The position numbers were made by a program, and so were the translations under genes. 64,000 nt of DNA from Deltaproteobacteria bacterium (lineage in GTDB: Bacteria > UBA10199 > DSSB01 > JACPFA01), in contig JACPFA010000043.1 in NCBI GenBank assembly GCA_016183235.1, forward strand, positions 1 through 64,000, read 5' to 3'. The notes beneath the pieces were generated by a model. That model saw nothing but the letters and a program-made list of their open reading frames with translations. It was not told where the DNA came from and made no database searches. Below are positions 1-64,000 of the stretch, in pieces. How positions within the stretch are numbered: the stretch's first letter is position 1; each line of letters opens with the position of its first letter.

Positions 1-190
1 ACGCGAATATGAGGTTGAAAAGTTCTCGAGGCTCCTTCAGTCCAAATCTCAATCCCTCTGGACGATCGCTTTAGCCTTGACCAAGAGGTCATCCATATGA
101 GGGTCGGCGATGGAGCGCCGGGTCGAAAAAGCTAACTCAACTGCAAAGTCGCCTCACTCTATTTTTAGGTGCAGCAATTTGCAGATTAAT
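1..190. repeat. Partial copy of large palindrome family A
   Basis: The segment GGGTCGGCGATGGAGCGCCG, followed by an AAAGTCGCCTCACTCT-like arm and the flank TTTTTAGGTGCAGCAATTTG, matches the right half of the palindromes at 21067-21286 and 32443-32679. The flank leading into AATTGAAGAA is shared with 34150 and, inverted, with 6930. The matching left arm is not present in the window, so this copy is cut by the window edge or eroded. No gene is seen in bases 1-288. Confidence 0.6.
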
Positions 191-208
191 TGAAGAATAA
201 AATGGAAG

Positions 209-247
209 ATTGCCACGCTCGCCAACGGGGCTCGCTCGCAATGACAG
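209..247. repeat. REP-1 repeat (TCATTGCGAG family), half unit
   Basis: The unit runs from GATTGCCACGCTCGCC to CTCGCTCGCAATGACAG. It is one half of a short inverted-repeat element found at about ten other places here. A nearly identical half unit lies at 34168-34210, also next to a large palindrome. Confidence 0.75.
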
Positions 248-288
248 GGAGCCCTGCTGGGTTCAGAATGACAGTGTTTTATATAATG

Positions 289-1542
289 TCACATTTGGAC
301 GAGGGAGGGGTTTTGGGGGAGGGTAAAATAAAAATTGGACCCATGGCCCTTTTTGGATTCGACCCAAATGCGCCCCCCGTGCAGCTCGACAATTTTTTTA
401 GCAATGGTTAGGCCTAACCCGGTGCCTTCGTAGGCGCGATTCAGTTCCCCATTGGCTTGACGAAAAGATTCAAAAATAAATTGTTGCTCGTGTTCATCCA
501 TACCAATCCCAGAATCCGAGATACAAAATTGCGCCATATCTCCAATTCGTGAAGCAATAATTGTAATCTTACCTTGCAGCGTAAATTTAGCTGCATTTTC
601 CAATAAATTAAAAAATACTAAAGATACTTGTTCTTCATCACCATAAACCTTATTAACCTCGCCTAATTTTATTTCAAAATTAACCTTCTCTTCTTTAAGG
701 GTTGGTTTAAGGTTTTGATGAATATCGCTAATTACTTTTTGCACATCAATGGGTTTAACGATGAGTTTTTGAGTGCCGGCTTGAAACTTGGTGAGGTCAA
801 GAATTTTGTCGACCACTTCTAATAAGTTTTGGCCACTGGCTTGAATCATTTCTAAATAACGTTTTTGGTCACCATTAAGCTCGCCTAAAGATTGCTCTAA
901 CAAAATACCGGTTAGCCCTAAAATACCATGCAAGGGGGTGCGTAATTCGTGGGTAATATTAGAAGTAAATTGCTGTTTCAATTTGGTGATTTCTGCCAAT
1001 TGGGCATTTTGACGGGTGAGTTCTTGATAAAGTAACGCATTATTCACCGAAAGGCTGGCCATAGAGGCCATGGTAGAAAGTAGCTCAAGTAAGGGCTCTG
1101 AATAAGCTTGCCTATTTTCTTTCGGGCCCACATTCATAAGGCCTATCAATTTTGCCTCGGCCCACATGGGGAATACAACTTCGGCCCCAACCCCAGTCAT
1201 CAAACGCAAGCCCGCCGTGCGAATATCGATAAACCTGGGATCGTTAGCCAGGGCGCTTTTTAATAAATACCCCTTTTGTTGGCGCAAAAAAACAATGACC
1301 GAGTCTTGAGCCTTAATTTGACAAACTAGGGGATCACCACCCGCGCTTTCTTGGATCACAAATTGATTGAGTTCGGATTCGTAGAGCAAGATATTGGCTG
1401 CCGAAGCCCCTGCGGTTTGCGTCAAAGAGCGCAGTAAATTTTTAAGTAAGGGTTTTAAATTTTTAATAGAAGCTAATTGTTGAACAAAAGGAGTTAATAA
1501 TTCTTGAAAATCTATCTTTTGGTTTTTGCGCCAAAAAAACAT
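289..1542 (-). CDS. GAF-domain sensor histidine kinase
   Basis: Probable cytoplasmic two-component sensor kinase that autophosphorylates on His and passes phosphate to an unseen response regulator. Counting from the ATG at 1542 (417 aa), residues 30-165 look like a GAF sensory domain. The HisKA box NITHELRTPLHG follows with phospho-acceptor His near 198. The N box (LLENAAKFT, about 313-321), G1 (DSGIGMD, about 343-349) and G2 (GTGLGLTIAKK) form a complete HATPase_c domain. No transmembrane segment is visible. An ATG at 1566 lies inside a REP-1 repeat (GCAATGACA), so 1542 with an upstream AAGAAGG is preferred. No response regulator gene is adjacent, so it is an orphan kinase within this window. 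Confidence 0.85.
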   Translation of the reverse strand: MFFWRKNQKIDFQELLTPFVQQLASIKNLKPLLKNLLRSLTQTAGASAANILLYESELNQFVIQESAGGDPLVCQIKAQDSVIVFLRQQKGYLLKSALANDPRFIDIRTAGLRLMTGVGAEVVFPMWAEAKLIGLMNVGPKENRQAYSEPLLELLSTMASMASLSVNNALLYQELTRQNAQLAEITKLKQQFTSNITHELRTPLHGILGLTGILLEQSLGELNGDQKRYLEMIQASGQNLLEVVDKILDLTKFQAGTQKLIVKPIDVQKVISDIHQNLKPTLKEEKVNFEIKLGEVNKVYGDEEQVSLVFFNLLENAAKFTLQGKITIIASRIGDMAQFCISDSGIGMDEHEQQFIFESFRQANGELNRAYEGTGLGLTIAKKIVELHGGRIWVESKKGHGSNFYFTLPQNPSLVQM

Positions 1543-1558
1543 GACGCATTGTACCTTC

Positions 1559-1757
1559 TTTGTCATTGCGAGGCAAGCAGGACCCTTAGCAACGGCGTCG
1601 ATCTGTCATTGCGAACCTGGGCACCTCTGTCATTGCGAACCCAGAGGTCCTTCGGCAAGCCTCAGGATAAATTCCGCAATCTCCCCTGTTTAAGCGAGGG
1701 GATTGCCACGCCCGTTGGGCTCGCAATGACAGAGGGCCCCGGGTTCGCAATGACAGC
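1559..1757. repeat. Cluster of REP-1 repeats
   Basis: Three forward TCATTGCGA units (near 1562, 1605, 1632) and two inverted GCAATGACAG units (near 1725 and 1748) sit between the kinase start and the next gene. The cluster supplies a false start codon for the kinase and may have removed the 5' end of the following gene. Confidence 0.8.
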
Positions 1758-1857
1758 AATACCCATTGGCCAGTCGCGTCAAAGAGAATTGCCGATTCTC
1801 GCAACAATTTCGTGAATTTACCGAGAAATTCTACGGGGAGTTGGTGATTGAAAACTT

Positions 1858-3345
1858 ATGGGTAATGACTACACAGCATTTAGTTTCTTTTGTTCGGCGC
1901 AGGCAGGCATTTACGCCAATATTGCCGATCAACAAGTGGGGCTTAGTGGAAAGGTGGGAACAGATGCGATTTGTATTATTCCTCCTGGTTTAACAACCAC
2001 TACTCTCGATTTATTGCTCCGTTATGGTACAACGATTCTCCCCAAAGATCTGGGCAGCAACACCACTTTAGAACAACAGTTTCTGGTTTTTACAGCTGGG
2101 CTGAATAACTTTCACAGGATCTTTGAAAAAAATGGCCATTCCCTTTATACCGCAGATGGGCTTGGGTTTAATGTGCGTTGGTCGATTCCACGTTTGAAAA
2201 ACGATGCTCAAGAAGACCCTAAACAGCAAGAAGAGATTTGTAAAAAATATGCCAAATTTAATCACTCTGCCGTTGAAGATTGCGAAAACCAGCCCACCCC
2301 TGAAACAGAAGACTTTGGAATTTCAGGAGAAACCGAAGTCAGTTTTCCGGTTACTCTTTCTTTAACCCCCATCGGCTGGTGGCTTCCTTATTGGAAGGCT
2401 ATTGAGGGAAGCCTTGATTTTTCCCTAAGCCTTTATGCCGACCTTGACTTAACCAAGCTTGGGTCCTCATGGCGAGCCGAAGAACAAATGACCACTGATT
2501 TTGGGTTTGCAGTTACGGCTAAATATCATTTTGGAGATACCATTAAGCTTGCTCCTTTCAGAATCGATAAAGACTTAAGTGTAATTGGAGATTTGCTCTC
2601 GTTAGGGGTAGTTAGTGTTTTTGCGGCACCAGCAGCGAGGGAACGGCTTGCGGCAGGGATTGCTCAAAATATTGGTGCCAAGTCAGGGGAAGTGCCACGA
2701 AATCAGGCCGAGGCGATTCAAACTAGTGCCCATGCCAATAGTGCAGTTGGAGTTGTGGCAGCAGAAACAGGTGGTTTAATTTTGGGTGTTGTAGCAGCCA
2801 CTTCTCGTAATGATGTTGTTGGGTACGGCGCTGTGGGTGTGGGAATAGTTGATGCGGGCATCTTACTGGCAGATGATCGTTATGGTGCAGCAGGTTTACC
2901 CATGTTAACCGGACCTTTGGCTGGATTGGCCTATCGTTTGGATGATCGATTGTTAGAAGATAATTGGTTATTCCCTTCAGCCGTACTGGCATTAGAAGTA
3001 GCAAATCTTGGGGTGGCCTTGGGAAATTTGTCGGATGAAAGCGACAGCTTGCCAGCCGCAGAAAGAAGCAGGTCATTCCGTACCATGGCCCTAATGGATG
3101 CCAATGTGTTGCCTTATTTCTTATTACGATATGATGGTATACGTTATGCAGCCCCCGCTGGCCCTCTTATTTCAATGGCCATTGCTTGTAGTGAAGAAGA
3201 TTGGGCCATGTGTGGAATTTCAGTAGGTAACACGATCATTATTGGTTCACTAACCGCTTTCACGGATGGAGATATACCCTTAGTTGTAGCTCCTACTATT
3301 CATGAAAATGGGGCGCCAGGATTGGTGGCAGGAGGGAGGTTCTGA
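1858..3345 (+). CDS. Envelope protein of unknown function, possibly 5'-truncated
   Basis: Not recognised. The 495-aa product starts with a short stretch ending SFFCSAQA, which resembles the end of a signal peptide, followed by a beta-rich region (about 18-235) like an outer-membrane or periplasmic protein. Residues 240-480 are Ala/Gly-rich and hydrophobic with several possible membrane segments. An in-frame TGA at 1849-1851 excludes an earlier start, so the usual n-region and hydrophobic core of a signal peptide are missing. The REP cluster just upstream may have disrupted them. The stop codon overlaps the next gene's ATG by one base, which suggests translational coupling to the lipoprotein. 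The gene could also be intact with an unusual N-terminus. Confidence 0.6.
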   Translation: MGNDYTAFSFFCSAQAGIYANIADQQVGLSGKVGTDAICIIPPGLTTTTLDLLLRYGTTILPKDLGSNTTLEQQFLVFTAGLNNFHRIFEKNGHSLYTADGLGFNVRWSIPRLKNDAQEDPKQQEEICKKYAKFNHSAVEDCENQPTPETEDFGISGETEVSFPVTLSLTPIGWWLPYWKAIEGSLDFSLSLYADLDLTKLGSSWRAEEQMTTDFGFAVTAKYHFGDTIKLAPFRIDKDLSVIGDLLSLGVVSVFAAPAARERLAAGIAQNIGAKSGEVPRNQAEAIQTSAHANSAVGVVAAETGGLILGVVAATSRNDVVGYGAVGVGIVDAGILLADDRYGAAGLPMLTGPLAGLAYRLDDRLLEDNWLFPSAVLALEVANLGVALGNLSDESDSLPAAERSRSFRTMALMDANVLPYFLLRYDGIRYAAPAGPLISMAIACSEEDWAMCGISVGNTIIIGSLTAFTDGDIPLVVAPTIHENGAPGLVAGGRF

Positions 3346-6300
3346 TGAAACCTTTTAGCCGTTATTTTATTTTTAGTTTTTTTGTTTTGACGCTGGTGGC
3401 CTGCGGACAGGCAGAAAATGACGCTATTGATTTTACGGTTCAAGACAATAAGCAAAATCAAATCAGCCCTGCAACCACGATTGAAGACACGGTTACTGCT
3501 GAACCTACTACAAGTCCTCAAGTTCCCGTATCACCAACACCACCATCGACAACCCCTACTCCCACTCCAACTTCTACCGAGAAACCCAAGGCACCCAAGC
3601 CACCGATGAATTTAAAAATTCCCCAAATTCGTCCTCACATGGAGCGCTTTGTTCCTAAAAAAGGTTTCTTTTATAATTTTTATGCTGAGTTGATCCCGGC
3701 CCCTAATCAAGAAATTCTTAAATCAAACCATGCGGGGGATTGCAGTCACTTTCCTAATGGCTACGAAACTCATCCTGAGCTAGCTGATTTTGGAGTTTGC
3801 ATCAGCAGCCCACTACCTGAACAAGAGTATGCCGAAAATATTACCAACCTAAAAGTAGAAGGTAAAATTCACGGCGAGGTTCTTTCAGACCTGCAAGTTC
3901 GGGTGCAAAATTTATTAATTGATTCACAAATTTTTGTGAAAAATTTTGATGAAGTAACCTACTCCCCTAGTTCAGGAAATTTTTCAGCCCAGTTTAGTTT
4001 GGCTGAAGCAGGTACCTATGCCATTACGGTAACCGCCACTCAATTCGCCGAAGATGTCATCGCCGATCCTGAACCCAAGACCGTCATCAATACCCTATTT
4101 GTGCACCGAGTTACCCCGCCTGAATTTACGATCTTAAGCCCAGAAGACGGGGCAAAACTTCACTCTCAAATCCCTGTGCCCATTCAAGTTAAGGTCACCT
4201 ATCCAAAAACTATGGGGCTGCCTCAATCTGAAATTTATGTGAATAATCAATTACAAGATGGATCTTTAGGAGTGCCTAACGGCCAAGGGTTAATGAACGG
4301 CCAGGTGTTTTTGCCCCATGGCATGAGTAATATTAAAATTGTGCTTAAAAATAAAGGCGGAAAAATCGAGAAAAAGATTTCTGTCTACAATGATTTAAAG
4401 GGGCCAACTCTCACCCCCTTAAAGGGCTGCTTCAATCATTATTATATGAATGAAAATTCAGAACCTATCGAGGTAGATTTTCAATTAAAAGTTACCGATG
4501 ATGCGCCCGATACTTATCAAATTGTTGCTGCAGTCAATGGCACAGAAAAACCCAATTCTATTTGTCGTTGGGTTAACAATAACACACACGTGCAATGCGA
4601 TGTGCCTTTGAAAAAGCCCGGCATGAACATTGTGGCTTTTAAAATTAAAGATTCAGCCGGTAACGAAAGTGAATACACCAAGGCCTGCGCTCTCATTCAA
4701 GAAACAAAGCCCATCAAGGCAGCCTTAGAAAATAATACCATGGCCTTTACTAACGATGCACTGCAACTTAGTTTAACGACCCAATTCATCACCAAAGATA
4801 TCACCGAGGTGTTAGGAAACTACGTCAATTCCCAAGATTTTCGAAAAAACTTTCACAAACTTTTAGGAAAAGATCTCCCCTCCATTGGTATTTACCCTTA
4901 TTCCAAGGGCAACACTTCAATTGACATTGACCCGGAAACCCTTGATCTTGGCACCATCGATGTTTCTACCGAGTTTGATGTTGATAAAAAAACTTTTAAA
5001 GCCACGCTCGATATTAACAAACTCAAAGGCAAAATGGCCTTAACCACTTTTTATGTCAAAATGTATGAAGACTCGGATTGGCCCGATTTAGACGAGTGTG
5101 GGCATCCTATCCCTTTGAGCAAAGCGGGCACGCCGATGTATTTACCAGGCGACCCCAACAAAAGAGACCAAGATAATATTTGCGAACTCAACTGGGACCC
5201 TGATTTTGCAGGGAACCACTGCGACTACAAACTCAGCGGGGCTAACAAAGCCGAGGTTAACAAACAGTGTTTTCTCAAGCTCATCGACAAACAAAAAACT
5301 CACCTGATTTTAAATTTTAATCATTTGGTGATTCCTCTTACCATCAAATTTAAATTGAGTGATGCTCAACCCAAAATCCAAGTTGAAATTACTAGGGCAT
5401 CTGTTGCCGACAATATCGTGGCAACACCCAAAGATAGTTTTATTAAAGCCGACCCAGATTATAATGGCGGGCCTATTTTTGATGATCCCTTCACTCAGCT
5501 CATCGATATCCGCGAAGAATTTTTAAAAAGCATTGTTGACATGCTCACCAAAGACACCCCTTTTCAAATCAATTCCTTTTTGAAAAAACCCATCTTTGTT
5601 GAACAAAAAGTTAAAATCTTAGGCCAAGAAAATACGATTCGCGTAGGGGTTGATTTAGCCAATACCCGGCTCGCTCTTTTTAAGGGTAGTAACGATAAAG
5701 GCCGTATTGGCTTGTCGTTGGCCCTAGCTAGTTCGGGCACGGCCAGCTACCTCAACAATTTTATTAAAGACGCTGAAAATCGTGCCAAGGCCAATCAAGA
5801 TCCTGCTATCCAATTTTTGGATCCGAACGGCACACCCTTTAATGCCAACACCATGGGCCCCTTTGTGTTAAGCCATAGTACCAACCCCACTTTTGGGCAA
5901 TTGTTGAGCGGAAAGAGCCCCATTTTGGCCACGGGTCTTAGTGAGAATGGTATCAACCAAATTTTATTTGGCATTATTACGAGCGGCTTATTAGACATTC
6001 CCTTTGGGCCAAAATTGATTGAAGAAAATGGGCTTGAATTACCTCCGATATTACAACCCAATGCGGGGTCTCTGTTGGGTTCGGATTTTCGCCGCTCTAA
6101 TCATACTTTGATTGTCGATGATACGACGGTGTTTACAGATATTACACCTACTTATGCCCTACCCATCACGGTTCGGCTGGTTTCAGCTAATGATTTACCT
6201 GCCGATGCTAAATTGAAAACTATCGAGGGCTTAGATGCTATTTTAGAAATTGGCGTGGGCGAATTAAACTTGCCTATGTTTGAAGCCGACCCTACGGGCC

Positions 6301-6854
6301 ATCTCATTTCTCAACCCGGTGGCAGTTGTGAACCTAATAATAGCCCCAGTGATAGTGACTGCATACCATTGGTAAAAATGCGCCTCCATGCACTCATTTA
6401 TGGTGGGGTGCAGTTAATGAATACGGCCGATTCTCCTTCGGGAAAATTAGGTTTGGTGGATGCAAGCAAACAGCCCCTGACCTTCATGATTACCTTTGAC
6501 AATATTGCGAGCCGAGTTGATGTGGCGGTGGTACCCGGCACCAACACGTTTTCGAATCGCAGTGACCATGAAGTCGCTGACAAACTAGAAAATCTCATTC
6601 GGGCGGCTTTGAAAGAAAAACGCTATGAAGAAGAAACTCAAGAATTTGAAGGCGGCTTTTCACCTTTGGAAATTCCCTTCAGCCCGCTGTTGTTTGACAA
6701 AAATCAAAGTACGATCTTAAATGGCAATGCTGATACATTGGGTGACTTGCTTGAGAACACGGGCATTACTTCGCTTGAACTGCAAAATATAATTATTAGC
6801 CCTGACCTCGACACCGGGATGCTGAAGTTCTACCTTGACCCGGTGATTAACTAA
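3345..6854 (+). CDS. Large lipoprotein with Pro/Thr linker and Ig-like domains
   Basis: The N-terminus has a basic start, a hydrophobic core and a lipobox (LVAC, Cys about 20), so a lipid-anchored envelope protein of 1169 aa is expected. A Pro/Thr/Ser-rich linker spans about residues 55-90. Beta-rich segments follow, including a stretch opening FTILSPEDGAKL (about 260) typical of bacterial Ig-like or cadherin-like repeats. Paired Cys residues are scattered through the middle. The C-terminal half, with repeated NGxADTLGD-like and beta-strand-rich text, has no motif I recognise. The start overlaps the previous stop by one base, so the two products probably act together at the outer membrane. 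Function unknown; adhesin or surface scaffold is only a guess. Confidence 0.75.
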   Translation: MKPFSRYFIFSFFVLTLVACGQAENDAIDFTVQDNKQNQISPATTIEDTVTAEPTTSPQVPVSPTPPSTTPTPTPTSTEKPKAPKPPMNLKIPQIRPHMERFVPKKGFFYNFYAELIPAPNQEILKSNHAGDCSHFPNGYETHPELADFGVCISSPLPEQEYAENITNLKVEGKIHGEVLSDLQVRVQNLLIDSQIFVKNFDEVTYSPSSGNFSAQFSLAEAGTYAITVTATQFAEDVIADPEPKTVINTLFVHRVTPPEFTILSPEDGAKLHSQIPVPIQVKVTYPKTMGLPQSEIYVNNQLQDGSLGVPNGQGLMNGQVFLPHGMSNIKIVLKNKGGKIEKKISVYNDLKGPTLTPLKGCFNHYYMNENSEPIEVDFQLKVTDDAPDTYQIVAAVNGTEKPNSICRWVNNNTHVQCDVPLKKPGMNIVAFKIKDSAGNESEYTKACALIQETKPIKAALENNTMAFTNDALQLSLTTQFITKDITEVLGNYVNSQDFRKNFHKLLGKDLPSIGIYPYSKGNTSIDIDPETLDLGTIDVSTEFDVDKKTFKATLDINKLKGKMALTTFYVKMYEDSDWPDLDECGHPIPLSKAGTPMYLPGDPNKRDQDNICELNWDPDFAGNHCDYKLSGANKAEVNKQCFLKLIDKQKTHLILNFNHLVIPLTIKFKLSDAQPKIQVEITRASVADNIVATPKDSFIKADPDYNGGPIFDDPFTQLIDIREEFLKSIVDMLTKDTPFQINSFLKKPIFVEQKVKILGQENTIRVGVDLANTRLALFKGSNDKGRIGLSLALASSGTASYLNNFIKDAENRAKANQDPAIQFLDPNGTPFNANTMGPFVLSHSTNPTFGQLLSGKSPILATGLSENGINQILFGIITSGLLDIPFGPKLIEENGLELPPILQPNAGSLLGSDFRRSNHTLIVDDTTVFTDITPTYALPITVRLVSANDLPADAKLKTIEGLDAILEIGVGELNLPMFEADPTGHLISQPGGSCEPNNSPSDSDCIPLVKMRLHALIYGGVQLMNTADSPSGKLGLVDASKQPLTFMITFDNIASRVDVAVVPGTNTFSNRSDHEVADKLENLIRAALKEKRYEEETQEFEGGFSPLEIPFSPLLFDKNQSTILNGNADTLGDLLENTGITSLELQNIIISPDLDTGMLKFYLDPVIN

Positions 6855-6870
6855 CGGGAAAGAATCCACC

Positions 6871-6912
6871 TGTCATTGCGAGCAAGCACCGTTTGCGAGC
6901 GTGGCAATCTTC
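6871..6912. repeat. REP-1 repeat
   Basis: CTGTCATTGCGAGCAAGCAC followed by a CGAGCGTGGCAATCTT arm. It lies directly after the lipoprotein stop and abuts the large palindrome at 6951-7093, the same pairing seen at 205-250 and 34108-34210. Confidence 0.75.
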
Positions 6913-6929
6913 TTTTTCATTCTTCAATT

Positions 6930-7115
6930 CATCTACATATTGCCGCACCTAAAAAGGACGGCACTCCCTTGACGGGGCACGCCAGCCCCCTTCAGACGCC
7001 AGGGGGCTGCCTCGGTTCTCGGCAAACATGATCACAGGCTTCAAAGGAAAGTTTGCCTCCGAATGGCCCCGTCAAGGGAGTTCCGTCCTTTTTCTATTCC
7101 TCAAATATTTTAGGC
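6930..7115. repeat. Large palindrome, family A copy
   Basis: The 28-bp arms at 6951-6978 and 7066-7093 match with one mismatch, and an internal hairpin (AGCCCCC ... GGGGGCT) lies near 6984-7008. The flanks TTCAATTCATCTACATATTG and CTCAAATATTT are shared with the palindrome at 21067-21286, although the arms are entirely different. This accounts for the gene-free stretch 6855-7175. Confidence 0.85.
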
Positions 7116-7129
7116 CTGACTTTTTCCTA

Positions 7130-7168
7130 TTGATAACCTAGGTAAATTCCTATACTATATCATAGGAA
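7130..7168 (+). promoter_or_regulatory. Probable vapBC promoter and operator
   Basis: TTGATA (7130-7135) and TATACT (7151-7156) are spaced by 15 bp. The inverted repeat TTCCTAT ... ATAGGAA (7147-7153 / 7162-7168) overlaps the -10 and the AGGAAAG ribosome site before the ATG at 7176. That is the expected arrangement for an autorepressed toxin-antitoxin operon. No binding data. Confidence 0.45.
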
Positions 7169-7175
7169 AGAACCT

Positions 7176-7418
7176 ATGGAATCGCTTAAACAAGCTAATT
7201 TTTTAATCCCCGAAACTGTTTTGAAAGAATTGCGCACCCTTGTGCCACGTGGGGAACAAAGCCGCGTTGTTTCAGATGCCTTGCTTCACGAGCTTAAAAG
7301 GAGAAAATTAAAAAAGGCCATCCAAGGTAGTTTTGGGGCATGGAAATCTCGCAAAGATTTAGGATCCACCCGTTCCTATATACGAAAACTTAGAAAAGAA
7401 CGTTCAGGGAACCTCTAA
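7176..7418 (+). CDS. Antitoxin, ribbon-helix-helix type (VapB-like)
   Basis: An 80-aa protein with an N-terminal strand (ANFLIPETVL) and two helices (KELRTLV, SRVVSDALLHELKRRK) typical of ribbon-helix-helix DNA-binding antitoxins, then a basic C-terminal tail that would bind the toxin. It is paired with the PIN toxin 131 bp downstream. The last residues (GNL and stop) are encoded by the terminal arm GGAACCTCTAAAA of a palindrome that starts inside the gene, so the native C-terminus was probably altered when the palindrome arose. The operator-like inverted repeat upstream suggests autoregulation. Confidence 0.75.
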   Translation: MESLKQANFLIPETVLKELRTLVPRGEQSRVVSDALLHELKRRKLKKAIQGSFGAWKSRKDLGSTRSYIRKLRKERSGNL

Positions 7419-7530
7419 AAACGACCCATCTGCGGCGTTGCCCGCAAAGCCACGATCCTCACGTATTTCCATATACGCTCCGGTCGCGTCTTCGCGGGCG
7501 CCTTGCATCTGGGCCCTTTTTAGAGGTTCC
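7408..7530. repeat. Palindromic element splitting vapB from vapC
   Basis: Termini GGAACCTCTAAAAA (7408-7421) and TTTTTAGAGGTTCC (7517-7530) are perfect inverted repeats. The interior continues as an imperfect hairpin (GACCCATCTGCGGCG versus CGCCTTGCATCTGGGCCC). The left terminus provides the stop codon of the antitoxin. The architecture resembles GGTTCC-ended palindromes known in other proteobacteria (recalled from general knowledge, not searched). Confidence 0.8.
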
Positions 7531-7549
7531 TCCAAATCCAGGTTATTAT

Positions 7550-7939
7550 ATGGCACTTCAAAAAATTCTTGTTGATACCGATGTGCTTATCGATTTCTTA
7601 CGAAAAAAAGAAAAGGCTAAAATTCTATTAGAAAAGGCAAGCACTGCGGGGGAGCTTTATATTTCTGTTATCAACCTAGCAGAAATTCTTGCTGGCATGA
7701 AACCTCATGAAAAAGAAAAAACTGAGGCCTTTATTTCTGGATTTAATCTTATCGAGATCAACGAAGCTATTGCGCGCCATGCAGGGGAATTACGCAATCA
7801 ATATAAACAAATTGGCCTTGCTGACTGCTTAATCGCTGCCACAGCCTTAAAAGAAGATTGCCTACTACTTACTTTTAACTATAAAGATTATCGCTTTAAG
7901 AAATTACGGTTTGCCAACTATAGTATTTTAACTTTTTGA
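7550..7939 (+). CDS. vapC: PIN-domain ribonuclease toxin (VapC)
   Basis: A 129-aa PIN-domain protein. The acidic metal-binding residues of the family are visible: Asp9 in LVDTDVLIDFL, Glu45 in NLAEILAG, Asp92 in LADCLIAATA, and the LLTFNYKDY motif (Asn110/Asp113). VapC toxins are Mg-dependent RNases that cleave tRNA or rRNA and are held inactive by their antitoxin. The 131-bp palindrome between vapB and this gene breaks the usual overlap, so coupling is lost and the toxin may be read from the vapB transcript through a long hairpin. The ribosome site before the ATG is weak. The stop lies at the edge of another inverted repeat (7922-8051). Confidence 0.88.
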   Translation: MALQKILVDTDVLIDFLRKKEKAKILLEKASTAGELYISVINLAEILAGMKPHEKEKTEAFISGFNLIEINEAIARHAGELRNQYKQIGLADCLIAATALKEDCLLLTFNYKDYRFKKLRFANYSILTF

Positions 7940-8051
7940 TAGTACGTTTTCTGTCATCCTCGCGAAGGCGGGGATCCAGTTCTGTAAGCGGGGTTAAGCA
8001 CTGGATCCCCGCCTTCGCGGGGATGACAGCCTATTTAAAAGTTAAAACACT
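7922..8051. repeat. REP-2 pair nested in a gene-end palindrome
   Basis: The inner inverted pair TCATCCTCGCGAAGGCGGGG / CCCCGCCTTCGCGGGGATGA (about 7952-8030) is the widespread 'GTCATCC..GGATCCAG' repeat. Outside it, AGTATTTTAACTTTT (7922-7936, the end of vapC) is inverted with AAAAGTTAAAACACT (8037-8051). The structure could also act as a terminator for both flanking convergent genes. Confidence 0.75.
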
Positions 8052-8103
8052 GTAATAACTTGATAGCCCTCACCTTCGTAACCTCATGCCAATTATTAGC
8101 TCA

Positions 8104-8358
8104 TCATCTCCCCTGGCTGTGCATTCCCAGAGATTGTGCTAACAGCATTTTCATGTAGCTCTGATAAGGGACGTCTCTTTTGTTTGCCTGTATCTTCAAC
8201 TCATTGAGGAGAGACAATGGCATTCTCAAATTGACCGTTACCGTAGAAGCCTTTAATTCAGGCATGTCGGGGGCCTTTTGCATTTTGGTGAGATCGAGAT
8301 GTTTTGTACTATTCGAAGGTTCCAACGGAACAAATTTATCTTTTATTTTGTTCTTCAT
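8104..8358 (-). CDS. BrnA-like antitoxin (ribbon-helix-helix)
   Basis: An 84-aa protein with a variable N-terminal half and a C-terminal ribbon-helix-helix unit: strand VTVNLRMPLSLLNELK, then helix and SYMKMLLAQSLG. BrnA antitoxins neutralise BrnT by binding it and repress the operon through this fold. It is the second gene of a minus-strand pair, overlapping the toxin gene by 23 bp. Toxin-first order is typical of brnTA. The family assignment relies on the partner as well as the fold. Confidence 0.75.
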   Translation of the reverse strand: MKNKIKDKFVPLEPSNSTKHLDLTKMQKAPDMPELKASTVTVNLRMPLSLLNELKIQANKRDVPYQSYMKMLLAQSLGMHSQGR

Positions 8359-8647
8359 AAATTTTTCTTTCCTTTCGGTTCATCGGCCTGGCAGAAATGA
8401 TTCGTATGAATTCCCCCCTTAGAGTAAAACTAATAGTCAAACATCGTCCGGCATTGTTTCTTCCAAAAGCTGTCATTCTTGGTTCACTTCTAGAATGAAT
8501 AGGATCCTCCAATAACAGCAAGGGTTGATTAAAGAATATTTGTTCGGCCTCCTCACAGCTCACTTGGTGCTTATGCTGACTCTTTTGAGCATTACCAGAA
8601 TCCCATTGAAACCCTTGAGCTTTTCCTGTCCTCTCTTGCCATTTCAT
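8336..8647 (-). CDS. brnT: BrnT-like ribonuclease toxin
   Basis: A 103-aa protein from the ATG at 8647 (MKWQERTG); an in-frame extension to 8674 is possible but unlikely. It has the DUF497/BrnT signature: an opening FQWDSGNAQKSQHKHQVS, then SCEEAEQIF, a beta-hairpin core with R and GR residues, and the C-terminal IRIISARPMNRKERKIYEE. BrnT is a RelE-fold ribonuclease that blocks growth when unbound; the SARPMNRKERK tail carries its conserved basic catalytic residues. The gene starts 86 bp from polA on the opposite strand, so the intergenic region holds divergent promoters. Confidence 0.85.
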   Translation of the reverse strand: MKWQERTGKAQGFQWDSGNAQKSQHKHQVSCEEAEQIFFNQPLLLLEDPIHSRSEPRMTAFGRNNAGRCLTISFTLRGEFIRIISARPMNRKERKIYEEQNKR

Positions 8648-8732
8648 TGTATTGTATGATACAATACGCTGCAATGATCGTCAAGATCATTTTTTTTTGA
8701 CTTTTTCAAAAAATAGACCCATAGCTTCCACA

Positions 8733-11390
8733 ATGACGCTGCACACACTTTATCTCATTGATGGTTCTTCGTTTATTTTTCGTGCCTATTTTGCCTTGCC
8801 CAACCTCACTAATTCGAAAGGCTTCCCCACTAGCGCTATTTATGGCTTTAATAATATGTTGCAGAAGCTGATTCGCGAAAAAAATCCTCATTACTTAGGC
8901 GTTGTTTTTGATCGGCCCGAGCCTACCTTTCGTAAAGAAGCCTTTGCCGCCTACAAGGCCCAACGGGAAGAAATGCCGGGGGAATTGGCTCGGCAAATTC
9001 CTTATATTAAAAAGTTAGTTGAGGCCTGGAACCTCACTTGTTTGGAACTGCCTGGTTTTGAAGCCGATGATATTATCGGTACCCTGGCCAAACGTTTTAC
9101 CGACATTCCTATGGTCGTAGTAACCGGCGATAAAGACCTCATGCAATTGGTCAACCAGCGGGTGAGCCTTTATGACCCAATGAAAGATAAAAATATTGGA
9201 GAAAAAGAAGTTTTAGAAAAATTTGGAGTATCACCTGGGCAGGTGATCGAGGTTTTAGGCTTAGCTGGCGACACCTCTGACAATATTCCCGGGGTGCAGG
9301 GGATTGGGCCTAAAACTGCCGCTAACCTTATTCAAACCTATGGTAGCATTGAAGCTGTCTACGCCAACCTCGACAAAATCAAAGGCAAACAAAAAGAACG
9401 TTTAGAACAAGACAAAGACAAGGCCTTTCTTTCTAAAAAACTCGCCACGCTTCACACTGAGGTTCCCCTTGCCTGTGCGCTCGATGCGCTTGAAAGAAAA
9501 CCGCCTCACGAAGATGAGCTGCAAGCCCTTTATCGAGAATTTGAATTTACTCGGCTTTTGCAAAATGAGCCGCCTAACCCTTTATCAGGTTCTTTTGAAC
9601 AACTACCTAAGACAAATTATCATTTAGTGGATAGTGAACCAGCCCTTGCGAAATTAATTGAACAGTTAACTCGTGCAAAAACCTTTTCTTTTGATACCGA
9701 AACAGACTCATTAGTAGCTCTGCAAGCCAATCTGGTTGGGCTCTCTTTTGCTGTGGCCCCGGGTGAGGCCTATTATGTGCCCGTGGGGCATCACACGAGC
9801 CAGCCTTTAAAAATTAAAGAAACCCTTGAACAATTAAAGCCCTTATTTGCGAATCCTGATTTAACCAAAGTTGCTCAAAATTTTAAATACGATGCGCATG
9901 TGCTCATGAATTATGGGCTTGAGGTGCTGGGGTTAAGCATGGACACCATGATCGCCTCTTATTTGCTCTCCCCGGCAAGTTCTCATTCACTCGATTTTCT
10001 GGCTCAACATTTTCTCAATCATCGCAATATCCCGTTTAGTCAGGTGGTCCCAAAAACAAAAACCTTTGCCGATGTTGATCTGCAAGCCGCCAAAGATTAT
10101 TCTTGTGAAGATGCTGACGTGACCCTTCGCTTGTCCCGTCTCTTTGCAGAAAAATTATCTCAAGACCAATTAACTTCTGTGTTGTGCAATATCGAACTTC
10201 CCACCACTTATGTGCTTTTAAAGATGGAACGGGCGGGCATTAAAATCGATGTTGATTTTTTGCATGGGCTCAAACAAGAATATCAACAAAAATTAAGCCA
10301 AATCGAAACCGAGATTTTTCAATTAGCGGGGACTAGCTTTAATATTCAATCCCCTAAACAACTGGGCAAAATACTTTTTGAAACACTTCAGCTCCCTACT
10401 CAAAAGAAAAACAAAACAGGATTTTCGACCGATGTGAGCGTGTTAGAAGCATTAGCCAAGACTCACCCCCTACCCCAAAAAATCTTAGACTATCGCAGCC
10501 TGGCTAAACTCATCTCAACTTACATTGATGCCTTGCCTCAACAGGTTAATCCTAAAACGGGTCGGGTTCATACCACCTACAATCAAACCATTGCTGAAAC
10601 CGGGCGACTTTCTTCGACCGACCCCAACCTGCAAAATATCCCCATCCGTACGGAAGAAGGGCGCAAGATCCGCCGTGCCTTTATCACCGAATCTGATTGG
10701 GTTTTATTGAGTGCTGATTATTCGCAGATTGAGTTGCGCATTTTGGCCCACTTAAGTGAAGACCCCGAGCTTTTATCGGCCTTTCAACAAAACCTCGATG
10801 TGCATCGCCTCACGGCCGCAAAAATTTTTAATATCGATCCCCAAGCCGTAACAAACGAACAGCGCGCTATTGCCAAGACGGTTAATTTTGGCGTGATCTA
10901 TGGCCAAACCCCCTATGGGTTATCGGCCCAACTCAAAATTTCCCAAAGCGAGGCCAAACTTTATATCGATCAATATTTTCAAAAATATCAAAAGGTCAAA
11001 ACCTATCGTGACCAGATATTAATGACCGCCCGCCAAACCAAGGAAGTACGCACCCTGCTGGGTCGCCGCCGTCAGGTGCCAGACATTGAGCATCGCAATC
11101 AGGCCTTACGCCAAATGGCGGAACGTTTTGCCTTCAACACGGTTCTCCAAGGCACCGCCGCTGACATTATAAAACTCGCGATGATTCGCCTCGATCAAAA
11201 ATTAACTTCAACTCAAAGCCACGCCAGGCTGCTTTTACAAGTGCACGATGAATTGGTGGTTGAATCCCCGCAAGCTGAAAGTTTTCAAGTTAAAGAAATG
11301 ATTCGAGAGGCCATGGAGGGAGTTCATCCGATGAAGGTTGCCCTTAAGGTTAGTATTGGCATTGGGCCTAATTGGGACGAAGCGCATTAG
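8733..11390 (+). CDS. polA: DNA polymerase I
   Basis: An 885-aa protein from the ATG at 8733 (MTLHTLYLIDGSSFIFRAYF), the conserved PolA start; an upstream in-frame ATG at 8652 would add an unlikely 27 residues. Domains in order: 5'-3' exonuclease (about 1-290, with VVTGDKDLMQL and GDTSDNIPG), 3'-5' proofreading exonuclease (about 320-510, with intact FDTETDS, NFKYDAH and DYSCEDAD acidic motifs), and polymerase (about 520-885, with motif A SADYSQIELR, motif B KTVNFGVIYGQ and motif C QVHDELVVE). It removes RNA primers and fills gaps in replication and repair. It is monocistronic here. The intact proofreading site separates it from the many PolA proteins that have lost this activity. Confidence 0.97.
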   Translation: MTLHTLYLIDGSSFIFRAYFALPNLTNSKGFPTSAIYGFNNMLQKLIREKNPHYLGVVFDRPEPTFRKEAFAAYKAQREEMPGELARQIPYIKKLVEAWNLTCLELPGFEADDIIGTLAKRFTDIPMVVVTGDKDLMQLVNQRVSLYDPMKDKNIGEKEVLEKFGVSPGQVIEVLGLAGDTSDNIPGVQGIGPKTAANLIQTYGSIEAVYANLDKIKGKQKERLEQDKDKAFLSKKLATLHTEVPLACALDALERKPPHEDELQALYREFEFTRLLQNEPPNPLSGSFEQLPKTNYHLVDSEPALAKLIEQLTRAKTFSFDTETDSLVALQANLVGLSFAVAPGEAYYVPVGHHTSQPLKIKETLEQLKPLFANPDLTKVAQNFKYDAHVLMNYGLEVLGLSMDTMIASYLLSPASSHSLDFLAQHFLNHRNIPFSQVVPKTKTFADVDLQAAKDYSCEDADVTLRLSRLFAEKLSQDQLTSVLCNIELPTTYVLLKMERAGIKIDVDFLHGLKQEYQQKLSQIETEIFQLAGTSFNIQSPKQLGKILFETLQLPTQKKNKTGFSTDVSVLEALAKTHPLPQKILDYRSLAKLISTYIDALPQQVNPKTGRVHTTYNQTIAETGRLSSTDPNLQNIPIRTEEGRKIRRAFITESDWVLLSADYSQIELRILAHLSEDPELLSAFQQNLDVHRLTAAKIFNIDPQAVTNEQRAIAKTVNFGVIYGQTPYGLSAQLKISQSEAKLYIDQYFQKYQKVKTYRDQILMTARQTKEVRTLLGRRRQVPDIEHRNQALRQMAERFAFNTVLQGTAADIIKLAMIRLDQKLTSTQSHARLLLQVHDELVVESPQAESFQVKEMIREAMEGVHPMKVALKVSIGIGPNWDEAH

Positions 11391-11480
11391 TTAGCAAATC
11401 GTAAGATAAATATCACGTAAGGTAATGTCTCAGTTTCAGGGGTTTAGCTTTCCTCAACCCGCGCTTCACTCCTCGTATTC

Positions 11481-11631
11481 GCACTTAAAAAACATTAGTT
11501 TGTTTAGAAGTGACTTTGTCATCGCGAGCCCGAAGGGCGTGGCGATCTCCAACATGCTATGGTGGAGGTTGCTTCGTCGCAGACTCCTCGCAATGACAGC
11601 TTTTATAACAAACTATATGTTTTTTAAGTGC
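11481..11631. repeat. Palindrome enclosing a REP-1 pair
   Basis: Outer arms GCACTTAAAAAACATTAGTT (from 11481) and AACTATATGTTTTTTAAGTGC (to 11631) are inverted over about 24 bp with a small indel. The loop holds an inverted REP-1 pair (TCATCGCGAGCCC ... CTCGCAATGACAG, 11518-11599). The gap 11391-11681 after polA contains this element and no other gene. Confidence 0.8.
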
Positions 11632-11681
11632 TCATGACAATATACCTTAAAATACACCTCGTTTTAGGGTATTCATGTAGT

Positions 11682-11906
11682 ATGAAAGTTAAAACCTCTA
11701 TTACATTGTCGGCTTCTATTCTGGAACAATTGAGCTCTTTAGAAACGAAATACACAAATCGCTCCAAGCTCATTGAGGAGGCTATTGTTCTATTTTTAGA
11801 AAAAATCAAAAAAGAAGTTCGAAATCAGAATGATCTATCTATTCTTAATAAAAATAGTGATTCACTTAATAAAGAGGCCCTTGAGGTGTTGGAGTTTCAA
11901 AATTAA
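11682..11906 (+). CDS. Orphan ribbon-helix-helix regulator / antitoxin-like protein
   Basis: A 74-aa protein from the ATG at 11682. It opens with a strand (KVKTSITLSASILEQLSSL) and has two helices (NRSKLIEEAIVLFLEKIKKE), the ribbon-helix-helix layout of CopG/VapB antitoxins. The charged C-terminal tail would be the toxin-binding part. No toxin gene follows: the next gene downstream is on the other strand. It may be a solitary antitoxin, a relic, or a small autoregulator. An in-frame ATG at 11628 lies in the palindrome arm and is a less likely start. Confidence 0.65.
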   Translation: MKVKTSITLSASILEQLSSLETKYTNRSKLIEEAIVLFLEKIKKEVRNQNDLSILNKNSDSLNKEALEVLEFQN

Positions 11907-11952
11907 AGGCCTTGAATCACGCCCTTAAGATGGCTTTGGATTTGGAATGAGC

Positions 11953-14900
11953 CTACGGAGATGGGGGGCTTTCGAGGTAACCCTTGATAAGGGCTTGGGC
12001 CCTAGCTTTAGAACCAGGCGTGTCTTCAAGGTAAAACGGTTGTAAATCGCGATTTAATTCGCCCACGCGAGTTGCATCACCTTGCAGAAATCTTAATAAG
12101 GCAACGGGATTGACCCGCTCATATTTTCCCATTAAGGCATCGATGATGGGCAATTGTTTAATGTCTAAAATTCTAAGGGTATGGTCTTTACGGTAAATCT
12201 TTTGATCTGCCAAAAAACTTTTAAAGGATGTACCACGACTGAGATTATATAGATTTGGAGCATTTGACGGATCGATAAAGGGATTACTAACATAGGCTTG
12301 ACCCCTATGATCATAAAGTACATAGGCATTTACCAGTTGACCCGAGGCATCATAGTCCCCTAATAACAAACCATTTTCTGGCCGACTCATGGCAGCTTGT
12401 ATCGCTGTAAACACCGTGATTTTAGGTTGGTGAATCAATAGCCGCGTCCATAAGCGCTGAACATTGGGATCACGAAATAAAGGAGCTAATAATCGCCCAG
12501 TGCTTGCTGCTCGGCCGTTGACGGAGGCAGGGGTAAGCCCAAAATTTTGCCGAACTTCGCTCATAAAACCCATTGAGAAACCTCCAGAAGACTCTCTAGT
12601 GTACGCTAGTTTTTCAAGATTTCTTTCATAATGATTAATTTCTGGAGTTGGTTGTTCTTCGGTAGGAGGTTCTGTCACACGCGTTTTAAAATTAATGGTA
12701 TAGTGATTGCCATAAAGCTCGCTAAAACTCTGAACCGTTTTCTCAATGGCATTACTATAATCATTTGCAGTTCCTATAGAAATTGGCTCCGAAATTTCTA
12801 AATCAACCACCACTTCAGAACGTTGATACGTATTATAATGCCGGAATAAATTGCCCAAGCGTAAGAGACCTTGGGGTGCCTTTTCGGGGGTCATTTTTAC
12901 ATAAGTATAAGCACCGATAATCCGCACGCGGCCTGCATCATAGAACGGAATAGTGTAGGCATTAAGAAAAGGCATGGCATCCAAATCAACCATCATAATG
13001 GGGGCCCCCGGCAGGCGCCCCTGATTGACCATCTTAATCATTCCATTGATTTGCTCGATTTGTAAAACATAAGGGCGTTCAGTGGTAGGAGTACGATCGA
13101 CACCTGTGTATAAACCCGCAAGGCCCTCAAAGAGATTATTCAATATTTCAATGGTTGTATTGTCAGCCCGATCGATGGCACGACGCAAATCTCTTGAATC
13201 AATGCGATTACCATTGACCACCGTATCGGTATAAAGCGCTTCCCTCAAAGCCAGTTTTACCTCGGCTGGTAAATTAGGTGCTATTCTTGCGTATCGGGCT
13301 GGATAAAAGACCTTAAGTGAGTCATACACAAAGTTAGGCAAACGACGCTGATCGGCATGGGCTTGGGCATGGGCCCTGGCTACCAATACAGGTAAAGTAA
13401 TTTCACCTTCAATGGTTCGCATTTCTTGCGGTAAAATATCAGCAGCCCCACTACCAGCTTCAGTAAGAGCGCGTTTTTGGTTCCAATGTTCAATAATGGC
13501 CTGCATTAACCCACGTTTTGGGTTTCGAGTGCTAGCCACATCGGATTTTAAAACCCTAGTTGTTAAAAAATTTCTAGCTTGATCCGGAGTTAAACTGTTT
13601 GCACCAAATGCATTAGCAGCTTGTGCAATTTCTGCTAACGTCTTAACATTAAACGAACTGCAGTATCTCATATCGGCTTCGACCGGTTGATCAAAAACAA
13701 CCCCCTGCGCCGCTGCCCTTGCACCTTCGTTAACCACAACCATTTGCCCCATATCCTTCAAACGATCACTGTAAATCTTACTGATTTCATACCCAAGATC
13801 GACGGGTGAACCTACGGTAGGAGCCAAATTAGCAAAAGCTAATCTTCCAGCCTGATAACCCATATCGAGAGTAGCAACATTTTTGTAAATACCGCCCCAA
13901 ACTCCAGATTCCATCCGGTCAGAAGTGGCCACTTGAACGTAGTCGCTCTTATAAAGTTTAAGCAAGTTCCGGGCAGCCTGATCAGCCTCCTTAGGGCCGT
14001 AAAATGTCAAAGTAACCCCACCGCCATTAAACAAAAGATCTTGGGGATAAAAACCCTCTACAGGTACGATATCAATGTGATCTAACTCATGAATACGCCG
14101 AACCGCATCAACTGAAGCAGTGTCGCTTGCTCTTTTTCTATACCGACCAATTAAAAAATTACGTTCAGAACGAGGGATTTGAAGAAATCGTTCAACTGGA
14201 TCAACGCTAGAACCTACGGCAGTTACATCTTGATATTCACTTAAGTTAAGTGTCTCGAAGAACGATCGTAAAAGGTTTTTAGCCGCTACAAGCTCGCCTT
14301 CCATCTCACCCACACGCTGCACATTAACTTCACGAATAACTTTTTCAATATATTGGTCAGGGCGATAGGTTGCTACGATTTCAACATTAGGGTCTTCTAA
14401 TTCTGCTCGAGTCAGAGGCCGTAACTGACCGGTACCCCTGTCTCGGGTAAGACCCACGACACCTTTAATAGGGCATCCCAGAATGGCATGTTGGGGTAAA
14501 TTTCGGATGTAGTCATGGGTCACCACCGATGGAAGTGCCGAAGAAGGAATGTTGAGCCATTGCAATTGCATGGTGCGACGCAAGACTTCGGCTTGTTGAC
14601 TCTCCGCTTGAAAAGCAACTACGGGGGCTTCGTGAGAGGCGTTGACCAACATCCCACCTTTGTCTGCAAGCTTCTTACCCTGTTGATTAATCGCCGCAAC
14701 TTCTCGAGCGTCACGACCAATGGTAAAAAGCCCATACCAAAAGGGCAGATTGGCTGGCCCTGGTTTGATTTTATAACGTAACGCCGCCAACAAACCCAAC
14801 ATAGCTCCATTTCCAATCGACAAAGCGCCTTGCGTATAAGGAACCACATCGGTTTGACGAACCTCTGAGGGGGATTGCTCTAAATTGGGTCGAAAGAAGT

Positions 14901-17091
14901 TGGCTACATATTCTTTGACTGATTCATAACTGCCTTTTTCCGCACCGCTTTCACCAAAAAACCCGTCAATCAACGGGCTTTGAGCTGACCAACGAAAGTA
15001 TTCTACAAAACCGATAATCTCGGCAACGAGTTTAATACGATCGACTTGTTCAGCAGACGCATTTTTGGGTGTCACACCCCCGCGTTGGTAGCTTAGTATA
15101 TCATTTTGATTCTCTGTAAAGACACGGCCTAGTGATGCCCCAAAATGATCTAAGGGTATGTCTCGTACGTCTAATTCATCTTGGATGCCACTGACAGTTC
15201 GCAAGGCTTCAGTCAGTGAATCTGTAAGAGCATAAGAAATTTTTTTCTTGTCTAAGGGTCTGGGTAATACCATGGTTTTTGTTTCATCTTTTCTACGACG
15301 AACATCAGGGTACTGCCGCTCAGACACATAGGTGCCGTCTTTTTCTCCCAACCCAGGGATGGCTATTTTAAAAAGTAGCGAGTTCCACCAAGGGCGCCTT
15401 TCACCATAGTCACCTGCCCGGCCTCTCGGGCCAAGCACGGCGGGGTCTACGTTTGCGGCAAAGGCAAGCCGTGGGCCCATGAGACCGACCTGTTGATCCC
15501 AGCTTAAATTGGGGAAAAAATTTTGCCAATTTCTGCCGGTATGATCCCAGAGCCTAGCTAGCGACGGATTGCGAATGATTCTGCCAGCAATGTGAGCCTG
15601 TGTCTCCATTTTGGCAAAGGCCTGTTGGCCTGACCGACCCCACACAATATTTAAGCCCTTGCTTGCGACCATGGGCGTAGCATAGCCAAAAAACCCTTGG
15701 GGAATGGCGGCTTGCCAAGGCAAAGGTTTGTCGCGCAAATGCACAACATATTCCAATTGAGGTGCAACCGTAAAGGCAGCTACACCTAAAGCTGGCCGTA
15801 ACGCTTGTTGTGAATAGGTACTGGCTGAAATGAACCTTTGCGCCACACCCAGACCCGTTACGTTATGTAATCTGGAATGAGCATAGCTTGCAGACATGCC
15901 ACTCCCATGCAAAAGCCCAAAGGTTAGCAAATTAGCCCCCGCCATCTTGCCCACACCCTCTAAGGTAATGGGTAGCCCACGATGGTGTTGAAAATAAGTG
16001 CCCAGCCCTGTCATCACGGCGGTTTCACCCAATATTACCCCGGCCCCTACTTTAGTTAAGGCCCAAGAACCACGGTTAGAATAAATGGGTAAACTTGATA
16101 AAACCAACTTGGGGGCTTGGCTTAAGTAACGGGCCATGGCGACACTCTTGATCATCCGCCCCACCACAAAGGCACCGCCAAAACTCAAAATAGATTCTAA
16201 ACTGGTGGCACTGGAAAAAAACCGCGTGCCTTGAAACACAAAAGCATCGACCCCACGCACACAAGGCCCCTCACCCGTAATCGCCCCAACTTGACATTGG
16301 GCTTGGTGTTGCAAGTGAGAATTTTTGTCTAAATTGTAGGCCCCTAAATTTTCACCATCAGCCACCACACCATAAATCACCACGGCTTCGTTAATGCGAT
16401 CGTCTAACGACAAGTTATTGGCCAAAGCAAAAAGCTCTTGTCTTAAATTCAACCCGGTTTCCCAGGGCAATGCCAAAATATATTGTCGAACTCCACTGCC
16501 ACCTAAGCCTTCATCTAATTCATTTTGAAGTTCTGCCGGTAAATTTTCCCAAGCCGCCTTTAAACTACGCCCTTCTGCCAGCGCATCCGTCAAACGATGA
16601 AAAACCGCCGGTGGATTTTTGTTATCGGATTCAGAATGGCGAGATTGATAAACGGCTAAAAATAATTTGACGGCATCGGAACGTCGAGCGGTGGCTTCGT
16701 ATTCATTAATACCCGTCAAAAGTTGATCAGCCAACGGATGCGATCTTCGTATTTTGGCTAGCTCTGCTTTAGCTGCTTCAAATTTTCCACTGGCTAAAGC
16801 AGAAATCCCTTCGGCAAGCGACCATTGCGTGGTGTCGCCTACTTCACTCGCTAATGTTTTCCATTGAGTGCAAAGGCCTTGCACTACGGAAGGATCTGAC
16901 GGCGAAGTAGCAAGGCGTTGAGCGATGGCTTGAGTGAAGGCCGCAAAGCGTTGGTCGATACTGAGTTTGGGCTCAGAGGATGCAACCACAGAGGCGGCTA
17001 AAGGTTGCGAATTCGCTGAGGGATAATAAGCGGGCTGGTAGGCCTTTTCATTATCAAACTTAAAGTTGAAACGCGGAGCAGGTGAAACCAT
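11953..17091 (-). CDS. Giant multidomain protein, GpsA-like and GGDEF-like domains (head/tail family P1)
   Basis: 1712 aa, not a known family as a whole. Residues 40-260 are helical and repeat-like. A head region follows with the pair Cys266-x10-Cys277 and Gly/Ala-rich hydrophobic segments (about 300-450) also seen in the genes at 34236, 46984 and 49957. Residues about 755-1125 resemble NAD-dependent glycerol-3-phosphate dehydrogenase: a Rossmann loop (SIGNGAMLG), FTIGRDAREVAAIN, PIKGVVG, and GGIYKNVATL containing the catalytic-type Lys1070. Residues about 1362-1460 (MMVDLDAMPFLNAYT and ISIGTANDYSNAIEK) look like a degenerate GGDEF fold without the signature loop. The C-terminus is unassigned. 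No signal peptide is evident. It is a single gene with its own start (ATG at 17091, MVSP as in the 46984 gene). Function unknown; domain calls are inference. Confidence 0.7.
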   Translation of the reverse strand: MVSPAPRFNFKFDNEKAYQPAYYPSANSQPLAASVVASSEPKLSIDQRFAAFTQAIAQRLATSPSDPSVVQGLCTQWKTLASEVGDTTQWSLAEGISALASGKFEAAKAELAKIRRSHPLADQLLTGINEYEATARRSDAVKLFLAVYQSRHSESDNKNPPAVFHRLTDALAEGRSLKAAWENLPAELQNELDEGLGGSGVRQYILALPWETGLNLRQELFALANNLSLDDRINEAVVIYGVVADGENLGAYNLDKNSHLQHQAQCQVGAITGEGPCVRGVDAFVFQGTRFFSSATSLESILSFGGAFVVGRMIKSVAMARYLSQAPKLVLSSLPIYSNRGSWALTKVGAGVILGETAVMTGLGTYFQHHRGLPITLEGVGKMAGANLLTFGLLHGSGMSASYAHSRLHNVTGLGVAQRFISASTYSQQALRPALGVAAFTVAPQLEYVVHLRDKPLPWQAAIPQGFFGYATPMVASKGLNIVWGRSGQQAFAKMETQAHIAGRIIRNPSLARLWDHTGRNWQNFFPNLSWDQQVGLMGPRLAFAANVDPAVLGPRGRAGDYGERRPWWNSLLFKIAIPGLGEKDGTYVSERQYPDVRRRKDETKTMVLPRPLDKKKISYALTDSLTEALRTVSGIQDELDVRDIPLDHFGASLGRVFTENQNDILSYQRGGVTPKNASAEQVDRIKLVAEIIGFVEYFRWSAQSPLIDGFFGESGAEKGSYESVKEYVANFFRPNLEQSPSEVRQTDVVPYTQGALSIGNGAMLGLLAALRYKIKPGPANLPFWYGLFTIGRDAREVAAINQQGKKLADKGGMLVNASHEAPVVAFQAESQQAEVLRRTMQLQWLNIPSSALPSVVTHDYIRNLPQHAILGCPIKGVVGLTRDRGTGQLRPLTRAELEDPNVEIVATYRPDQYIEKVIREVNVQRVGEMEGELVAAKNLLRSFFETLNLSEYQDVTAVGSSVDPVERFLQIPRSERNFLIGRYRKRASDTASVDAVRRIHELDHIDIVPVEGFYPQDLLFNGGGVTLTFYGPKEADQAARNLLKLYKSDYVQVATSDRMESGVWGGIYKNVATLDMGYQAGRLAFANLAPTVGSPVDLGYEISKIYSDRLKDMGQMVVVNEGARAAAQGVVFDQPVEADMRYCSSFNVKTLAEIAQAANAFGANSLTPDQARNFLTTRVLKSDVASTRNPKRGLMQAIIEHWNQKRALTEAGSGAADILPQEMRTIEGEITLPVLVARAHAQAHADQRRLPNFVYDSLKVFYPARYARIAPNLPAEVKLALREALYTDTVVNGNRIDSRDLRRAIDRADNTTIEILNNLFEGLAGLYTGVDRTPTTERPYVLQIEQINGMIKMVNQGRLPGAPIMMVDLDAMPFLNAYTIPFYDAGRVRIIGAYTYVKMTPEKAPQGLLRLGNLFRHYNTYQRSEVVVDLEISEPISIGTANDYSNAIEKTVQSFSELYGNHYTINFKTRVTEPPTEEQPTPEINHYERNLEKLAYTRESSGGFSMGFMSEVRQNFGLTPASVNGRAASTGRLLAPLFRDPNVQRLWTRLLIHQPKITVFTAIQAAMSRPENGLLLGDYDASGQLVNAYVLYDHRGQAYVSNPFIDPSNAPNLYNLSRGTSFKSFLADQKIYRKDHTLRILDIKQLPIIDALMGKYERVNPVALLRFLQGDATRVGELNRDLQPFYLEDTPGSKARAQALIKGYLESPPSP

Positions 17092-17194
17092 GGGACAATT
17101 ACTTATAACATGTTGATTTTAATTAACTTTATCCCCCTCAACTCCACAGTCCCTGATCGTACTAAATCATTTAAAGTTGCTAACATGGACTTTC

Positions 17195-17278
17195 TGTCAT
17201 TGCGAGCCCAACGGGCGTGGCAATCTCACCGGTTAGACAGAAGGGATTGCCTCACCCCGTTGGGTTCGCAATGACAGA
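17195..17278. repeat. REP-1 inverted pair
   Basis: A TCATTGCGAGCCCAACGGGC arm and its inverse (CCCCGTTGGGTTCGCAATGA) enclose a CACCGGTTAGACAG centre. It is the most complete example of the REP-1 unit in the window, lying between the giant gene and the carbonic-anhydrase-like gene. Confidence 0.85.
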
Positions 17279-17334
17279 GGGGCCCCGCTGCCGCTTCCGC
17301 GATGGCTCCACTACAGCTGCCGACCTCGTAAGTC

Positions 17335-17862
17335 TCACAGGTTCCTACTTACCGATTTCAAATAACTCTGCGCTAATTCATAATAATGATGGGCCGAAGC
17401 CTCTAAAAATTGAATTTCTAATTCGGTTAAATCTCGAACGACCTTGCAAGGCGACCCCAAGGCTAATACCCGAGGAGGAATAACCGTTCCTTCAGTCACC
17501 AAGGAACGGGCCCCAATCATGGCACTTTCACCAATCACACAACCATCGAGCAACACCGATCCCATCCCAATCAAGGCGCCCTTTTTGATATGACAACCGT
17601 GGATTATGCAACTATGCCCAACGGTAACTCCCGATTCAATAACAACCGGCCACTGACCGTGAGTGACGTGACACACACAGTGATCTTGGATATTAGTTAA
17701 TTCACCAACCTGAATCGAATGCACATCGCCTCGAATCACCGCACCAAACCACACACTGCTGCCACACCCCAGGCTAACGTCGCCAAGCACCGTGGCATTA
17801 TTAGCAATAAATACCTCCGATGAAATTTGTGGGACTTTATTTTGAAATGGCATGACGCCCAT
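17335..17862 (-). CDS. Gamma-carbonic-anhydrase-like hexapeptide protein
   Basis: A 175-aa left-handed beta-helix protein with imperfect hexapeptide repeats (VFIANNATVLGDVSLGCGSS, VTVGHSCIIHGC, ALIGMGSVLLDG). The family residues RGD (VIRGDV), NIQD and the metal-type histidines (CHVTH, VGHSCIIHGC) are present, so a trimeric zinc or iron enzyme of the gamma-carbonic anhydrase / YrdA group is expected; true CO2 hydration is not assured. An internal ATG at 17853 (MPFQNK) matches the usual family start better and is an alternative. The gene overlaps the VanZ-like gene by up to 26 bp and is the last gene of the miaB-bfn-vanZ set. Confidence 0.85.
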   Translation of the reverse strand: MGVMPFQNKVPQISSEVFIANNATVLGDVSLGCGSSVWFGAVIRGDVHSIQVGELTNIQDHCVCHVTHGQWPVVIESGVTVGHSCIIHGCHIKKGALIGMGSVLLDGCVIGESAMIGARSLVTEGTVIPPRVLALGSPCKVVRDLTELEIQFLEASAHHYYELAQSYLKSVSRNL

Positions 17863-18307
17863 TAAATTTTTTCACCCATTGCAGCAAAATTAAAAAAGCC
17901 ATGGCCCCTAAAAAAGACCCAATCGCATCGGCGATCATATCGCCATAAGAATAAAACCGGCCCGGCACAAAGTACTGATGAATCTCGTCGCCCACGCCAT
18001 ACAATGTACTCAAGAGGCCCGCAATGAAAATGATAGCGAGGGCTTTAAAATTGCTAGTGCCTTGGATTCCATAGGCGACTAAAAACCCCAACCCACCATA
18101 GGCCATAATGTGCAAAATTTTGTCGTTAATTTGAGCTGGGGTGGTTCGAACCCCTGAAGACAAATAAAACAGAAGTATGGCGTAAGCTAGGGCGGGAAGA
18201 AATTTTAGCAGATTAGATTGCTTCGTCGCAAAACTCCTCGCAATGACAGAACAGATGTCATTGCGAGGCCAGCCGGCCGAAGCAATCTCTCGCAATGACA
18301 GGTCCAC
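17837..18307 (-). CDS. VanZ-like membrane protein with REP-encoded N-terminus
   Basis: A 156-aa protein, GTG start at 18307 directly after the stop of the upstream gene. From residue 33 it is a VanZ-like protein with four hydrophobic segments and the family residues KILHIMAYGGLGF and GVGDEIHQYFVPGR...DMIADAIGS. The role of VanZ-like proteins is poorly defined; they sit in the inner membrane. The first about 32 residues (LSLREIASAGWPRNDICSVI and on) are translated REP-1 repeat, and no ATG, GTG or TTG lies between the repeat and the first membrane helix, so the repeat probably supplies the start. Confidence 0.75.
   Translation of the reverse strand: MDLSLREIASAGWPRNDICSVIARSFATKQSNLLKFLPALAYAILLFYLSSGVRTTPAQINDKILHIMAYGGLGFLVAYGIQGTSNFKALAIIFIAGLLSTLYGVGDEIHQYFVPGRFYSYGDMIADAIGSFLGAMAFLILLQWVKKFNGRHAISK
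18218..18301. repeat. REP-1 repeats inside the vanZ-like coding region
   Basis: Units ATTGCTTCGTCGCAAAACTC / CTCGCAATGACAG and TCATTGCGAGGCCAGCCGGC / CTCGCAATGACAGG are present as inverted pairs. They lie entirely within the translated 5' end of the VanZ-like gene. Confidence 0.8.
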
Positions 18308-18820
18308 CTACATTTTGTATTTCCCAAAATCTTCTAAAGACAAGTTTTCTAAAATTTCTGTCCATTTTTGATTTTGAGTTTTTTCACCATCGGCCTTGGA
18401 AAGATCGATGCGCCTAGATTTATCGATCACTCGCTTATCTACATAAATAGGCGCTTTGGTGCGGAGGGCTAAGGCAATGGCATCGCTGGGGCGGCTATCC
18501 ATGATAAATTCTTTAATGCCCGACACGAGAAAAATCCTAGAGTAAAAAGTATTGTCGGCCAATTCATTAATTTCGACCTTAGTCACCATTACCCCCAAGG
18601 CTTGAAGGATGGATTTCATTAAATCATGAGTCATGGGCCTAGCCAATTGAATATTTTCAAGCTCGGTGGCAATCGAACTCGCTTCGATTAAACCAATCCA
18701 AATGGGCAACGCCGTTTTTTCTTCGAGATCCTTGAGAATAATAATGGGCATATTGGTAAAAGGATCAATCGTTAGCCCCGTGACTTTCATTTCAACAAGA
18801 ATAAGATTGTTATCTTCCAT
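18308..18820 (-). CDS. Bifunctional nuclease family protein (DUF151)
   Basis: 170 aa. Matches the BFN/DUF151 family, with the characteristic opening (VEMKVTGLTIDPFTNMPIII), the LPIWIG segment, MTHDLMKSIL, and the SRPSDAIALALRTKAPIYV signature. Members have been linked to DNA/RNA cleavage and appear in thermophiles, mycobacteria and plants; the cellular role in bacteria is uncertain. The gene begins inside the end of miaB (11-bp overlap), so the two are probably co-transcribed and translationally coupled, a pairing I believe recurs in deltaproteobacteria. Confidence 0.88.
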   Translation of the reverse strand: MEDNNLILVEMKVTGLTIDPFTNMPIIILKDLEEKTALPIWIGLIEASSIATELENIQLARPMTHDLMKSILQALGVMVTKVEINELADNTFYSRIFLVSGIKEFIMDSRPSDAIALALRTKAPIYVDKRVIDKSRRIDLSKADGEKTQNQKWTEILENLSLEDFGKYKM

Positions 18821-20153
18821 AAGTTATAGGCTCACCCCTTAAAGAGTTGTTTTGTGCCCCGGTAATTTTAACCGAAACAAATTTGCCGACCCATTCAGGC
18901 CCCCCTTGAAAATGGACAATGCGGTTATGAGGGCTTCGGCCTTGAACGGTTTCGCCTAATTTTGAAGGCCCTTCAACCAAAACTTCTTCGATCTTTCCCA
19001 CCCGGGCTAAATTTTTGCGGGCCGTGATGCTTTGTTGTAAATCTAACACCTGTTGTAGACGTGCCGCCTTTATTTCTTGAGTCACATCATCGGCAAAATA
19101 TTGAGCGGCGGTTGTCTTAGGACGCGGCGAATAGACAAAACCATAAATCGAGTCGTATTCTACCTCAGTGATGAGCTGCATTGTCAACTCAAAATCTGCC
19201 GCTGTCTCCCCGGGAAAACCTACAATGATATCGGTGGTTACTGCCACATCAGGGTTGGCATCGCGTAACCGGTTTAATTTATCAAGGTATTCTTTTAAAG
19301 TATAGCCGCGATACATTCTGGCCAAAACCGCATCGGAAGCCGATTGCAAGGGAAGATGCAAATGCGGAGCCAAAATGGGATTGACCTTAAATTGCTCAAT
19401 CAAGGCATCGGATAAATCTTTGGGATGAGAAGTGGTAAAGCGCAAACGTTTGAGTTGGGTTTGATCGGCAATCATACTTAAGAGCTTTGAAAAATTAACA
19501 GAATCACCTCGCTTATTTCCATATGAATTAACATTTTGGCCGAGCAACGTTACTTCTTGAACCCCTAATTGAACCAGATGCTTGGTCTCTTGAATAATAT
19601 CATAAGAGTCTCGCGAGACTTCACGCCCCCGAACATAGGGAACAATACAAAACGAACAAAAATTATCACAACCCTTCATGATTGAAACAAAGGCCTTTGT
19701 TTCTGATTCGCCTTCTTGTGGAACTAGATGTAAAAATTGATAATCTTCTTTCGATTCAAATTTAACTTCGAGGGCCTGCCGACGCTTAAGCAGAAGTTCA
19801 CGCAGTAATTCAGGTAATTTTTTCAGTTGATCAGGGCCCAGCACTAGATCAAGATAACCAAAATGACTCAGAAGTTTTTTCCCATCGGCCTGGGCCTGAC
19901 AACCGGTGACGCCCAAGATCATTTCGGGATTTTGTAATTTCAGGCTGCGCATTCGCCCGATGTCGCTATAAAGTTTTTGCACGGGTTTTTCTCGCACACT
20001 ACAGGTATTAATCAAAATCACTTGGGCACATTCGGGATCAGTGGTGGATTGATAGCCCTCCCCCTGCAAAAGCCTTGCCATTTGCAAGCTGTCTAAGTCG
20101 CTCATTTGGCAACCATAACTTTTGATATAATAATATTTGGAATTGGGATGCAT
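18810..20153 (-). CDS. miaB: tRNA-2-methylthio-N6-dimethylallyladenosine synthase (MiaB)
   Basis: A 447-aa radical-SAM methylthiotransferase that adds a 2-methylthio group to i6A37 of tRNAs reading U-starting codons. The N-terminal UPF0004 domain carries three cluster-binding Cys (YGCQMSDLDS, NTCSVREK, VTGCQAQADG). The radical SAM core has the CDNFCSFCIVPYVRGRE motif (Cx3Cx2C). A C-terminal TRAM domain (EVLVEGPSKLGETVQGRS) binds tRNA. Length is normal. The start ATG at 20153 gives MHPNSKYYYIKSYGCQ, as in the family. First gene of a run of overlapping minus-strand genes (miaB, bfn, vanZ-like, gamma-CA-like). Confidence 0.96.
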   Translation of the reverse strand: MHPNSKYYYIKSYGCQMSDLDSLQMARLLQGEGYQSTTDPECAQVILINTCSVREKPVQKLYSDIGRMRSLKLQNPEMILGVTGCQAQADGKKLLSHFGYLDLVLGPDQLKKLPELLRELLLKRRQALEVKFESKEDYQFLHLVPQEGESETKAFVSIMKGCDNFCSFCIVPYVRGREVSRDSYDIIQETKHLVQLGVQEVTLLGQNVNSYGNKRGDSVNFSKLLSMIADQTQLKRLRFTTSHPKDLSDALIEQFKVNPILAPHLHLPLQSASDAVLARMYRGYTLKEYLDKLNRLRDANPDVAVTTDIIVGFPGETAADFELTMQLITEVEYDSIYGFVYSPRPKTTAAQYFADDVTQEIKAARLQQVLDLQQSITARKNLARVGKIEEVLVEGPSKLGETVQGRSPHNRIVHFQGGPEWVGKFVSVKITGAQNNSLRGEPITYGR

Positions 20154-20164
20154 AGGGAGATTGT

Positions 20165-20250
20165 GTCATTGCGAGCCTAGCAGGGCGAAGCAATCTACTC
20201 TGTCTAACCGGTGAGATTGCTTCGGCGGGCTTGCCTCGCAATGACAGACA
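20165..20250. repeat. REP-1 inverted pair
   Basis: TCATTGCGAGCCTAGCAGGG and its inverse ending TGCCTCGCAATGACAG flank a TAACCGGTGAGATTGC centre. It fills the gap between miaB and the small 114-aa gene. Confidence 0.85.
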
Positions 20251-20253
20251 AGG

Positions 20254-20598
20254 CTAGAAGTTTTCATCGATCTTGATGTTATCGATAATGAAGTCGATAT
20301 CATTTTTATAGCCTAAACCTTCTAAGGCGCTATTAAGGTCATCTTCGTAAAGATAATTTTCGACCGTTTGTTCCAGCTGCGCCTCATCTTTTAATTCTTC
20401 TTTAAGACCCACAATCCCCTTATCGGGATTTTTGCGCATAACGCTATCGATGAAACGATTCAAGTCTTTAGCGGATTTCTTTTGCTTAGCCTCGCGGATC
20501 TTTCTCCAATTTTTCAAGTAGTGGAGGCGACAATAACCGCGGGTGGTTTGTTGATTAGAACAGCCTTCTTCTTTGCAGATTTTAATTTTGGGCGACAT
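20254..20598 (-). CDS. Small Cys/His (putative zinc-binding) protein, unknown function
   Basis: 114 aa. The N-terminus has a Cys/His cluster, ICKEEGCSNQQTTRGYCRLH, spaced like a small zinc knuckle (Cx4C...C..H). A basic helix follows (NWRKIREAKQKKSAKDLNR) and then an acidic C-terminal half. Small proteins of this layout occur in deltaproteobacteria, but I know no demonstrated function. The basic helix next to a zinc site would fit nucleic-acid or ribosome contact; that is inference. It stands alone between REP repeats. Confidence 0.6.
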   Translation of the reverse strand: MSPKIKICKEEGCSNQQTTRGYCRLHYLKNWRKIREAKQKKSAKDLNRFIDSVMRKNPDKGIVGLKEELKDEAQLEQTVENYLYEDDLNSALEGLGYKNDIDFIIDNIKIDENF

Positions 20599-20656
20599 CT
20601 ATAGTTTTTCTTGGCAAAAATTAAGCCTTTCGTCTACCAATATTTATAATACATGG

Positions 20657-20735
20657 TGTCATTGCGAGCCCAACGGGCGCGGCAATCTCCTCGGTTAGAG
20701 GTGAGAGCTTGCTTGACCCCGTAATAGGTTATGCA
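20657..20735. repeat. Degenerate REP-1 repeat
   Basis: TCATTGCGAGCCCAACGGGC followed by a CAATCTCCTCGGTTAGAGG centre; the inverse arm (CTTGCTTGACCCCGTAATAG) is decayed. No gene lies between 20599 and 20741. Confidence 0.65.
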
Positions 20736-20741
20736 AGAGGT

Positions 20742-20951
20742 CTATTGGTATTTACGCAATTCTTGCTCAAACTTTTTCTTACGTTCATAGGCATTTTGAC
20801 GCTCCGCGTTAATCTCGCTCATCAATTCTTTACGCATCGACTGGCGAGTAGACTTTTTCAAATAGCGCCTATCTCGGACCATCAAAAAAATAATAAACCC
20901 CACCGGAAGCAAGATTAAAAATCCATAGGTAACAATTTCGGAATAAGACAT
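20742..20951 (-). CDS. Small single-pass membrane protein, unknown function
   Basis: 69 aa. One clear transmembrane helix (VTYGFLILLPVGFIIFLMV) is followed by a long, strongly basic and charged helix (RDRRYLKKSTRQSMRKELMS and on) that would lie in the cytoplasm as a coiled coil. The layout recalls small envelope or division-associated proteins, but no family is recognised. The length and codon pattern look like a real gene rather than a shadow. Confidence 0.55.
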   Translation of the reverse strand: MSYSEIVTYGFLILLPVGFIIFLMVRDRRYLKKSTRQSMRKELMSEINAERQNAYERKKKFEQELRKYQ

Positions 20952-21039
20952 GTAATCACTCTACCGATAAATGCAAATCTACACAAGGATGCTATACAAT
21001 TTTTAGCCACGTCTTTTCGAGGTAGGGAGAAGCTAATCT

Positions 21040-21300
21040 TCAATTCATTTACACATTGCCGTACCTAAAAAGAGAACAAAGTGACTTTGAAGGTGAGGTA
21101 GTTTCGCCGACCCGGCGCTCCATCGGCGACCCTCACGGGGCTAGCCAGCACGGAAGCCTTCCGCGTTCCCCCGCCAGAGGCGGGGGCCTCGGCTTTCCAT
21201 GCCGGCTAGCCCGCGTGGGGGCCCCGCCGATTCCGCGATGGGTCGGCGAAACTACCTCACCTTCAAAGTCACTTTGTTCTCTTTTTATATCTCTTCAAAT
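21040..21300. repeat. Large palindrome, family A, 47-bp perfect arms
   Basis: Arms 21067-21113 and 21240-21286 are perfect inverted repeats of 47 bp. Inside are a GGCTAGCC-type stem (about 21139 versus 21208) and a CCCCCGCCAGAGGCGGGGG hairpin (about 21168-21186). The flank TTCAATTCATTTACACATTG is shared with 6930. The arm sequence differs from the other copies but is exactly complementary within this copy. With the next element it fills 20952-21501; no gene is seen there. Confidence 0.92.
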
Positions 21301-21315
21301 ATTTGCAGAAATATG

Positions 21316-21480
21316 AAAATTTTTACTGAAGTTGGCTGAGGCTGGAAGGGGTTTGTCGGAAGCTTTCACCACTATGGCTATATAGCCGTGAAAGCTGAGA
21401 CTTTGAGTGCGTCCGGCGGCCGTAACCGCCGGACGACACGGACCCCTGGAAGCCTCTGCCGACTTCAGTAAAAATTTTTA
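21316..21480. repeat. Palindrome, family B
   Basis: Termini AAAATTTTTACTGAAGTTGG (from 21316) and CCGACTTCAGTAAAAATTTT (to about 21479) are inverted repeats of about 28 bp. The interior holds two further hairpins, AGCTTTCAC...GTGAAAGCT (21361-21396) and GTCCGGCGG...CCGCCGGAC (21411-21434). The arm CTGAAGTTGGCTGAGGCTGG resembles the arm at 43581, so the two form a family. Confidence 0.85.
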
Positions 21481-21501
21481 GGTGTGCGGGGATGACATGG
21501 T

Positions 21502-24237
21502 TCAGGCATGACTACTTTGGGGGATTTTTTCTGGTTCTAAGACGGCTTGCAGGCTATGGCGAATTGATTTGATTTTGCTGGCCTCCGTAATCTTTCCACC
21601 AAAAATATCTTTTACATAAAAAATGTCAGCTGCTTGATCAACCTCGGTGGAAATTTTTGAGATATCGATATAAACGCCTAACTTTTCTAAAGAAGAAATG
21701 ATTTCGTAAAGCAACCCTACTCGATCGTTCGCAAAGATTTCAATAACGGTGTAATAAGCTGAAAGATCATTGTCGATATTAATTTTAGGAGGCAATTGCC
21801 GCACCACTTTTTGCATCAGTGGAGAAACCTTGGTGGCAGCGAACAATTCAGCAACTCTCACCTTGCCCAACAATACCGATTGAAGGCGCTCTTGAAAACG
21901 TTCCCATATTTTTTCGGATCTTAAGGCCAGCCCCTTAGGGTCAGTCACCCTTAAGAGTAATAATACCCCTCCCGAAGAACCCGAGTAGCTAACTAAAGAT
22001 AAAATATTAATTCCACACGAGGCCAGCACCCCGGTCACACGAGACATGACTTGAAAATTTTGGTAAGTGAACAAAAATAATCGTGTCACCCCCTGTTTTT
22101 CATCTTGTTGCACCCGCAAGGTAAAAAGTTGTTCCCCCAAACTACGAATAAGTTCTAAATGCTGTTGAATGGTGGTGGGTTTGTGCACCATGTAATAACG
22201 CCTGGGTAGGGAGTTAAAAAAAGAATATTCAGCTTGTGAATTTTCGCCTTGGCAAACTTCCAAAATTTCTTGTTTGCGAGCCTCTGCCACAGCGCGAAAG
22301 TGCCGTTTGTTACGTTCGCCCTCTTTAAGGGCAGCTTTGGTTTTGAAATAAAGATTTTCTAAAAGTGAACCTTTCCACGCCGTCCAAACTTCTGGCCCCA
22401 CCGCCCGAATATCTGCCCAGGTCAATAGCAATAGCAAATCAAGATTGGTGCTACTACCTAAGGTGCTGGCAAAATTTTCAACCATGCCGGTATCTTCAAG
22501 GTCACGGCGTTGCGAAAGATGAGACATGATTAAGTGGGAACGAACTAAGAAATCGACGACCTGTTGATCTTCAGGGGGATAGCCCATACGAGTCATCGCT
22601 TTTACCGCAATATCAGCCCCTCGGTTCGAATGATTACCCCCCTTCCCTTTGCCAATATCGTGAAACAAGACGCCAAGGACAAGCAAATCAGGACGGTCCA
22701 CTTTTTGTAATATTTCTTTGTATTGAGGAAATTCTTCATCGTAGCCATCGCCCCACAGTTTTGACAATTCATCGACAGCCAAAATCAGATGCGTATCGAC
22801 AGTAAAAAAGTGATACACATCGTGTTGAGCCTGAAATGAAATTTCCCCAAATTCAGGCAGCAAGGCCCCAAAAAAACCACATTCGTGCATAACCTTTAAA
22901 GTTTCACCCAAAAAACTCAGATTAAAAAAGATCTTACGCAATAGGGTATTAACTTCAATATCTTGGCGATAAGTATCATTGATTAAATGCAGATGGGTGC
23001 GAATCCAATATAACAAACCACCATCTAAAGGGGTTTGTAAATTTTGAAAATGGTAAAAGGCTTTTAAAATAAGGATAGGGGTTTTTTCTAAGGCAGCATA
23101 ATTTTGAACAACAATTTTATGCTCTTCTTCTAAAAAGTTTTCGTCGATGCGGGGGCGAAATTTGGCGCGCAACTTTTGCACAATCCGGCGTTTACCTTTG
23201 CCTACCCGGCGTAATACCTCCGCAGAAATTTTATTCAGATTGGCCGCATGCTGATAATAGGTTTGCATGAACTGTTCGACCGCATGCCTAGCTTCAGAAC
23301 CCACGAACCCCATTTTTTGCGCCACCGCCTCTTGATACTGAAATAGCAACTTGTCGGTGCAACGCCCGGACACCCAATGCAATACATTCCGGGTATGCCA
23401 TAAAAATTCTAAGGCCCGGGCAATAATGTCGGCTTCTTCATTCGTGAGCAAACCTGCAAATACCCAATCATCGATTTGGCCTGATTTAAGATAAGCAATC
23501 AGCGTGTAACGAATAAGATGCCAATCTCTCAAGCCCCCTTCACTTTCTTTCACATTAGGCTCGCTTAAATAAACAGAGTTGCCAAACTTATTAATGCGAT
23601 CTTTTTTCTCTTCAACCTTATGATCAAGAAAATCGCGCAAAATTTTTCGTGAACTAAAAATATTACCCATAAAAGAAAGAAACTTTTCGGCCAAAACCAT
23701 ATCGCCATCTAAATAACGAGCATCAAGCATGCTACTAAAAGCTTGTTGATCTTGGCGAATGATGTCGCGACAATCTTTGAGGTTGCGAGTGGCATGACCC
23801 ACCGTAAGACCTGCATCCCACAAGGGGTACAACAGTTCGCTGCTTAAGAGTTTAACCTTGGCCTCACTTTTTTCACCATAGAAAAAAAGAATATCAACAT
23901 CAGAATAGAGATTCATTTCTAAACGGCCATAACCCCCCTGCGCCAACAAACTAATTTTTAACTTTTCGTTATGAAATAATTTTTGACAAGCCCGCGCATA
24001 AAGCCCCCGAATGATTTGATCGATACAATAGCTATAAAATTGAACTTGCTTAAGCGCAGGCCAATCTTGTTCCATCAAGTCAAACAGAGTTTGGCGACTC
24101 ATTTGCAAATAATCTTTGACCGCAACTAAGGGTTCACCCCCGATTTTAAAGGGCTTGATGTATTCTTGGTATAAGAGAGGTATTTGGTAGTTCATATTAT
24201 CAATTGCCAGCAGCAATCGAGCATTTACAAAACTCAT
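21502..24237 (-). CDS. glnD: [Protein-PII] uridylyltransferase / uridylyl-removing enzyme
   Basis: About 911 aa. GlnD uridylylates PII under nitrogen limitation and removes UMP when glutamine is high. The N-terminal nucleotidyltransferase domain has GGYGRLEMNLYSDVDILFFY (the SDxD metal motif). A helical region follows, then an HD domain (LGVLFHDIGKGKGGNHSNRG) for deuridylylation. Two C-terminal ACT domains (LFTYQNFQVMSRVTGVL; IEIFANDRVGLLYEIISSLE) sense glutamine. An in-frame ATG at 24285 would add 16 residues that translate a REP repeat; the ATG at 24237 or 24195 (MNYQIPLL) is likelier. No PII gene is in the window. Lies downstream of mutS and era on the same strand. Confidence 0.93.
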   Translation of the reverse strand: MSFVNARLLLAIDNMNYQIPLLYQEYIKPFKIGGEPLVAVKDYLQMSRQTLFDLMEQDWPALKQVQFYSYCIDQIIRGLYARACQKLFHNEKLKISLLAQGGYGRLEMNLYSDVDILFFYGEKSEAKVKLLSSELLYPLWDAGLTVGHATRNLKDCRDIIRQDQQAFSSMLDARYLDGDMVLAEKFLSFMGNIFSSRKILRDFLDHKVEEKKDRINKFGNSVYLSEPNVKESEGGLRDWHLIRYTLIAYLKSGQIDDWVFAGLLTNEEADIIARALEFLWHTRNVLHWVSGRCTDKLLFQYQEAVAQKMGFVGSEARHAVEQFMQTYYQHAANLNKISAEVLRRVGKGKRRIVQKLRAKFRPRIDENFLEEEHKIVVQNYAALEKTPILILKAFYHFQNLQTPLDGGLLYWIRTHLHLINDTYRQDIEVNTLLRKIFFNLSFLGETLKVMHECGFFGALLPEFGEISFQAQHDVYHFFTVDTHLILAVDELSKLWGDGYDEEFPQYKEILQKVDRPDLLVLGVLFHDIGKGKGGNHSNRGADIAVKAMTRMGYPPEDQQVVDFLVRSHLIMSHLSQRRDLEDTGMVENFASTLGSSTNLDLLLLLTWADIRAVGPEVWTAWKGSLLENLYFKTKAALKEGERNKRHFRAVAEARKQEILEVCQGENSQAEYSFFNSLPRRYYMVHKPTTIQQHLELIRSLGEQLFTLRVQQDEKQGVTRLFLFTYQNFQVMSRVTGVLASCGINILSLVSYSGSSGGVLLLLRVTDPKGLALRSEKIWERFQERLQSVLLGKVRVAELFAATKVSPLMQKVVRQLPPKINIDNDLSAYYTVIEIFANDRVGLLYEIISSLEKLGVYIDISKISTEVDQAADIFYVKDIFGGKITEASKIKSIRHSLQAVLEPEKIPQSSHA

Positions 24238-24246
24238 ATCAATACT

Positions 24247-24310
24247 GGATCCCGCATCAAGTGCGGGATGACATAATGCCGTCATCCCGCACTTGATGCG
24301 GGATCCATAT
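24247..24310. repeat. REP-3 inverted pair (GTCATCCCGCACTTGATGCG)
   Basis: ATCCCGCATCAAGTGCGGGA and TCCCGCACTTGATGCGGGAT are perfect inverse copies separated by about 15 bp. They occupy the short gap between mutS and glnD and extend into the alternative N-terminus of glnD. Confidence 0.9.
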
Positions 24311-24321
24311 ATGACAGATCA

Positions 24322-26928
24322 TCATAATTTATTCTTCAGTTCATATAAATACGTCAAGGCCTGCATAGGAGTAAGTTCATTTAAATCTAATTTTTTTATT
24401 TCTGCAATAAATTGAAGATTGGTTGCCATCGTGGATCCCGGGTCCCCGGATCGGTGTCCGGGGCAGGCAAGTCCGGGATGACGGGAATTGTTAAAAAGTT
24501 CAAATTGAGATTTAGGCGGGAGTTCTTGTTCTCGAATAATCTCTAAAGCCTGCAACTTGGCTCTGGCTTTGAGCAACACGGCCTCAGGGATGCCTGCCAA
24601 CCTCGCCACTTCTAATCCGTAACTACGGCTGCAAGAACCACGCAGTAATTTTCTTAAAAATAAAATCTCCCCATTCCATTCTTTAACCGCCACTTGATAA
24701 TTGACAATCCCAACCACCAGCGATTCTAATTCAGTGAGTTCGTGATAATGAGTGGCAAATAAGGTGCGACATTGGGTTTGAGTGGCCAAATACTCTGCGA
24801 CGGCCCAAGCAATCGCCAAGCCGTCATAGGTCGAAGTGCCACGACCAATTTCATCTAATAAGACAAGGCTCTGTTTAGAAGTTTGCTTTAAAATATGGGC
24901 TGTTTCTACCATTTCAACCATAAATGTCGACATGCCCCCGGCCAAATCATCACTCGCCCCAAGCCGGCTCATGATGCGATCGGTAATACCAATTTTGGCA
25001 TAAGTGGCCGGAATAAAAGAACCCATCTGCGCCATCAACACACAAAGGGCTAACTGTCGCATGAGGGTTGATTTGCCGGCCATATTAGGGCCGGTGATTA
25101 AAAACATCCGCTCACTTTCACCATTTAATTCAAAATCGTTGGGGATAAATTTTTCAGCAGGTAGCACCCTTTCTAATACTGGGTGGCGGCTGTCTTTTAA
25201 GATAATGGATAAATCATGCGTTAATTGCGGGCAAACATAATGATAAAGTTTAGCTGCCCTCGCTAAACTAACCATAACATCAAGGTGGGCTAAACTTTGG
25301 GCAGCTAATTTAAAAGAAGGCACATATTGGCGAACCTCTTCTCTTAAGGCAATAAAAAGGGCTTCTTCTAAACGCTGCATTTTTTCTTCAGCACCTAAAA
25401 TTTTATCTTCGAGGGTTTTGAGTTCTTCAGTGATGTAGCGCTCAGCGTTGGCCAAAGTTTGCTTGCGAATATAATCGGCTGGCACTTTATGTTGATGAGT
25501 GTGTGTTACCTCAAGGTAATAACCAAACACCTGATTGTATTTTATTTTCAAAGTGTTGATTCCCGTACGTTGCCGTTCTTGTTGTTCGATGTGGGCTAAG
25601 ATCTGTTTGCTATCAGAACTCAAAGCATGCAATTCATCGAGCTTGGCCGAATAATTTTTTTGGAAAACACCCCCAGTTTTAAAACTAATAGGGGGCGAAT
25701 CAACTAAGGCTTGTTCGAGTTTAGGGAGTAAGGCTGAAAATTGGGGGAGTTGTGCAGTAATTTTTTGCAACAATTCACTTTTATAGGGTTTGTCTAATTG
25801 AACTCGCAGCGCTTCGACTTGATGTAGGCTATCACGCAATTGAGCAAGGTCGCGGGGATGGGCATTGCCTAAGGCAATACGACCGGTGATGCGCTCTAGA
25901 TCCCCCAACAAACTCGCGGTTGCAATAAAGTTTTGCGTCTGCTCCCAATCTTCTAGACATTCAGCAATGCCCTGTTGGCGCAACTCAATTGATTTTAAAT
26001 CTAACAAAGGAAATAAAATCCATTTACGCAACAGGCGCGCGCCCATGGGAGTGGCGGTAAGATTGAGCACCCAAAACAAGGTGCTGGTTTCTTTTCCGGT
26101 TTGAGATTGCAGCAACTCTAAATGTTGAACAGTTCGCTCATCGATAGCCATAAATTCATGGCTGGTTAAACGATGCGCAGGCCCTAAATGCTGGAGTTCA
26201 TCCACCCCTACCTGTGAAGCATATTCGAGCAAGATTTTGAAAAGCCATGCTTCATCGCCAATTTGTTGCAACAACTCGTAGGCTAACCCTATGCTTAAAT
26301 CAAAGTTGGCTTCATAACCACTAGATCTTGCTTCTAAACGGCAAGTGGGGAAAAATAATAAAATGGACCTCTGTTCTTTTTCTTCGAGGCCCACGGTGAT
26401 TAGTTCGCGCGGGGCTAGTTTGACTAACTCAGTGGTCAAGTCGTCATGGCTTTCAAAATTTCCAAAGATTAACTCGCCCGAAAGAATATCAACCGCAGCT
26501 AGGGCGTAGGTGTTATCTTTTTTTCCAATGGCAACTAAATAATTAGGTTCTTGAGTTTTTAAGTTTTCAAGATCATCAAAAAGCCCCGGGCTCACCACCC
26601 GAACCACTTCGCGCTTAACAATACCTTTGGCTAATTTGGGGTCTTCAACTTGTTCACAAATAGCCACCCGGCAACCATGCTTGACTAATTTGGCAATGTA
26701 ATTATTAGCGCTATGAAAAGGCACCCCACACAGTGGCACACTTTCCTCTGAATTTTTATTTCGGCTGGTCAATGCAATGTTGAGGATCTTACTTGCCACC
26801 ACGGCATCTTCAAAGAACATCTCGTAAAAATCCCCTAAGCGAAAAAACAAGAGGGCATCTTGGTTGGCTTGTTTAATCTCCCAATACTGTTTCATCATGG
26901 GAGTTAGGCTTTCAATACCAATGGCCAT
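24322..26928 (-). CDS. mutS: DNA mismatch repair protein MutS
   Basis: An 868-aa mismatch-recognition ATPase. The N-terminal mismatch-binding domain starts LTPMMKQYWEIKQANQDALL and has the FRLGDFYEMF motif (the Phe and Glu that contact the mismatch). Connector, lever and clamp domains follow. The C-terminal ABC-type ATPase has Walker A TGPNMAGKSTLMRQ, the signature LAGGMSTFMVEM, Walker B LVLLDEIGRGTS and FATHYHEL. An oddity is an in-frame REP-3 insertion at about residues 815-833 (SRHPGLACPGHRSGDPGST), in the linker between the ATPase core and the C-terminal dimerisation helices. The frame is kept, so the protein is probably functional. era starts 2 bp upstream of the mutS start on the same strand. 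Confidence 0.96.
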   Translation of the reverse strand: MAIGIESLTPMMKQYWEIKQANQDALLFFRLGDFYEMFFEDAVVASKILNIALTSRNKNSEESVPLCGVPFHSANNYIAKLVKHGCRVAICEQVEDPKLAKGIVKREVVRVVSPGLFDDLENLKTQEPNYLVAIGKKDNTYALAAVDILSGELIFGNFESHDDLTTELVKLAPRELITVGLEEKEQRSILLFFPTCRLEARSSGYEANFDLSIGLAYELLQQIGDEAWLFKILLEYASQVGVDELQHLGPAHRLTSHEFMAIDERTVQHLELLQSQTGKETSTLFWVLNLTATPMGARLLRKWILFPLLDLKSIELRQQGIAECLEDWEQTQNFIATASLLGDLERITGRIALGNAHPRDLAQLRDSLHQVEALRVQLDKPYKSELLQKITAQLPQFSALLPKLEQALVDSPPISFKTGGVFQKNYSAKLDELHALSSDSKQILAHIEQQERQRTGINTLKIKYNQVFGYYLEVTHTHQHKVPADYIRKQTLANAERYITEELKTLEDKILGAEEKMQRLEEALFIALREEVRQYVPSFKLAAQSLAHLDVMVSLARAAKLYHYVCPQLTHDLSIILKDSRHPVLERVLPAEKFIPNDFELNGESERMFLITGPNMAGKSTLMRQLALCVLMAQMGSFIPATYAKIGITDRIMSRLGASDDLAGGMSTFMVEMVETAHILKQTSKQSLVLLDEIGRGTSTYDGLAIAWAVAEYLATQTQCRTLFATHYHELTELESLVVGIVNYQVAVKEWNGEILFLRKLLRGSCSRSYGLEVARLAGIPEAVLLKARAKLQALEIIREQELPPKSQFELFNNSRHPGLACPGHRSGDPGSTMATNLQFIAEIKKLDLNELTPMQALTYLYELKNKL
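24427..24486. repeat. REP-3 element translated inside mutS
   Basis: GGATCCCGGGTCCCCGGATC ... TCCGGGATGACGG matches the REP-3 unit at 61733-61765 (CATCCCGGACACCGATCCGG). About 57-60 bp are inserted in frame without a stop codon. Confidence 0.85.
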
Positions 26929-26930
26929 AA

Positions 26931-27809
26931 TCAGCTTATTCCATATTCCTTGATTCTATGCGGATCGCTCGCCCAGTTTTTAACGACCTTAACATACAAC
27001 TCTAAATAAATTTTACGACCCAGTAATTTTTCTAAATCTTTTCTTGCCAAAGTACCGATGCGTTTGAGGCTAAGCCCATTTTTACCAATCACCATAGCCT
27101 TTTGGCTTTCTTTTTCTACAACAATCAACCCGTGGATATGCAACGACTTTGGCCCCGGCTCGACTCGCTCAATTTCAACAGTTAAAGAATAAGGGATCTC
27201 TTGGTGTAAATATAAAAAGGCCTTTTCACGAACAATTTCACCAATGCGAAATTGCAGATCACGATCAGTGATTTGTTCCGCGGGAAAATAAGCCGGCCCT
27301 TCAGGTAGATCCCTAACAATTAATTCAAGCAAGGTTTCAACTCCATCACGACGCAAGGCCGACAAAGGAAAAACCTCTTTAGGGTGCCAAACCTGATGCA
27401 CTTGTTCGATCAGCGGCAATAACTCATCTTTTTTAACCCGATCAATTTTATTGATACACACCAGGTGAATCTTTTGATGTTTTTCAACCGAGCTTACAAT
27501 TTTTTGATCTTCCTCCGAGATGGGCAAACGAGGTTCGATGAGATGCAACACCACATCAGCATCTTCAATACCACTATAAGCGGTTTTCACCATGGTGACA
27601 TTCATGGCTTTTTGACTCGTATGAATCCCCGGCGTATCTAAAAACACCAATTGTGCGTCTTTAAGATGCCGCACCCCCATAATTTTATGCCGCGTCGTTT
27701 GAGGTTTATGCGTCACGATCGACACCGGCTCTTGAACCATAGCGTTTAGTAAGGTCGATTTACCCACATTGGGCCGACCGACAATAGCAATAAAACCTGA
27801 TTTAAACAT
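26931..27809 (-). CDS. era: GTPase Era
   Basis: A 292-aa essential GTPase that binds 16S rRNA during 30S assembly. The GTPase motifs are complete: G1 GRPNVGKSTLLN, G2 around KPQTTRHKI, G3 DTPGIH, G4 NKIDRV and G5 SALR. The C-terminal KH domain contains VIGKNGLSLKRIGTLAR. Length is typical. It reads into mutS with a 2-bp gap. In many genomes era follows rnc; here rnc is nearby at 29505 but separated by a radical SAM gene and a VapBC locus inserted on the other strand. Confidence 0.96.
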   Translation of the reverse strand: MFKSGFIAIVGRPNVGKSTLLNAMVQEPVSIVTHKPQTTRHKIMGVRHLKDAQLVFLDTPGIHTSQKAMNVTMVKTAYSGIEDADVVLHLIEPRLPISEEDQKIVSSVEKHQKIHLVCINKIDRVKKDELLPLIEQVHQVWHPKEVFPLSALRRDGVETLLELIVRDLPEGPAYFPAEQITDRDLQFRIGEIVREKAFLYLHQEIPYSLTVEIERVEPGPKSLHIHGLIVVEKESQKAMVIGKNGLSLKRIGTLARKDLEKLLGRKIYLELYVKVVKNWASDPHRIKEYGIS

Positions 27810-27854
27810 TCACTGGTTATTACACAACCAAGACAGCATTGACAAGGATGTCCT

Positions 27855-28004
27855 ACTCTCGTGTAATGCCTCAGTGACGGGTGGTTCGCTGTCATCCTCG
27901 CGAAGGCGGGGATCCAGAAATACTTGAAAAAAGACTGGATTCCCGCCTTCGCGGGAATGACACAACACTTTTTCCACCCGTCACTGAAGCATTACACTCT
28001 CGTG
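27855..28004. repeat. MITE-like palindrome with REP-2 pair in its loop
   Basis: Terminal inverted repeats of 24 bp, GTGTAATGCCTCAGTGACGG... (27861-27884) and ...CCGTCACTGAAGCATTACAC (27974-27997), differ at one base. TCTC directly flanks both ends (27857-27860, 27998-28001), within a longer direct repeat ACTCTCGTG. The loop holds the REP-2 pair (CGCGAAGGCGGGGATCCAG / CTGGATTCCCGCCTTCGCGG). No gene is present in 27810-28077. Confidence 0.8.
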
Positions 28005-28015
28005 AGTAATCTGTA

Positions 28016-28049
28016 TTGACTTATGTTTTAAAATCTATTAATTTAGATT
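28016..28049 (+). promoter_or_regulatory. Probable promoter/operator of the second vapBC pair
   Basis: TTGACT (28016-28021) and TAATTT (28039-28044) are spaced by 17 bp. The inverted repeat AATCTA-N6-TAGATT (28032-28049) covers the -10, as expected for autorepression by the antitoxin. Confidence 0.45.
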
Positions 28050-28077
28050 CATAAAGTGACATTATTGGAGTCATATA

Positions 28078-28329
28078 ATGAATCAGCTAACTTTAAGACA
28101 AATTCCAAAGGCTGTTCAAACTAATCTTAAAATCTTGACCAAACATACTGGGAAAAGTCTCAATAAAACAGTAATCGGCCTGTTAGAAAAAGCACTAGGG
28201 ACTGAAGCCGGGTCTAGCAAAAAAAGGGACCTGTCTGCACTTGCGGGAACCTGGAATCATAAAGAAGCCAATCAATTCCTTAAAAACACCCAATCCTTTG
28301 AGGCAATCGACGAGGAAATCTGGAAATGA
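28078..28329 (+). CDS. Antitoxin, ribbon-helix-helix (FitA/VapB-like)
   Basis: An 83-aa protein starting MNQLTLRQIPKAVQTNLKIL, the FitA-type ribbon-helix-helix opening, with a second helix TVIGLLEKALG and an extended C-terminus ending SFEAIDEEIWK that would thread over the toxin active site. Its stop overlaps the toxin start by 4 bp (ATGA), the standard coupled arrangement. A TTGGAG ribosome site precedes the ATG. Confidence 0.82.
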   Translation: MNQLTLRQIPKAVQTNLKILTKHTGKSLNKTVIGLLEKALGTEAGSSKKRDLSALAGTWNHKEANQFLKNTQSFEAIDEEIWK

Positions 28330-28715
28330 AAGTTTGTCTTGATACCAATGCCTATGTTGCTTTCAAAAGAAACCATACCTCTCTTACTAAATTTTTAGAA
28401 CAAGCCGACGAGATTTACTTATCTTCCATCGTGTTGGGTGAGCTCTACGCTGGATTTCTGATGGGAAATAAAACTCAACAAAATTATGAAGAATTAGCCC
28501 AATTTTTAACTTTGCCAGGAATCTATAACCTACCCATTGACCCTTCCATTGCTGAACATTATGGTCATATTGTGCAAACCCTTCGAAAACAAGGAACCCC
28601 AATACCAACGAATGATGTTTGGATTGCTGCTTCTGCTTTTGAAGTTGGCGCACGCCTGGTAACCTATGATGATCATTTTAAAAAGGTCCCTGGGTTAACA
28701 GTTTATTCTCCATAA
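28326..28715 (+). CDS. vapC: PIN-domain ribonuclease toxin (VapC/FitB-like)
   Basis: A 129-aa PIN-domain protein with the acidic residues Asp6 (CLDTNAY), Glu39 (VLGELYAGF), Asp97 (TNDVWIAASA) and Asp115/116 (LVTYDDHF). It is a predicted RNA endonuclease, neutralised by the upstream antitoxin. Its last 38 bp overlap, tail to tail, the 3' end of the radical SAM gene on the opposite strand, so this locus was inserted or grew into a compact housekeeping region. Unlike the pair at 7176-7939, antitoxin and toxin remain translationally coupled. Confidence 0.9.
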   Translation: MKVCLDTNAYVAFKRNHTSLTKFLEQADEIYLSSIVLGELYAGFLMGNKTQQNYEELAQFLTLPGIYNLPIDPSIAEHYGHIVQTLRKQGTPIPTNDVWIAASAFEVGARLVTYDDHFKKVPGLTVYSP

Positions 28716-29508
28716 TCCATTGGCGAAAATTGGGATGATAGGGGCCGGCTAGGATGCCCTCGCGTTCGTTGGAGGAAAATTCTAGGCCCATTTTGATAAT
28801 GGGAATATTGGCCGCCGCAAATTTGGTTTGGATCTTTCGACAAGTTTGAATGGCTTGCTCCAAAGACCAAGGTTGATAAAGCCCCTTTTGATAAAGTCTG
28901 GCTAACGCGGTATTTTTTAAAACTAAGGTGGGATAAATGCGCACAAAATCAGGTTGCAATTGAATCGCCTTTTCCACGGATAATAAAGCCTCGTCCGCAT
29001 CGGCACCGGGCAAACCGGGCATTAATTGCAAACCAATTTTAAACCCTCTGTTTCTTAAAATTTGCACCGCGGTGGTCACTTGCGCTGCGGTATAACCACG
29101 ACCTACTTGTTTTAGCACGCCATCATCGAATGATTGCACGCCTAATTCGATAGTATTGAGCCCATAGGGTGAAATAAAATCTAAAACTTCAGGCGAGATA
29201 TAATCGGGCTTGGTAGAGGCGCGGATACGATTGACCTGACCCCTTTCTATATAAGGATGTACGGCTGATAACATGTTTTCAATATCTTGAGAAGGCAGGC
29301 CAGTAAACGTGCCTCCATAAAAAGCCACCTCAACATGAGAATATTTGCCAGGATGCCGAGTGGCTAAATAAGTTTGAATTTTTTCAGAAATTTGATCGAC
29401 CGAAGGCAACTGCGCTGGCGTTGCTGTAATATCTTCTTGTTGACAATATACACAATGAAAGGGGCACCCTTGAAAAGGAATAAAGATAGGAATGATGTAA
29501 GGCTTCAA
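28678..29508 (-). CDS. Radical SAM protein, Elp3/HemN-like
   Basis: 276 aa. Opens PYIIPIFIPFQGCPFHCVYCQQ with the Cx3Cx2C iron-sulfur motif of radical SAM enzymes. AFYGGTFTGLP and IELGVQSFDDGVLKQVGRGY are characteristic of the Elp3/coproporphyrinogen-oxidase-like branch. There is no C-terminal acetyltransferase domain as in Elp3, so the substrate is unknown; tRNA modification is plausible given the neighbours mnmA and rnc. The start overlaps the rnc stop by 4 bp and the 3' end overlaps the convergent vapC by 38 bp. Confidence 0.82.
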   Translation of the reverse strand: MKPYIIPIFIPFQGCPFHCVYCQQEDITATPAQLPSVDQISEKIQTYLATRHPGKYSHVEVAFYGGTFTGLPSQDIENMLSAVHPYIERGQVNRIRASTKPDYISPEVLDFISPYGLNTIELGVQSFDDGVLKQVGRGYTAAQVTTAVQILRNRGFKIGLQLMPGLPGADADEALLSVEKAIQLQPDFVRIYPTLVLKNTALARLYQKGLYQPWSLEQAIQTCRKIQTKFAAANIPIIKMGLEFSSNEREGILAGPYHPNFRQWIMENKLLTQGPF

Positions 29509-30263
29509 GGTTGGTTGCCTGTGCTCGATTCAGCGATCTTCTCTAGGGCTTGTTTAGCCGCATTTTGCTCGGCTTCTTTTTTGCTCTTCCCTTTACCAAC
29601 CCCAAAGATTTCGTTGTTCAGCAAAATATTGATCTCAAATTCTTTGTCGTGGTCGGGCCCTACTTCGCCTACCAATTTATAACGGGGGATGGCCTTATAA
29701 CAAAGTTGAGCGGTTTCTTGTAAATGGGTTTTATAATCTTTATAAAAATCTTCCCCATCCATTTGAGAAAAAATATTTTCGGCAATTTTTGATAATGCCT
29801 TGAAGGCTTTTTTAAACCCACGGTCTAAATAAATAGCCCCAAATACCGCCTCCACTCCATCGGACAAAATGCTGCTCTTGGTACGCCCGCCGCCCACCTC
29901 TTCACCTTTACCAAAATAAAGGTATTGCCCAATCGCCAAATCTTGGGCCACCGTGGCTAAGGTCTTTTCGTTCACAATGGAGGCCCTAATTTTACTTAAT
30001 TTACCCTCAGAACTATCGGGGAATCGTTCCATGAGTAAATGGGAGATGACTAACTCTAAAACCGCATCTCCCAAAAATTCAAAGCGCTCATTGTGCTCGG
30101 TCGATGGCCACTTATTTTCGTTGGCAAACGATTTATGCGTGAGGGCTTTTTTTAATAATTCTTTATTTTTAAAACGATAACCCAATTTTTTTTCAAATTG
30201 TTTTAACGTCTTTTTTTCTTCTCGGGTTACTTTACCCAAAGATTGCTCCTTTAAATTATCCAT
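29505..30263 (-). CDS. rnc: Ribonuclease III
   Basis: A 252-aa double-strand-specific endoribonuclease for rRNA and mRNA processing. The N-terminal catalytic domain has the signature NERFEFLGDAVLELVIS and the second acidic site (DGVEAVFGAIYLD). The C-terminal double-stranded RNA-binding domain carries GVGKGKSKKEAEQNAAKQAL. It overlaps mnmA by 13 bp upstream and the radical SAM gene by 4 bp downstream. The abundance of long transcribed palindromes in this genome would give this enzyme many potential substrates (inference). Confidence 0.96.
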   Translation of the reverse strand: MDNLKEQSLGKVTREEKKTLKQFEKKLGYRFKNKELLKKALTHKSFANENKWPSTEHNERFEFLGDAVLELVISHLLMERFPDSSEGKLSKIRASIVNEKTLATVAQDLAIGQYLYFGKGEEVGGGRTKSSILSDGVEAVFGAIYLDRGFKKAFKALSKIAENIFSQMDGEDFYKDYKTHLQETAQLCYKAIPRYKLVGEVGPDHDKEFEINILLNNEIFGVGKGKSKKEAEQNAAKQALEKIAESSTGNQP

Positions 30264-31318
30264 CCCCCACCCACTAATTCTTCCCCTTGATAAAAAACCA
30301 CCACCTGTCCAGCGGTGATGGCTCGTTGTGGCTTATCAAAAACAACCCGCAACTGTTCTGGCGATTGAAACTCTAATTGAGCTCTACTTCCTTCGTGCCC
30401 ATAACGAATCTTTGCCGTTACAGTACTACCTGAAGCGCAAGCCTTGAGCCATCGCACATCGGTTGCGGTTAAATAGTTTGTATACAAACTTTCGTCTTTA
30501 GCTAGTATAATATTTTTTGAAGACACATCAATCAATTTTACATAAAGTTTTTCGCCTGCTGCAACATGGGTGCCTCGGCGCTGCCCTACCGTATAATAAT
30601 GAATGCCTTGATGCTCGCCCAATGGTTTGCCCGATTCGTCGACAAAAAAGCCTTTCGTACTTTTATGCTCACCTTGATAACGATCAATAAAGGAGCCATG
30701 TTCTTGATTGGGAACAAAACAAATTTCTTGGCTTTCTGCTTTGTTGCTAGTTTTCAAACCATGCTGCTCGGCAATGGCTCTCACCTCAGCCTTAGTTAAA
30801 TGACCAATGGGAAAGAGAGTGTGGGCCAATTCTTCTTGCGTGATCGTAAATAAAAAATAGGATTGGTCTTTTTGTAAGTCGAGCGCCTTTAATAATTTCC
30901 AACCCTTTTGGGTTTCATCCCAGATTTTTCGCACATAATGACCGGTGGCAATAAAATCAGCCCCTAATTCGCGTGCCTTCTTATAAAAATATTCAAATTT
31001 AATCTTGTCGTTGCAACGCACGCAAGGGTTGGGAGTCTTGCCGTTTAAATATTCTTCGACAAAGCTGGCAATCACCTCTTTTTGAAATTCTGCTTTGGTA
31101 TTGAAAACATAAAAGGGAATATTGAGCTGCGCACAAACCCTTCTGGCATCGGAGGCATCTTCTAAAGAGCAGCAGGTCGCTCGTTTAACTGTTTCGCTGG
31201 GTAAAGGGTCTGATAATTTCATCATGGCGCCAATGACTTCGTAACCTTGCTGTTGCAACAATAAGGCCGCCACCGAGCTATCCACCCCACCACTCATGCC
31301 AACCACAACTTTTTTCAT
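30251..31318 (-). CDS. mnmA: tRNA-specific 2-thiouridylase MnmA
   Basis: 355 aa. It activates U34 of Lys/Glu/Gln tRNAs with ATP and inserts sulfur (s2U34). The PP-loop is GMSGGVDSSVAALLL. The catalytic Cys pair is in TPNPCVRCNDKIKF and SQEICFVP. The C-terminal beta-barrel carries HYYTVGQRRG. Its start overlaps by 4 bp the stop of the cysteine desulfurase gene, the source of the persulfide sulfur, so donor and acceptor are co-expressed. Length is typical. Confidence 0.96.
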   Translation of the reverse strand: MKKVVVGMSGGVDSSVAALLLQQQGYEVIGAMMKLSDPLPSETVKRATCCSLEDASDARRVCAQLNIPFYVFNTKAEFQKEVIASFVEEYLNGKTPNPCVRCNDKIKFEYFYKKARELGADFIATGHYVRKIWDETQKGWKLLKALDLQKDQSYFLFTITQEELAHTLFPIGHLTKAEVRAIAEQHGLKTSNKAESQEICFVPNQEHGSFIDRYQGEHKSTKGFFVDESGKPLGEHQGIHYYTVGQRRGTHVAAGEKLYVKLIDVSSKNIILAKDESLYTNYLTATDVRWLKACASGSTVTAKIRYGHEGSRAQLEFQSPEQLRVVFDKPQRAITAGQVVVFYQGEELVGGGWII

Positions 31319-32436
31319 AAACGATCCACAATGCTTTTAATTTTTTGCACCGTATATTCCATTTCTTCTATGGTATTAAACCGGCTCCAACTCAGGCGCA
31401 CCGAACTCTTGGCTATTTCCATAGGATAACCCATGGCTAATAAAACATGAGAAGGTTCCATGGAGCCGGATTCACAAGCAGCCCCTGAACTAGCAGCTAT
31501 TCCTTCCAAATCAAGATTCATCACGAAGGTTGGACCTTCTAAGGGAGGCAGACCAAAATTTAAGGTATGAGGCAGACTCTTTTCAAGATCTCCAAAAAAA
31601 CGCACGCCTTTTATAGTTTTAAGCCCTGAAATTAAGGTTTGTTTTAATTTTAAGGCATGAGTGTGGTGTTTTTTAATATTTTCAAGTGATACTTTAAAAG
31701 ATTCGTATAAGCACTTAATTCCTAATGTATTTACAGTGCCAGCCCTATGATCAGCTTCTTGCCTCCCACCTAGCAACAAACTAGGCAAGCGGTTACCCTT
31801 CCTTACATAGAGAAAGCCTACACCTTTCAGGCCGTGAAGTTTATGAGAACTCGCCACGATAAAATCTACCGAGCCATCAAGCTGGAGGGGAATTTTTCCT
31901 ATGCTTTGTGCAGTATCAGAAAAAAAATACGCCCCCTTATTTTTGGCAATGGCACTTAAAACTTGAATGTCATTAATATTCCCAATCTCATTATTGGCAT
32001 GCATGATGGCAACGAGTTGAGTGCGCTCATTCACCAACTCGGTTAAAGCAGCTGCATCGATTCTACCTAAAGTATCGACTGGTAAATAACTAACCGGAAA
32101 ACCGGCTTCTTCTAAATGTTTGGCATTGGCCAACACCGCAGCATGCTCGAGGGGAGAAACCACCAGATGATTGCGCTTTTGCTCGGGATGCAAAAACAAA
32201 CCCCGAAAGATGGTATTAATGCCCTCGGTAGCACCACTGTTAAAGACAATTTCTTCCGGCAAAACCTTTAAGCCTTGCGCCACCCCTTCACGACATTCTT
32301 CTAAAATATTTTTGGAAATACGCCCCGCCCAATGCACACTACTCGCATTGCCAAAGTCGTCTAGCCATTGGGGTAAGCGTTGTTTTAAGATAGGATCAAC
32401 GGGCGTCGTAGCATTATTGTCGAGATAAATTTTCAT
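31315..32436 (-). CDS. Cysteine desulfurase (NifS/IscS family)
   Basis: A 373-aa PLP enzyme that converts cysteine to alanine and carries the sulfur as a persulfide. Seen: the start YLDNNATTPVDP, the PLP Lys in SSHKLHGLKGVGFLYVRKG, the histidine region HANNEIGNI, and the active-site Cys loop SSGAACESGSMEPSHVL. The longer loop with a single Cys fits group I (IscS/NifS). It is directly upstream of and overlapping mnmA, with cysE (cysteine synthesis) immediately before it apart from a 231-bp palindrome gap, suggesting a cysteine-to-tRNA-thiolation unit. There is no iscU here. Confidence 0.93.
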   Translation of the reverse strand: MKIYLDNNATTPVDPILKQRLPQWLDDFGNASSVHWAGRISKNILEECREGVAQGLKVLPEEIVFNSGATEGINTIFRGLFLHPEQKRNHLVVSPLEHAAVLANAKHLEEAGFPVSYLPVDTLGRIDAAALTELVNERTQLVAIMHANNEIGNINDIQVLSAIAKNKGAYFFSDTAQSIGKIPLQLDGSVDFIVASSHKLHGLKGVGFLYVRKGNRLPSLLLGGRQEADHRAGTVNTLGIKCLYESFKVSLENIKKHHTHALKLKQTLISGLKTIKGVRFFGDLEKSLPHTLNFGLPPLEGPTFVMNLDLEGIAASSGAACESGSMEPSHVLLAMGYPMEIAKSSVRLSWSRFNTIEEMEYTVQKIKSIVDRL

Positions 32437-32442
32437 AATTAT

Positions 32443-32679
32443 AAAAATCTTTAAAGAGAATGGGGCGACTTTGGAGGTGACTTAGCTTTGCCGACCCATC
32501 GCGGAAGCGGCGGGGCCCCCAATGAGAGCTAGCCGTTGTGGAAAGCCGCGGCCCCCGCCTTTGGCGGGGGAACGCGGAAGGATTCCGCAACGGCTGGCTC
32601 CATTAGGGTCGCCGATGGAGCGCCGGGTCGGCAAAGCTAAGTCACCTCCAAAGTCGCCCCATTCTCTTTAAAGATTTTT
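32443..32679. repeat. Large palindrome, family A, 55-bp perfect arms
   Basis: Arms 32443-32497 and 32625-32679 are perfect inverse copies over 55 bp, with an inner CCCCCGCCTTTGGCGGGGG hairpin (about 32552-32570). The right arm contains the last codons and stop of cysE (AAAAATCTTTAA), so the gene end has been copied in inverted form 180 bp away, next to the desulfurase start codon. The inner GTCGCCGATGGAGCGCCGGG is shared with 97-122 and, inverted, with 21109-21130. Confidence 0.95.
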
Positions 32680-33312
32680 CAATTTAATAAGTTTTTCTTC
32701 AATAGCCTTGAGTTCCGCTTTTAACTCTTCAATGGCCTTCATTTCAATATCGGGCAATTGATCATGCGCCAGGTCATAATGTTCACCTACTACATTCTCA
32801 GGATTATAAACCACTCGCCCGGGAACCCCCACTACCGTTGAATGAGGCGGCACATCGTGCACCACCACCGAGCAGGCCCCGACCCTAGAATCATGCCCAA
32901 TCCGCACCGGCCCTAATAATACTGCCCCCGCCCCTACCACCACATTATCTTCTAAAGTTGGATGGCGTTTTTCTTTTTTCCAACTCACCCCGCCTAAGGT
33001 GACCCCTTGATAAAGGGTGACATTGTTGCCAATTTCACTCGTCTCACCAATAATCACACCCATGCCATGATCAATAAAAAACCCTGTGCCAATTTTAGCA
33101 CCCGGATGAATTTCAATGCCGGTAAAAAAACGAACTACATGTGATAACCAACGAGCCAGCAACCGTAAACCCCAATTCCACAAACGGTGAGTCAAACGAT
33201 GGGCCATAATGGCGTGAAAGCCAGGGTAGCATAAAAAAACTTCCCATATCGATCGAGCCGCAGGGTCACGTTCGAAGATAACCTTAATTTCACGGCTAAC
33301 GCTTTTAAACAT
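32668..33312 (-). CDS. cysE: Serine O-acetyltransferase
   Basis: 214 aa. It transfers acetyl from acetyl-CoA to serine, the first step of cysteine synthesis. The N-terminal helical part begins [20 protein letters not shown] and contains AHRLTHRLW. The left-handed beta-helix has [20 protein letters not shown], with the catalytic Asp/His DHG, and [16 protein letters not shown], followed by a coiled C-terminal helix. The short epsilon-type length is usual outside enterobacteria. The coding end lies inside the palindrome arm at 32625-32679. Confidence 0.94.
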
Positions 33313-33334
33313 TCCTTCCCGTAATACAAAAAAA

Positions 33335-33961
33335 TTATTTATTCAACCGTTGATAAACGCCGGGGCCAGCGATGGCGCCCATAAAGGGGCCTAATACACC
33401 TACAATGGCGGCGCGTTTCATTTGTTCACCAAAAAACTCCCAGCCCGGCTGGATATTGTTGAAAGCTGATTCATGAAAAGCCGCTTGGTCTTCAAAAAAA
33501 GTCGAACCTAAATTGGAACCCATGGCATAGCCTGATAGGGCTGATAATTCTGCTATTTGCGGGTTGCGCGTTGCCACCAGCGAAAATGCTGAACCCACAA
33601 AGGCCCCACTCCAACCGAGTAATTCTGTAAATAAAGCCCGCGGAGTCGCGGTGATGGTACCTTGGGTGCGATCTTGATTAAAGGCCTTTGAAATCTCATA
33701 AATAGAATTAGTAGCCAAAGCGACCATTCTCCCACTTTTAGGTTTGACCTTAGTTCTTTTAACGATGGCGCTTAAGTTTTCTGTTGGTTTTGGTTTTTTC
33801 GTCACAACCGGAGGATTTTTACCTGCTTCTAATGTCTTTAAGGTTCGCTTAGAGGGTTTGATAAAAACATTGGCATTGCTTACCTCTAATGGTGGTGGGG
33901 GAATTTCGGCCGGGGGAATGATATTATTGTTTGTTGTAACAGGGATTATTTTGGGTGCCAT
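33335..33961 (-). CDS. Unknown protein with Pro-rich N-terminus and hydrophobic C-terminus
   Basis: 208 aa, not recognised. Residues 1-75 are rich in Pro, Lys and Thr ([20 protein letters not shown]), with no signal peptide. Residues about 105-205 are Gly/Ala-rich and hydrophobic ([28 protein letters not shown]), recalling the head segments of the giant family in composition. It begins directly after a hairpin whose 3' arm holds the AGGAGG ribosome site (33964-34005), so translation may be structure-controlled. It lies downstream of the 1243-residue gene on the same strand and may be an accessory of that protein; that is inference. Confidence 0.55.
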
Positions 33962-33963
33962 AA

Positions 33964-34005
33964 AAAAGACCTCCTAAAAGTAAAAGTGTTTTGAGGAGGT
34001 CTTTT
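33964..34005 (-). promoter_or_regulatory. Hairpin sequestering the ribosome site (or terminator) before the 208-aa gene
   Basis: On the minus strand AAAAGACCTCCTCAAAAC (34005-33988) pairs with TTTTAGGAGGTCTTTT (33979-33964). The AGGAGG at 33975-33970 is 8 nt before the ATG at 33961 and is buried in the stem. The six T's ending at the ATG also make it a textbook intrinsic terminator for transcripts from the 1243-residue gene. Either reading gives downregulation of the 208-aa gene. Confidence 0.65.
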
Positions 34006-34053
34006 GCAAAGAAGGTGCCAGGAGAAATCATAAAATGAAAATATTTGTGCGAA

Positions 34054-34131
34054 GTCTTGCAGAAGCGGGAAGAGGCTACTCGAAACCCCAATGCTTAAGG
34101 TTGAGAGAGCCTCTGCCCGATTCGGCAAGAC
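34054..34131. repeat. Palindrome, family B-like
   Basis: GTCTTGCAGAAGCGGGAAGA (34054 on) and CTCTGCCCGATTCGGCAAGAC (to 34131) are inverse copies with three mismatches over 24 bp. It is followed by the GCAGATGAATTGAAGAA flank and a REP-1 half unit (34168-34210), as at the left edge of the window. Confidence 0.7.
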
Positions 34132-34167
34132 GTGACTCGATCTGCAGATGAATTGAAGAATAAGATG

Positions 34168-34210
34168 GAAGATTGCCACGCTCGCCTTTGGGGCTCGCTC
34201 GCAATGACAT
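34168..34210. repeat. REP-1 half unit
   Basis: GATTGCCACGCTCGCCTTTG followed by CTCGCTCGCAATGACA. Nearly the same as the unit at 209-247, including the preceding AATTGAAGAATAA-type flank. Confidence 0.75.
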
Positions 34211-34235
34211 GAGTAGCATTTTTACTCTGAGTGTC

Positions 34236-37200
34236 CTATTTTGCTTCTGTTGTTGCGGCAGACGGGGTGGGTGACACCACCTCTTCGGGCCGTAACTCAA
34301 TGGGTGGAATGGCCCATTTATTAAGATTAGGATCATATAAGGATACAGATTCCCCTGCCCTTACTAATCCCATTCTCCGTTGCACCACCTCTTGTTTGGG
34401 GGCATCAATCGCCTCGAAGCCCAGATGTTTGATATGGTCTAGGTGGCTCAGCACTTGATCACCAGTTAACCCTCGCACATAGGCTGTGCCAAAAGATAAG
34501 CGGGTGGTTTGAGGAGAGGTGCCTTCCAATTTAGGTAAGGGTGAAAATTCTGCGGCTAAACTACCATCAGGTTGTGAAACAAAATGGGCAAAACGGCGAC
34601 CTTCTGGCAATTTGAATTGTTCAGGATAAAGTTCGGCTTCGTAATGTGCATCAAAATGAGTGTAGAGTTCATAAAGAAAACGATCGTTGATCGAAGACCC
34701 TGGCCTATATTCTTGGGGATTCTTTATCAAAGGATCTCTTTGGTTCTCTAAATTAAATTCTGAAGTGATGATAATATATTCGTCACCCTCTTTAATCATC
34801 ACAAAACGTTGGGCGATTTCAGTACGCTTAAATTTATCAGGGCTATCACCTTCTTTGATGGCCAAGTATTGCGCCCCCATCAAACCATCTAAAAAAACCT
34901 CACTAATTCTAAAAGCACCCACATCGACTAAACTCTGATTGTGCCGTGAGTTAAGATAGGCCGACATGTCATTAACATCAAAAATATAAACGTTAAACCG
35001 CGGCGGTTGACCTTTCGCTGAGGCTTGCTTGGTTTCCCTGGCCACAAAGTCTTCTACCGCCATGGGAGCAAATTCATCATCGACGATCATCGACAAACGA
35101 GGATTTTCATAAATACGACGGGCCACTCGCGACATTCGGTGGGCATTTTTAAAGGCCAATTGAATTCCCTCAATAACTTGCTCTGGCGTATAACCATTTT
35201 CGTTGAGCCCTCGTGATTTTAAGGTTTTGGCCTCTGCTAACCATCCACGTAAACGAGGCAGGGCTGCGGCGTAGTTGTTGCCCATAATGCCGGTTAAATC
35301 ATGATTAGGGCGACCAAAGAGGCCCAAATAAGTTTGCAAACCAACCGAGGCTGAAGTGGGCAAGGCCCCCATCAAAGGATCATAAACCTCCAACACAGTA
35401 GGCATGTCGCCACCCATGACCATAAGGCTTCGGGCTAAAGGATGGGGATCGCCTACTACGGCTAAACCACGTATCAACACATCGACTTTATGCGACCTAC
35501 GATCAAAGTTATAAAGATCATTATGCACTTGCGTTGGGGTTAAATTTCTCCCGGGGGGAATTTGTTTGGCTAAATAGGGTGCTATATCAGCATCAGCAAT
35601 AGGATCGGTATGTAACCCTCGTATACCCGACTTTTCGATATGTTCGGCGCTAGCGGTTAGCCTTTGATGTAATACATGGGGAGCCGCATCACCTAATGCT
35701 GCAATACTGGCTTGAGACACGGTTTCTAAACGTGTCGGTGGAAGAAAATTGGGCCATTCACCTTGGCTTAAATCATGACCTTTGGAGCGAAGATGCCCTG
35801 ACAAGGCATGAGGATAGGCATCTACCACTTCTCTCATGATAGGCTCCGCCTCTGCCATTCCTACATCCATCATCACAAATAAGGTCACTCGACCATCAGG
35901 TGTTACCAACCCTAAGGCCCCTCGATTGAGCAAATCGATTTGCTCTTGCAAACGCCCATAATTTGGATTGGATGTGGCCATGCCGGTCAAACGAGTCTGC
36001 ATCACGGGTAGCAAGCGGGCACGTAATTGGGCCCTAAAATAATCGCGACTAAAGGCAAAAACCTCACTGCCTAATTGATGCGAAGGATCAACTTGATTAT
36101 ACTGCGTCATCGGAAAAAGAATTTTACCGATGGTAAATTCAGCGTTTGAATCAATGCGCAAAACTTGGGCCCGGCGGTTCAAGGCTTCATCAATAATCTC
36201 TTCACGATTACCACCGCGCAGGTATAAGCGCGCCATGTGGGGATATAATTCAAAAAGTTGATTAACGTAAGCATCGATGGTTTTAAAATCAACTTCCCCT
36301 CTCCTTAATTGTCTTGTGGTTAAATTATTTACCAAAGGATCTAAGCCAACAAACACGTCTATCAAACGTTGTCGCAAGGTAAAGGGGTTGGCATGAGCAG
36401 GGTTGATGGTCCCTAAATCTTGGGGAATAACGGGATCGGAATAGCGGGCAAAGTCGGGGCTTAAGGCAGTGGCCATTGAAGTTGGGCGCCATGAATTAGG
36501 GTTGTTATGGTAATTAGTGAGCCAACCACGTAGATCACCTGAGCTAGCAACATGGTTTAAGAATGGTTCAATCACTTCGGGTCCCGCTGCTAAAATGTCA
36601 CTTAAAGTTTGTCTTAATTCACGGGGCAATCGATCGCCACGCACATCTTTGATATGCTGATTAAAATTGTAAAGCCATGCTTCAAAAGCGAGGGGGTTAT
36701 TCTTTCGCATCCTACTTAAGGCCGTGAGCAAATTGGCCATGGGCATGCCTGCCTCCATGGGTATGCCTAGTTTCCAACAAAGAAATTTCAAGTGGGCATC
36801 GAGAAAACGAGCGACTTTTGCGGGATGTTCTCTTGCTTCTTCAGAGGGGGCTTTAAAGGGAGGGATGGGGATTTCTGCTAATTTTTGCCAAGGATCAACT
36901 GCGCCTCCTAAATCCCCCTTCAAGGCCTTGGAAAAAGACACAAACTTTTCCCAAGGTTTGGCCGTTGGTTTAAATTGCCCCGACGGATAAGCGCCCGCTA
37001 ACGCCAACTGCGGGCCTACGGGCTGAAAACCAGGAAAATTAGGGAAATTTTTCCATGGGCTTTTTGAATAACGTAAATTCCAATCGGCAACATATTGCTT
37101 AATGCTTAACCCACGTTGTAGACCTGGCACCATTCCCATGGCTTCGTGCGTGGCTTTACCTTGAACGGTAAATTTAACGGTTTCGGTGAGGGCGTAAGTG

Positions 37201-37967
37201 TAAGGATTGGCCCCTGGTGGTAGTGCACCAAAAACTTGATTAGCAGTTAATACTCCGGAATAGGTGCCGCCATATTGAGCAAGCGGTTTGGTGAAAGGCT
37301 GCCAAGCTACGCGCTTTGTGGCCTGGCCCGTTATTGCGTCGCTGGCATGAAGAGTTACCGCCCCTCGCCCCCATACACCTTGGACCCCTTTCAGAACAGA
37401 AAGATAGCCAACATTGCTCCAATACCCTTGCGATAATGGCCCATGGTCGGGGCCGGCCAAGGTTAGCACCGCTGCTTCGGCATGAACTTCGGGGATAGCA
37501 ATGAGCAATCGCTCGCCCCACGCCGGTAATTGGGGCAAAATACCGGCACGGTAAAGTCCTGGCAAACCGCGAGTGCCCCCAATCCGCGCCCCAGCACCAG
37601 CCAAACCCATGCCTGAAAATAATAGCAGGTTGGGCCAAGTGATTGTGTTGCCAAGATCTCTCGCAAAAATCCGCACATCAGCAGAACTAAAATCACCTTG
37701 GTGAGTTAAAGCATTGTAAACCTGAGTGGCCTCGTACCGTAAAATCCCTGGTAATTCTGGCAAAACCGTAGGGTCGATGAGGATGGGAAGAACCTCCAGG
37801 GCATCTTGATCGCGGCCAGCATCCACGAACCGATACACAAGTTCCATGATCTTTCGCCCGGCCATCTCAGGGTCACTGTTGCGGGCGGTTTCGATTAATT
37901 TACCGAAACCATTGAAGTTTTGACAGGGCGGTGAATGAACGCCAATACCCCTTAAGCAATCGTTCAT
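34236..37967 (-). CDS. Giant multidomain protein with GGDEF-like domain (head/tail family P2)
   Basis: 1243 aa, not a known family as a whole. The N-terminus has Cys4-x10-Cys15, then a Gly/Ala-rich hydrophobic head (about 110-210) like the 1712-residue protein. Both also share a short motif (NFPNFPGFQPVGPQLALAG here, NFFPNLSWDQQVGLMGPRLAFA-like there). The middle (about 380-980) is helical and unassigned. Residues about 989-1190 look like a GGDEF domain: VYIFDVNDMSAYLNSRHN resembles the N-terminal DxDxFK region, KEGDEYIII (about 1059-1067) matches the GGDEF loop as EGDEY, and RLSFGTAY matches the SIGxA strand. The first Gly of the loop is lost and there is a long insertion, so cyclase activity is doubtful. 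No signal peptide. Inference throughout. Confidence 0.65.
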   Translation of the reverse strand: MNDCLRGIGVHSPPCQNFNGFGKLIETARNSDPEMAGRKIMELVYRFVDAGRDQDALEVLPILIDPTVLPELPGILRYEATQVYNALTHQGDFSSADVRIFARDLGNTITWPNLLLFSGMGLAGAGARIGGTRGLPGLYRAGILPQLPAWGERLLIAIPEVHAEAAVLTLAGPDHGPLSQGYWSNVGYLSVLKGVQGVWGRGAVTLHASDAITGQATKRVAWQPFTKPLAQYGGTYSGVLTANQVFGALPPGANPYTYALTETVKFTVQGKATHEAMGMVPGLQRGLSIKQYVADWNLRYSKSPWKNFPNFPGFQPVGPQLALAGAYPSGQFKPTAKPWEKFVSFSKALKGDLGGAVDPWQKLAEIPIPPFKAPSEEAREHPAKVARFLDAHLKFLCWKLGIPMEAGMPMANLLTALSRMRKNNPLAFEAWLYNFNQHIKDVRGDRLPRELRQTLSDILAAGPEVIEPFLNHVASSGDLRGWLTNYHNNPNSWRPTSMATALSPDFARYSDPVIPQDLGTINPAHANPFTLRQRLIDVFVGLDPLVNNLTTRQLRRGEVDFKTIDAYVNQLFELYPHMARLYLRGGNREEIIDEALNRRAQVLRIDSNAEFTIGKILFPMTQYNQVDPSHQLGSEVFAFSRDYFRAQLRARLLPVMQTRLTGMATSNPNYGRLQEQIDLLNRGALGLVTPDGRVTLFVMMDVGMAEAEPIMREVVDAYPHALSGHLRSKGHDLSQGEWPNFLPPTRLETVSQASIAALGDAAPHVLHQRLTASAEHIEKSGIRGLHTDPIADADIAPYLAKQIPPGRNLTPTQVHNDLYNFDRRSHKVDVLIRGLAVVGDPHPLARSLMVMGGDMPTVLEVYDPLMGALPTSASVGLQTYLGLFGRPNHDLTGIMGNNYAAALPRLRGWLAEAKTLKSRGLNENGYTPEQVIEGIQLAFKNAHRMSRVARRIYENPRLSMIVDDEFAPMAVEDFVARETKQASAKGQPPRFNVYIFDVNDMSAYLNSRHNQSLVDVGAFRISEVFLDGLMGAQYLAIKEGDSPDKFKRTEIAQRFVMIKEGDEYIIITSEFNLENQRDPLIKNPQEYRPGSSINDRFLYELYTHFDAHYEAELYPEQFKLPEGRRFAHFVSQPDGSLAAEFSPLPKLEGTSPQTTRLSFGTAYVRGLTGDQVLSHLDHIKHLGFEAIDAPKQEVVQRRMGLVRAGESVSLYDPNLNKWAIPPIELRPEEVVSPTPSAATTEAK

Positions 37968-38016
37968 AACAGCCTTTTATCGGTCTGTACGCAAATAAGT
38001 TGTTGAAAAGATGGGG

Positions 38017-39255
38017 CTATTCCAGGAGAAAATGCCGTTCAATTAATAAATCCCCTAAAGACACGGCCTTGAATCCTTCAAGAGTTATCCGCTGTTCTTT
38101 TTTTTCATCATAATGTTTGGGTGACGGTGTCAAAAGTGCTTTTGCCAAATATTCGGTTGGAATAATATTCTTATAGTTAGGTTTGACATATGTTTCGTAA
38201 TATTCTTTAACTTTTGAATGACAGATGTCCTTTAATTTTAATTCGAAATCCGTCCCTAGTTTAGCACCTTCATCCTTCATCCATTCCTCTGAAAAAGAAA
38301 ACCTATACGCTAAGGTTCGACCCCCTGTATTTTGAAAACTAATCCGTATAAAGGAATTGTCCGAATCAAAATCTTTTCCTGAGCGTATTTTAAATTTTAC
38401 CGTATCATTATCATCAAAAGATGATATCTGATATTGCCGATACAGATCTTTAAATCGTTCTTTAAATGATTCAACCCATTTTTTAGAAAATTCTATATTT
38501 TCAAATAAAGCTTCTAAATCAACAAGTAGATCATGGTTTTTAATTTTATCTACTTTTTGGACAAGCTGTTCAAAAGCATCTTTGATCGTATAAGGGTGCT
38601 TTGCGTGCCTTAATCGAAGAATGTTGGGAATCACCCCTTTCTGCATATACCACATCAGATCATAATAATCGCGGCCCTTGACCTTAACCCCTCTTTTTTC
38701 CCAAATGCGTTCCAAGCAAGCAAGCATTTTACCAGACATGAGGGTTGGTAAGTCATAATGTCGAATAACAAAACTAAAGCGATCTTGAGCAACTGTTTTC
38801 CATTCTGTAGGATAGGTCTCTTTAATTTGATTCACTTCTACCTTAATGATTAAAGTTTCCTGTTCATGAGCAGACAAACCAAGCTGATAAAGCACGGGAA
38901 ATCTTAATTCAATACGGCCAATTCCACTTCCTGGAGTATGTGCACTGATCGAAGGATATTGAACATTTTTGACAAAATATTCCTTGATCTGATTTGCAAA
39001 TTGTTTTTTGTCAAACAAAGTGGTGGTTTCAAAATCAACGTCTTCCGACATTCGGTTAATACCAAAACAAATTCTTAAACAGGTCCCTCCATAAAAAACT
39101 AAATGATTATACTTCATACTGTTGTAAATGAAATCCAACACATATAATTGTAATTTCTCTTTGAGCTTAATTTTGAGAACATCAGAACGAAGGTTTAAAC
39201 GTTTACCTTCTTGGATGACGTACTCAAGGTCATTGATCAGCGTTCCCATTATCAA
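38017..39255 (-). CDS. AbiEii/AbiGii-type nucleotidyltransferase toxin
   Basis: 412 aa. The nucleotidyltransferase motif FYGGTCLRICFGINR followed by SEDVDFE matches the GG(T)xLR...R.SEDxDF signature of AbiEii toxins. Type IV systems of this kind (AbiE) cause bacteriostasis and abortive phage infection; related toxins add nucleotides to tRNA. The C-terminal half (about 250-412) carries no recognised motif. The start (ATG at 39255 or two codons later) overlaps the antitoxin stop by 4 bp. Base composition is more AT-rich than the flanking genes, consistent with horizontal acquisition. Confidence 0.85.
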   Translation of the reverse strand: MIMGTLINDLEYVIQEGKRLNLRSDVLKIKLKEKLQLYVLDFIYNSMKYNHLVFYGGTCLRICFGINRMSEDVDFETTTLFDKKQFANQIKEYFVKNVQYPSISAHTPGSGIGRIELRFPVLYQLGLSAHEQETLIIKVEVNQIKETYPTEWKTVAQDRFSFVIRHYDLPTLMSGKMLACLERIWEKRGVKVKGRDYYDLMWYMQKGVIPNILRLRHAKHPYTIKDAFEQLVQKVDKIKNHDLLVDLEALFENIEFSKKWVESFKERFKDLYRQYQISSFDDNDTVKFKIRSGKDFDSDNSFIRISFQNTGGRTLAYRFSFSEEWMKDEGAKLGTDFELKLKDICHSKVKEYYETYVKPNYKNIIPTEYLAKALLTPSPKHYDEKKEQRITLEGFKAVSLGDLLIERHFLLE

Positions 39256-39884
39256 TAAATCCTCTTTAATGATGGAATCATGCGAATCATTTTTTTAATG
39301 CCACTTCTTAAGATCATTTGACATAACTCATCAAAAGATGGCCGATCTAGTTGTGACCAATTGATCCGCAATCCCTCAAGGCTCGAAACATCTTGCGGAT
39401 CCAAACCGGCTAGTCGCAGATAAAGAAAATCAAAAAGCGCTTTAGCTAAAATTGCTTCATAAATGATATGATGGCCGTAAGGCCGTTGCTTAAAGCCAAA
39501 ATAAAATTTTTGATTAAAATGGTGATAAACAAAAGAACCCAAGTTGTTTCGATAGTGACGCGTTGTCTTTAGTGTAACTGAAGTGATTGTAAAGGTAGCC
39601 TCGGTTAATAAATTATTTTTTTGGAGCACATATTCTAAACTCAAATAGGATGGCATAACCAATTTGTTCGCCACCAGTTCTAGATATGATGCATCGTGAA
39701 GAAACCGATCAACAAAGGTCTTGGTTACATAGAGGCCATTTTTCAAACGAACGAGATAACCTGTATTCACCCATCTTTGTAGATTCTGATAGAGGGCTCG
39801 TGTTTGAATACTTTGAAGGGTAGCAATGCTGCTTTTTGAAAAAAAAGGTAGTGATTCTAATTGGTTGATGATGTTTCGTTTCAT
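39252..39884 (-). CDS. AbiEi-like antitoxin / transcriptional regulator
   Basis: 210 aa. The N-terminal winged-helix region (FFSKSSIATLQSI..., NLQRWVNTGYLVRLKNGLYV) is the usual AbiEi antitoxin DNA-binding part, which represses the operon. The central part (SYLSLEYVLQKNNLLTEATF) is typical of AbiEi/AbiGi proteins. It is the first gene of the pair and overlaps the toxin by 4 bp. In type IV systems antitoxin and toxin do not need to bind each other. Confidence 0.85.
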   Translation of the reverse strand: MKRNIINQLESLPFFSKSSIATLQSIQTRALYQNLQRWVNTGYLVRLKNGLYVTKTFVDRFLHDASYLELVANKLVMPSYLSLEYVLQKNNLLTEATFTITSVTLKTTRHYRNNLGSFVYHHFNQKFYFGFKQRPYGHHIIYEAILAKALFDFLYLRLAGLDPQDVSSLEGLRINWSQLDRPSFDELCQMILRSGIKKMIRMIPSLKRIY

Positions 39885-39953
39885 TTTGGATTTACTATTA
39901 TTTTAGTAGTAATTCCAAAATATCATACAAAACGAGCCAAGGCTACTTTTTTA

Positions 39954-40850
39954 TCACCACCTAGCTAATAAATACCGGCTAGGTAAAGTTTTTCCTAAAG
40001 CCTGTGCTATCAAAAGCGAGGCTTGGCTCAATTTTTCTAAATCAATCCCTGTGGTCATGCCCATGCGATGCAGTGCGTAAAGCAAATCTTCGGTGGCTAA
40101 ATTACCTGCGGCTCCACGGGCATAAGGGCAGCCCCCTAGCCCGCCGGATGAGGCATCAAACTTATAAAATCCCATTTCTAAGGCGGCCCAAACGTTGGCC
40201 AGCGCGGTTCCGCGGGTGTCGTGAAAATGTAATGCCAAATGATCGACCGTGGTAACTTTAAGCACTTGTTCTAATAATTTTTGTATTTCTAGTGGTGCGG
40301 CAGCACCAATGGTTTCGCCCAAAGCAATCTCTTCAATCCCTAAATCTAGCAAAGTTTGAAGCAGGGGCAACACTTTTTTGGGCTGAATATTGCCTTCATA
40401 AGGGCAAACCCAGGCAGTGGAAATATAACCACGAACTTTGCGCACCTTGCCCTTGGCTTGGCAAACCACCTGCCCAATAACTTCAAGTGATTCTTTAACT
40501 CCCATATTGATATTTTTTTTATTAAACGTTTCACTGGCTGCCATGAAAACCGCAATGTCTTGCACCCCTGCGGCTAGCGCGCGTTCTAGGCCCTTGAGAT
40601 TGGGAACCAGTGCAAATAGCCAAGCGTCTTTGGGTTTAGTGATCTTTGTAAAAACTTCTGCACCATCGGCCAACTGAGGGATGGCACGTGGGCTGACAAA
40701 ACTGCTAACCTCCATTTTACGCACCCCTGCGGCTAGCAAGGCCTCAATGTATTGAATCTTCAACTCCGTAGGAATGAGGCTAGCTTCATTCTGCAACCCA
40801 TCTCGCGGCCCCACTTCGGTCAATTCAATTTTTTTAGGTAAAGACACCAT
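39954..40850 (-). CDS. Hydroxymethylglutaryl-CoA lyase
   Basis: 298 aa. It cleaves HMG-CoA to acetyl-CoA and acetoacetate, the last step of leucine degradation. A TIM-barrel opening EVGPRDGLQNE holds the catalytic Arg and metal-binding Asp. HFHDTRGTALANVW carries the metal-binding histidines. The C-terminal GGLGGCPYARGAAGNLATED includes the signature Cys loop. It is the last gene of the minus-strand catabolic cluster and is separated from the biotin carrier gene by a 105-bp gap with a palindrome. Confidence 0.95.
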   Translation of the reverse strand: MVSLPKKIELTEVGPRDGLQNEASLIPTELKIQYIEALLAAGVRKMEVSSFVSPRAIPQLADGAEVFTKITKPKDAWLFALVPNLKGLERALAAGVQDIAVFMAASETFNKKNINMGVKESLEVIGQVVCQAKGKVRKVRGYISTAWVCPYEGNIQPKKVLPLLQTLLDLGIEEIALGETIGAAAPLEIQKLLEQVLKVTTVDHLALHFHDTRGTALANVWAALEMGFYKFDASSGGLGGCPYARGAAGNLATEDLLYALHRMGMTTGIDLEKLSQASLLIAQALGKTLPSRYLLARW

Positions 40851-40865
40851 AAAATGTTTCCTATC

Positions 40866-40970
40866 TGGTAATCCTTGTCTGGTAATCCTTGAGTGATAGG
40901 GATACCTGTTTTTTGAGACATGGTTGCATAAGGCTCAAAAAAAAGTATCCTTAAGTCACTCAAGGATTAC
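40866..40970. repeat. Gene-end palindrome between biotin carrier and HMG-CoA lyase
   Basis: GTAATCCTTGAGTGATAGGG...TTTTTTGAG (40882-40918) is inverted with CTCAAAAAAAAGTATCC...CAAGGATTAC (40934-40970). The right arm includes the last codons and stop of the biotin carrier gene. A second direct copy of CTGGTAATCCTTG begins at 40865. It may also terminate transcription. Confidence 0.8.
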
Positions 40971-41291
40971 TAGCATTTCCCCCATGGCAACTTGGTCTCC
41001 AACTTGAAAAGGCAATTTTTCTACTACCCCGGCTTGGGGCGCGGTGATTTTATATTCCATCTTCATGGCTTCCATCACCAACAACACGGCCCCTGCTTTG
41101 ACCCTATCACCTGCTTTGACAAATATCTTTTGCACCTTGCCGGGTAACGGGGCTTCTAATCCAGCGCTGGGGGCATGGCCATGAGCGAGGCGCACTTGTG
41201 CCCTGGGTTTAGGAACGCGCCAGTGGCGCCCCTGCCACCACACATCAAAAAATTGATCTCCTTCCCAGAGATAATAAGCGCTTTGAGTCAT
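40956..41291 (-). CDS. Biotin carboxyl carrier domain protein of methylcrotonyl-CoA carboxylase
   Basis: 111 aa. The biotinyl domain has the EAMKMEYKI site where Lys is biotinylated, with APLPGKVQKIFVKAGDRV before it. The N-terminal part (YYLWEGDQFFDVWWQGRHWRV) looks like a shortened beta-barrel linker normally found between carboxylase and carrier in one polypeptide. It begins inside the stop of the biotin carboxylase gene (4-bp ATGA overlap), so the two products are made together and form a split alpha subunit. The carrier shuttles carboxybiotin to the beta subunit encoded at 43813. Confidence 0.92.
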   Translation of the reverse strand: MTQSAYYLWEGDQFFDVWWQGRHWRVPKPRAQVRLAHGHAPSAGLEAPLPGKVQKIFVKAGDRVKAGAVLLVMEAMKMEYKITAPQAGVVEKLPFQVGDQVAMGEMLVILE

Positions 41292-42766
41292 ACGTTCCTA
41301 AAATCTTTTAAAGCTGACAACCACGAATCGGTAACACCCATGACGTTACTCAGCAAGGCAGTCGATTTTGTAGATCGTTTTTGAATCAATTGCATCACTG
41401 CTTCAGGCACAACCACGGCCGACCCAGCACGATCTTGTAAAAATTCGTGAATGCTTTGGTTGTGATAATGGCCTTTTCGCACCGGCTGATATTGAAGCAA
41501 ATCCATTAAAAAATTGAGGTTTTGTTTTACGCCTAAGATCACATAGTTTGATAAGGCATAATTAAGTTTACCCAATGCCTCTTTGCGATTAATCCCATAA
41601 GCAACCACTTTCGAAAGCATGGGGTCAAAATAAGGTGGCAATTCAAACCCTACTTCCAAAAAACTATCGATACGAAGACCTGGCACCTTAGGCTCTTGCA
41701 ATACACCAATTTTCCCAATGGATGGCATGAAATCTTGATCGGGATCTTCGGCATAAACCCGAGCCTCAATGGCATGGCCTCTGAATTGAATATCTGCTTG
41801 CTTGAAAGGCAGGTGATGCCCACCGGCGATGAGAATTTGAGCTTTGACTAAATCAATACCTGTCACCGCCTCGGTAACCGGGTGTTCGACTTGCAAACGC
41901 GTGTTCATTTCTAAAAAATAAAAATTGTCTTGATCATCAACCATAAATTCTAGGGTGCCAGCGTTGGTATAATTCACGGCCTTGGCCAAGGTTATGCTAG
42001 CGGCAAAAAGTTTTTGACGTAAAGCATCGCTGATTGAAGGCGAGGGGCATTCTTCAATCACTTTTTGATGCCGGCGCTGCAACGAGCATTCGCGCTCACC
42101 CAAATGAACAATATGGCCATGTTCGTCGGCTAAAATTTGCACCTCAATATGCCGTGGGGTTGATAATAATTTTTCTATATAAAGACTGGCATCGCCGAAA
42201 GCAGCACCTGCTTCGCGACTGGCTGAAGCCAATTCTTCGGCTAAGCTTTTTTCATCGTGCACCCTACGCATCCCACGGCCACCACCCCCTGAAACCGCCT
42301 TAATTAACAGAGGCAGCCCTACTTTTTTGACCCACTGCTGAAACTTAGCACCGGTTGGTTTTTCTTCCCAACCTGGCACCACGGGCACTCCACATTTTTC
42401 GGCCAATTGGCGGGCTTGCAATTTATTGCCCATGCTGGCGATGACCTGAAAAGTTGGCCCAATAAATTTGCAACCGGCTTTTTCAACCGCCTTGGCAAAA
42501 TCAGCATTCTCGGACAAAAATCCATAACCAGGGTGCACGGCATCGCTACCAGACTTTTTAATGAGGGCCATGAGTTTAGGAATGTTCAAATAGGTTTGGG
42601 CTGCATCGGCGCCCTCAAGGGCATAAGCTTCATCAGCCATTTTAACCGGCAAGGAGTTTTGATCGCCATCGGCATAAACCATAACGGTTTTAAGGCCCAA
42701 CTCTTTAGCCGCGTGAATAATGCGAAGGGCAATCTCTCCCCGATTGGCGATTAAGATTTTTTTCAT
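41288..42766 (-). CDS. Biotin carboxylase subunit of methylcrotonyl-CoA carboxylase
   Basis: 492 aa. ATP-dependent carboxylation of biotin. It begins KKILIANRGEIALRIIHAAK. An ATP-grasp domain includes KAVSGGGGRGMRRVHDE, HIEVQILADEHGHIVHLGER and LEFMVDDQDNFYFLEMNTRLQVEHPVTE-type sequence, all canonical. The usual alpha subunit (about 660 aa) continues into a biotin domain; here the frame closes at 492 and the carrier is a separate overlapping gene. It overlaps the hydratase upstream by 4 bp. Context (carboxyltransferase, hydratase, HMG-CoA lyase) points to 3-methylcrotonyl-CoA rather than acetyl- or propionyl-CoA as substrate. Confidence 0.92.
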   Translation of the reverse strand: MKKILIANRGEIALRIIHAAKELGLKTVMVYADGDQNSLPVKMADEAYALEGADAAQTYLNIPKLMALIKKSGSDAVHPGYGFLSENADFAKAVEKAGCKFIGPTFQVIASMGNKLQARQLAEKCGVPVVPGWEEKPTGAKFQQWVKKVGLPLLIKAVSGGGGRGMRRVHDEKSLAEELASASREAGAAFGDASLYIEKLLSTPRHIEVQILADEHGHIVHLGERECSLQRRHQKVIEECPSPSISDALRQKLFAASITLAKAVNYTNAGTLEFMVDDQDNFYFLEMNTRLQVEHPVTEAVTGIDLVKAQILIAGGHHLPFKQADIQFRGHAIEARVYAEDPDQDFMPSIGKIGVLQEPKVPGLRIDSFLEVGFELPPYFDPMLSKVVAYGINRKEALGKLNYALSNYVILGVKQNLNFLMDLLQYQPVRKGHYHNQSIHEFLQDRAGSAVVVPEAVMQLIQKRSTKSTALLSNVMGVTDSWLSALKDFRNV

Positions 42767-43545
42767 TCCTTAGCCCAGTTGGGTTTGCGTTTTTCTAAAA
42801 AGGCCTTCATGCCTTCTTGCCCCTCTTCACTCACCCGAGCCTGGGCAATTGCGCGGATGGTAGGCCCCATGGCTTCAGTAAGCGATGCAGAACTGATTTC
42901 ATGCAATAAATGTTTACAGCGTGCGATGGCTTGAGGAGAGGCTTTTTTGAGATCTTCAATCTTTTGGTCAATTGCGGTGTCGAGTTGGTCAGCAGTAACC
43001 ACCTGATCGACAAACCCAATTTTCAAAGCATGTTGCACCTCAAATTTCTCACCAGTAAAAAATAAACTTTTGGTATTTTTAAGCCCGAGTTTCCGCAGCA
43101 CAAAGGGTGAAATCACCGCAGGGATTAACCCCAGACTCACTTCACTAAACGCAAAAACAATCCCTTCGCTTGCCAAACAATAATCACTGGCTGCCATCAA
43201 ACCTAAGCCCCCTCCCATAGCCGCGCCATGCACCTTTGCAATCACCGGCTTCGGGCATTGGTAAATGGCCAACAACATTTCAAACAACAATCTTCCACTT
43301 GCCTCATGTTGCTGCATCGAAAAACCCTGCACCTGTTGCATGTATTGCAGATCAGCCCCCGCACAAAAAGATTTGCCCGCCCCCTGCAAAACCACCACTC
43401 GAATTTCACGATCACTGCCTAACTTTAAAAAAGTATCCCGCAATTCTTTAACCATACCCTCATTGAGGGCATTATGAACGTCAGGACGATTAAGCGTAAC
43501 TTGCGCAACAGAATTTTGCTGATTTACTAAAATATATTGGACCAT
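42763..43545 (-). CDS. Enoyl-CoA hydratase family protein, probable methylglutaconyl-CoA hydratase
   Basis: A 260-aa crotonase-fold enzyme. The oxyanion-hole segments are GKSFCAGADLQYMQ and AKVHGAAMGGGLGLMAASDY; the catalytic-type Glu region is FAFSEVSLGLIPAVISPFV. Position between the two carboxylase subunit genes and upstream of HMG-CoA lyase makes 3-methylglutaconyl-CoA to HMG-CoA the likely reaction (leucine pathway). The stop overlaps the biotin carboxylase start by 4 bp. Specificity cannot be read from sequence alone. Confidence 0.88.
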   Translation of the reverse strand: MVQYILVNQQNSVAQVTLNRPDVHNALNEGMVKELRDTFLKLGSDREIRVVVLQGAGKSFCAGADLQYMQQVQGFSMQQHEASGRLLFEMLLAIYQCPKPVIAKVHGAAMGGGLGLMAASDYCLASEGIVFAFSEVSLGLIPAVISPFVLRKLGLKNTKSLFFTGEKFEVQHALKIGFVDQVVTADQLDTAIDQKIEDLKKASPQAIARCKHLLHEISSASLTEAMGPTIRAIAQARVSEEGQEGMKAFLEKRKPNWAKE

Positions 43546-43575
43546 ATGTTTGATTGCCTTAAATTTGGAGATAAG

Positions 43576-43798
43576 CCTTCCTGAAATCGGCTGATGCTTG
43601 GAGGGGTCATTGCGGGCCTTTCATGATCTCTCTGTCATTGCGAACCCAGCGGGGTGAAGCAATCTCTTCTGCCCAACCGGTGAGATTGCGGAGTTTATCC
43701 TGAGGCTTGCCGAAGGAGCCGACTGGCCTCGCAATGACAGAAGGTACCTACTGGCCCCCCGCAATGACCCCGGAAAGCATCTGCCGATTTCAGAAAGG
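43576..43798. repeat. Family B palindrome with REP-1 repeats in its loop
   Basis: CCTTCCTGAAATCGGCTGAT...GGGGTCATTGCGGG (43576-43616) is inverted with CCCGCAATGACCCC...GCCGATTTCAGAAAGG (about 43756-43798) with a few mismatches. The loop holds REP-1 units (43630-43740). The arm resembles the element at 21316. It fills the 267-bp gap between two genes of the leucine cluster. Confidence 0.8.
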
Positions 43799-43812
43799 CG
43801 TGGAACATATTT

Positions 43813-45411
43813 TCACATCCTGAACAATCCAAATTGTGTATCAGAAATTGGCGCATTCAAGGCCGCGCTAACTCCCAACGCCACTACCTTGCGCGTATCA
43901 AGAGGGTCAATCATCCCATCATCCCAAACCCTCGCAGTCGAATAATAAGCACTACCCTCTTGCTCATATTTTTCTAAAATAGGTTTTCGGATCGAGTTGT
44001 CGCCTGTAACAGTCACTAATACGCTAGCCGCCTGCTCACCCCCCATAACGCTGATTTTGGCATTGGGCCACATCCAAAGTTGGCGCGGCCCATAGGCCCG
44101 GCCACACATGCCATAGTTGCCAGCCCCATAAGAACCACCGATGATCACCGTAAATTTAGGCACTCGCGCCGTTGCAACGGCAGTCACAAGTTTGGCCCCG
44201 TCTTTGGCAATGCCCTGGTTTTCGTAATTTTTCCCCACCATAAAACCGGTGATGTTCTGCAAAAATAATAATGGAATTCTGCGTTGACAACACAGCTCGA
44301 TAAAATGCGCACCCTTCAAGGCCGATTCGGAAAATAAAATACCATTATTCGCTAAAATCCCCACCGGATATCCCATGATACGTGCAAACCCACAAACTAA
44401 CGTTGCCCCATAACGAGCTTTGAACTCATGAAACCGGCTGCCATCGACTAAGCGTGCAATGACTTCACGCACTTCAAAGGGGGTCTTGGCATCTTTAGAA
44501 ACGACTCCATAAATTTCTTCAACGGGATACAGTGGGTCTTCTACCCCATCGCAAGACAAAAAAGATTTAGGAGCACGATTAAGATTTTGCAAAATATTAC
44601 GGGTGATACTTAAAGCATGATGATCGTCTTCAGCAAAGTGATCGGTAACGCCTGATTTTTGACAATGCACCAAGGCCCCGCCCAATTCTTCGGCGGTCAC
44701 CACTTCACCGGTTGCTGCCTTCACCAGTGGCGGCCCACCCAGAAAAATGGTGCCATTGTTTTTGACAATGACCGTTTCATCGGACATGGCTGGCACATAG
44801 GCACCACCGGCGGTGCAACTCCCCATCACCACCGCAATCTGCGGAATACCTAATGCACTCATGTTAGCCTGATTATAAAAAATTCTGCCAAAATGCTCTT
44901 TGTCGGGAAATACTTCGGCTTGCAAAGGCAAATAAGCCCCACCCGAATCAACCAAATACACACAAGGCAAGTGATTTTCTAAGGCGATCTCTTGGGCACG
45001 TAGGTGTTTCTTAACCGTGAGCGGAAAATAAGTGCCACCCTTCACCGTTGCATCGTTGGCCACCACCACCACTTCGCGGCCATGCACATAACCGATACCG
45101 GTTACAATGCCTGCGCCCGGGGCTTGGTTATCGTAAACCCCATAGGCTGCCAAAGTAGAGAATTCTAAAAAAGGGCTGCTAGGATCTAATAATGCTTCAA
45201 TTCGTTCTCGCGCCAACATTTTGCCACGAGCCTTGTGCTTGGCCTGCGAATCTTGATCACCACCTGCTTTAATTTGTTGGGTAAGCAATTTAAAATCTTG
45301 CACTTGTTTTTGGAGGGCAGCAAAATTCGCTTGAAACTCGGGGCCATTTGGGTCAAGTCTTGAAGGCAAAACTTCCATGGCATGTGATATGACATTGATG
45401 GAAAGTTCCAT
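43813..45411 (-). CDS. Methylcrotonyl-CoA carboxylase beta (carboxyltransferase) subunit
   Basis: About 532 aa from the ATG at 45411 ([16 protein letters not shown]), matching the usual length near 535. An in-frame ATG at 45513 would add 34 residues translated from a palindrome arm and a REP repeat and is rejected. Carboxyltransferase signatures are [35 protein letters not shown], and [19 protein letters not shown], the last being the beta-subunit motif that accepts carboxyl from biotin. It transfers carboxyl to 3-methylcrotonyl-CoA. First gene of the minus-strand leucine operon. No isovaleryl-CoA dehydrogenase is in the window. Confidence 0.94.
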
Positions 45412-45415
45412 CAAC

Positions 45416-45664
45416 TGAAAAATCTTTTGGAGGGGCAAAGGTGTTTTATGAGAACCTGTAGCGCAGGAGGGCGGATCCAACGCATGCGCCTCAGGACAGG
45501 CTCCGGAGGGCATCTGTCATTGCGAGCCCAACGGGCGAAGCAATCTCACCGGTTAAACCGAGGAGATTGCTTCGTCGCAGACTCCTCGCAATGACAGGGG
45601 CCCGACTAGGCCGACCGGGCGCGGGTTCTCATAAAACACCTTTGCCCCTCCAAAAGATTTTTCA
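45416..45664. repeat. Palindrome with 41-bp perfect arms enclosing a REP-1 pair
   Basis: TGAAAAATCTTTTGGAGGGG... (45416-45456) and its perfect inverse (45624-45664) flank an inverted REP-1 pair (45516-45599). The element lies exactly between two divergent genes and ends beside their start regions, so promoters for both must lie inside or overlap it. Confidence 0.92.
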
Positions 45665-45681
45665 AATAATTAGGAGATGTT

Positions 45682-46464
45682 GTGTCTTTGGTTCTTTACG
45701 AAGAAATTGGCCCTATTGCTAAAATTACCTTTAACAACGAATCCCAATTAAACGCTATGACTCCTGAGATGGGTGATGAACTGAGTGCGCGTATCCGCCA
45801 ACTACAAACGCGTTCTGATCTTCGTTGTGTATTGTTTACCGGCAAAGGCAAGGCTTTTTCTTCAGGTGGTAATCTTGATTTTATTATTTCGCATACCCAA
45901 AAAGACATCCCCACTAACAAAAAAGAGATGATCGAATTTTATTCTAAGTTTCTCATCCTCAAAAACCTCCCCATGCCAACGATTGCTATTATCAACGGCG
46001 CTGCGATTGGTGCAGGGCTATGCATTGCCATGGCTTGTGATTTGCGAGTTGCAAGTCACGGGGCTAAACTTGGGGTCAACTTTGCCAAAATTGGGCTCTC
46101 CAGTGGGATGGGTTGTTTGTATCACCTGGTGCAATTGGTAGGCATTGGCCATGCCGCCGAATTACTTTTTACCGGCAAAATTATTACCGCCGAAGAGGCC
46201 CATACCATCGGCCTGGTGAATCACGTGTGTTCACTCGACGGCCTAGAGGCTCAAAGCATGAACCTCGCTCAAAGTATTGCCGAAAATTCACCGCTGGCTA
46301 TTAAAATCATTAAACAAGGTCTCTTGCGAGCGCCTCATTCCACGCTAGAAGAATTATTTGATTACGAATCTGAAGGCCAAGCCAAATCTTTTGCCTCACA
46401 AGACCTCCTCGAAGGCATCTCGGCCCTCAAAGAAAAACGCCCACCCAATTTTAAGGGGAAATAA
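45682..46464 (+). CDS. Enoyl-CoA hydratase/isomerase family protein
   Basis: 260 aa with a GTG start at 45682 preceded by AGGAGA. Crotonase-fold signatures GKAFSSGGNLDFI and AIINGAAIGAGLCIAMACDLR form the oxyanion hole. Where many hydratases have a catalytic Glu, it reads GVNFAKIGLSSGMG, so the usual acid is not evident. It may be an isomerase, a hydrolase or a hydratase with altered catalysis. It is divergent from the leucine operon across a palindrome and is likely involved in acyl-CoA catabolism. Its stop overlaps the convergent 135-aa gene by 14 bp. Confidence 0.85.
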   Translation: MSLVLYEEIGPIAKITFNNESQLNAMTPEMGDELSARIRQLQTRSDLRCVLFTGKGKAFSSGGNLDFIISHTQKDIPTNKKEMIEFYSKFLILKNLPMPTIAIINGAAIGAGLCIAMACDLRVASHGAKLGVNFAKIGLSSGMGCLYHLVQLVGIGHAAELLFTGKIITAEEAHTIGLVNHVCSLDGLEAQSMNLAQSIAENSPLAIKIIKQGLLRAPHSTLEELFDYESEGQAKSFASQDLLEGISALKEKRPPNFKGK

Positions 46465-46858
46465 GGGGCGCCAATTCTTCGCGTGAAAAATAAACGAACA
46501 TCAAGCGCCGTTGTTCCGGGCTAAGCCCTAAATCTTTTGCAAAATAAGCTATTCTTCTATCACTATAATCCGCTTTTACCATTGCTTCTCCTAATGTGCC
46601 TTTTTCACCACGAAACTTAACTTGCAACGCACGAGCTGCAACTGTTGAATTTCCGTACTTTGCGGTTATGGCAGCATCTAACATTTTTGCCACATAAACA
46701 TTAAGTCGGATCTTCTTCGGAGAAAGGAGGGAAAGAACAACGAGTTGTACAAGAGAGAAAAACCAATAAAGGATGGTGAATAAAAAAGAAAAGATGACTC
46801 TCACGGGATTTTGTAGTCTATCCAATGCCTGTTTTGTGGTCCAGTTTTGCCCGACCAT
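46451..46858 (-). CDS. Orphan tail-cassette protein of the giant family
   Basis: 135 aa. Residues about 18-48 form one or two hydrophobic membrane segments (VIFSFLFTILYWFFSLVQLV). Residues about 50-133 align along their length with the last about 85 residues of the protein at 49957 (compare FAKDLGLSPEQRRLMFVYFS with MAQVLKLDFEQRRLLYIYLN, and the ARALQVKF / GRAANIKV segment). It sits 125 bp downstream, on the same strand, of a giant-family gene that has a different tail. It therefore looks like a displaced C-terminal module or a separate small member. Function unknown. Confidence 0.65.
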   Translation of the reverse strand: MVGQNWTTKQALDRLQNPVRVIFSFLFTILYWFFSLVQLVVLSLLSPKKIRLNVYVAKMLDAAITAKYGNSTVAARALQVKFRGEKGTLGEAMVKADYSDRRIAYFAKDLGLSPEQRRLMFVYFSREELAPLISP

Positions 46859-46864
46859 TATAAT

Positions 46865-46983
46865 ATAGGCCAGAAATTGCTAAGCGGCAATCTTATGTAT
46901 TTTTTGCCAAACTGTGGAGGCCTTGGCGGCATGCCATAAATCATAATTTGGACTAAACATCACAAATTCACTCCATTTATTGC
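46865..46983 (-). other. Spacer with a possible 26-codon reading frame
   Basis: Between the 711-residue gene and the orphan cassette a minus-strand frame runs from an ATG at 46960 to a TAG at 46880-46882 (MFSPNYDLWHAAKASTVWQK...). A GGAG lies about 11 nt before the ATG. It may be a decayed remnant of a longer tail or chance. Confidence 0.2.
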
Positions 46984-49119
46984 TTAGTTGGCTAAGGGAA
47001 TTTTAAGTTTATAAGAAGCCGATTCACGTGGCCTTGGGATATCAAATTCATCATCCGTGTAGGGAACCTCCTCAACTTTCTCTAAACCAGCTCGTACAAA
47101 ACGATTGCGAAGCCCTGAATTAACTACACCCAGAAACACCAATTCAAAATGCCCTTGCCCTTTCCAAGCCGCCATGGCTGTGGCTAATAGAGGTTTAGCA
47201 ACTTGATTAAAGCGACCTTGGCCTCGTGCTTTTTTATAAATGTAAATATTATAAAGAGTGATTCTGTTAGGATATGGATGACGCTGAAAGACTTTGAACA
47301 AACCATAACCCAACTCCTCACCTCGTTCTTGAATCCTAACTATCATGGCACCAAAATGGTTCCATCTGAAAAATAAAGGAAACGCTTCTCTAAAAAAGTT
47401 TGTTGGGTTTGTTGTTTCAAAAATCACATCGGGGGTTGCGTACTTAGTCCATTCGCCTGCTCCATAATCATCAACAGTTGGTTTAACCCCTGTGGGAGGA
47501 GCAAACAATTTCCAACTATTCAGTTCTTCCATCGCTGCTTTAAAATCTTCTTCTTTTGCATAGGCCAATCTTGCTGCCCCATCGGCCTGCTGTGTCGGAA
47601 ATAATTTGATAACATAACTATGAGATGTCCCTTCTGGATCATAAGAAACAGCTTCATAATTTGAACGAGCTAATCGTATAGCCAAATTTCGATTTCTTAC
47701 TTCCTCTCGAACCACAACCAGGGCTGCATTATTTTGCGCAGCCAACTCCAGTGCTGCCCCTAACGACATTTTTTCCATCCAAAAACCCAAACCTCTTCCT
47801 CTGGCCTCAGGCGCTACATAAAGGAGATGATTCACCAATTGAAATTCGCCTGAAGCAAGTCTTGAAAAGCTAAATTCACAAATGGCCTGCCTAGCACCAC
47901 TCGCATCTTGAACCATTAAATGTAATTTAGGTTGTTGATGATCTAAGTTAGCGATCGCCTCTAAAATATGTTTCATGGAGTTGGTTAGATCGGCAGGGTT
48001 TACAATAACAATTTTGTCAAACTTTTCCGATACCGGTTGTAAATACAATCTGAAATCAGGCATTCCTGCTTTGCTAACCGGCATATCTCGAAAAGGCGCC
48101 AGAAACACTTCATCGTATTTTTCTGCCCACTCTAAAGCCCTTTGGGGATAAACGGTCTTTTTCCCTACTCTAATATCACCTTCTGAATAGGCTCGAAAAC
48201 CACCCTTTTCGCTTAGCCCCCTGCCCGAGCCTGCTTCGACAAGTAATGGTTTCATTCCTGTGGAAGAAAAATCAGGAAATTGAAAAGTTTTTAACCATTC
48301 CCGATAACGATTTGCATCTAAAACACTCGCTAAAAATTTTCCTTGGGTATGTAAGCGTGTAGCCACATTCCCATAGGCGGGAATAAATTCGTACACACCC
48401 CGCATCCCCACCATAAATTGCGCTTGTGTGGTGGCCGCTTGATAAACATCTTGCCCTACTGCCACCATCCCCACCGTGCCCCCCACAAACGCGCTCGTCA
48501 CCCGAGTAAACCCCATTGCCCCGGCTAGCCTCAGGCTATCATGCCTTCCCCATTGATGAATCGCTTTTGGTAAAACCCCACTAGCACCCATGCCTAATCG
48601 TAATCCCAACCACCCTATCCCAGTGTGAAAAAACTCTTCCCCTACATTAACCGGTTGTCCCGCTTTTACCTTATGCGCCACCCCTATCCCGGTGATACCC
48701 ATTACTTCGGTCGTAACCCCTGCACCCTTGGCCAATAGTGTAGCAGGCTTGCCTCGATTCCACCAACTCTCAACTCGTCTCCCCATCCACCCCATCACCC
48801 TATTCCGGGTCATTTGCCCCACCAACCCTACCCCTGCCAATAACGCCACATCACCCAAATCTAGATTCTGCATCACCTGCGTGGACCCACCCACCACTCG
48901 CTCTACACTGCCACACCCGCGTTTACTCTCAGCACCTCCCTTACATAATTCACTGGCTGCTAATGCAGCTTCATACCCCCCTTGCTCTTCGACCCATTGT
49001 AATAACGATGCACCAATGGCCTTCTGTTGCTCATCGCCAAAGCGCAACAGCTCAGCACCTCGCAACCGCAAGGCCTGCACTAATTGTGGATCTTGTGAAT
49101 ACCTGACCGGACTTACCAT
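46984..49119 (-). CDS. Giant-family protein with two GNAT-like domains (P3)
   Basis: 711 aa, ATG at 49119 with a GGGGGG ribosome site. Residues 1-264 are the shared head: helical start, Cys-x9-Cys (ELCKGGAESKRGCG), then Gly/Ala-rich hydrophobic segments (LDLGDVALLAGVGLVGQMTR; VTSAFVGGTVGMVAVG). After residue 264 the sequence departs completely from the 49957 protein. Residues about 380-505 resemble an N-acetyltransferase (YVAPEARGRGLGFWMEKMSL, the acetyl-CoA loop). Residues about 560-705 hold a second (YIYKKARGQGRFNQVAKPLL). Substrate unknown. The head DNA is near-identical to 52650-53439. No signal peptide. Confidence 0.7.
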   Translation of the reverse strand: MVSPVRYSQDPQLVQALRLRGAELLRFGDEQQKAIGASLLQWVEEQGGYEAALAASELCKGGAESKRGCGSVERVVGGSTQVMQNLDLGDVALLAGVGLVGQMTRNRVMGWMGRRVESWWNRGKPATLLAKGAGVTTEVMGITGIGVAHKVKAGQPVNVGEEFFHTGIGWLGLRLGMGASGVLPKAIHQWGRHDSLRLAGAMGFTRVTSAFVGGTVGMVAVGQDVYQAATTQAQFMVGMRGVYEFIPAYGNVATRLHTQGKFLASVLDANRYREWLKTFQFPDFSSTGMKPLLVEAGSGRGLSEKGGFRAYSEGDIRVGKKTVYPQRALEWAEKYDEVFLAPFRDMPVSKAGMPDFRLYLQPVSEKFDKIVIVNPADLTNSMKHILEAIANLDHQQPKLHLMVQDASGARQAICEFSFSRLASGEFQLVNHLLYVAPEARGRGLGFWMEKMSLGAALELAAQNNAALVVVREEVRNRNLAIRLARSNYEAVSYDPEGTSHSYVIKLFPTQQADGAARLAYAKEEDFKAAMEELNSWKLFAPPTGVKPTVDDYGAGEWTKYATPDVIFETTNPTNFFREAFPLFFRWNHFGAMIVRIQERGEELGYGLFKVFQRHPYPNRITLYNIYIYKKARGQGRFNQVAKPLLATAMAAWKGQGHFELVFLGVVNSGLRNRFVRAGLEKVEEVPYTDDEFDIPRPRESASYKLKIPLAN

Positions 49120-49145
49120 CTTCCCCCCAGGATTAAATGACTACC

Positions 49146-49175
49146 CTATGTCGCAAATTCACTCTTTTTGTTGCC
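49146..49175. repeat. Conserved upstream motif, copy 1
   Basis: CTATGTCGCAAATTCACTCT followed by TTTTGTTGCC. It lies just upstream of the P3 gene (minus strand) and of the Phd gene (plus strand). The same block occurs 4320 bp away at 53466 and in a third place at 54433. Confidence 0.7.
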
Positions 49176-49188
49176 TATACATATTAAC

Positions 49189-49216
49189 TTGAATAATCTG
49201 ATATTATATGTAAAAT
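49189..49216 (+). promoter_or_regulatory. Probable promoter of the phd-PIN pair
   Basis: TTGAAT (49189-49194) and TAAAAT (49211-49216) are spaced by 16 bp, 36 bp before the ATG, with an AAAGAGG ribosome site at about 49239-49245. Confidence 0.4.
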
Positions 49217-49252
49217 ATGATTAAATTTGTTTAACTAGAAAGAGGGCCTCCA

Positions 49253-49510
49253 ATGCGTGAAATAACTTCAACAAAATTAGGTAGACAGCTGCGTCAAGTG
49301 CTCGATTGGGTCGAATCAAAAGGTGAAGAAGTGGTTGTGACTCGAAACAAACAACGTATCGCTTGTATCATCCCTGGCCCCGCCCGAATGACAGCCCTAG
49401 AAGCTTTATCGGACCTATATCGCACGCTCCCTGAAAAAGCGGCCCCCGGGTGGCTTGAAAAAAGGCCTAAACAGAACCTAAATTCATTGCACAATCCATG
49501 GGATATTTAA
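49253..49510 (+). CDS. Antitoxin, Phd/YefM type
   Basis: An 85-aa protein opening MREITSTKLGRQLRQVLDWV, the Phd/YefM fold that binds the operator and whose extended C-terminus covers the toxin. The VVVTRNKQRIACIIPG strand segment is typical of the family. It overlaps the PIN toxin gene by 13 bp. Phd-type antitoxins commonly pair with PIN as well as Doc toxins. Confidence 0.83.
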   Translation: MREITSTKLGRQLRQVLDWVESKGEEVVVTRNKQRIACIIPGPARMTALEALSDLYRTLPEKAAPGWLEKRPKQNLNSLHNPWDI

Positions 49511-49917
49511 TCGACACCTGTATTTGGGTAGATGTTGAGCGGGGGGCTCTTGCTCCTGCTGATATTGCCGATCATACTAAAAATGAGCCTGTCTTCATAT
49601 CGCCTATTACTTTAGCCGAACTAAAATTTGGGGCAGAAATCACCCAACAACCTGACCTCAAACAAAAAAGGCTCGCTGCTGTTCACCGACTGATGAACAA
49701 ACCTATCTTGCGCATTGATGAAGCCACGGGCATTATCTTTGGGACATTGGCCGCCGCCTTAAAAAAGACCGGGCGTGGGCATGAATTTCGAATTCAAGAT
49801 CTATGGATGGCAAGTCAATGTGTGCAACATAATATCAGCCTTATCACGCACAATTTGAAAGATTTTAAAGATATCCCCGGCCTAGAAATTTTACTTATCG
49901 GTAAATCGCAAAAATAA
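49498..49917 (+). CDS. vapC: PIN-domain ribonuclease toxin (VapC-like)
   Basis: A 139-aa PIN-domain protein with the metal-binding residues Asp6 (LIDTCIWVD), Glu41 (TLAELKFG), Asp101 (IQDLWMASQ) and the THNLKDF motif (Asn119/Asp122). It is a predicted endoribonuclease inhibited by the preceding Phd-like protein. The pair lies between two giant-family genes with near-identical heads and might stabilise the duplicated segment. The 3' end is 40 bp from the convergent gene at 49957. Confidence 0.9.
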   Translation: MGYLIDTCIWVDVERGALAPADIADHTKNEPVFISPITLAELKFGAEITQQPDLKQKRLAAVHRLMNKPILRIDEATGIIFGTLAAALKKTGRGHEFRIQDLWMASQCVQHNISLITHNLKDFKDIPGLEILLIGKSQK

Positions 49918-49956
49918 GCGCCAAAGCCTGCCTATTGAAATAAATCTTAGGTTAAG

Positions 49957-52900
49957 TCACCTCGGGTTGGCCTCTTCTAACATAGGTTTAAGGGCTGCCT
50001 CGTTTAAATAAATATATAAAAGCCTTCTTTGTTCAAAATCTAATTTCAAAACTTGCGCCATATGGTCAATATCTACTTCGCCATATTCACGCTTGAGCGC
50101 TTGGCTCAATTTTTCACCCTGTCTTGTTACCTTGATATTTGCTGCACGGCCGGCCGCTAGATGGGAATCAAAATGTAGATCGGCTGCGTGATCGATGATA
50201 TTCAGCACCTGAATTTTTAAACGATCAAAATTGTTTCCTTCTGGAAGAGAATAATTAAAATGCCCCGTTGCACCTCGACCTAAAAAATAAGCTAATCTTG
50301 AGCTAAAAAAAGTTTCATACATGCGGCGATAAGAAAGCCAAGGGAAGCGTTGATGGATACGCCGAATGTCTTCAATGTATAAAGGGTCAGATACTTTCAA
50401 AAGCCTTTTTCCAACAGTAGCCAACTGAGCTTCGTTGCCTTCATAACCCAAACTTTTGGCCAATTCCGTAGCCGATGCTATTCTTTCCTTCTGCATAGCT
50501 GCCTTTAGTTCTTTTTTCACACTCTCAACCGGCGACCATAATGTTACAGGATCCAAAGGTGCAACATGAGGTTTTAGATCCGTGAGTGTTTTAACAGGGT
50601 AGAGTTTGAGCAACTCAGGACGACAAGCCAAATACAGGAGCGGTAACATAAGCCGTTGCTCAGCCGGATCAGGCCACAACCATTGGCCCACTCTAACTAA
50701 CAACAAGTCTTCTTGAAAGCCTGAAACTCCTAGCTCAATGTTTATGACTTGATTGCCTGAAATCCCCAAGACAAGGCCAACTTCTTTGGCATTCTTTTTC
50801 ATTGCCATACGTCTGGCAAAGAATAATTCCCCCACTTTCAATGCCGCCAAACGCTCAGCCCATCCCTCGGGTACGTCTAAATAGCCATCCGATGTCAATA
50901 AATTAGGAAAAAGTTTCCCTGCCTCAGGATGCTGCCCTTGCACCATCCTGTTGATAGGCAGATGAGGCAAGGCTCGTCTTAATTTCACAAGGATTTCTAG
51001 ATCGGTAACTGCTCCCCCTACGATATGACTTATGGTATTGCGGCCCATCCCAGAGCTTTTCGCAACATCTGAAAAGCTGGCATCACCCACTGCATAGGCC
51101 AAATCAAAAGAGAACGTATTCGCAACATGACCCTTTGCTGCATAGATTGATTTTAACAACTCAACAGGGAGCCCGGCTCGTTGAAATACATTCCCCCAAA
51201 AACCTACATTTTCCATAAGTACTTTTATTTCACCTGACTCAAGATAGCTCCATTGGCAATCTCTGCCCCGCCCTACTAAATGTTTTAAATCTGTAGCCCG
51301 AGGTAGATTATAATCTGCTTTGCGATAGGCAAATGCTACATGGCCCATGCTCCCGGGATTTTTCACATATTGGGCAAGCTTAGCCTCTTCATCGACGCTA
51401 TCAATATAAACACTCTGTTGAGGGAAAAGTAGTTCTAGGGTTGGCAACAAAGCCTGATGATAAGTATGATTCATCCGATCAATTAAATTGGCCACGGGCT
51501 CGCCGGTAACTTTTGACAAAGCCAGCAAGGTTGACCGAATAGGCTTCCTCTTATTTAATTCAAGCTCACTCAGTGTGTTTTCATCTATATTTAAGGCCTT
51601 TGCAAACTCCGATCGAGTATAATAATGATCCGGATTTTTTCGATATCGGTAGGCCCATGCGCCAAGACTTTCTGCTTTAGGATCTTGTTGTTTATAAAAA
51701 CGCACTCGTGCAACATCATTTTCCCCTTCAAAATAAATGGGGAAATAGGCTGTTTTCCATTGTTTTGCACTTATTGTTTGCCCATGCTTAATGCGATTCG
51801 AAGATTCAATCAAATAGCGAACATCAACTCTATAAATTTTAGCCAGACTTTGTAAAACCTTAAAATCAGGAGCCGCCCAATCGGTTAACACTTCATATTT
51901 TTCCAATCTAGCTTCTGTAATTTCTATTCCATCCTCTATACGCAGGCGCTCTCTCACCTCTCCTAATGTAAGCCCTTGCCTTTTACGCAATTCAGTTAAC
52001 AAGTCCGGAAACGGTTTTAAATTTTCAGGCGGAATCCAAGCGGCTGTTTCAAAAGTCATTCTTAGAACACGAACACCTTGCTCACTAAAATCGGCTATGA
52101 CCTCACCGGCTTCGTTAGGTTTCATAGGATATTTTGCGATATTGTCGCGAATCTTAGTAAAAAGAATGGCCGAACCATCAACAAAAACAAAACATACTTC
52201 TTGCAAATTTTGATGACGCTTAAATAAAAGTTTCACAGCAGCTTTTGTTAAAATCTTTTTAAAAGTTTTCCTGCTCCCTCGGATAGTAATTACAGCAAAT
52301 TGATGGTTGGTGTTTATTTTTGTATCGACCATTGCCACCATTTCAGCAATGGCGGCTGTTTTCCCTTTTATCCTTAAAGGATATTCTCTGACTAAGGTCT
52401 CTTGGGCTGTTGTTCTGTCGACCGTTGTCCTTGCACCTAACCATTTCAACCATTCGGCTTTAACCTTTTCAGGCCAAGCAGGTGATGGCTCAGGTTCACC
52501 TGCATTAGGTCGCGGAGTCCCTTCAAGCAAAATAGGACGTGATCGAAAGTTAGAAACTTCACCTACAGTTGCCGTTGCCCAAGCAAAATTATTTGATAAA
52601 CGAAAACCATCATTGGGTGGAAAATATTTTCTCAAGTCAAGACGTGCGGCAAGAAAACGCCCGTGGGTATGTAAGCGTGTCGCCACATAATTATAAGCCG
52701 GCACAAACTCACGCACACCCCTCATCCCGACCATAAATTGCGCTTGCGTGGTGGCCGCTTGATAAACATCTTGTCCTACTGCGACCATCCCCACCGTGCC
52801 TCCCACAAAGGCACTCGTCACCCGGCTGAACGTCATGGCCCCGGCTAGCCTCGGCACTTCATACCTTCCCCATTGATGAAGTACCTTGGGCACAACACCC

Positions 52901-53439
52901 AATCCCTCCATCCCCAACCGTAATCCCAACCAACCTATCCCGGTATGAAAAAATTCTTCGCCCACATAAACCGGCTGGCCTGCTTTTATCTTCTGCGCCA
53001 CCCCTATCCCGGTGATACCCATTACTTCGGTCGTAACCCCTGCACCCTTGGCCAATAGTGTCGCAGGCTTGCCTCGATTCCACCAACTCTCAACTCGTCT
53101 CCCCATCCACCCCATCACCCTATTCCGGGTCATTTGTCCCAATAACCCTACCCCCGCCAATAACGCCACATCACCCAAATCTAGATTCTGCATCACCTGG
53201 GTGGCCCCACCCACCACTCGCTCTACGCTGCCACACCCGCGTTTACTCTCAGCACCTCCCTTACATAATTCACTGGCTGCTAATGCAGCTTCATACCCCC
53301 CTTGCTCTTCGACCCATTGTAATAACGATGCACCAATGGTCCTCTGTTGCTCATCGCCAAAGCGCAACAGCTCACTACCTCGCAACCGCAAGGCTTGGGC
53401 TAATTGTGGATCTTGTAAATACCTGACCGGACCTGACAC
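49957..53439 (-). CDS. Giant-family protein with repeated XRE-type HTH modules (P4)
   Basis: 1160 aa from the GTG at 53439, chosen because the homologous ATG of the 46984 gene sits at the same position after a GGGGGG site; a TTG at 53463 is the alternative. Residues 1-264 are the shared head with Cys-x9-Cys. The tail has at least three and perhaps five helix-turn-helix-like units, at about 480-545 (LLTELRKRQGLTLGEVRERL), 610-655 (FAKALNIDENTLSELELNKR), 785-830 (FSDVAKSSGMGRNTISHIVG), 880-920 (AKEVGLVLGISGNQVINIE) and 985-1040. The last 85 residues match the orphan cassette at 46451. Repeated XRE units in one chain with a hydrophobic head are unusual. DNA binding is inferred; no signal peptide. 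Confidence 0.7.
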   Translation of the reverse strand: MSGPVRYLQDPQLAQALRLRGSELLRFGDEQQRTIGASLLQWVEEQGGYEAALAASELCKGGAESKRGCGSVERVVGGATQVMQNLDLGDVALLAGVGLLGQMTRNRVMGWMGRRVESWWNRGKPATLLAKGAGVTTEVMGITGIGVAQKIKAGQPVYVGEEFFHTGIGWLGLRLGMEGLGVVPKVLHQWGRYEVPRLAGAMTFSRVTSAFVGGTVGMVAVGQDVYQAATTQAQFMVGMRGVREFVPAYNYVATRLHTHGRFLAARLDLRKYFPPNDGFRLSNNFAWATATVGEVSNFRSRPILLEGTPRPNAGEPEPSPAWPEKVKAEWLKWLGARTTVDRTTAQETLVREYPLRIKGKTAAIAEMVAMVDTKINTNHQFAVITIRGSRKTFKKILTKAAVKLLFKRHQNLQEVCFVFVDGSAILFTKIRDNIAKYPMKPNEAGEVIADFSEQGVRVLRMTFETAAWIPPENLKPFPDLLTELRKRQGLTLGEVRERLRIEDGIEITEARLEKYEVLTDWAAPDFKVLQSLAKIYRVDVRYLIESSNRIKHGQTISAKQWKTAYFPIYFEGENDVARVRFYKQQDPKAESLGAWAYRYRKNPDHYYTRSEFAKALNIDENTLSELELNKRKPIRSTLLALSKVTGEPVANLIDRMNHTYHQALLPTLELLFPQQSVYIDSVDEEAKLAQYVKNPGSMGHVAFAYRKADYNLPRATDLKHLVGRGRDCQWSYLESGEIKVLMENVGFWGNVFQRAGLPVELLKSIYAAKGHVANTFSFDLAYAVGDASFSDVAKSSGMGRNTISHIVGGAVTDLEILVKLRRALPHLPINRMVQGQHPEAGKLFPNLLTSDGYLDVPEGWAERLAALKVGELFFARRMAMKKNAKEVGLVLGISGNQVINIELGVSGFQEDLLLVRVGQWLWPDPAEQRLMLPLLYLACRPELLKLYPVKTLTDLKPHVAPLDPVTLWSPVESVKKELKAAMQKERIASATELAKSLGYEGNEAQLATVGKRLLKVSDPLYIEDIRRIHQRFPWLSYRRMYETFFSSRLAYFLGRGATGHFNYSLPEGNNFDRLKIQVLNIIDHAADLHFDSHLAAGRAANIKVTRQGEKLSQALKREYGEVDIDHMAQVLKLDFEQRRLLYIYLNEAALKPMLEEANPR

Positions 53440-53465
53440 AATCCCCCCAGGATTAAGTGACAACC

Positions 53466-53495
53466 CTATGTCGCTAATCCCCTACTTTTGTTGCT
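53466..53495. repeat. Conserved upstream motif, copy 2
   Basis: CTATGTCGCTAATCCCCTAC followed by TTTTGTTGCT. The offset from copy 1 is exactly 4320 bp, the same as for the head coding regions, so the duplicated block extends upstream of the start codons. Confidence 0.7.
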
Positions 53496-53552
53496 CCCCC
53501 ATCAAAACACTTACTTGTAACTTGGTTAACTCCATGATAATTTTAAAAAATA

Positions 53553-53972
53553 ATGAAAGCATCTCCTGAAATCCTAACAACTAAACATAAGCAAATGCTC
53601 TCCAAGCTAGGGGTGCAGGCTATCTATTTATTTGGATCTAGGGCGCTTCAAACCCACACCGCTGCTTCTGATTACGATTACGCAATCCTCATGCCAAACA
53701 AAGGCCATAGCAAAGGCGATGATGTTTATTTTGCATTATATAATCTGCTTGCAGAAATTTCCCCTCGCACCTTAGAAAATGACATCATCGACATTGTGTA
53801 TTTAAGAGATGTTGGCCTGGAATTGCGCTTTCACGTTATTCGCTATGGCCAAGTTATTTATGATGTTAATCCTAGGGCCAGAATTAATTTTGAAGTTGAG
53901 ACAGACTTGCTTTATTGCGACTATCGCCCGTTGCTAGATGAATTTGATAAAACAATTTTGGAGAGTTTATGA
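53553..53972 (+). CDS. MntA-like nucleotidyltransferase antitoxin
   Basis: A 139-aa minimal nucleotidyltransferase. The motif LFGSRALQTHTAASDYDYAI fits GSx10DxD of the MNT family, and ENDIIDIVYLRD supplies the third acidic strand. In HepT-MntA systems MntA adds AMP to a Tyr of the HEPN toxin and so blocks it (established for the Shewanella pair). It overlaps its partner by 4 bp. The start is preceded by the conserved motif copy at 53466. Confidence 0.88.
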   Translation: MKASPEILTTKHKQMLSKLGVQAIYLFGSRALQTHTAASDYDYAILMPNKGHSKGDDVYFALYNLLAEISPRTLENDIIDIVYLRDVGLELRFHVIRYGQVIYDVNPRARINFEVETDLLYCDYRPLLDEFDKTILESL

Positions 53973-54427
53973 CACCACCACCCTTGGAACGTGAAGCGGT
54001 TTTACCCAGGATTGATGGCATTCGAAAAAATATAAAAAAATTAACAAGCCTTAGCAAACAACCTTTTAACGACTTTGCTTCAGAAGATTCTTTTGATTTG
54101 GCACAGCACCATTTGCGATTAGCTTTAGAAGGCATCTTTCATATTTCTTCTCACATTTTGTCACGTCTACCCGGAGGCCGTGCCACTGAATATAAAGAAA
54201 TCGCTACAAAGATGGGGGAATTAAAGATTGTTCCGGAAGAATTTTCTAAACAGGCTTTGATCCCCATGGCTGGCATGCGTAATATTTTGGTGCATCATTA
54301 TGCTGATATTAAACCTGAACGTTTATATGATATTCTAAAAAACCACCTCCAAGATATTGAGCAATTTCTTCACTATATTAAGAAGTTTTTAGAACACCCT
54401 GAGAAACACCAACTGTCGATAAAATAA
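53969..54427 (+). CDS. HepT-like HEPN ribonuclease toxin
   Basis: 152 aa, DUF86-type HEPN protein, four-helix. The catalytic RNase motif RNILVHHY fits Rx4HxY, the form modified by MntA on its Tyr. The helix FDLAQHHLRLALEGIFHISS is typical. Overlap ATGA with the MntA-like gene confirms the pair. The C-terminus ends with a basic helix. The gene stops just before the third conserved motif copy at 54433. Confidence 0.88.
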   Translation: MTPPPLEREAVLPRIDGIRKNIKKLTSLSKQPFNDFASEDSFDLAQHHLRLALEGIFHISSHILSRLPGGRATEYKEIATKMGELKIVPEEFSKQALIPMAGMRNILVHHYADIKPERLYDILKNHLQDIEQFLHYIKKFLEHPEKHQLSIK

Positions 54428-54432
54428 CGACT

Positions 54433-54462
54433 CTGTGTCGCAAATCTGCTATTTTTGTTACC
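54433..54462. repeat. Conserved upstream motif, copy 3 (possible relic)
   Basis: CTGTGTCGCAAATCTGCTAT followed by TTTTGTTACC. It matches copies 1 and 2 at most positions, but no giant-family head follows on the minus strand; the HepT gene occupies that place. It may mark a lost third member, or act as a promoter for the TonB operon start at 54539. Confidence 0.55.
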
Positions 54463-54538
54463 CCCCGATCAGTACCAAGTAGATAGATAATCCCTTGACA
54501 GAACTCAGCGCAGTTGGTACCCGTCAACTGGCTTTTAA

Positions 54539-56710
54539 ATGAAAATGACTTTCACTTGCAATATTTGCCACTCAACTCTTGTTTTAATAGCGTTTGTCTT
54601 TATGTCACTATTGATCGAGACCCAACCGGCTTACTCCCAGAAAAAGGACCAAGGCACCTCCTTTGTGCTTCCTGAAATCATGGTAGAAACTTCCAAAAAA
54701 CAAAAATCGGTGCACACGCTCGACCCAGAATCCGTGATGCCCAAATCTATACTGACGGCTGATGAGATCAAAGAGCTGGGGGCCAAGACAGCTGCGGATG
54801 CCATCATCTTAAGCCCTGGCGTAACCCCAACCGGCCCAGGCGACAGTGGCGATCGTTTTGAAAGCATTCAGATTCGCGGGTTCAACCCAGATTATACTCT
54901 TGTGCTGATTGATGGCCAACGCACGACATCTCAATCCGCTGAGGGCAAGTTTGATCTTTCTACCATCAATGCCGATGAAATAGAAAAAATTGAAATTATC
55001 CGGGGGCCTCAGGCCCTCCTGTATGGGTCTGACGCCATTGGAGGAGTAGTAAATATTATTTTGAAAATCCCCAAAGATCATTTTGGCATGGGGGTCTCAG
55101 CAGGTTATGGGCAATTAAACACCTTCCGTTCAAGGGCTTTTATTGAAGGTCCCCTTTCCAAAAAATTCAGGGTGCGGCTCGGCGGACGCTATGACTTTTC
55201 AGATGGGTTTACCGATATTTTTGATCTCGACCGTGATTTAAGACAGAAGAGTTTGAAGTCGGACCGCAAGCCACAACGCACTGGCGAGATGCGGGCCGAT
55301 TTTCATTGGGACATCAAAAATAAAACTAAGGCCCGTTTTTCGTTCCGCTACCTAAACCGAAATTTGTCGGTGCGGCGAGAATTTAACAAGTTTGTTGAAG
55401 AGGGCACAGAATCGGGCCACGATAACAAACAAGACATTGAAGGCACTGCCATTTTAGAAAAAACTAACCTTTGGGGAGGTCGTGGCGAATTTAGTTTGCG
55501 CGGCTATTCATCTCAATTAAATAAAATACGTGAGAAAAATTTTGTCAGTCGTGATTCTGGCCGTTTTATCTTTCGTGAACAATCAACCCAAAACGACGAT
55601 ATCGTTGACACGCTCCTTTCTACACGGCTCCTTTATGAAAGGCCTTTGGGTAAAAAAAATAAACTGACCACATGGTGGGAAACTCGATGGCAAAAAAGAA
55701 ATTCTAACAATAATGGCCGCGTGCGCCGCTTCGACGAGCAAGACATTCTAATATCAGATTCTGCCTCTGATAAACCGGAAAAAATTTACAATAAAAATGA
55801 ATTCTTTTTCGCCGGCGGGTTTCAAGATGAAATCACCTTCAAACACCTCAGTGCAAGCGCCGGCCTTCGAGTTGAAAAAACGATCAACTGACCAACAGCT
55901 ATCACACCTGCTGCCGGGCTTAAACTTGGCCTCACTCCCAATATGGATTTACGGCTCAATGTAGGTTTTGGTTACAAGCTGCCAAGTTTTGAACAACGAA
56001 CCCGTTCGTCAGTCCCTGAGCTAGACATCAACGGCACTAAGTACACAGCCGGCAATTCTAACTTAAAGCCAGAACGATCCCGACAGTATCAATTGATTTT
56101 TGATCACCGTCTTTCGGATATCCTTGGTTATTCGATCACCGGATTTTTTAACCAACATTATGACAAAATCGACACCGGCATCATCGATGATTACCTGGGA
56201 ACGGGGCTACCTTTAGAAACAAAAATTAATATTGGCAGGGCTTTTACCGCTGGTTCAGAGGTAGATGTAAAATTTCAACCTCTCAAACACCTAGGAATAA
56301 GAGCCAATTACTCTTATCTCTGGACTCTCAACAGGGACACCCGTGCACCCCTTAACGAAACGCCAACCCACAGTGCCAATCTCTTGATCAACACCAAAAT
56401 CCCCAAGCTTAATGTAAAAGCCGATTTCTCTTTTAGTTTTATTTCGTCGCGAAAACGGATCGATGCCCTTTCGGGTACAGAAAAAGCAGACTCGCCAATG
56501 GCTCCCCTCTACCTTGCCCGGCTTCGCTTGTCGCGAGAACTGGGAAAAGGGTTTTCGGCAGATCTCATGGTAGATAATCTTTTCAACATGAGTTGGGACC
56601 GCGACAACGACGGAGATTCCGATATGCCAAAGATGGGTGTCTTTGGCATGTTGTCGTGGAAACAACAAACCAAGAAAAAAAAGCAAACTCAAGAAGGAGA
56701 CACACTGTGA
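54539..56710 (+). pseudogene. TonB-dependent receptor with in-frame TGA
   Basis: A signal peptide (ending QPAYS), then a probable TonB box (LPEIMVETS) and the plug domain (ILTADEIKELGAKTAADAI; IQIRGFNPDYTLVLIDGQRT; IEIIRGPQALLYGSDAIGG) precede a long beta-barrel. The frame stops at a TGA (55889-55891) after VEKTIN, but the same frame continues without another stop to 56710 with barrel sequence (PTAITPAAGLKLGLTPNMDL; GYKLPSFEQRT), ending DNLFNM... and a short tail. Both parts are in one frame (723 codons), so a single nonsense change separates them. The rest of the operon is intact. Substrate unknown; siderophore, cofactor or metal chelate are options. A sequencing error is possible. Confidence 0.85.
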
Positions 56711-58953
56711 AACCATCGCATGTTTTTTTTGCTGCCCTCAGCACCTTGTGGGTGTCGGGGTGGGCCCAAGCCGAAACGGTCATTCAGCGCCAGTTTGATC
56801 CAAACAAAAATGGCCCCTGGACGGTCATTGACCTTGGATCAACCGAAAACAACGAAAACTCCCTTGACCCAAAAAACATGGCCGTGCTCCCCGATGGCAC
56901 CGTTTATCTTGTCGCTAAAACTCCGTTAGACGGCCCACCCCTGGGCGCACGTATTTTAAAAATCGAAGACTCCAGTGTCACTCAAGTTGGCAATGACATT
57001 TCATCTGATGTCGATGCATTATACGCTGACGAAACGGGAATATATGTAGGAACCAAAGGAACCTCGGCTCAAAAAGAAAGCGATATCTATCAATTAAACA
57101 ATGCTACCTGGGCCCTCTTAAATACCGAGAGTATTCAAACAGAAATTCTGTCACTGGCTTCTTTAGATGGTGTTCTTTATGCCGGCACCAACAATGATGG
57201 GATCTACCGGCTCGATGGACAAATGCTTAACCGTGTTGGCACAACAACCATCGTTCTTCCTGAAGGATATTCATGGGAAATACTGGGTGACTATACAGCC
57301 GAACTTGAAAAATTGGCAGCTACCTCGCCCAATGAGCTTGTGACCATTGGTAAAGACCATCGCGTCCGCCAGTTCAATGGTAGCACCTGGCAAGATTTGG
57401 GAAATCTCTCGGAAACAACCTATGACGCCGATGGTGTTCCTTTGACCACTCCGCTGCGAGAACTCAAGAGCGTCGCCCTTTATAACGGAACGACTTATGT
57501 AGGCACAAAAGGAAAATCTGGATCCAGCGAAGGTGCTGATAAAGGGGCTGTCTGGAAATGGAATGGCACCGGATGGGACCGTTTGGGAACGACCATCATG
57601 AACAAAGAAATCAAGTCTCTGATTGTCTTTTCAGAAAGTGATATCCTTGCTGGCAGCAATGAATCGGGGGTTTTCCAATGGAACGAAACAACTTGGACGG
57701 CAAAAAACTCCGGGCTGCCGGCAACCGGCGGTAAGATTAAAGCAGAAACATTGACGCTCGGGGATGATGGTAATCTTTATGTCTCACAAACCAATAAACT
57801 ATACCGCTCCACGGATCACGCTGGCAGCTGGAGTGAGATTGGGTTTTTTCCCTTCGGCGAAGAAATCAAATCCATCGCCACGGATAGCGCGGGGAATGTG
57901 TTTGTTGGCACAAAATTGGGAGCGGGGGCAGGCATGGTTTTTAAACTGGACGGGGCCTCTTTCACCGCGGTTGGCGAGGAATTACCCAAGGAAGCCAGGT
58001 GGCTAGTGGTTCGCTCCGCAAGCGATATTTTTGCAGCCTTGGGTGGCGGTGGTGGTGCTTATCATTGGAATGGAAGCTCATGGACCAGTATCCTTGGAAA
58101 TATCACGGGCGACGCTGCTGACTTCAAACAACTTCTTATCTTGGGAACAGACTTTCTTGCGGCAACAAAAAACGGCGTTCAGCAAGGCATCTTTACTACT
58201 TCAATCACAACGATTGCATCTCCTCTCTTACAAAAAGAAATAAAGAGTCTCTGGTCTAATAACGGCAATCTCTACGCTGGCCTTAAACTTGGGGGCATTT
58301 TCCGACTAACCGACGATGCATCCACCGATGATGGGAAGGGTTTTATCCACGTGGATACTGGATTGCCCGATGTAGAAACGGAAGGTTTTGCTCTGTTAGA
58401 TAACGAGGTTGTCGCCCTTGGGAAAAAACTCCTCTACACAGGGGCCCAAAGCTCCGATGCCATCGCCTTTGCACCTTTAGGCACCAATCCTGGAAAAGCA
58501 GCCCTAGATGGTGATGGCAATTTGATCTTCAGTGGAGAAACCGATTTCAAAACAGCGATTCGCTATGGTGGCAAATTGTTTGCTGGTACCAAAGACGGTC
58601 TTTTCATTTCGTCTAACGAAGGGGCCACCTGGGCACTTTTCAACGGCCCTGCAGAAGTCAAAAAAATGGTCTTGGTGGGCACCAAACTCTATGTTGCTGT
58701 AAAAGGTGAATTAACGCCGGATCCTGAAGGAGACCCCACCAGAAAGATCAAAACCGCCTCTATTTTCATTACCGATTTGTCGGCAACTTCATCCGAGCTA
58801 TCGGATAATTTAAATAATTCGACCGGAGGGTGCATGCTCACCGCCTATTCGCCACAATCGATGGAAAGCATGACGCTAGCCTTAATGGTGGGATTCGTTT
58901 TGATCTTTGCGCTTAGGTTCCGCTTAAGCTTGCTAGGCAGGAGGAAATCATGA
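56707..58953 (+). CDS. Secreted beta-propeller protein with Cys-containing C-terminal sorting signal
   Basis: 748 aa from the GTG at 56707, which overlaps the receptor stop (GTGA) and has AAGGAGAC upstream; an ATG at 56593 inside the receptor gene is rejected. Signal peptide ending GWAQA. The mature part is built of about nine or ten propeller-like blades with recurring IKSxA...VGTKxG...W.WNG.xW...G text (for example IKSIATDSAGNVFVGTKLG, KGAVWKWNGTGWDRLG). The C-terminus has TGGCMLTAYSP, a hydrophobic helix, and GRRKS. This GGC-helix-basic layout is that of CTERM sorting signals (MYXO-, Synergist- or JDVT-like), implying processing and lipidation or anchoring at Cys. Likely a surface partner of the receptor; substrate unknown. 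Confidence 0.8.
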   Translation: MKPSHVFFAALSTLWVSGWAQAETVIQRQFDPNKNGPWTVIDLGSTENNENSLDPKNMAVLPDGTVYLVAKTPLDGPPLGARILKIEDSSVTQVGNDISSDVDALYADETGIYVGTKGTSAQKESDIYQLNNATWALLNTESIQTEILSLASLDGVLYAGTNNDGIYRLDGQMLNRVGTTTIVLPEGYSWEILGDYTAELEKLAATSPNELVTIGKDHRVRQFNGSTWQDLGNLSETTYDADGVPLTTPLRELKSVALYNGTTYVGTKGKSGSSEGADKGAVWKWNGTGWDRLGTTIMNKEIKSLIVFSESDILAGSNESGVFQWNETTWTAKNSGLPATGGKIKAETLTLGDDGNLYVSQTNKLYRSTDHAGSWSEIGFFPFGEEIKSIATDSAGNVFVGTKLGAGAGMVFKLDGASFTAVGEELPKEARWLVVRSASDIFAALGGGGGAYHWNGSSWTSILGNITGDAADFKQLLILGTDFLAATKNGVQQGIFTTSITTIASPLLQKEIKSLWSNNGNLYAGLKLGGIFRLTDDASTDDGKGFIHVDTGLPDVETEGFALLDNEVVALGKKLLYTGAQSSDAIAFAPLGTNPGKAALDGDGNLIFSGETDFKTAIRYGGKLFAGTKDGLFISSNEGATWALFNGPAEVKKMVLVGTKLYVAVKGELTPDPEGDPTRKIKTASIFITDLSATSSELSDNLNNSTGGCMLTAYSPQSMESMTLALMVGFVLIFALRFRLSLLGRRKS

Positions 58954-59717
58954 GTAAAGGAATAAAACTATTGAAGGGCAGCCGGAAGATTCATGCCTGG
59001 TTTGGGATTACCTTGGGTATTTTTATCGCTATTGAAGCCGTCACGGCACTTTATCTGCTTCACAAAAAATCATTTCCCACCGTCGAAAAAACGACCCTCC
59101 CCTGGGGCATCAGCGAGAGAAAAAAAATGGAACCCTTGCCCGTCAAAGCCATTGTGAGTGACCCATCTAGGCCCAAGCGGCAACTCCTGGCCACTCACAG
59201 CGGCATTATCGAATCAACAGTAGATGCTAGCGGCAAACGATCTGACCAATGGCTCTCGGGGGACACTGCCGGCAAAGACATCAAGGCCCTGGCTTTCCAG
59301 GGGGACCGCATCTGGGTTGGTCTGGGAAAGCAGAGAGGGCTCTTGTCTTGCCAAGCTTCTGCTGAAATTTGCCAACCGGTCGGTAATTTTCGTGAAATAC
59401 AATCCTTAAGCGTGCTGCAAGATGGTTGGTTGATGGTGGCTGTTGAAAAGGAAGGGGCTTATCTTTTTAATCCGGCCTCGGGTGAAAAAACGCAGATTGT
59501 TGAGGCAGCTCTCATGGCGTCTCCTCATGCAAAACCGCTAACCTGGGGAACGCTCCTATTGAAACTTCATACCGGTGAAATTGTGGGTGGTCGATTGATG
59601 CTTTTTTGGGACCTTCTTTCACTGGCCTTGGTCGCCTATGTGGTGACTGGTATTTATATTTGGCTCAAACCGAAACTGATCAAACGCTCAAGGCAACAAG
59701 CTGGGGCTAAGGCATGA
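58950..59717 (+). CDS. PepSY-type inner-membrane protein with propeller-like periplasmic segment
   Basis: 255 aa. The N-terminal helix opens SRKIHAWFGITLGIFIAIEA and the C-terminal helix runs FWDLLSLALVAYVVTGIYIW with KLHTGEIVGG before it, the outer elements of PepSY-TM proteins found beside TonB receptors (some reduce ferric siderophores). The periplasmic part has repeats (IKALAFQGDRIWVGLGKQRG; IQSLSVLQDGWLMVAVEKEG) that resemble blades of the neighbouring propeller protein, which is unusual. ATGA overlaps join it to both neighbours, so it is translated in step with them. Confidence 0.75.
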   Translation: MSKGIKLLKGSRKIHAWFGITLGIFIAIEAVTALYLLHKKSFPTVEKTTLPWGISERKKMEPLPVKAIVSDPSRPKRQLLATHSGIIESTVDASGKRSDQWLSGDTAGKDIKALAFQGDRIWVGLGKQRGLLSCQASAEICQPVGNFREIQSLSVLQDGWLMVAVEKEGAYLFNPASGEKTQIVEAALMASPHAKPLTWGTLLLKLHTGEIVGGRLMLFWDLLSLALVAYVVTGIYIWLKPKLIKRSRQQAGAKA

Positions 59718-60337
59718 TTTTTTTTCGGGTCACTCTTATTTCCTTGTTCATCCACTTGGCGATTGCCATAGGGGTGTCGGCCTGGAAGTGGGGGCCTGTT
59801 TTTAAATCCTCCGCCTCATCCATCGAGCAGCATGGGCCACAAGTAACCCTACTTATTGTGTCGGGTGCAATGGAGTCACACGCGGCCAAACACAGCGTGC
59901 CCCCCGTCAAAAAACAAAAAGAAAATTTTTTGGAAAATAAACTGCAAGAAAAACCTCAACCTCAGAGCGGCAAAGACGCCCATGACACGGCCCAAAATGG
60001 GGAAGGAACCAGTGGCACAACACCCTTTCAAGGCGACTCACTTTATGAAAAATATTTAAAGCAGGTACAGCAGAAAATTGTCAGGCGGCGGAATTATCCG
60101 GCTGATGCCAAACAGATGGGAATTGAAGGCAAGGTGCTTGTTCTTCTCGTCATCAATCGAGAAGGCCAATTAGTGCATTATAAAGTTCTCAAGTCAGACC
60201 ATGAGCTTCTTTCGAACGGGGCCCTTCAGACCATTAAAAATGCTTCTCCCTTTCCGCCTCTTCCAGAACATCTTGCCAATACCGAATTGAAAATAGCCGT
60301 GCCCATTACTTATCATATTTCAGAAATGGACACCTAA
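59714..60337 (+). CDS. tonB: Energy transducer TonB
   Basis: 207 aa. N-terminal signal-anchor (FFRVTLISLFIHLAIAIGVS), a charged linker with Lys/Gln-rich text instead of a long Pro-rich stretch, and a C-terminal TonB domain (YEKYLKQVQQKIVRRRNYPADAKQMGIEGKVLVLLVINREG, PFPPLPEHL). It transmits the proton-motive force from ExbBD to the receptor. It overlaps the PepSY gene by 4 bp and precedes exbB by 24 bp, so the whole transport unit is one operon. The dedicated copy suggests specificity for this receptor. Confidence 0.93.
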   Translation: MIFFRVTLISLFIHLAIAIGVSAWKWGPVFKSSASSIEQHGPQVTLLIVSGAMESHAAKHSVPPVKKQKENFLENKLQEKPQPQSGKDAHDTAQNGEGTSGTTPFQGDSLYEKYLKQVQQKIVRRRNYPADAKQMGIEGKVLVLLVINREGQLVHYKVLKSDHELLSNGALQTIKNASPFPPLPEHLANTELKIAVPITYHISEMDT

Positions 60338-60361
60338 AAACGGCCAGAAACCGAGGTAAAA

Positions 60362-60979
60362 ATGTTTGAGACCCTATTTTATTTTTTTCATGTAAGCGGC
60401 TGGACAATGTACGCCATCGCTGCTTGCTCCATCTTGGCACTGGCTGTATTTCTAGAAAAAATTTGGGTTTTGCGCTGCGAACGGATTATCCCCAAAGGCT
60501 TCTCTGCCAAGATCGAAGAGTTGGTAAGAGAAAATAAGTTCCCAGAAGCTGAAGTATTATGCGGGCAAAATAAGGCCTCGCTAGCACGCATTATTGAAGC
60601 CGGTCTTGCCAATGCAGGAAAGAGTCGCGAGCAGATCAAGGAAATTGTCATTGAAGTCGGGCTGCAAGAAACAACCGAGTTAGAGCGCTATATGAATGTT
60701 CTTAATACCACGATTTCTCTCGCCCCCATGCTCGGTTTTTTAGGAACGGTCTTAGGTATGGTGCAACTTTTTTCAAGTGTTGCCGCAGTGGGAGAAGTAA
60801 CCAATATCGGAATGATCGCGGATGGAATATATAAAGCGCTTTATACAACGATTGCGGGCCTTATGGTCTCGATTCCAGCAACGGTTTGCTATCGTTATCT
60901 GACTTCTCGAGTCGATCGAATGATCCTTGAAATGGAGAAAATCTCTTTGCGGATTATTGATCTGATCAAAAGGAAATAA
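60362..60979 (+). CDS. exbB: ExbB/TolQ-type proton channel subunit
   Basis: A 205-aa MotA/TolQ/ExbB family protein with three transmembrane segments: near residue 20 (WTMYAIAACSILALAVFLE), and in the C-terminal half LAPMLGFLGTVLGMVQLF and GIYKALYTTIAGLMVSIPATV. The Thr/Gly-rich channel helix residues are present. It forms the pentamer that houses ExbD and powers TonB. exbD follows after 2 bp. Confidence 0.95.
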   Translation: MFETLFYFFHVSGWTMYAIAACSILALAVFLEKIWVLRCERIIPKGFSAKIEELVRENKFPEAEVLCGQNKASLARIIEAGLANAGKSREQIKEIVIEVGLQETTELERYMNVLNTTISLAPMLGFLGTVLGMVQLFSSVAAVGEVTNIGMIADGIYKALYTTIAGLMVSIPATVCYRYLTSRVDRMILEMEKISLRIIDLIKRK

Positions 60980-60981
60980 TC

Positions 60982-61380
60982 GTGGTTTTTCGCAAGAAAA
61001 AAAGAGAAGAAGAGGCCATTAACCCAACGCCTTTGGTTGATGTGATGTTTAACCTACTTATTTTTATCATCATCACAGCTCAGTATACTAACATTCAGGC
61101 CTTGAAGGTTAACCTACCTAAATCCCAGGTTGGAACACAAATAGAGAAAACAGAAAAGATTGTTATCGGAGTAACCCAACAAGAAGAAATTTTCCTCAAC
61201 GAGCGCCCCGTTGATATGAGTGGCCTCGAGGCTGCCCTTGCTCCATTGGGAAAAAAGCAAATTCAGCCGGCTGTTTTCATTCAGGCCGATGAGGGATCTA
61301 CAACCGGCAAGCTAGTAACCATCATGGATCTGGTCTCAAAGGCGGGATTGAATAAAATCTCCATTGAAACAAAAAAATAA
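60982..61380 (+). CDS. exbD: ExbD-type biopolymer transport protein
   Basis: 132 aa with a GTG start 2 bp after exbB. One transmembrane helix (VMFNLLIFIIITAQYTN) preceded by the proton-carrying Asp20 in NPTPLVDVMFNLL. A periplasmic domain follows (QPAVFIQADEGSTTGKLVTI). Completes the TonB-ExbB-ExbD motor of the operon. A hairpin with an A8/T-rich flank lies 25 bp after the stop. Confidence 0.95.
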   Translation: MVFRKKKREEEAINPTPLVDVMFNLLIFIIITAQYTNIQALKVNLPKSQVGTQIEKTEKIVIGVTQQEEIFLNERPVDMSGLEAALAPLGKKQIQPAVFIQADEGSTTGKLVTIMDLVSKAGLNKISIETKK

Positions 61381-61403
61381 AAAGACTAAGAAGTACCCAT
61401 AAA

Positions 61404-61440
61404 AAAAACCGGAGAAGAATCATTTCTCCTCCGGTTTAGG
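61404..61440. terminator. Rho-independent-type hairpin after exbD
   Basis: AACCGGAG (61407-61414) pairs with CTCCGGTT (61429-61436), with AGAA/TTCT inside. A run of eight A's precedes the stem, so the T-tract is strong on the minus strand (eight T's) and only TTT on the plus strand. It therefore looks bidirectional, ending the TonB operon and screening transcription from the other side. Confidence 0.65.
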
Positions 61441-61688
61441 GGCACACTATTTAATATTTATTTTTTAAAAATCAAGTGTTCTTTCGAACACATATTAGTT
61501 GTTATGCATACTGCGTGCCAAAATTTTCAAAATCGTATTTATTTTTTAAGTAATTGAAATTATTAAGTTATTTTATAAAAATAAAAATGGAAATAATTTG
61601 ATGGTTAAATTTATACGAAATAAATACATTTAAAATACGTATAAATTTTATTTAAAGTATAATGTGTTAATTAAACAGAAGATTGATC
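61441..61688. other. AT-rich intergenic stretch without a gene
   Basis: About 250 bp of strongly AT-rich sequence, with runs such as TTTTATAAAAATAAAAATGG and AAATACGTATAAATTTTATT. No reading frame of note. It may hold the promoter of the epimerase gene and is far richer in A+T than the rest of the window. Confidence 0.5.
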
Positions 61689-61689
61689 A

Positions 61690-61768
61690 ATCATATGGAT
61701 GCCGGATCAAGTCCGGCATGACGACCTTACGTCATCCCGGACACCGATCCGGGATCCATATATGACAT
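61690..61768. repeat. REP-3 inverted pair
   Basis: ATATGGATGCCGGATCAAGT...CCGGCATGACG and CGTCATCCCGGAC...GATCCGGGATCCATATATGA face each other. The same unit is translated inside mutS (24427-24486) and lies between mutS and glnD. Confidence 0.85.
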
Positions 61769-61778
61769 GGAATGACGA

Positions 61779-62801
61779 ATGAAAAAAAAAACTTATCTCT
61801 TAACGGGTGTGGCGGGCTTTATTGGTTCCAACTTGGCAGAAGAATTATTACGCCAGGGCCATCGCATTATTGGGATCGACAATCTCAACCCAAGCTATTG
61901 GCCTAAAAAGAAACAACACAATTTAGAATCAATTCAAAAATCTTTAGCTCCAAAATCGGATTCCTTTGTTTTTCATCACGTTGACATTTGTGACATGAAA
62001 AATTTGTCGAAGTTATTTCAATCCGAACATTTTGATGGAGTCATTGCCTTAGCCGCTTTAGCAGGGGTGCAGCCTTCACTCGTTAATCCCCAAAGCTACG
62101 CCGAGGTTAACGTTAATGGCACGCTTAATTTATTAGAATGCGCCCGGCAACATCACGTCAAAAATTTTGCCTTTGCCTCGAGCAGCTCGGTTTATGGTGG
62201 TAATCAAAAAATCCCTTTTAAAGAATCCGATGCAGTTAATCTGCCTATCTCCCCCTATGCAGCCACGAAACGAGCGGGCGAATTGCTTGGTTACACCTAT
62301 CACCATCTCTATGCCATGAACATTGCCTGTTTGCGCTTCTTCACTGTTTATGGGCCTAAGCAACGGCCTGACTTGGCCATCTATAAATTTACCCGTGCTA
62401 TGCTACGCGGTGAATTGATCACTTTATACGGTGATGGCAGCTCACAACGTGATTACACTTACATTACCGACATCGTCATGGGAATTGGGCAAACGCTCCA
62501 ATGGCTAGAGGCTCCAAGCGCCGCTCAGGCTAAATATGATATTTTCAACCTAGGCGAAAATCAGATGACAAAGTTAAATGATCTGGTAAAAATTCTAGAA
62601 GCTAATTTTAAAACCAAGGCCAAGGTGCAATACCAACCTTATTTGCCAGGAGATGTGCCAATAACCTGTGCTGACATTACACACTCCCAACAAGTGTTGG
62701 GTTATAAACCCCAGGTGAAAATTGAAGAGGGGTTACGCAAATTTTGTGAATGGTTTGTCAGGGAAGAGAAGGATAAAAATTGGGACCCAAGAAAAAATTA
62801 A
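61779..62801 (+). CDS. NAD-dependent sugar-nucleotide epimerase (UDP-glucuronate epimerase-like)
   Basis: A 340-aa extended short-chain dehydrogenase/reductase. The Rossmann loop TGVAGFIGSNLAEELL and acidic IIGIDNLNPSYWP start the protein. The catalytic triad is SSSSVYGG with SPYAATKRAGELLGY (YxxxK). FFTVYGPKQRPDLAIYKF and the DYTYITDIVMGI segment are typical of UDP-glucuronate 4-epimerases, which feed surface polysaccharide synthesis. The last five codons lie inside the left arm of the palindrome at 62784-62927, and the ribosome site of the next gene is within this gene's end. Confidence 0.9.
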   Translation: MKKKTYLLTGVAGFIGSNLAEELLRQGHRIIGIDNLNPSYWPKKKQHNLESIQKSLAPKSDSFVFHHVDICDMKNLSKLFQSEHFDGVIALAALAGVQPSLVNPQSYAEVNVNGTLNLLECARQHHVKNFAFASSSSVYGGNQKIPFKESDAVNLPISPYAATKRAGELLGYTYHHLYAMNIACLRFFTVYGPKQRPDLAIYKFTRAMLRGELITLYGDGSSQRDYTYITDIVMGIGQTLQWLEAPSAAQAKYDIFNLGENQMTKLNDLVKILEANFKTKAKVQYQPYLPGDVPITCADITHSQQVLGYKPQVKIEEGLRKFCEWFVREEKDKNWDPRKN

Positions 62802-63688
62802 TAATAGGTCAACGGGTGACCCGGGCAGGGGGCCCCCCACCAGCGCGGAGTCCGCTTGCGGACGAGCACTGCTGGGGGAAAGCCCGGGGCCGGGCCCGTT
62901 GGCCTATTATTAATTTTTTCTTGGGTCTATGTGTCGCGATGCTCTTCGCAGGTCATGTGGCAGAAGCAAAAGCATTGAAGATGCTAATCTGGTACCCAGG
63001 GGGCGAAGGCGATGAAGAAGCGGCGGGGCCGATTTTGAATGACTTCGCAAGTGAAGTCAAAAAAGCAAGCAACGGAAAAATTGATTTGCAAATCACCTAT
63101 TCTCAAAATCCACCCACCCAACTCCCTTTTAACCCCAAACAAAACCCCTACGTGGTGGGAATTGTAGCCTACGAAGTTTATCTTAAATATAAGACCTCCC
63201 TTTCGTTAAAACCCGTTGCCAAAACATTGCCACTCCCTGCAGGTAAAGACACCGAACAATATTATATTGTAGGAAACTCCACCACTCCGATTAAAGATAT
63301 AGGCCGATGGGAATTGTATACTCATCGCCCTTATGAAAAAGGCTTTCTATTGTCCCTCTTTCCTGAGCTTGCCAATTATCAAAACCTCCAAATCAAATCG
63401 ACTCTCAACCTGATTGGCACGCTCAAAGAAATTCAAACCCACAATTATTATCTAGTCGTGCTCGACGCCTTTTCGCACGCCAATTTAAAAAATCTTAATT
63501 TCCCTTGGGTAAAGAGCCTCGTTGATATAGCGGTCAGCAAAGAAATCCCCAGCGCACCGGTGGTTCGATTCAATGAATCACCCGAAGTTGACGATTTAAC
63601 CAAAGTTTTAATTTCATTAAACCCAAGCCCGGTATTGAAACAACTACGCTTAAAAGGGTTTTCCGCAAGCCCCGGCTTAACCCCATGA
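62780..63688 (+). CDS. PhnD-like periplasmic binding protein, signal peptide split by a palindrome
   Basis: 302 aa from the TTG at 62780, supported by GAGAAGGA 7 nt upstream. Residues 1-9 (MGPKKKLII) and 44-63 (INFFLGLCVAMLFAGHVAEA) together make a standard signal peptide, but about 34 palindrome-encoded residues lie between them in frame. The mature part (ALKMLIWYPGGEGDEEAAGP..., NPYVVGIVAYEVYLKYK) resembles phosphonate/phosphate-type ABC substrate-binding proteins (PhnD-like), though no permease or ATPase gene is nearby. If the long N-terminal extension blocks export, a start at ATG 62939 is unlikely to rescue it. The stop overlaps the next gene by 4 bp. Confidence 0.65.
   Translation: MGPKKKLIIGQRVTRAGGPPPARSPLADEHCWGKARGRARWPIINFFLGLCVAMLFAGHVAEAKALKMLIWYPGGEGDEEAAGPILNDFASEVKKASNGKIDLQITYSQNPPTQLPFNPKQNPYVVGIVAYEVYLKYKTSLSLKPVAKTLPLPAGKDTEQYYIVGNSTTPIKDIGRWELYTHRPYEKGFLLSLFPELANYQNLQIKSTLNLIGTLKEIQTHNYYLVVLDAFSHANLKNLNFPWVKSLVDIAVSKEIPSAPVVRFNESPEVDDLTKVLISLNPSPVLKQLRLKGFSASPGLTP
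62784..62927. repeat. Palindrome inside coding sequence, arm contains epimerase stop
   Basis: GACCCAAGAAAAAATTAATA...CAACGGG (62784-62816) is inverted with CCCGTTGGCC...TTAATTTTTTCTTGGGTC (62895-62927) with one mismatch over 33 bp. The GC-rich loop holds further hairpins (CGCGGAGTCCGCTTGCGGAC). The whole element is read through in frame by the binding-protein gene. Confidence 0.88.
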
Positions 63689-64000
63689 CTTCGATTGCCT
63701 TTGCTAATTACTTTGAATTTCCGGTAAACGCGCTTTACCAATGGCATTGCCGGCCTGGCGCATTGGAACGCTTACTCCCAAGTTGGTTAAACCTCCAAGT
63801 CAAACCGCCTTTAAAACCTATTACCGAGGGTGCTAAAAAAGAAATCACGTTGCGCACGTTTGGCCTTAAGTTTAGGTGGGTCGCTCATCATCAAAATTTT
63901 GTGGCTAATCAATCTTTTCAAGACCAGCAGCTCAAAGGCCCTTTTAAAACTTGGGTTCATGAACATCGGTTTTTTTTAAAAAGTCAAAATTCCTGTTCTT
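63685..64000 (+). CDS. SRPBCC-domain protein, N-terminal part (cut by window end)
   Basis: 105 codons are visible from the ATG at 63685, overlapping the previous stop by 4 bp. FANYFEFPVNALYQWHCRPGALERLLPSW and RWVAHHQNF...FQDQQLKGPFKTWVHEHRFF-type text match the ligand-binding SRPBCC domain that precedes the NAD-dependent epimerase domain in TIGR01777 (YfcH-like) proteins. Whether the epimerase domain follows cannot be seen. A soluble cytoplasmic role is expected. Confidence 0.7.
   Translation, partial: MTSIAFANYFEFPVNALYQWHCRPGALERLLPSWLNLQVKPPLKPITEGAKKEITLRTFGLKFRWVAHHQNFVANQSFQDQQLKGPFKTWVHEHRFFLKSQNSCS

Follow-up and report, generated by a model that had tools for sequence, protein, structure and literature searches.

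A probable 3′ remnant of a multi-HTH gene beside two members of an unannotated head family in a deltaproteobacterial contig

The locus and its genes

The DNA considered here, called the window, is a stretch of 64,000 nucleotides from a deltaproteobacterial assembly (GCA_016183235.1, contig JACPFA010000043.1, positions 1 to 64,000). It contains a short open reading frame, the orphan, close to two large genes that are named below by their first coordinate. The features of the locus are as follows.

45682-46464, plus strand: enoyl-CoA hydratase-like gene, identified from sequence, convergent to the orphan
46451-46858, minus strand: orphan ORF, 135 aa, with an ATG start, overlapping the convergent enoyl-CoA hydratase gene by 14 bp
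46454-46708, minus strand: terminal module, orphan residues 51-135, homologue of the 49957 protein's final 84 residues
46709-46858, minus strand: orphan residues 1-50, predicted hydrophobic helix, no homologue, coding log-odds about 0
46883-46948, minus strand: C-terminal stub of a HigA-family antitoxin, NYDLWHAAKASTVWQKIHKIAA, with matches to HigA C-termini and its stop at 46880-46882
46984-49119, minus strand: head gene, 711 aa, GNAT-type tail
49253-49510, plus strand: Phd/YefM-like antitoxin, between the 46984 and 49957 head genes
49498-49917, plus strand: PIN-domain toxin, paired with this antitoxin (49253-49917 together)
49957-53463, minus strand: head gene, 1168 aa, multi-HTH (XRE) tail
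49960-50223, minus strand: terminal module of the 49957 tail, counterpart of the orphan

The orphan follows the 46984 gene on the same strand at a distance of 125 bp, and the tail of that gene consists of GNAT domains, differing from the multi-HTH type to which the orphan belongs. The preliminary description of this DNA had placed the orphan downstream of a head gene with a different tail, and rightly so. There is no Shine-Dalgarno-like motif upstream of the orphan ATG, which is also true of several genuine genes in the window. Elsewhere in the window, an AbiEi/AbiEii type IV toxin-antitoxin pair is found at 38017-39884 (minus strand), and positions 45416-45664 hold a short repeat of about 60-120 bp, copies of which, about 80% identical, lie at several window sites and on contigs C25 and C26. 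A 41-bp perfect inverted repeat (45416-45456 and 45624-45664) lies within this stretch.

Adjoining the 46984 gene on its downstream side, and directly upstream of the orphan, is a frame of 40 codons whose last residues read NYDLWHAAKASTVWQKIHKIAA. In the class it is closest to a HigA antitoxin, whose C-terminus it matches at E 4e-4; L084 and L085, which rank next, are likewise HigA-like C-termini; the TIGR02607 assignment among its matches belongs to L083. The likeness to this family spans the final 22 residues and extends to the stop, which falls exactly where that of the matched HigA does. In 2000 shuffles the score was never attained. The DNA of the stub has a coding-like signature. In contrast to HigA genes proper, it is a C-terminus alone, and no partner toxin was recognised at the locus.

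The head family

The 49957 and 46984 proteins have in common an N-terminal head of about 270 residues made up of TPR-like and Gly/Ala-rich helices. At the DNA level these heads share 89% identity along 835 bp, from shortly before the start codon into the head, and this repeat takes in nothing near the orphan. Matches to HTH_3 and HTH_31 are found in the 49957 tail. On other contigs of the genome there are two more strong heads, one whose tail is GNAT-like by its resemblance to the 711-aa protein, the other carrying histidine-phosphatase and HutD domains. Weaker head matches, in proteins without a Pfam domain, occur in the window at 11953-17091 (1712 aa) and 34236-37967 (1243 aa), both on the minus strand.

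The family is abundant in a few relatives: G001, G002, G003 and G007 yield at least 49 matches each (86-120 candidates at first look) and G004 yields 37, against about 9 in the genome studied here; none was found in the 40 other genomes of the class. Further loci are L026-L029 and L091-L110. The tails fused to these heads are diverse metabolic and signalling enzymes, with no toxins among them. They include carboxyltransferase, biotin carboxylase, PLP enzymes, proline and aldehyde dehydrogenases, amino acid permease, protein kinase, histidine kinase, GGDEF and acyltransferase domains. The head region of the scanned proteins matched no Pfam or NCBIfam family, its best PDB sequence match is weak and partial (a cytochrome c555 construct, E 0.003), and its structure model, at pLDDT 51, is too weak for a fold search. 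A literature search with a limited set of terms found no published description of the family, and this unannotated head is the point of wider interest at the locus.

Homology of the orphan to the multi-HTH tail

The match of about 85 residues between the orphan and the C-terminus of the 49957 protein, first noticed in the preliminary description, is real. A pairwise BLASTP comparison places orphan residues 51-134 against residues 1081-1163 of the 49957 protein, with 30% identity, 52% positives and E 5e-10, and a search of the whole genome with the orphan finds two places only, the second at 49978-50223 (E 2e-6). The local score of 106 lies 14 SD above the mean of 300 shuffles (mean 35, SD 4.9, maximum 59). 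Alignment by hhalign to a profile of five full tails, built without the orphan, gave P 5.6e-6, so that the similarity is not weak in either the pairwise or the profile comparison. The 1176-aa protein of G003, which belongs to another family of the same order, matches the orphan independently (32%, E 3e-6). A chance resemblance of some unrelated small protein, in whose favor it can be said that identity reaches 30% only, is refuted at these E-values and has a negligible probability. A match of the orphan to glutamate synthase in G008 (E 0.009) was dismissed as chance.

The homology holds for residues 51-135, but residues 1-50 match nothing. The orphan thus keeps the last 84 or so of about 760 tail residues, and the N-terminal head and the full tail are absent. 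A three-residue insertion at EQRRL is common to the orphan and the 49957 tail and is lacking in relatives, which suggests that the two tails are paralogues that arose within this lineage.

AlphaFold predicts a short helical bundle for the C-terminal half of the orphan, with block pLDDT mostly 79-90, and one long helix for residues 8-44. Foldseek searches of the PDB returned mostly lambda-repressor-like HTH proteins (ClgR, phage CI) at the top, each with E above 1. The last two helices of the terminal module are shared with an internal repeat of the tail (partial match, P 0.0045). On these models the module may be a degenerate XRE-like helix-turn-helix. It resembles XRE/Cro-C1 domains (Pfam HTH_3 and HTH_31) in its predicted helical bundle and in its parent tail, which bears both; unlike them, neither the module nor the whole orphan has a Pfam match.

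The first fifty codons

The preliminary description took the orphan tail to be fused to new membrane segments, a reading that the first 50 codons do not support. Nothing in 46 genomes of the class is homologous to residues 1-50 at better than E 0.18. Synonymous codon bias alone failed to separate genes from non-genes, but full-codon log-odds succeeded when ordinary and membrane-like stretches of this genome's ORFs were used as control windows. By this measure residues 1-50 score close to 0 per codon, which puts them among the bottom 2% of either kind of window. Residues 51-135 score 0.22-0.28 per codon, with a value of 0.284 in frame, inside the 5-95% range of window genes. Followed along the strand, the coding signal starts high over the HigA stub, fades to nil around 46711-46850 and rises again in the tail module. 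The DNA of residues 1-50 is 74% pyrimidine over 100 nt, beyond every TM-like control window; this bias is not decisive alone, since a membrane helix would partly give it. The hydropathy peak in frame is 2.12 versus 1.2-1.3 in the other two frames. These first 50 codons are most likely non-coding pyrimidine-rich DNA that is read through.

Distribution of the terminal module

A six-sequence profile of the terminal module was searched against 46 genomes of the class, a set that holds no genome from the genus or family of the window organism; the phylum-level search covered the same 46. Matches were confined to five genomes of the order (G000, G001, G002, G003 and G007), in which the module forms the C-terminus of multi-HTH head proteins. 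It occurs as an orphan twice, in the window and on contig C45 of G003. It has, therefore, no wide distribution away from head genes; such a distribution is what the preliminary description had said would count against its reading. The full-length relatives it had predicted, with an orphan-type tail on a head like that of 46984, did not appear in the class search, nor did such tails on any other non-HTH head. The 135-aa frame as a whole has no orthologue in the 46 genomes or in plasmid and phage collections, and the latter gave no match to the orphan at all.

One weak extra match lies inside a G001 protein and marks an internal repeat. A multi-HTH head protein of G001 (L029, 7035-10214) has its HTH region duplicated internally, the second copy being residues 745-1044, and lacks terminal modules. 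In G000 a 2495-aa protein (contig C33, L030, 6505-13992) has one segment homologous to the multi-HTH tail.

In G001, G002 and G007 argG is followed by a multi-HTH head gene and then by another head gene. On contig C45 of G003 the order is argG, a fasciclin gene, about 57 codons of multi-HTH C-terminus, and a head gene.

L039 661-852, minus strand: second orphan terminal module, the stub of about 57 codons on contig C45 of G003

This stub is 75.7% identical in DNA to the G007 gene, its frame runs beyond the normal stop, and its breakpoint is close to that of the window orphan. The multi-HTH gene next to argG was lost from G003 by deletion or replacement, leaving a 3′ stub, and the fasciclin gene now stands where its upstream part was.

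Age of the orphan

The four strong heads of this genome are 64-84% identical, the neighboring 46984 and 49957 heads being 84% identical. Between families, heads are 15-23% and tails 29-30% identical, the tails being better conserved. The orphan and the 49957 tail, at 30%, are no closer than the tails of different families. With heads at 84% and tails at 30%, the orphan therefore does not stem from a recent duplication together with the neighboring head. Either it was once part of a separate gene of great age, or the adjacent head has since undergone replacement or conversion. No DNA match was found by blastn between the orphan region and either head gene or the head loci on C25 and C26. Between the orphan and its neighbors there is neither a toxin-family match nor an immunity-type ORF, and no immunity gene, integrase or transposase was seen at the orphan locus.

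Origin of the orphan

The orphan is probably the 3′ remnant left by the deletion of an anciently diverged multi-HTH paralogue. A second, old gene with a multi-HTH tail would once have occupied the space that separates the 46984 gene from the enoyl-CoA hydratase gene. A deletion or replacement would have taken its head along with the greater part of its tail, sparing the last module, a degenerate XRE-like HTH, and a HigA antitoxin gene in the same place would likewise have been cut down to its own 3′ stub. The start of the orphan ORF and its 'membrane' segment would be readthrough of junction DNA. The homology limited to the last module of the tail, the restricted distribution, the HigA stub and the analogous deletion in G003 all favor this origin, as does the lack of coding signal in the first 50 codons, unlike the HigA stub and residues 51-135. 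The want of any homologue of residues 1-50, the missing Shine-Dalgarno-like motif and the contrast between tails at 30% and heads at 84% identity point the same way. We infer from these a full-length gene at the orphan site, the order of events given here, and a product without function. No DNA scar of a deletion was found at the orphan locus. Against a remnant stand the 84 codons, which have stayed open and score like those of genes, a stop near the place where the tail should end, and the presence of an ATG. The open frame indicates that selective constraint on the tail lasted until late or persists today, and for this reason a small functional HTH protein is retained as an unlikely alternative. 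Such a protein would be membrane-anchored, or soluble by way of an internal start, and would bind DNA or the large multi-HTH protein. The genic codon signature of residues 51-135, the compact helical fold predicted for them and the hydropathy peak in frame suit it; the AlphaFold confidence weighs little against a remnant, because inherited sequence gives the same. The first 50 codons, with no homologue in the class and a codon score at the bottom of real membrane-like windows, the missing whole-ORF orthologue, and a neighboring HigA stub that marks a decaying stretch argue the other way. It is improbable that the module is a stand-alone unit under active retention, here serving the large headed multi-HTH protein as a small partner that binds DNA or competes with it, even with its survival alone beside head genes in two genomes and breakpoints at about the same module boundary.

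The preliminary description saw in the orphan a cassette of a tail-swapping locus. This interpretation is not supported: only the last module is kept, there is no DNA shared with either head gene for recombination and no toxin/immunity partner, the sequence is too diverged for joint duplication with an 84%-identical head, and the HigA stub intervenes. A related proposal, that the orphan is the displaced tail of 46984 itself, a 'fossil' in the CDI/Rhs style left when a GNAT cassette replaced a multi-HTH tail, is improbable. The position and strand of the orphan fit, the tail type is otherwise confined to this head family, and such an origin has been described for CDI orphans (PMC4927057). Heads at 84% beside tails at 30% would, however, require head conversion in addition, all the more so as tails outconserve heads between families, and the absence of shared DNA, immunity gene, integrase and transposase near the orphan, with the HigA stub in between, also speaks against it. 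If the orphan is a remnant, large head and multi-HTH genes in this lineage would be lost by deletion and leave 3′ stubs, which would fit heads copied as 5′ cassettes of about 835 bp onto unrelated tails, the old tails decaying separately.

Comparison with known systems

Orphans in CDI systems have been described as displaced 3′ ends downstream of a gene, and CDI and Rhs orphans are toxin/immunity pairs, many of which retain sequence in common with the parent gene (PMC4927057). With cdiA-CT/cdiI and rhs-CT orphans the window orphan shares a lone 3′ end that follows, on the same strand, a related gene with another C-terminus, and they are its closest counterpart in position. It differs from them in having no toxin/immunity pair, in being one terminal module, not a whole tail, in the absence of shared recombination sequence, in the regulatory or metabolic nature of the tails, and in its apparent derivation from a separate old paralogue. 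Position and homology are thus insufficient to call an orphan tail a swapping cassette.

Compared with deletion-truncated pseudogenes that persist as 3′ gene remnants, the window orphan is unlike in that its frame is open over the whole fragment. It is like them in being a C-terminal fragment without a start region, beside the 3′ stub of a HigA gene, and in the syntenic deletion seen in a relative, G003.
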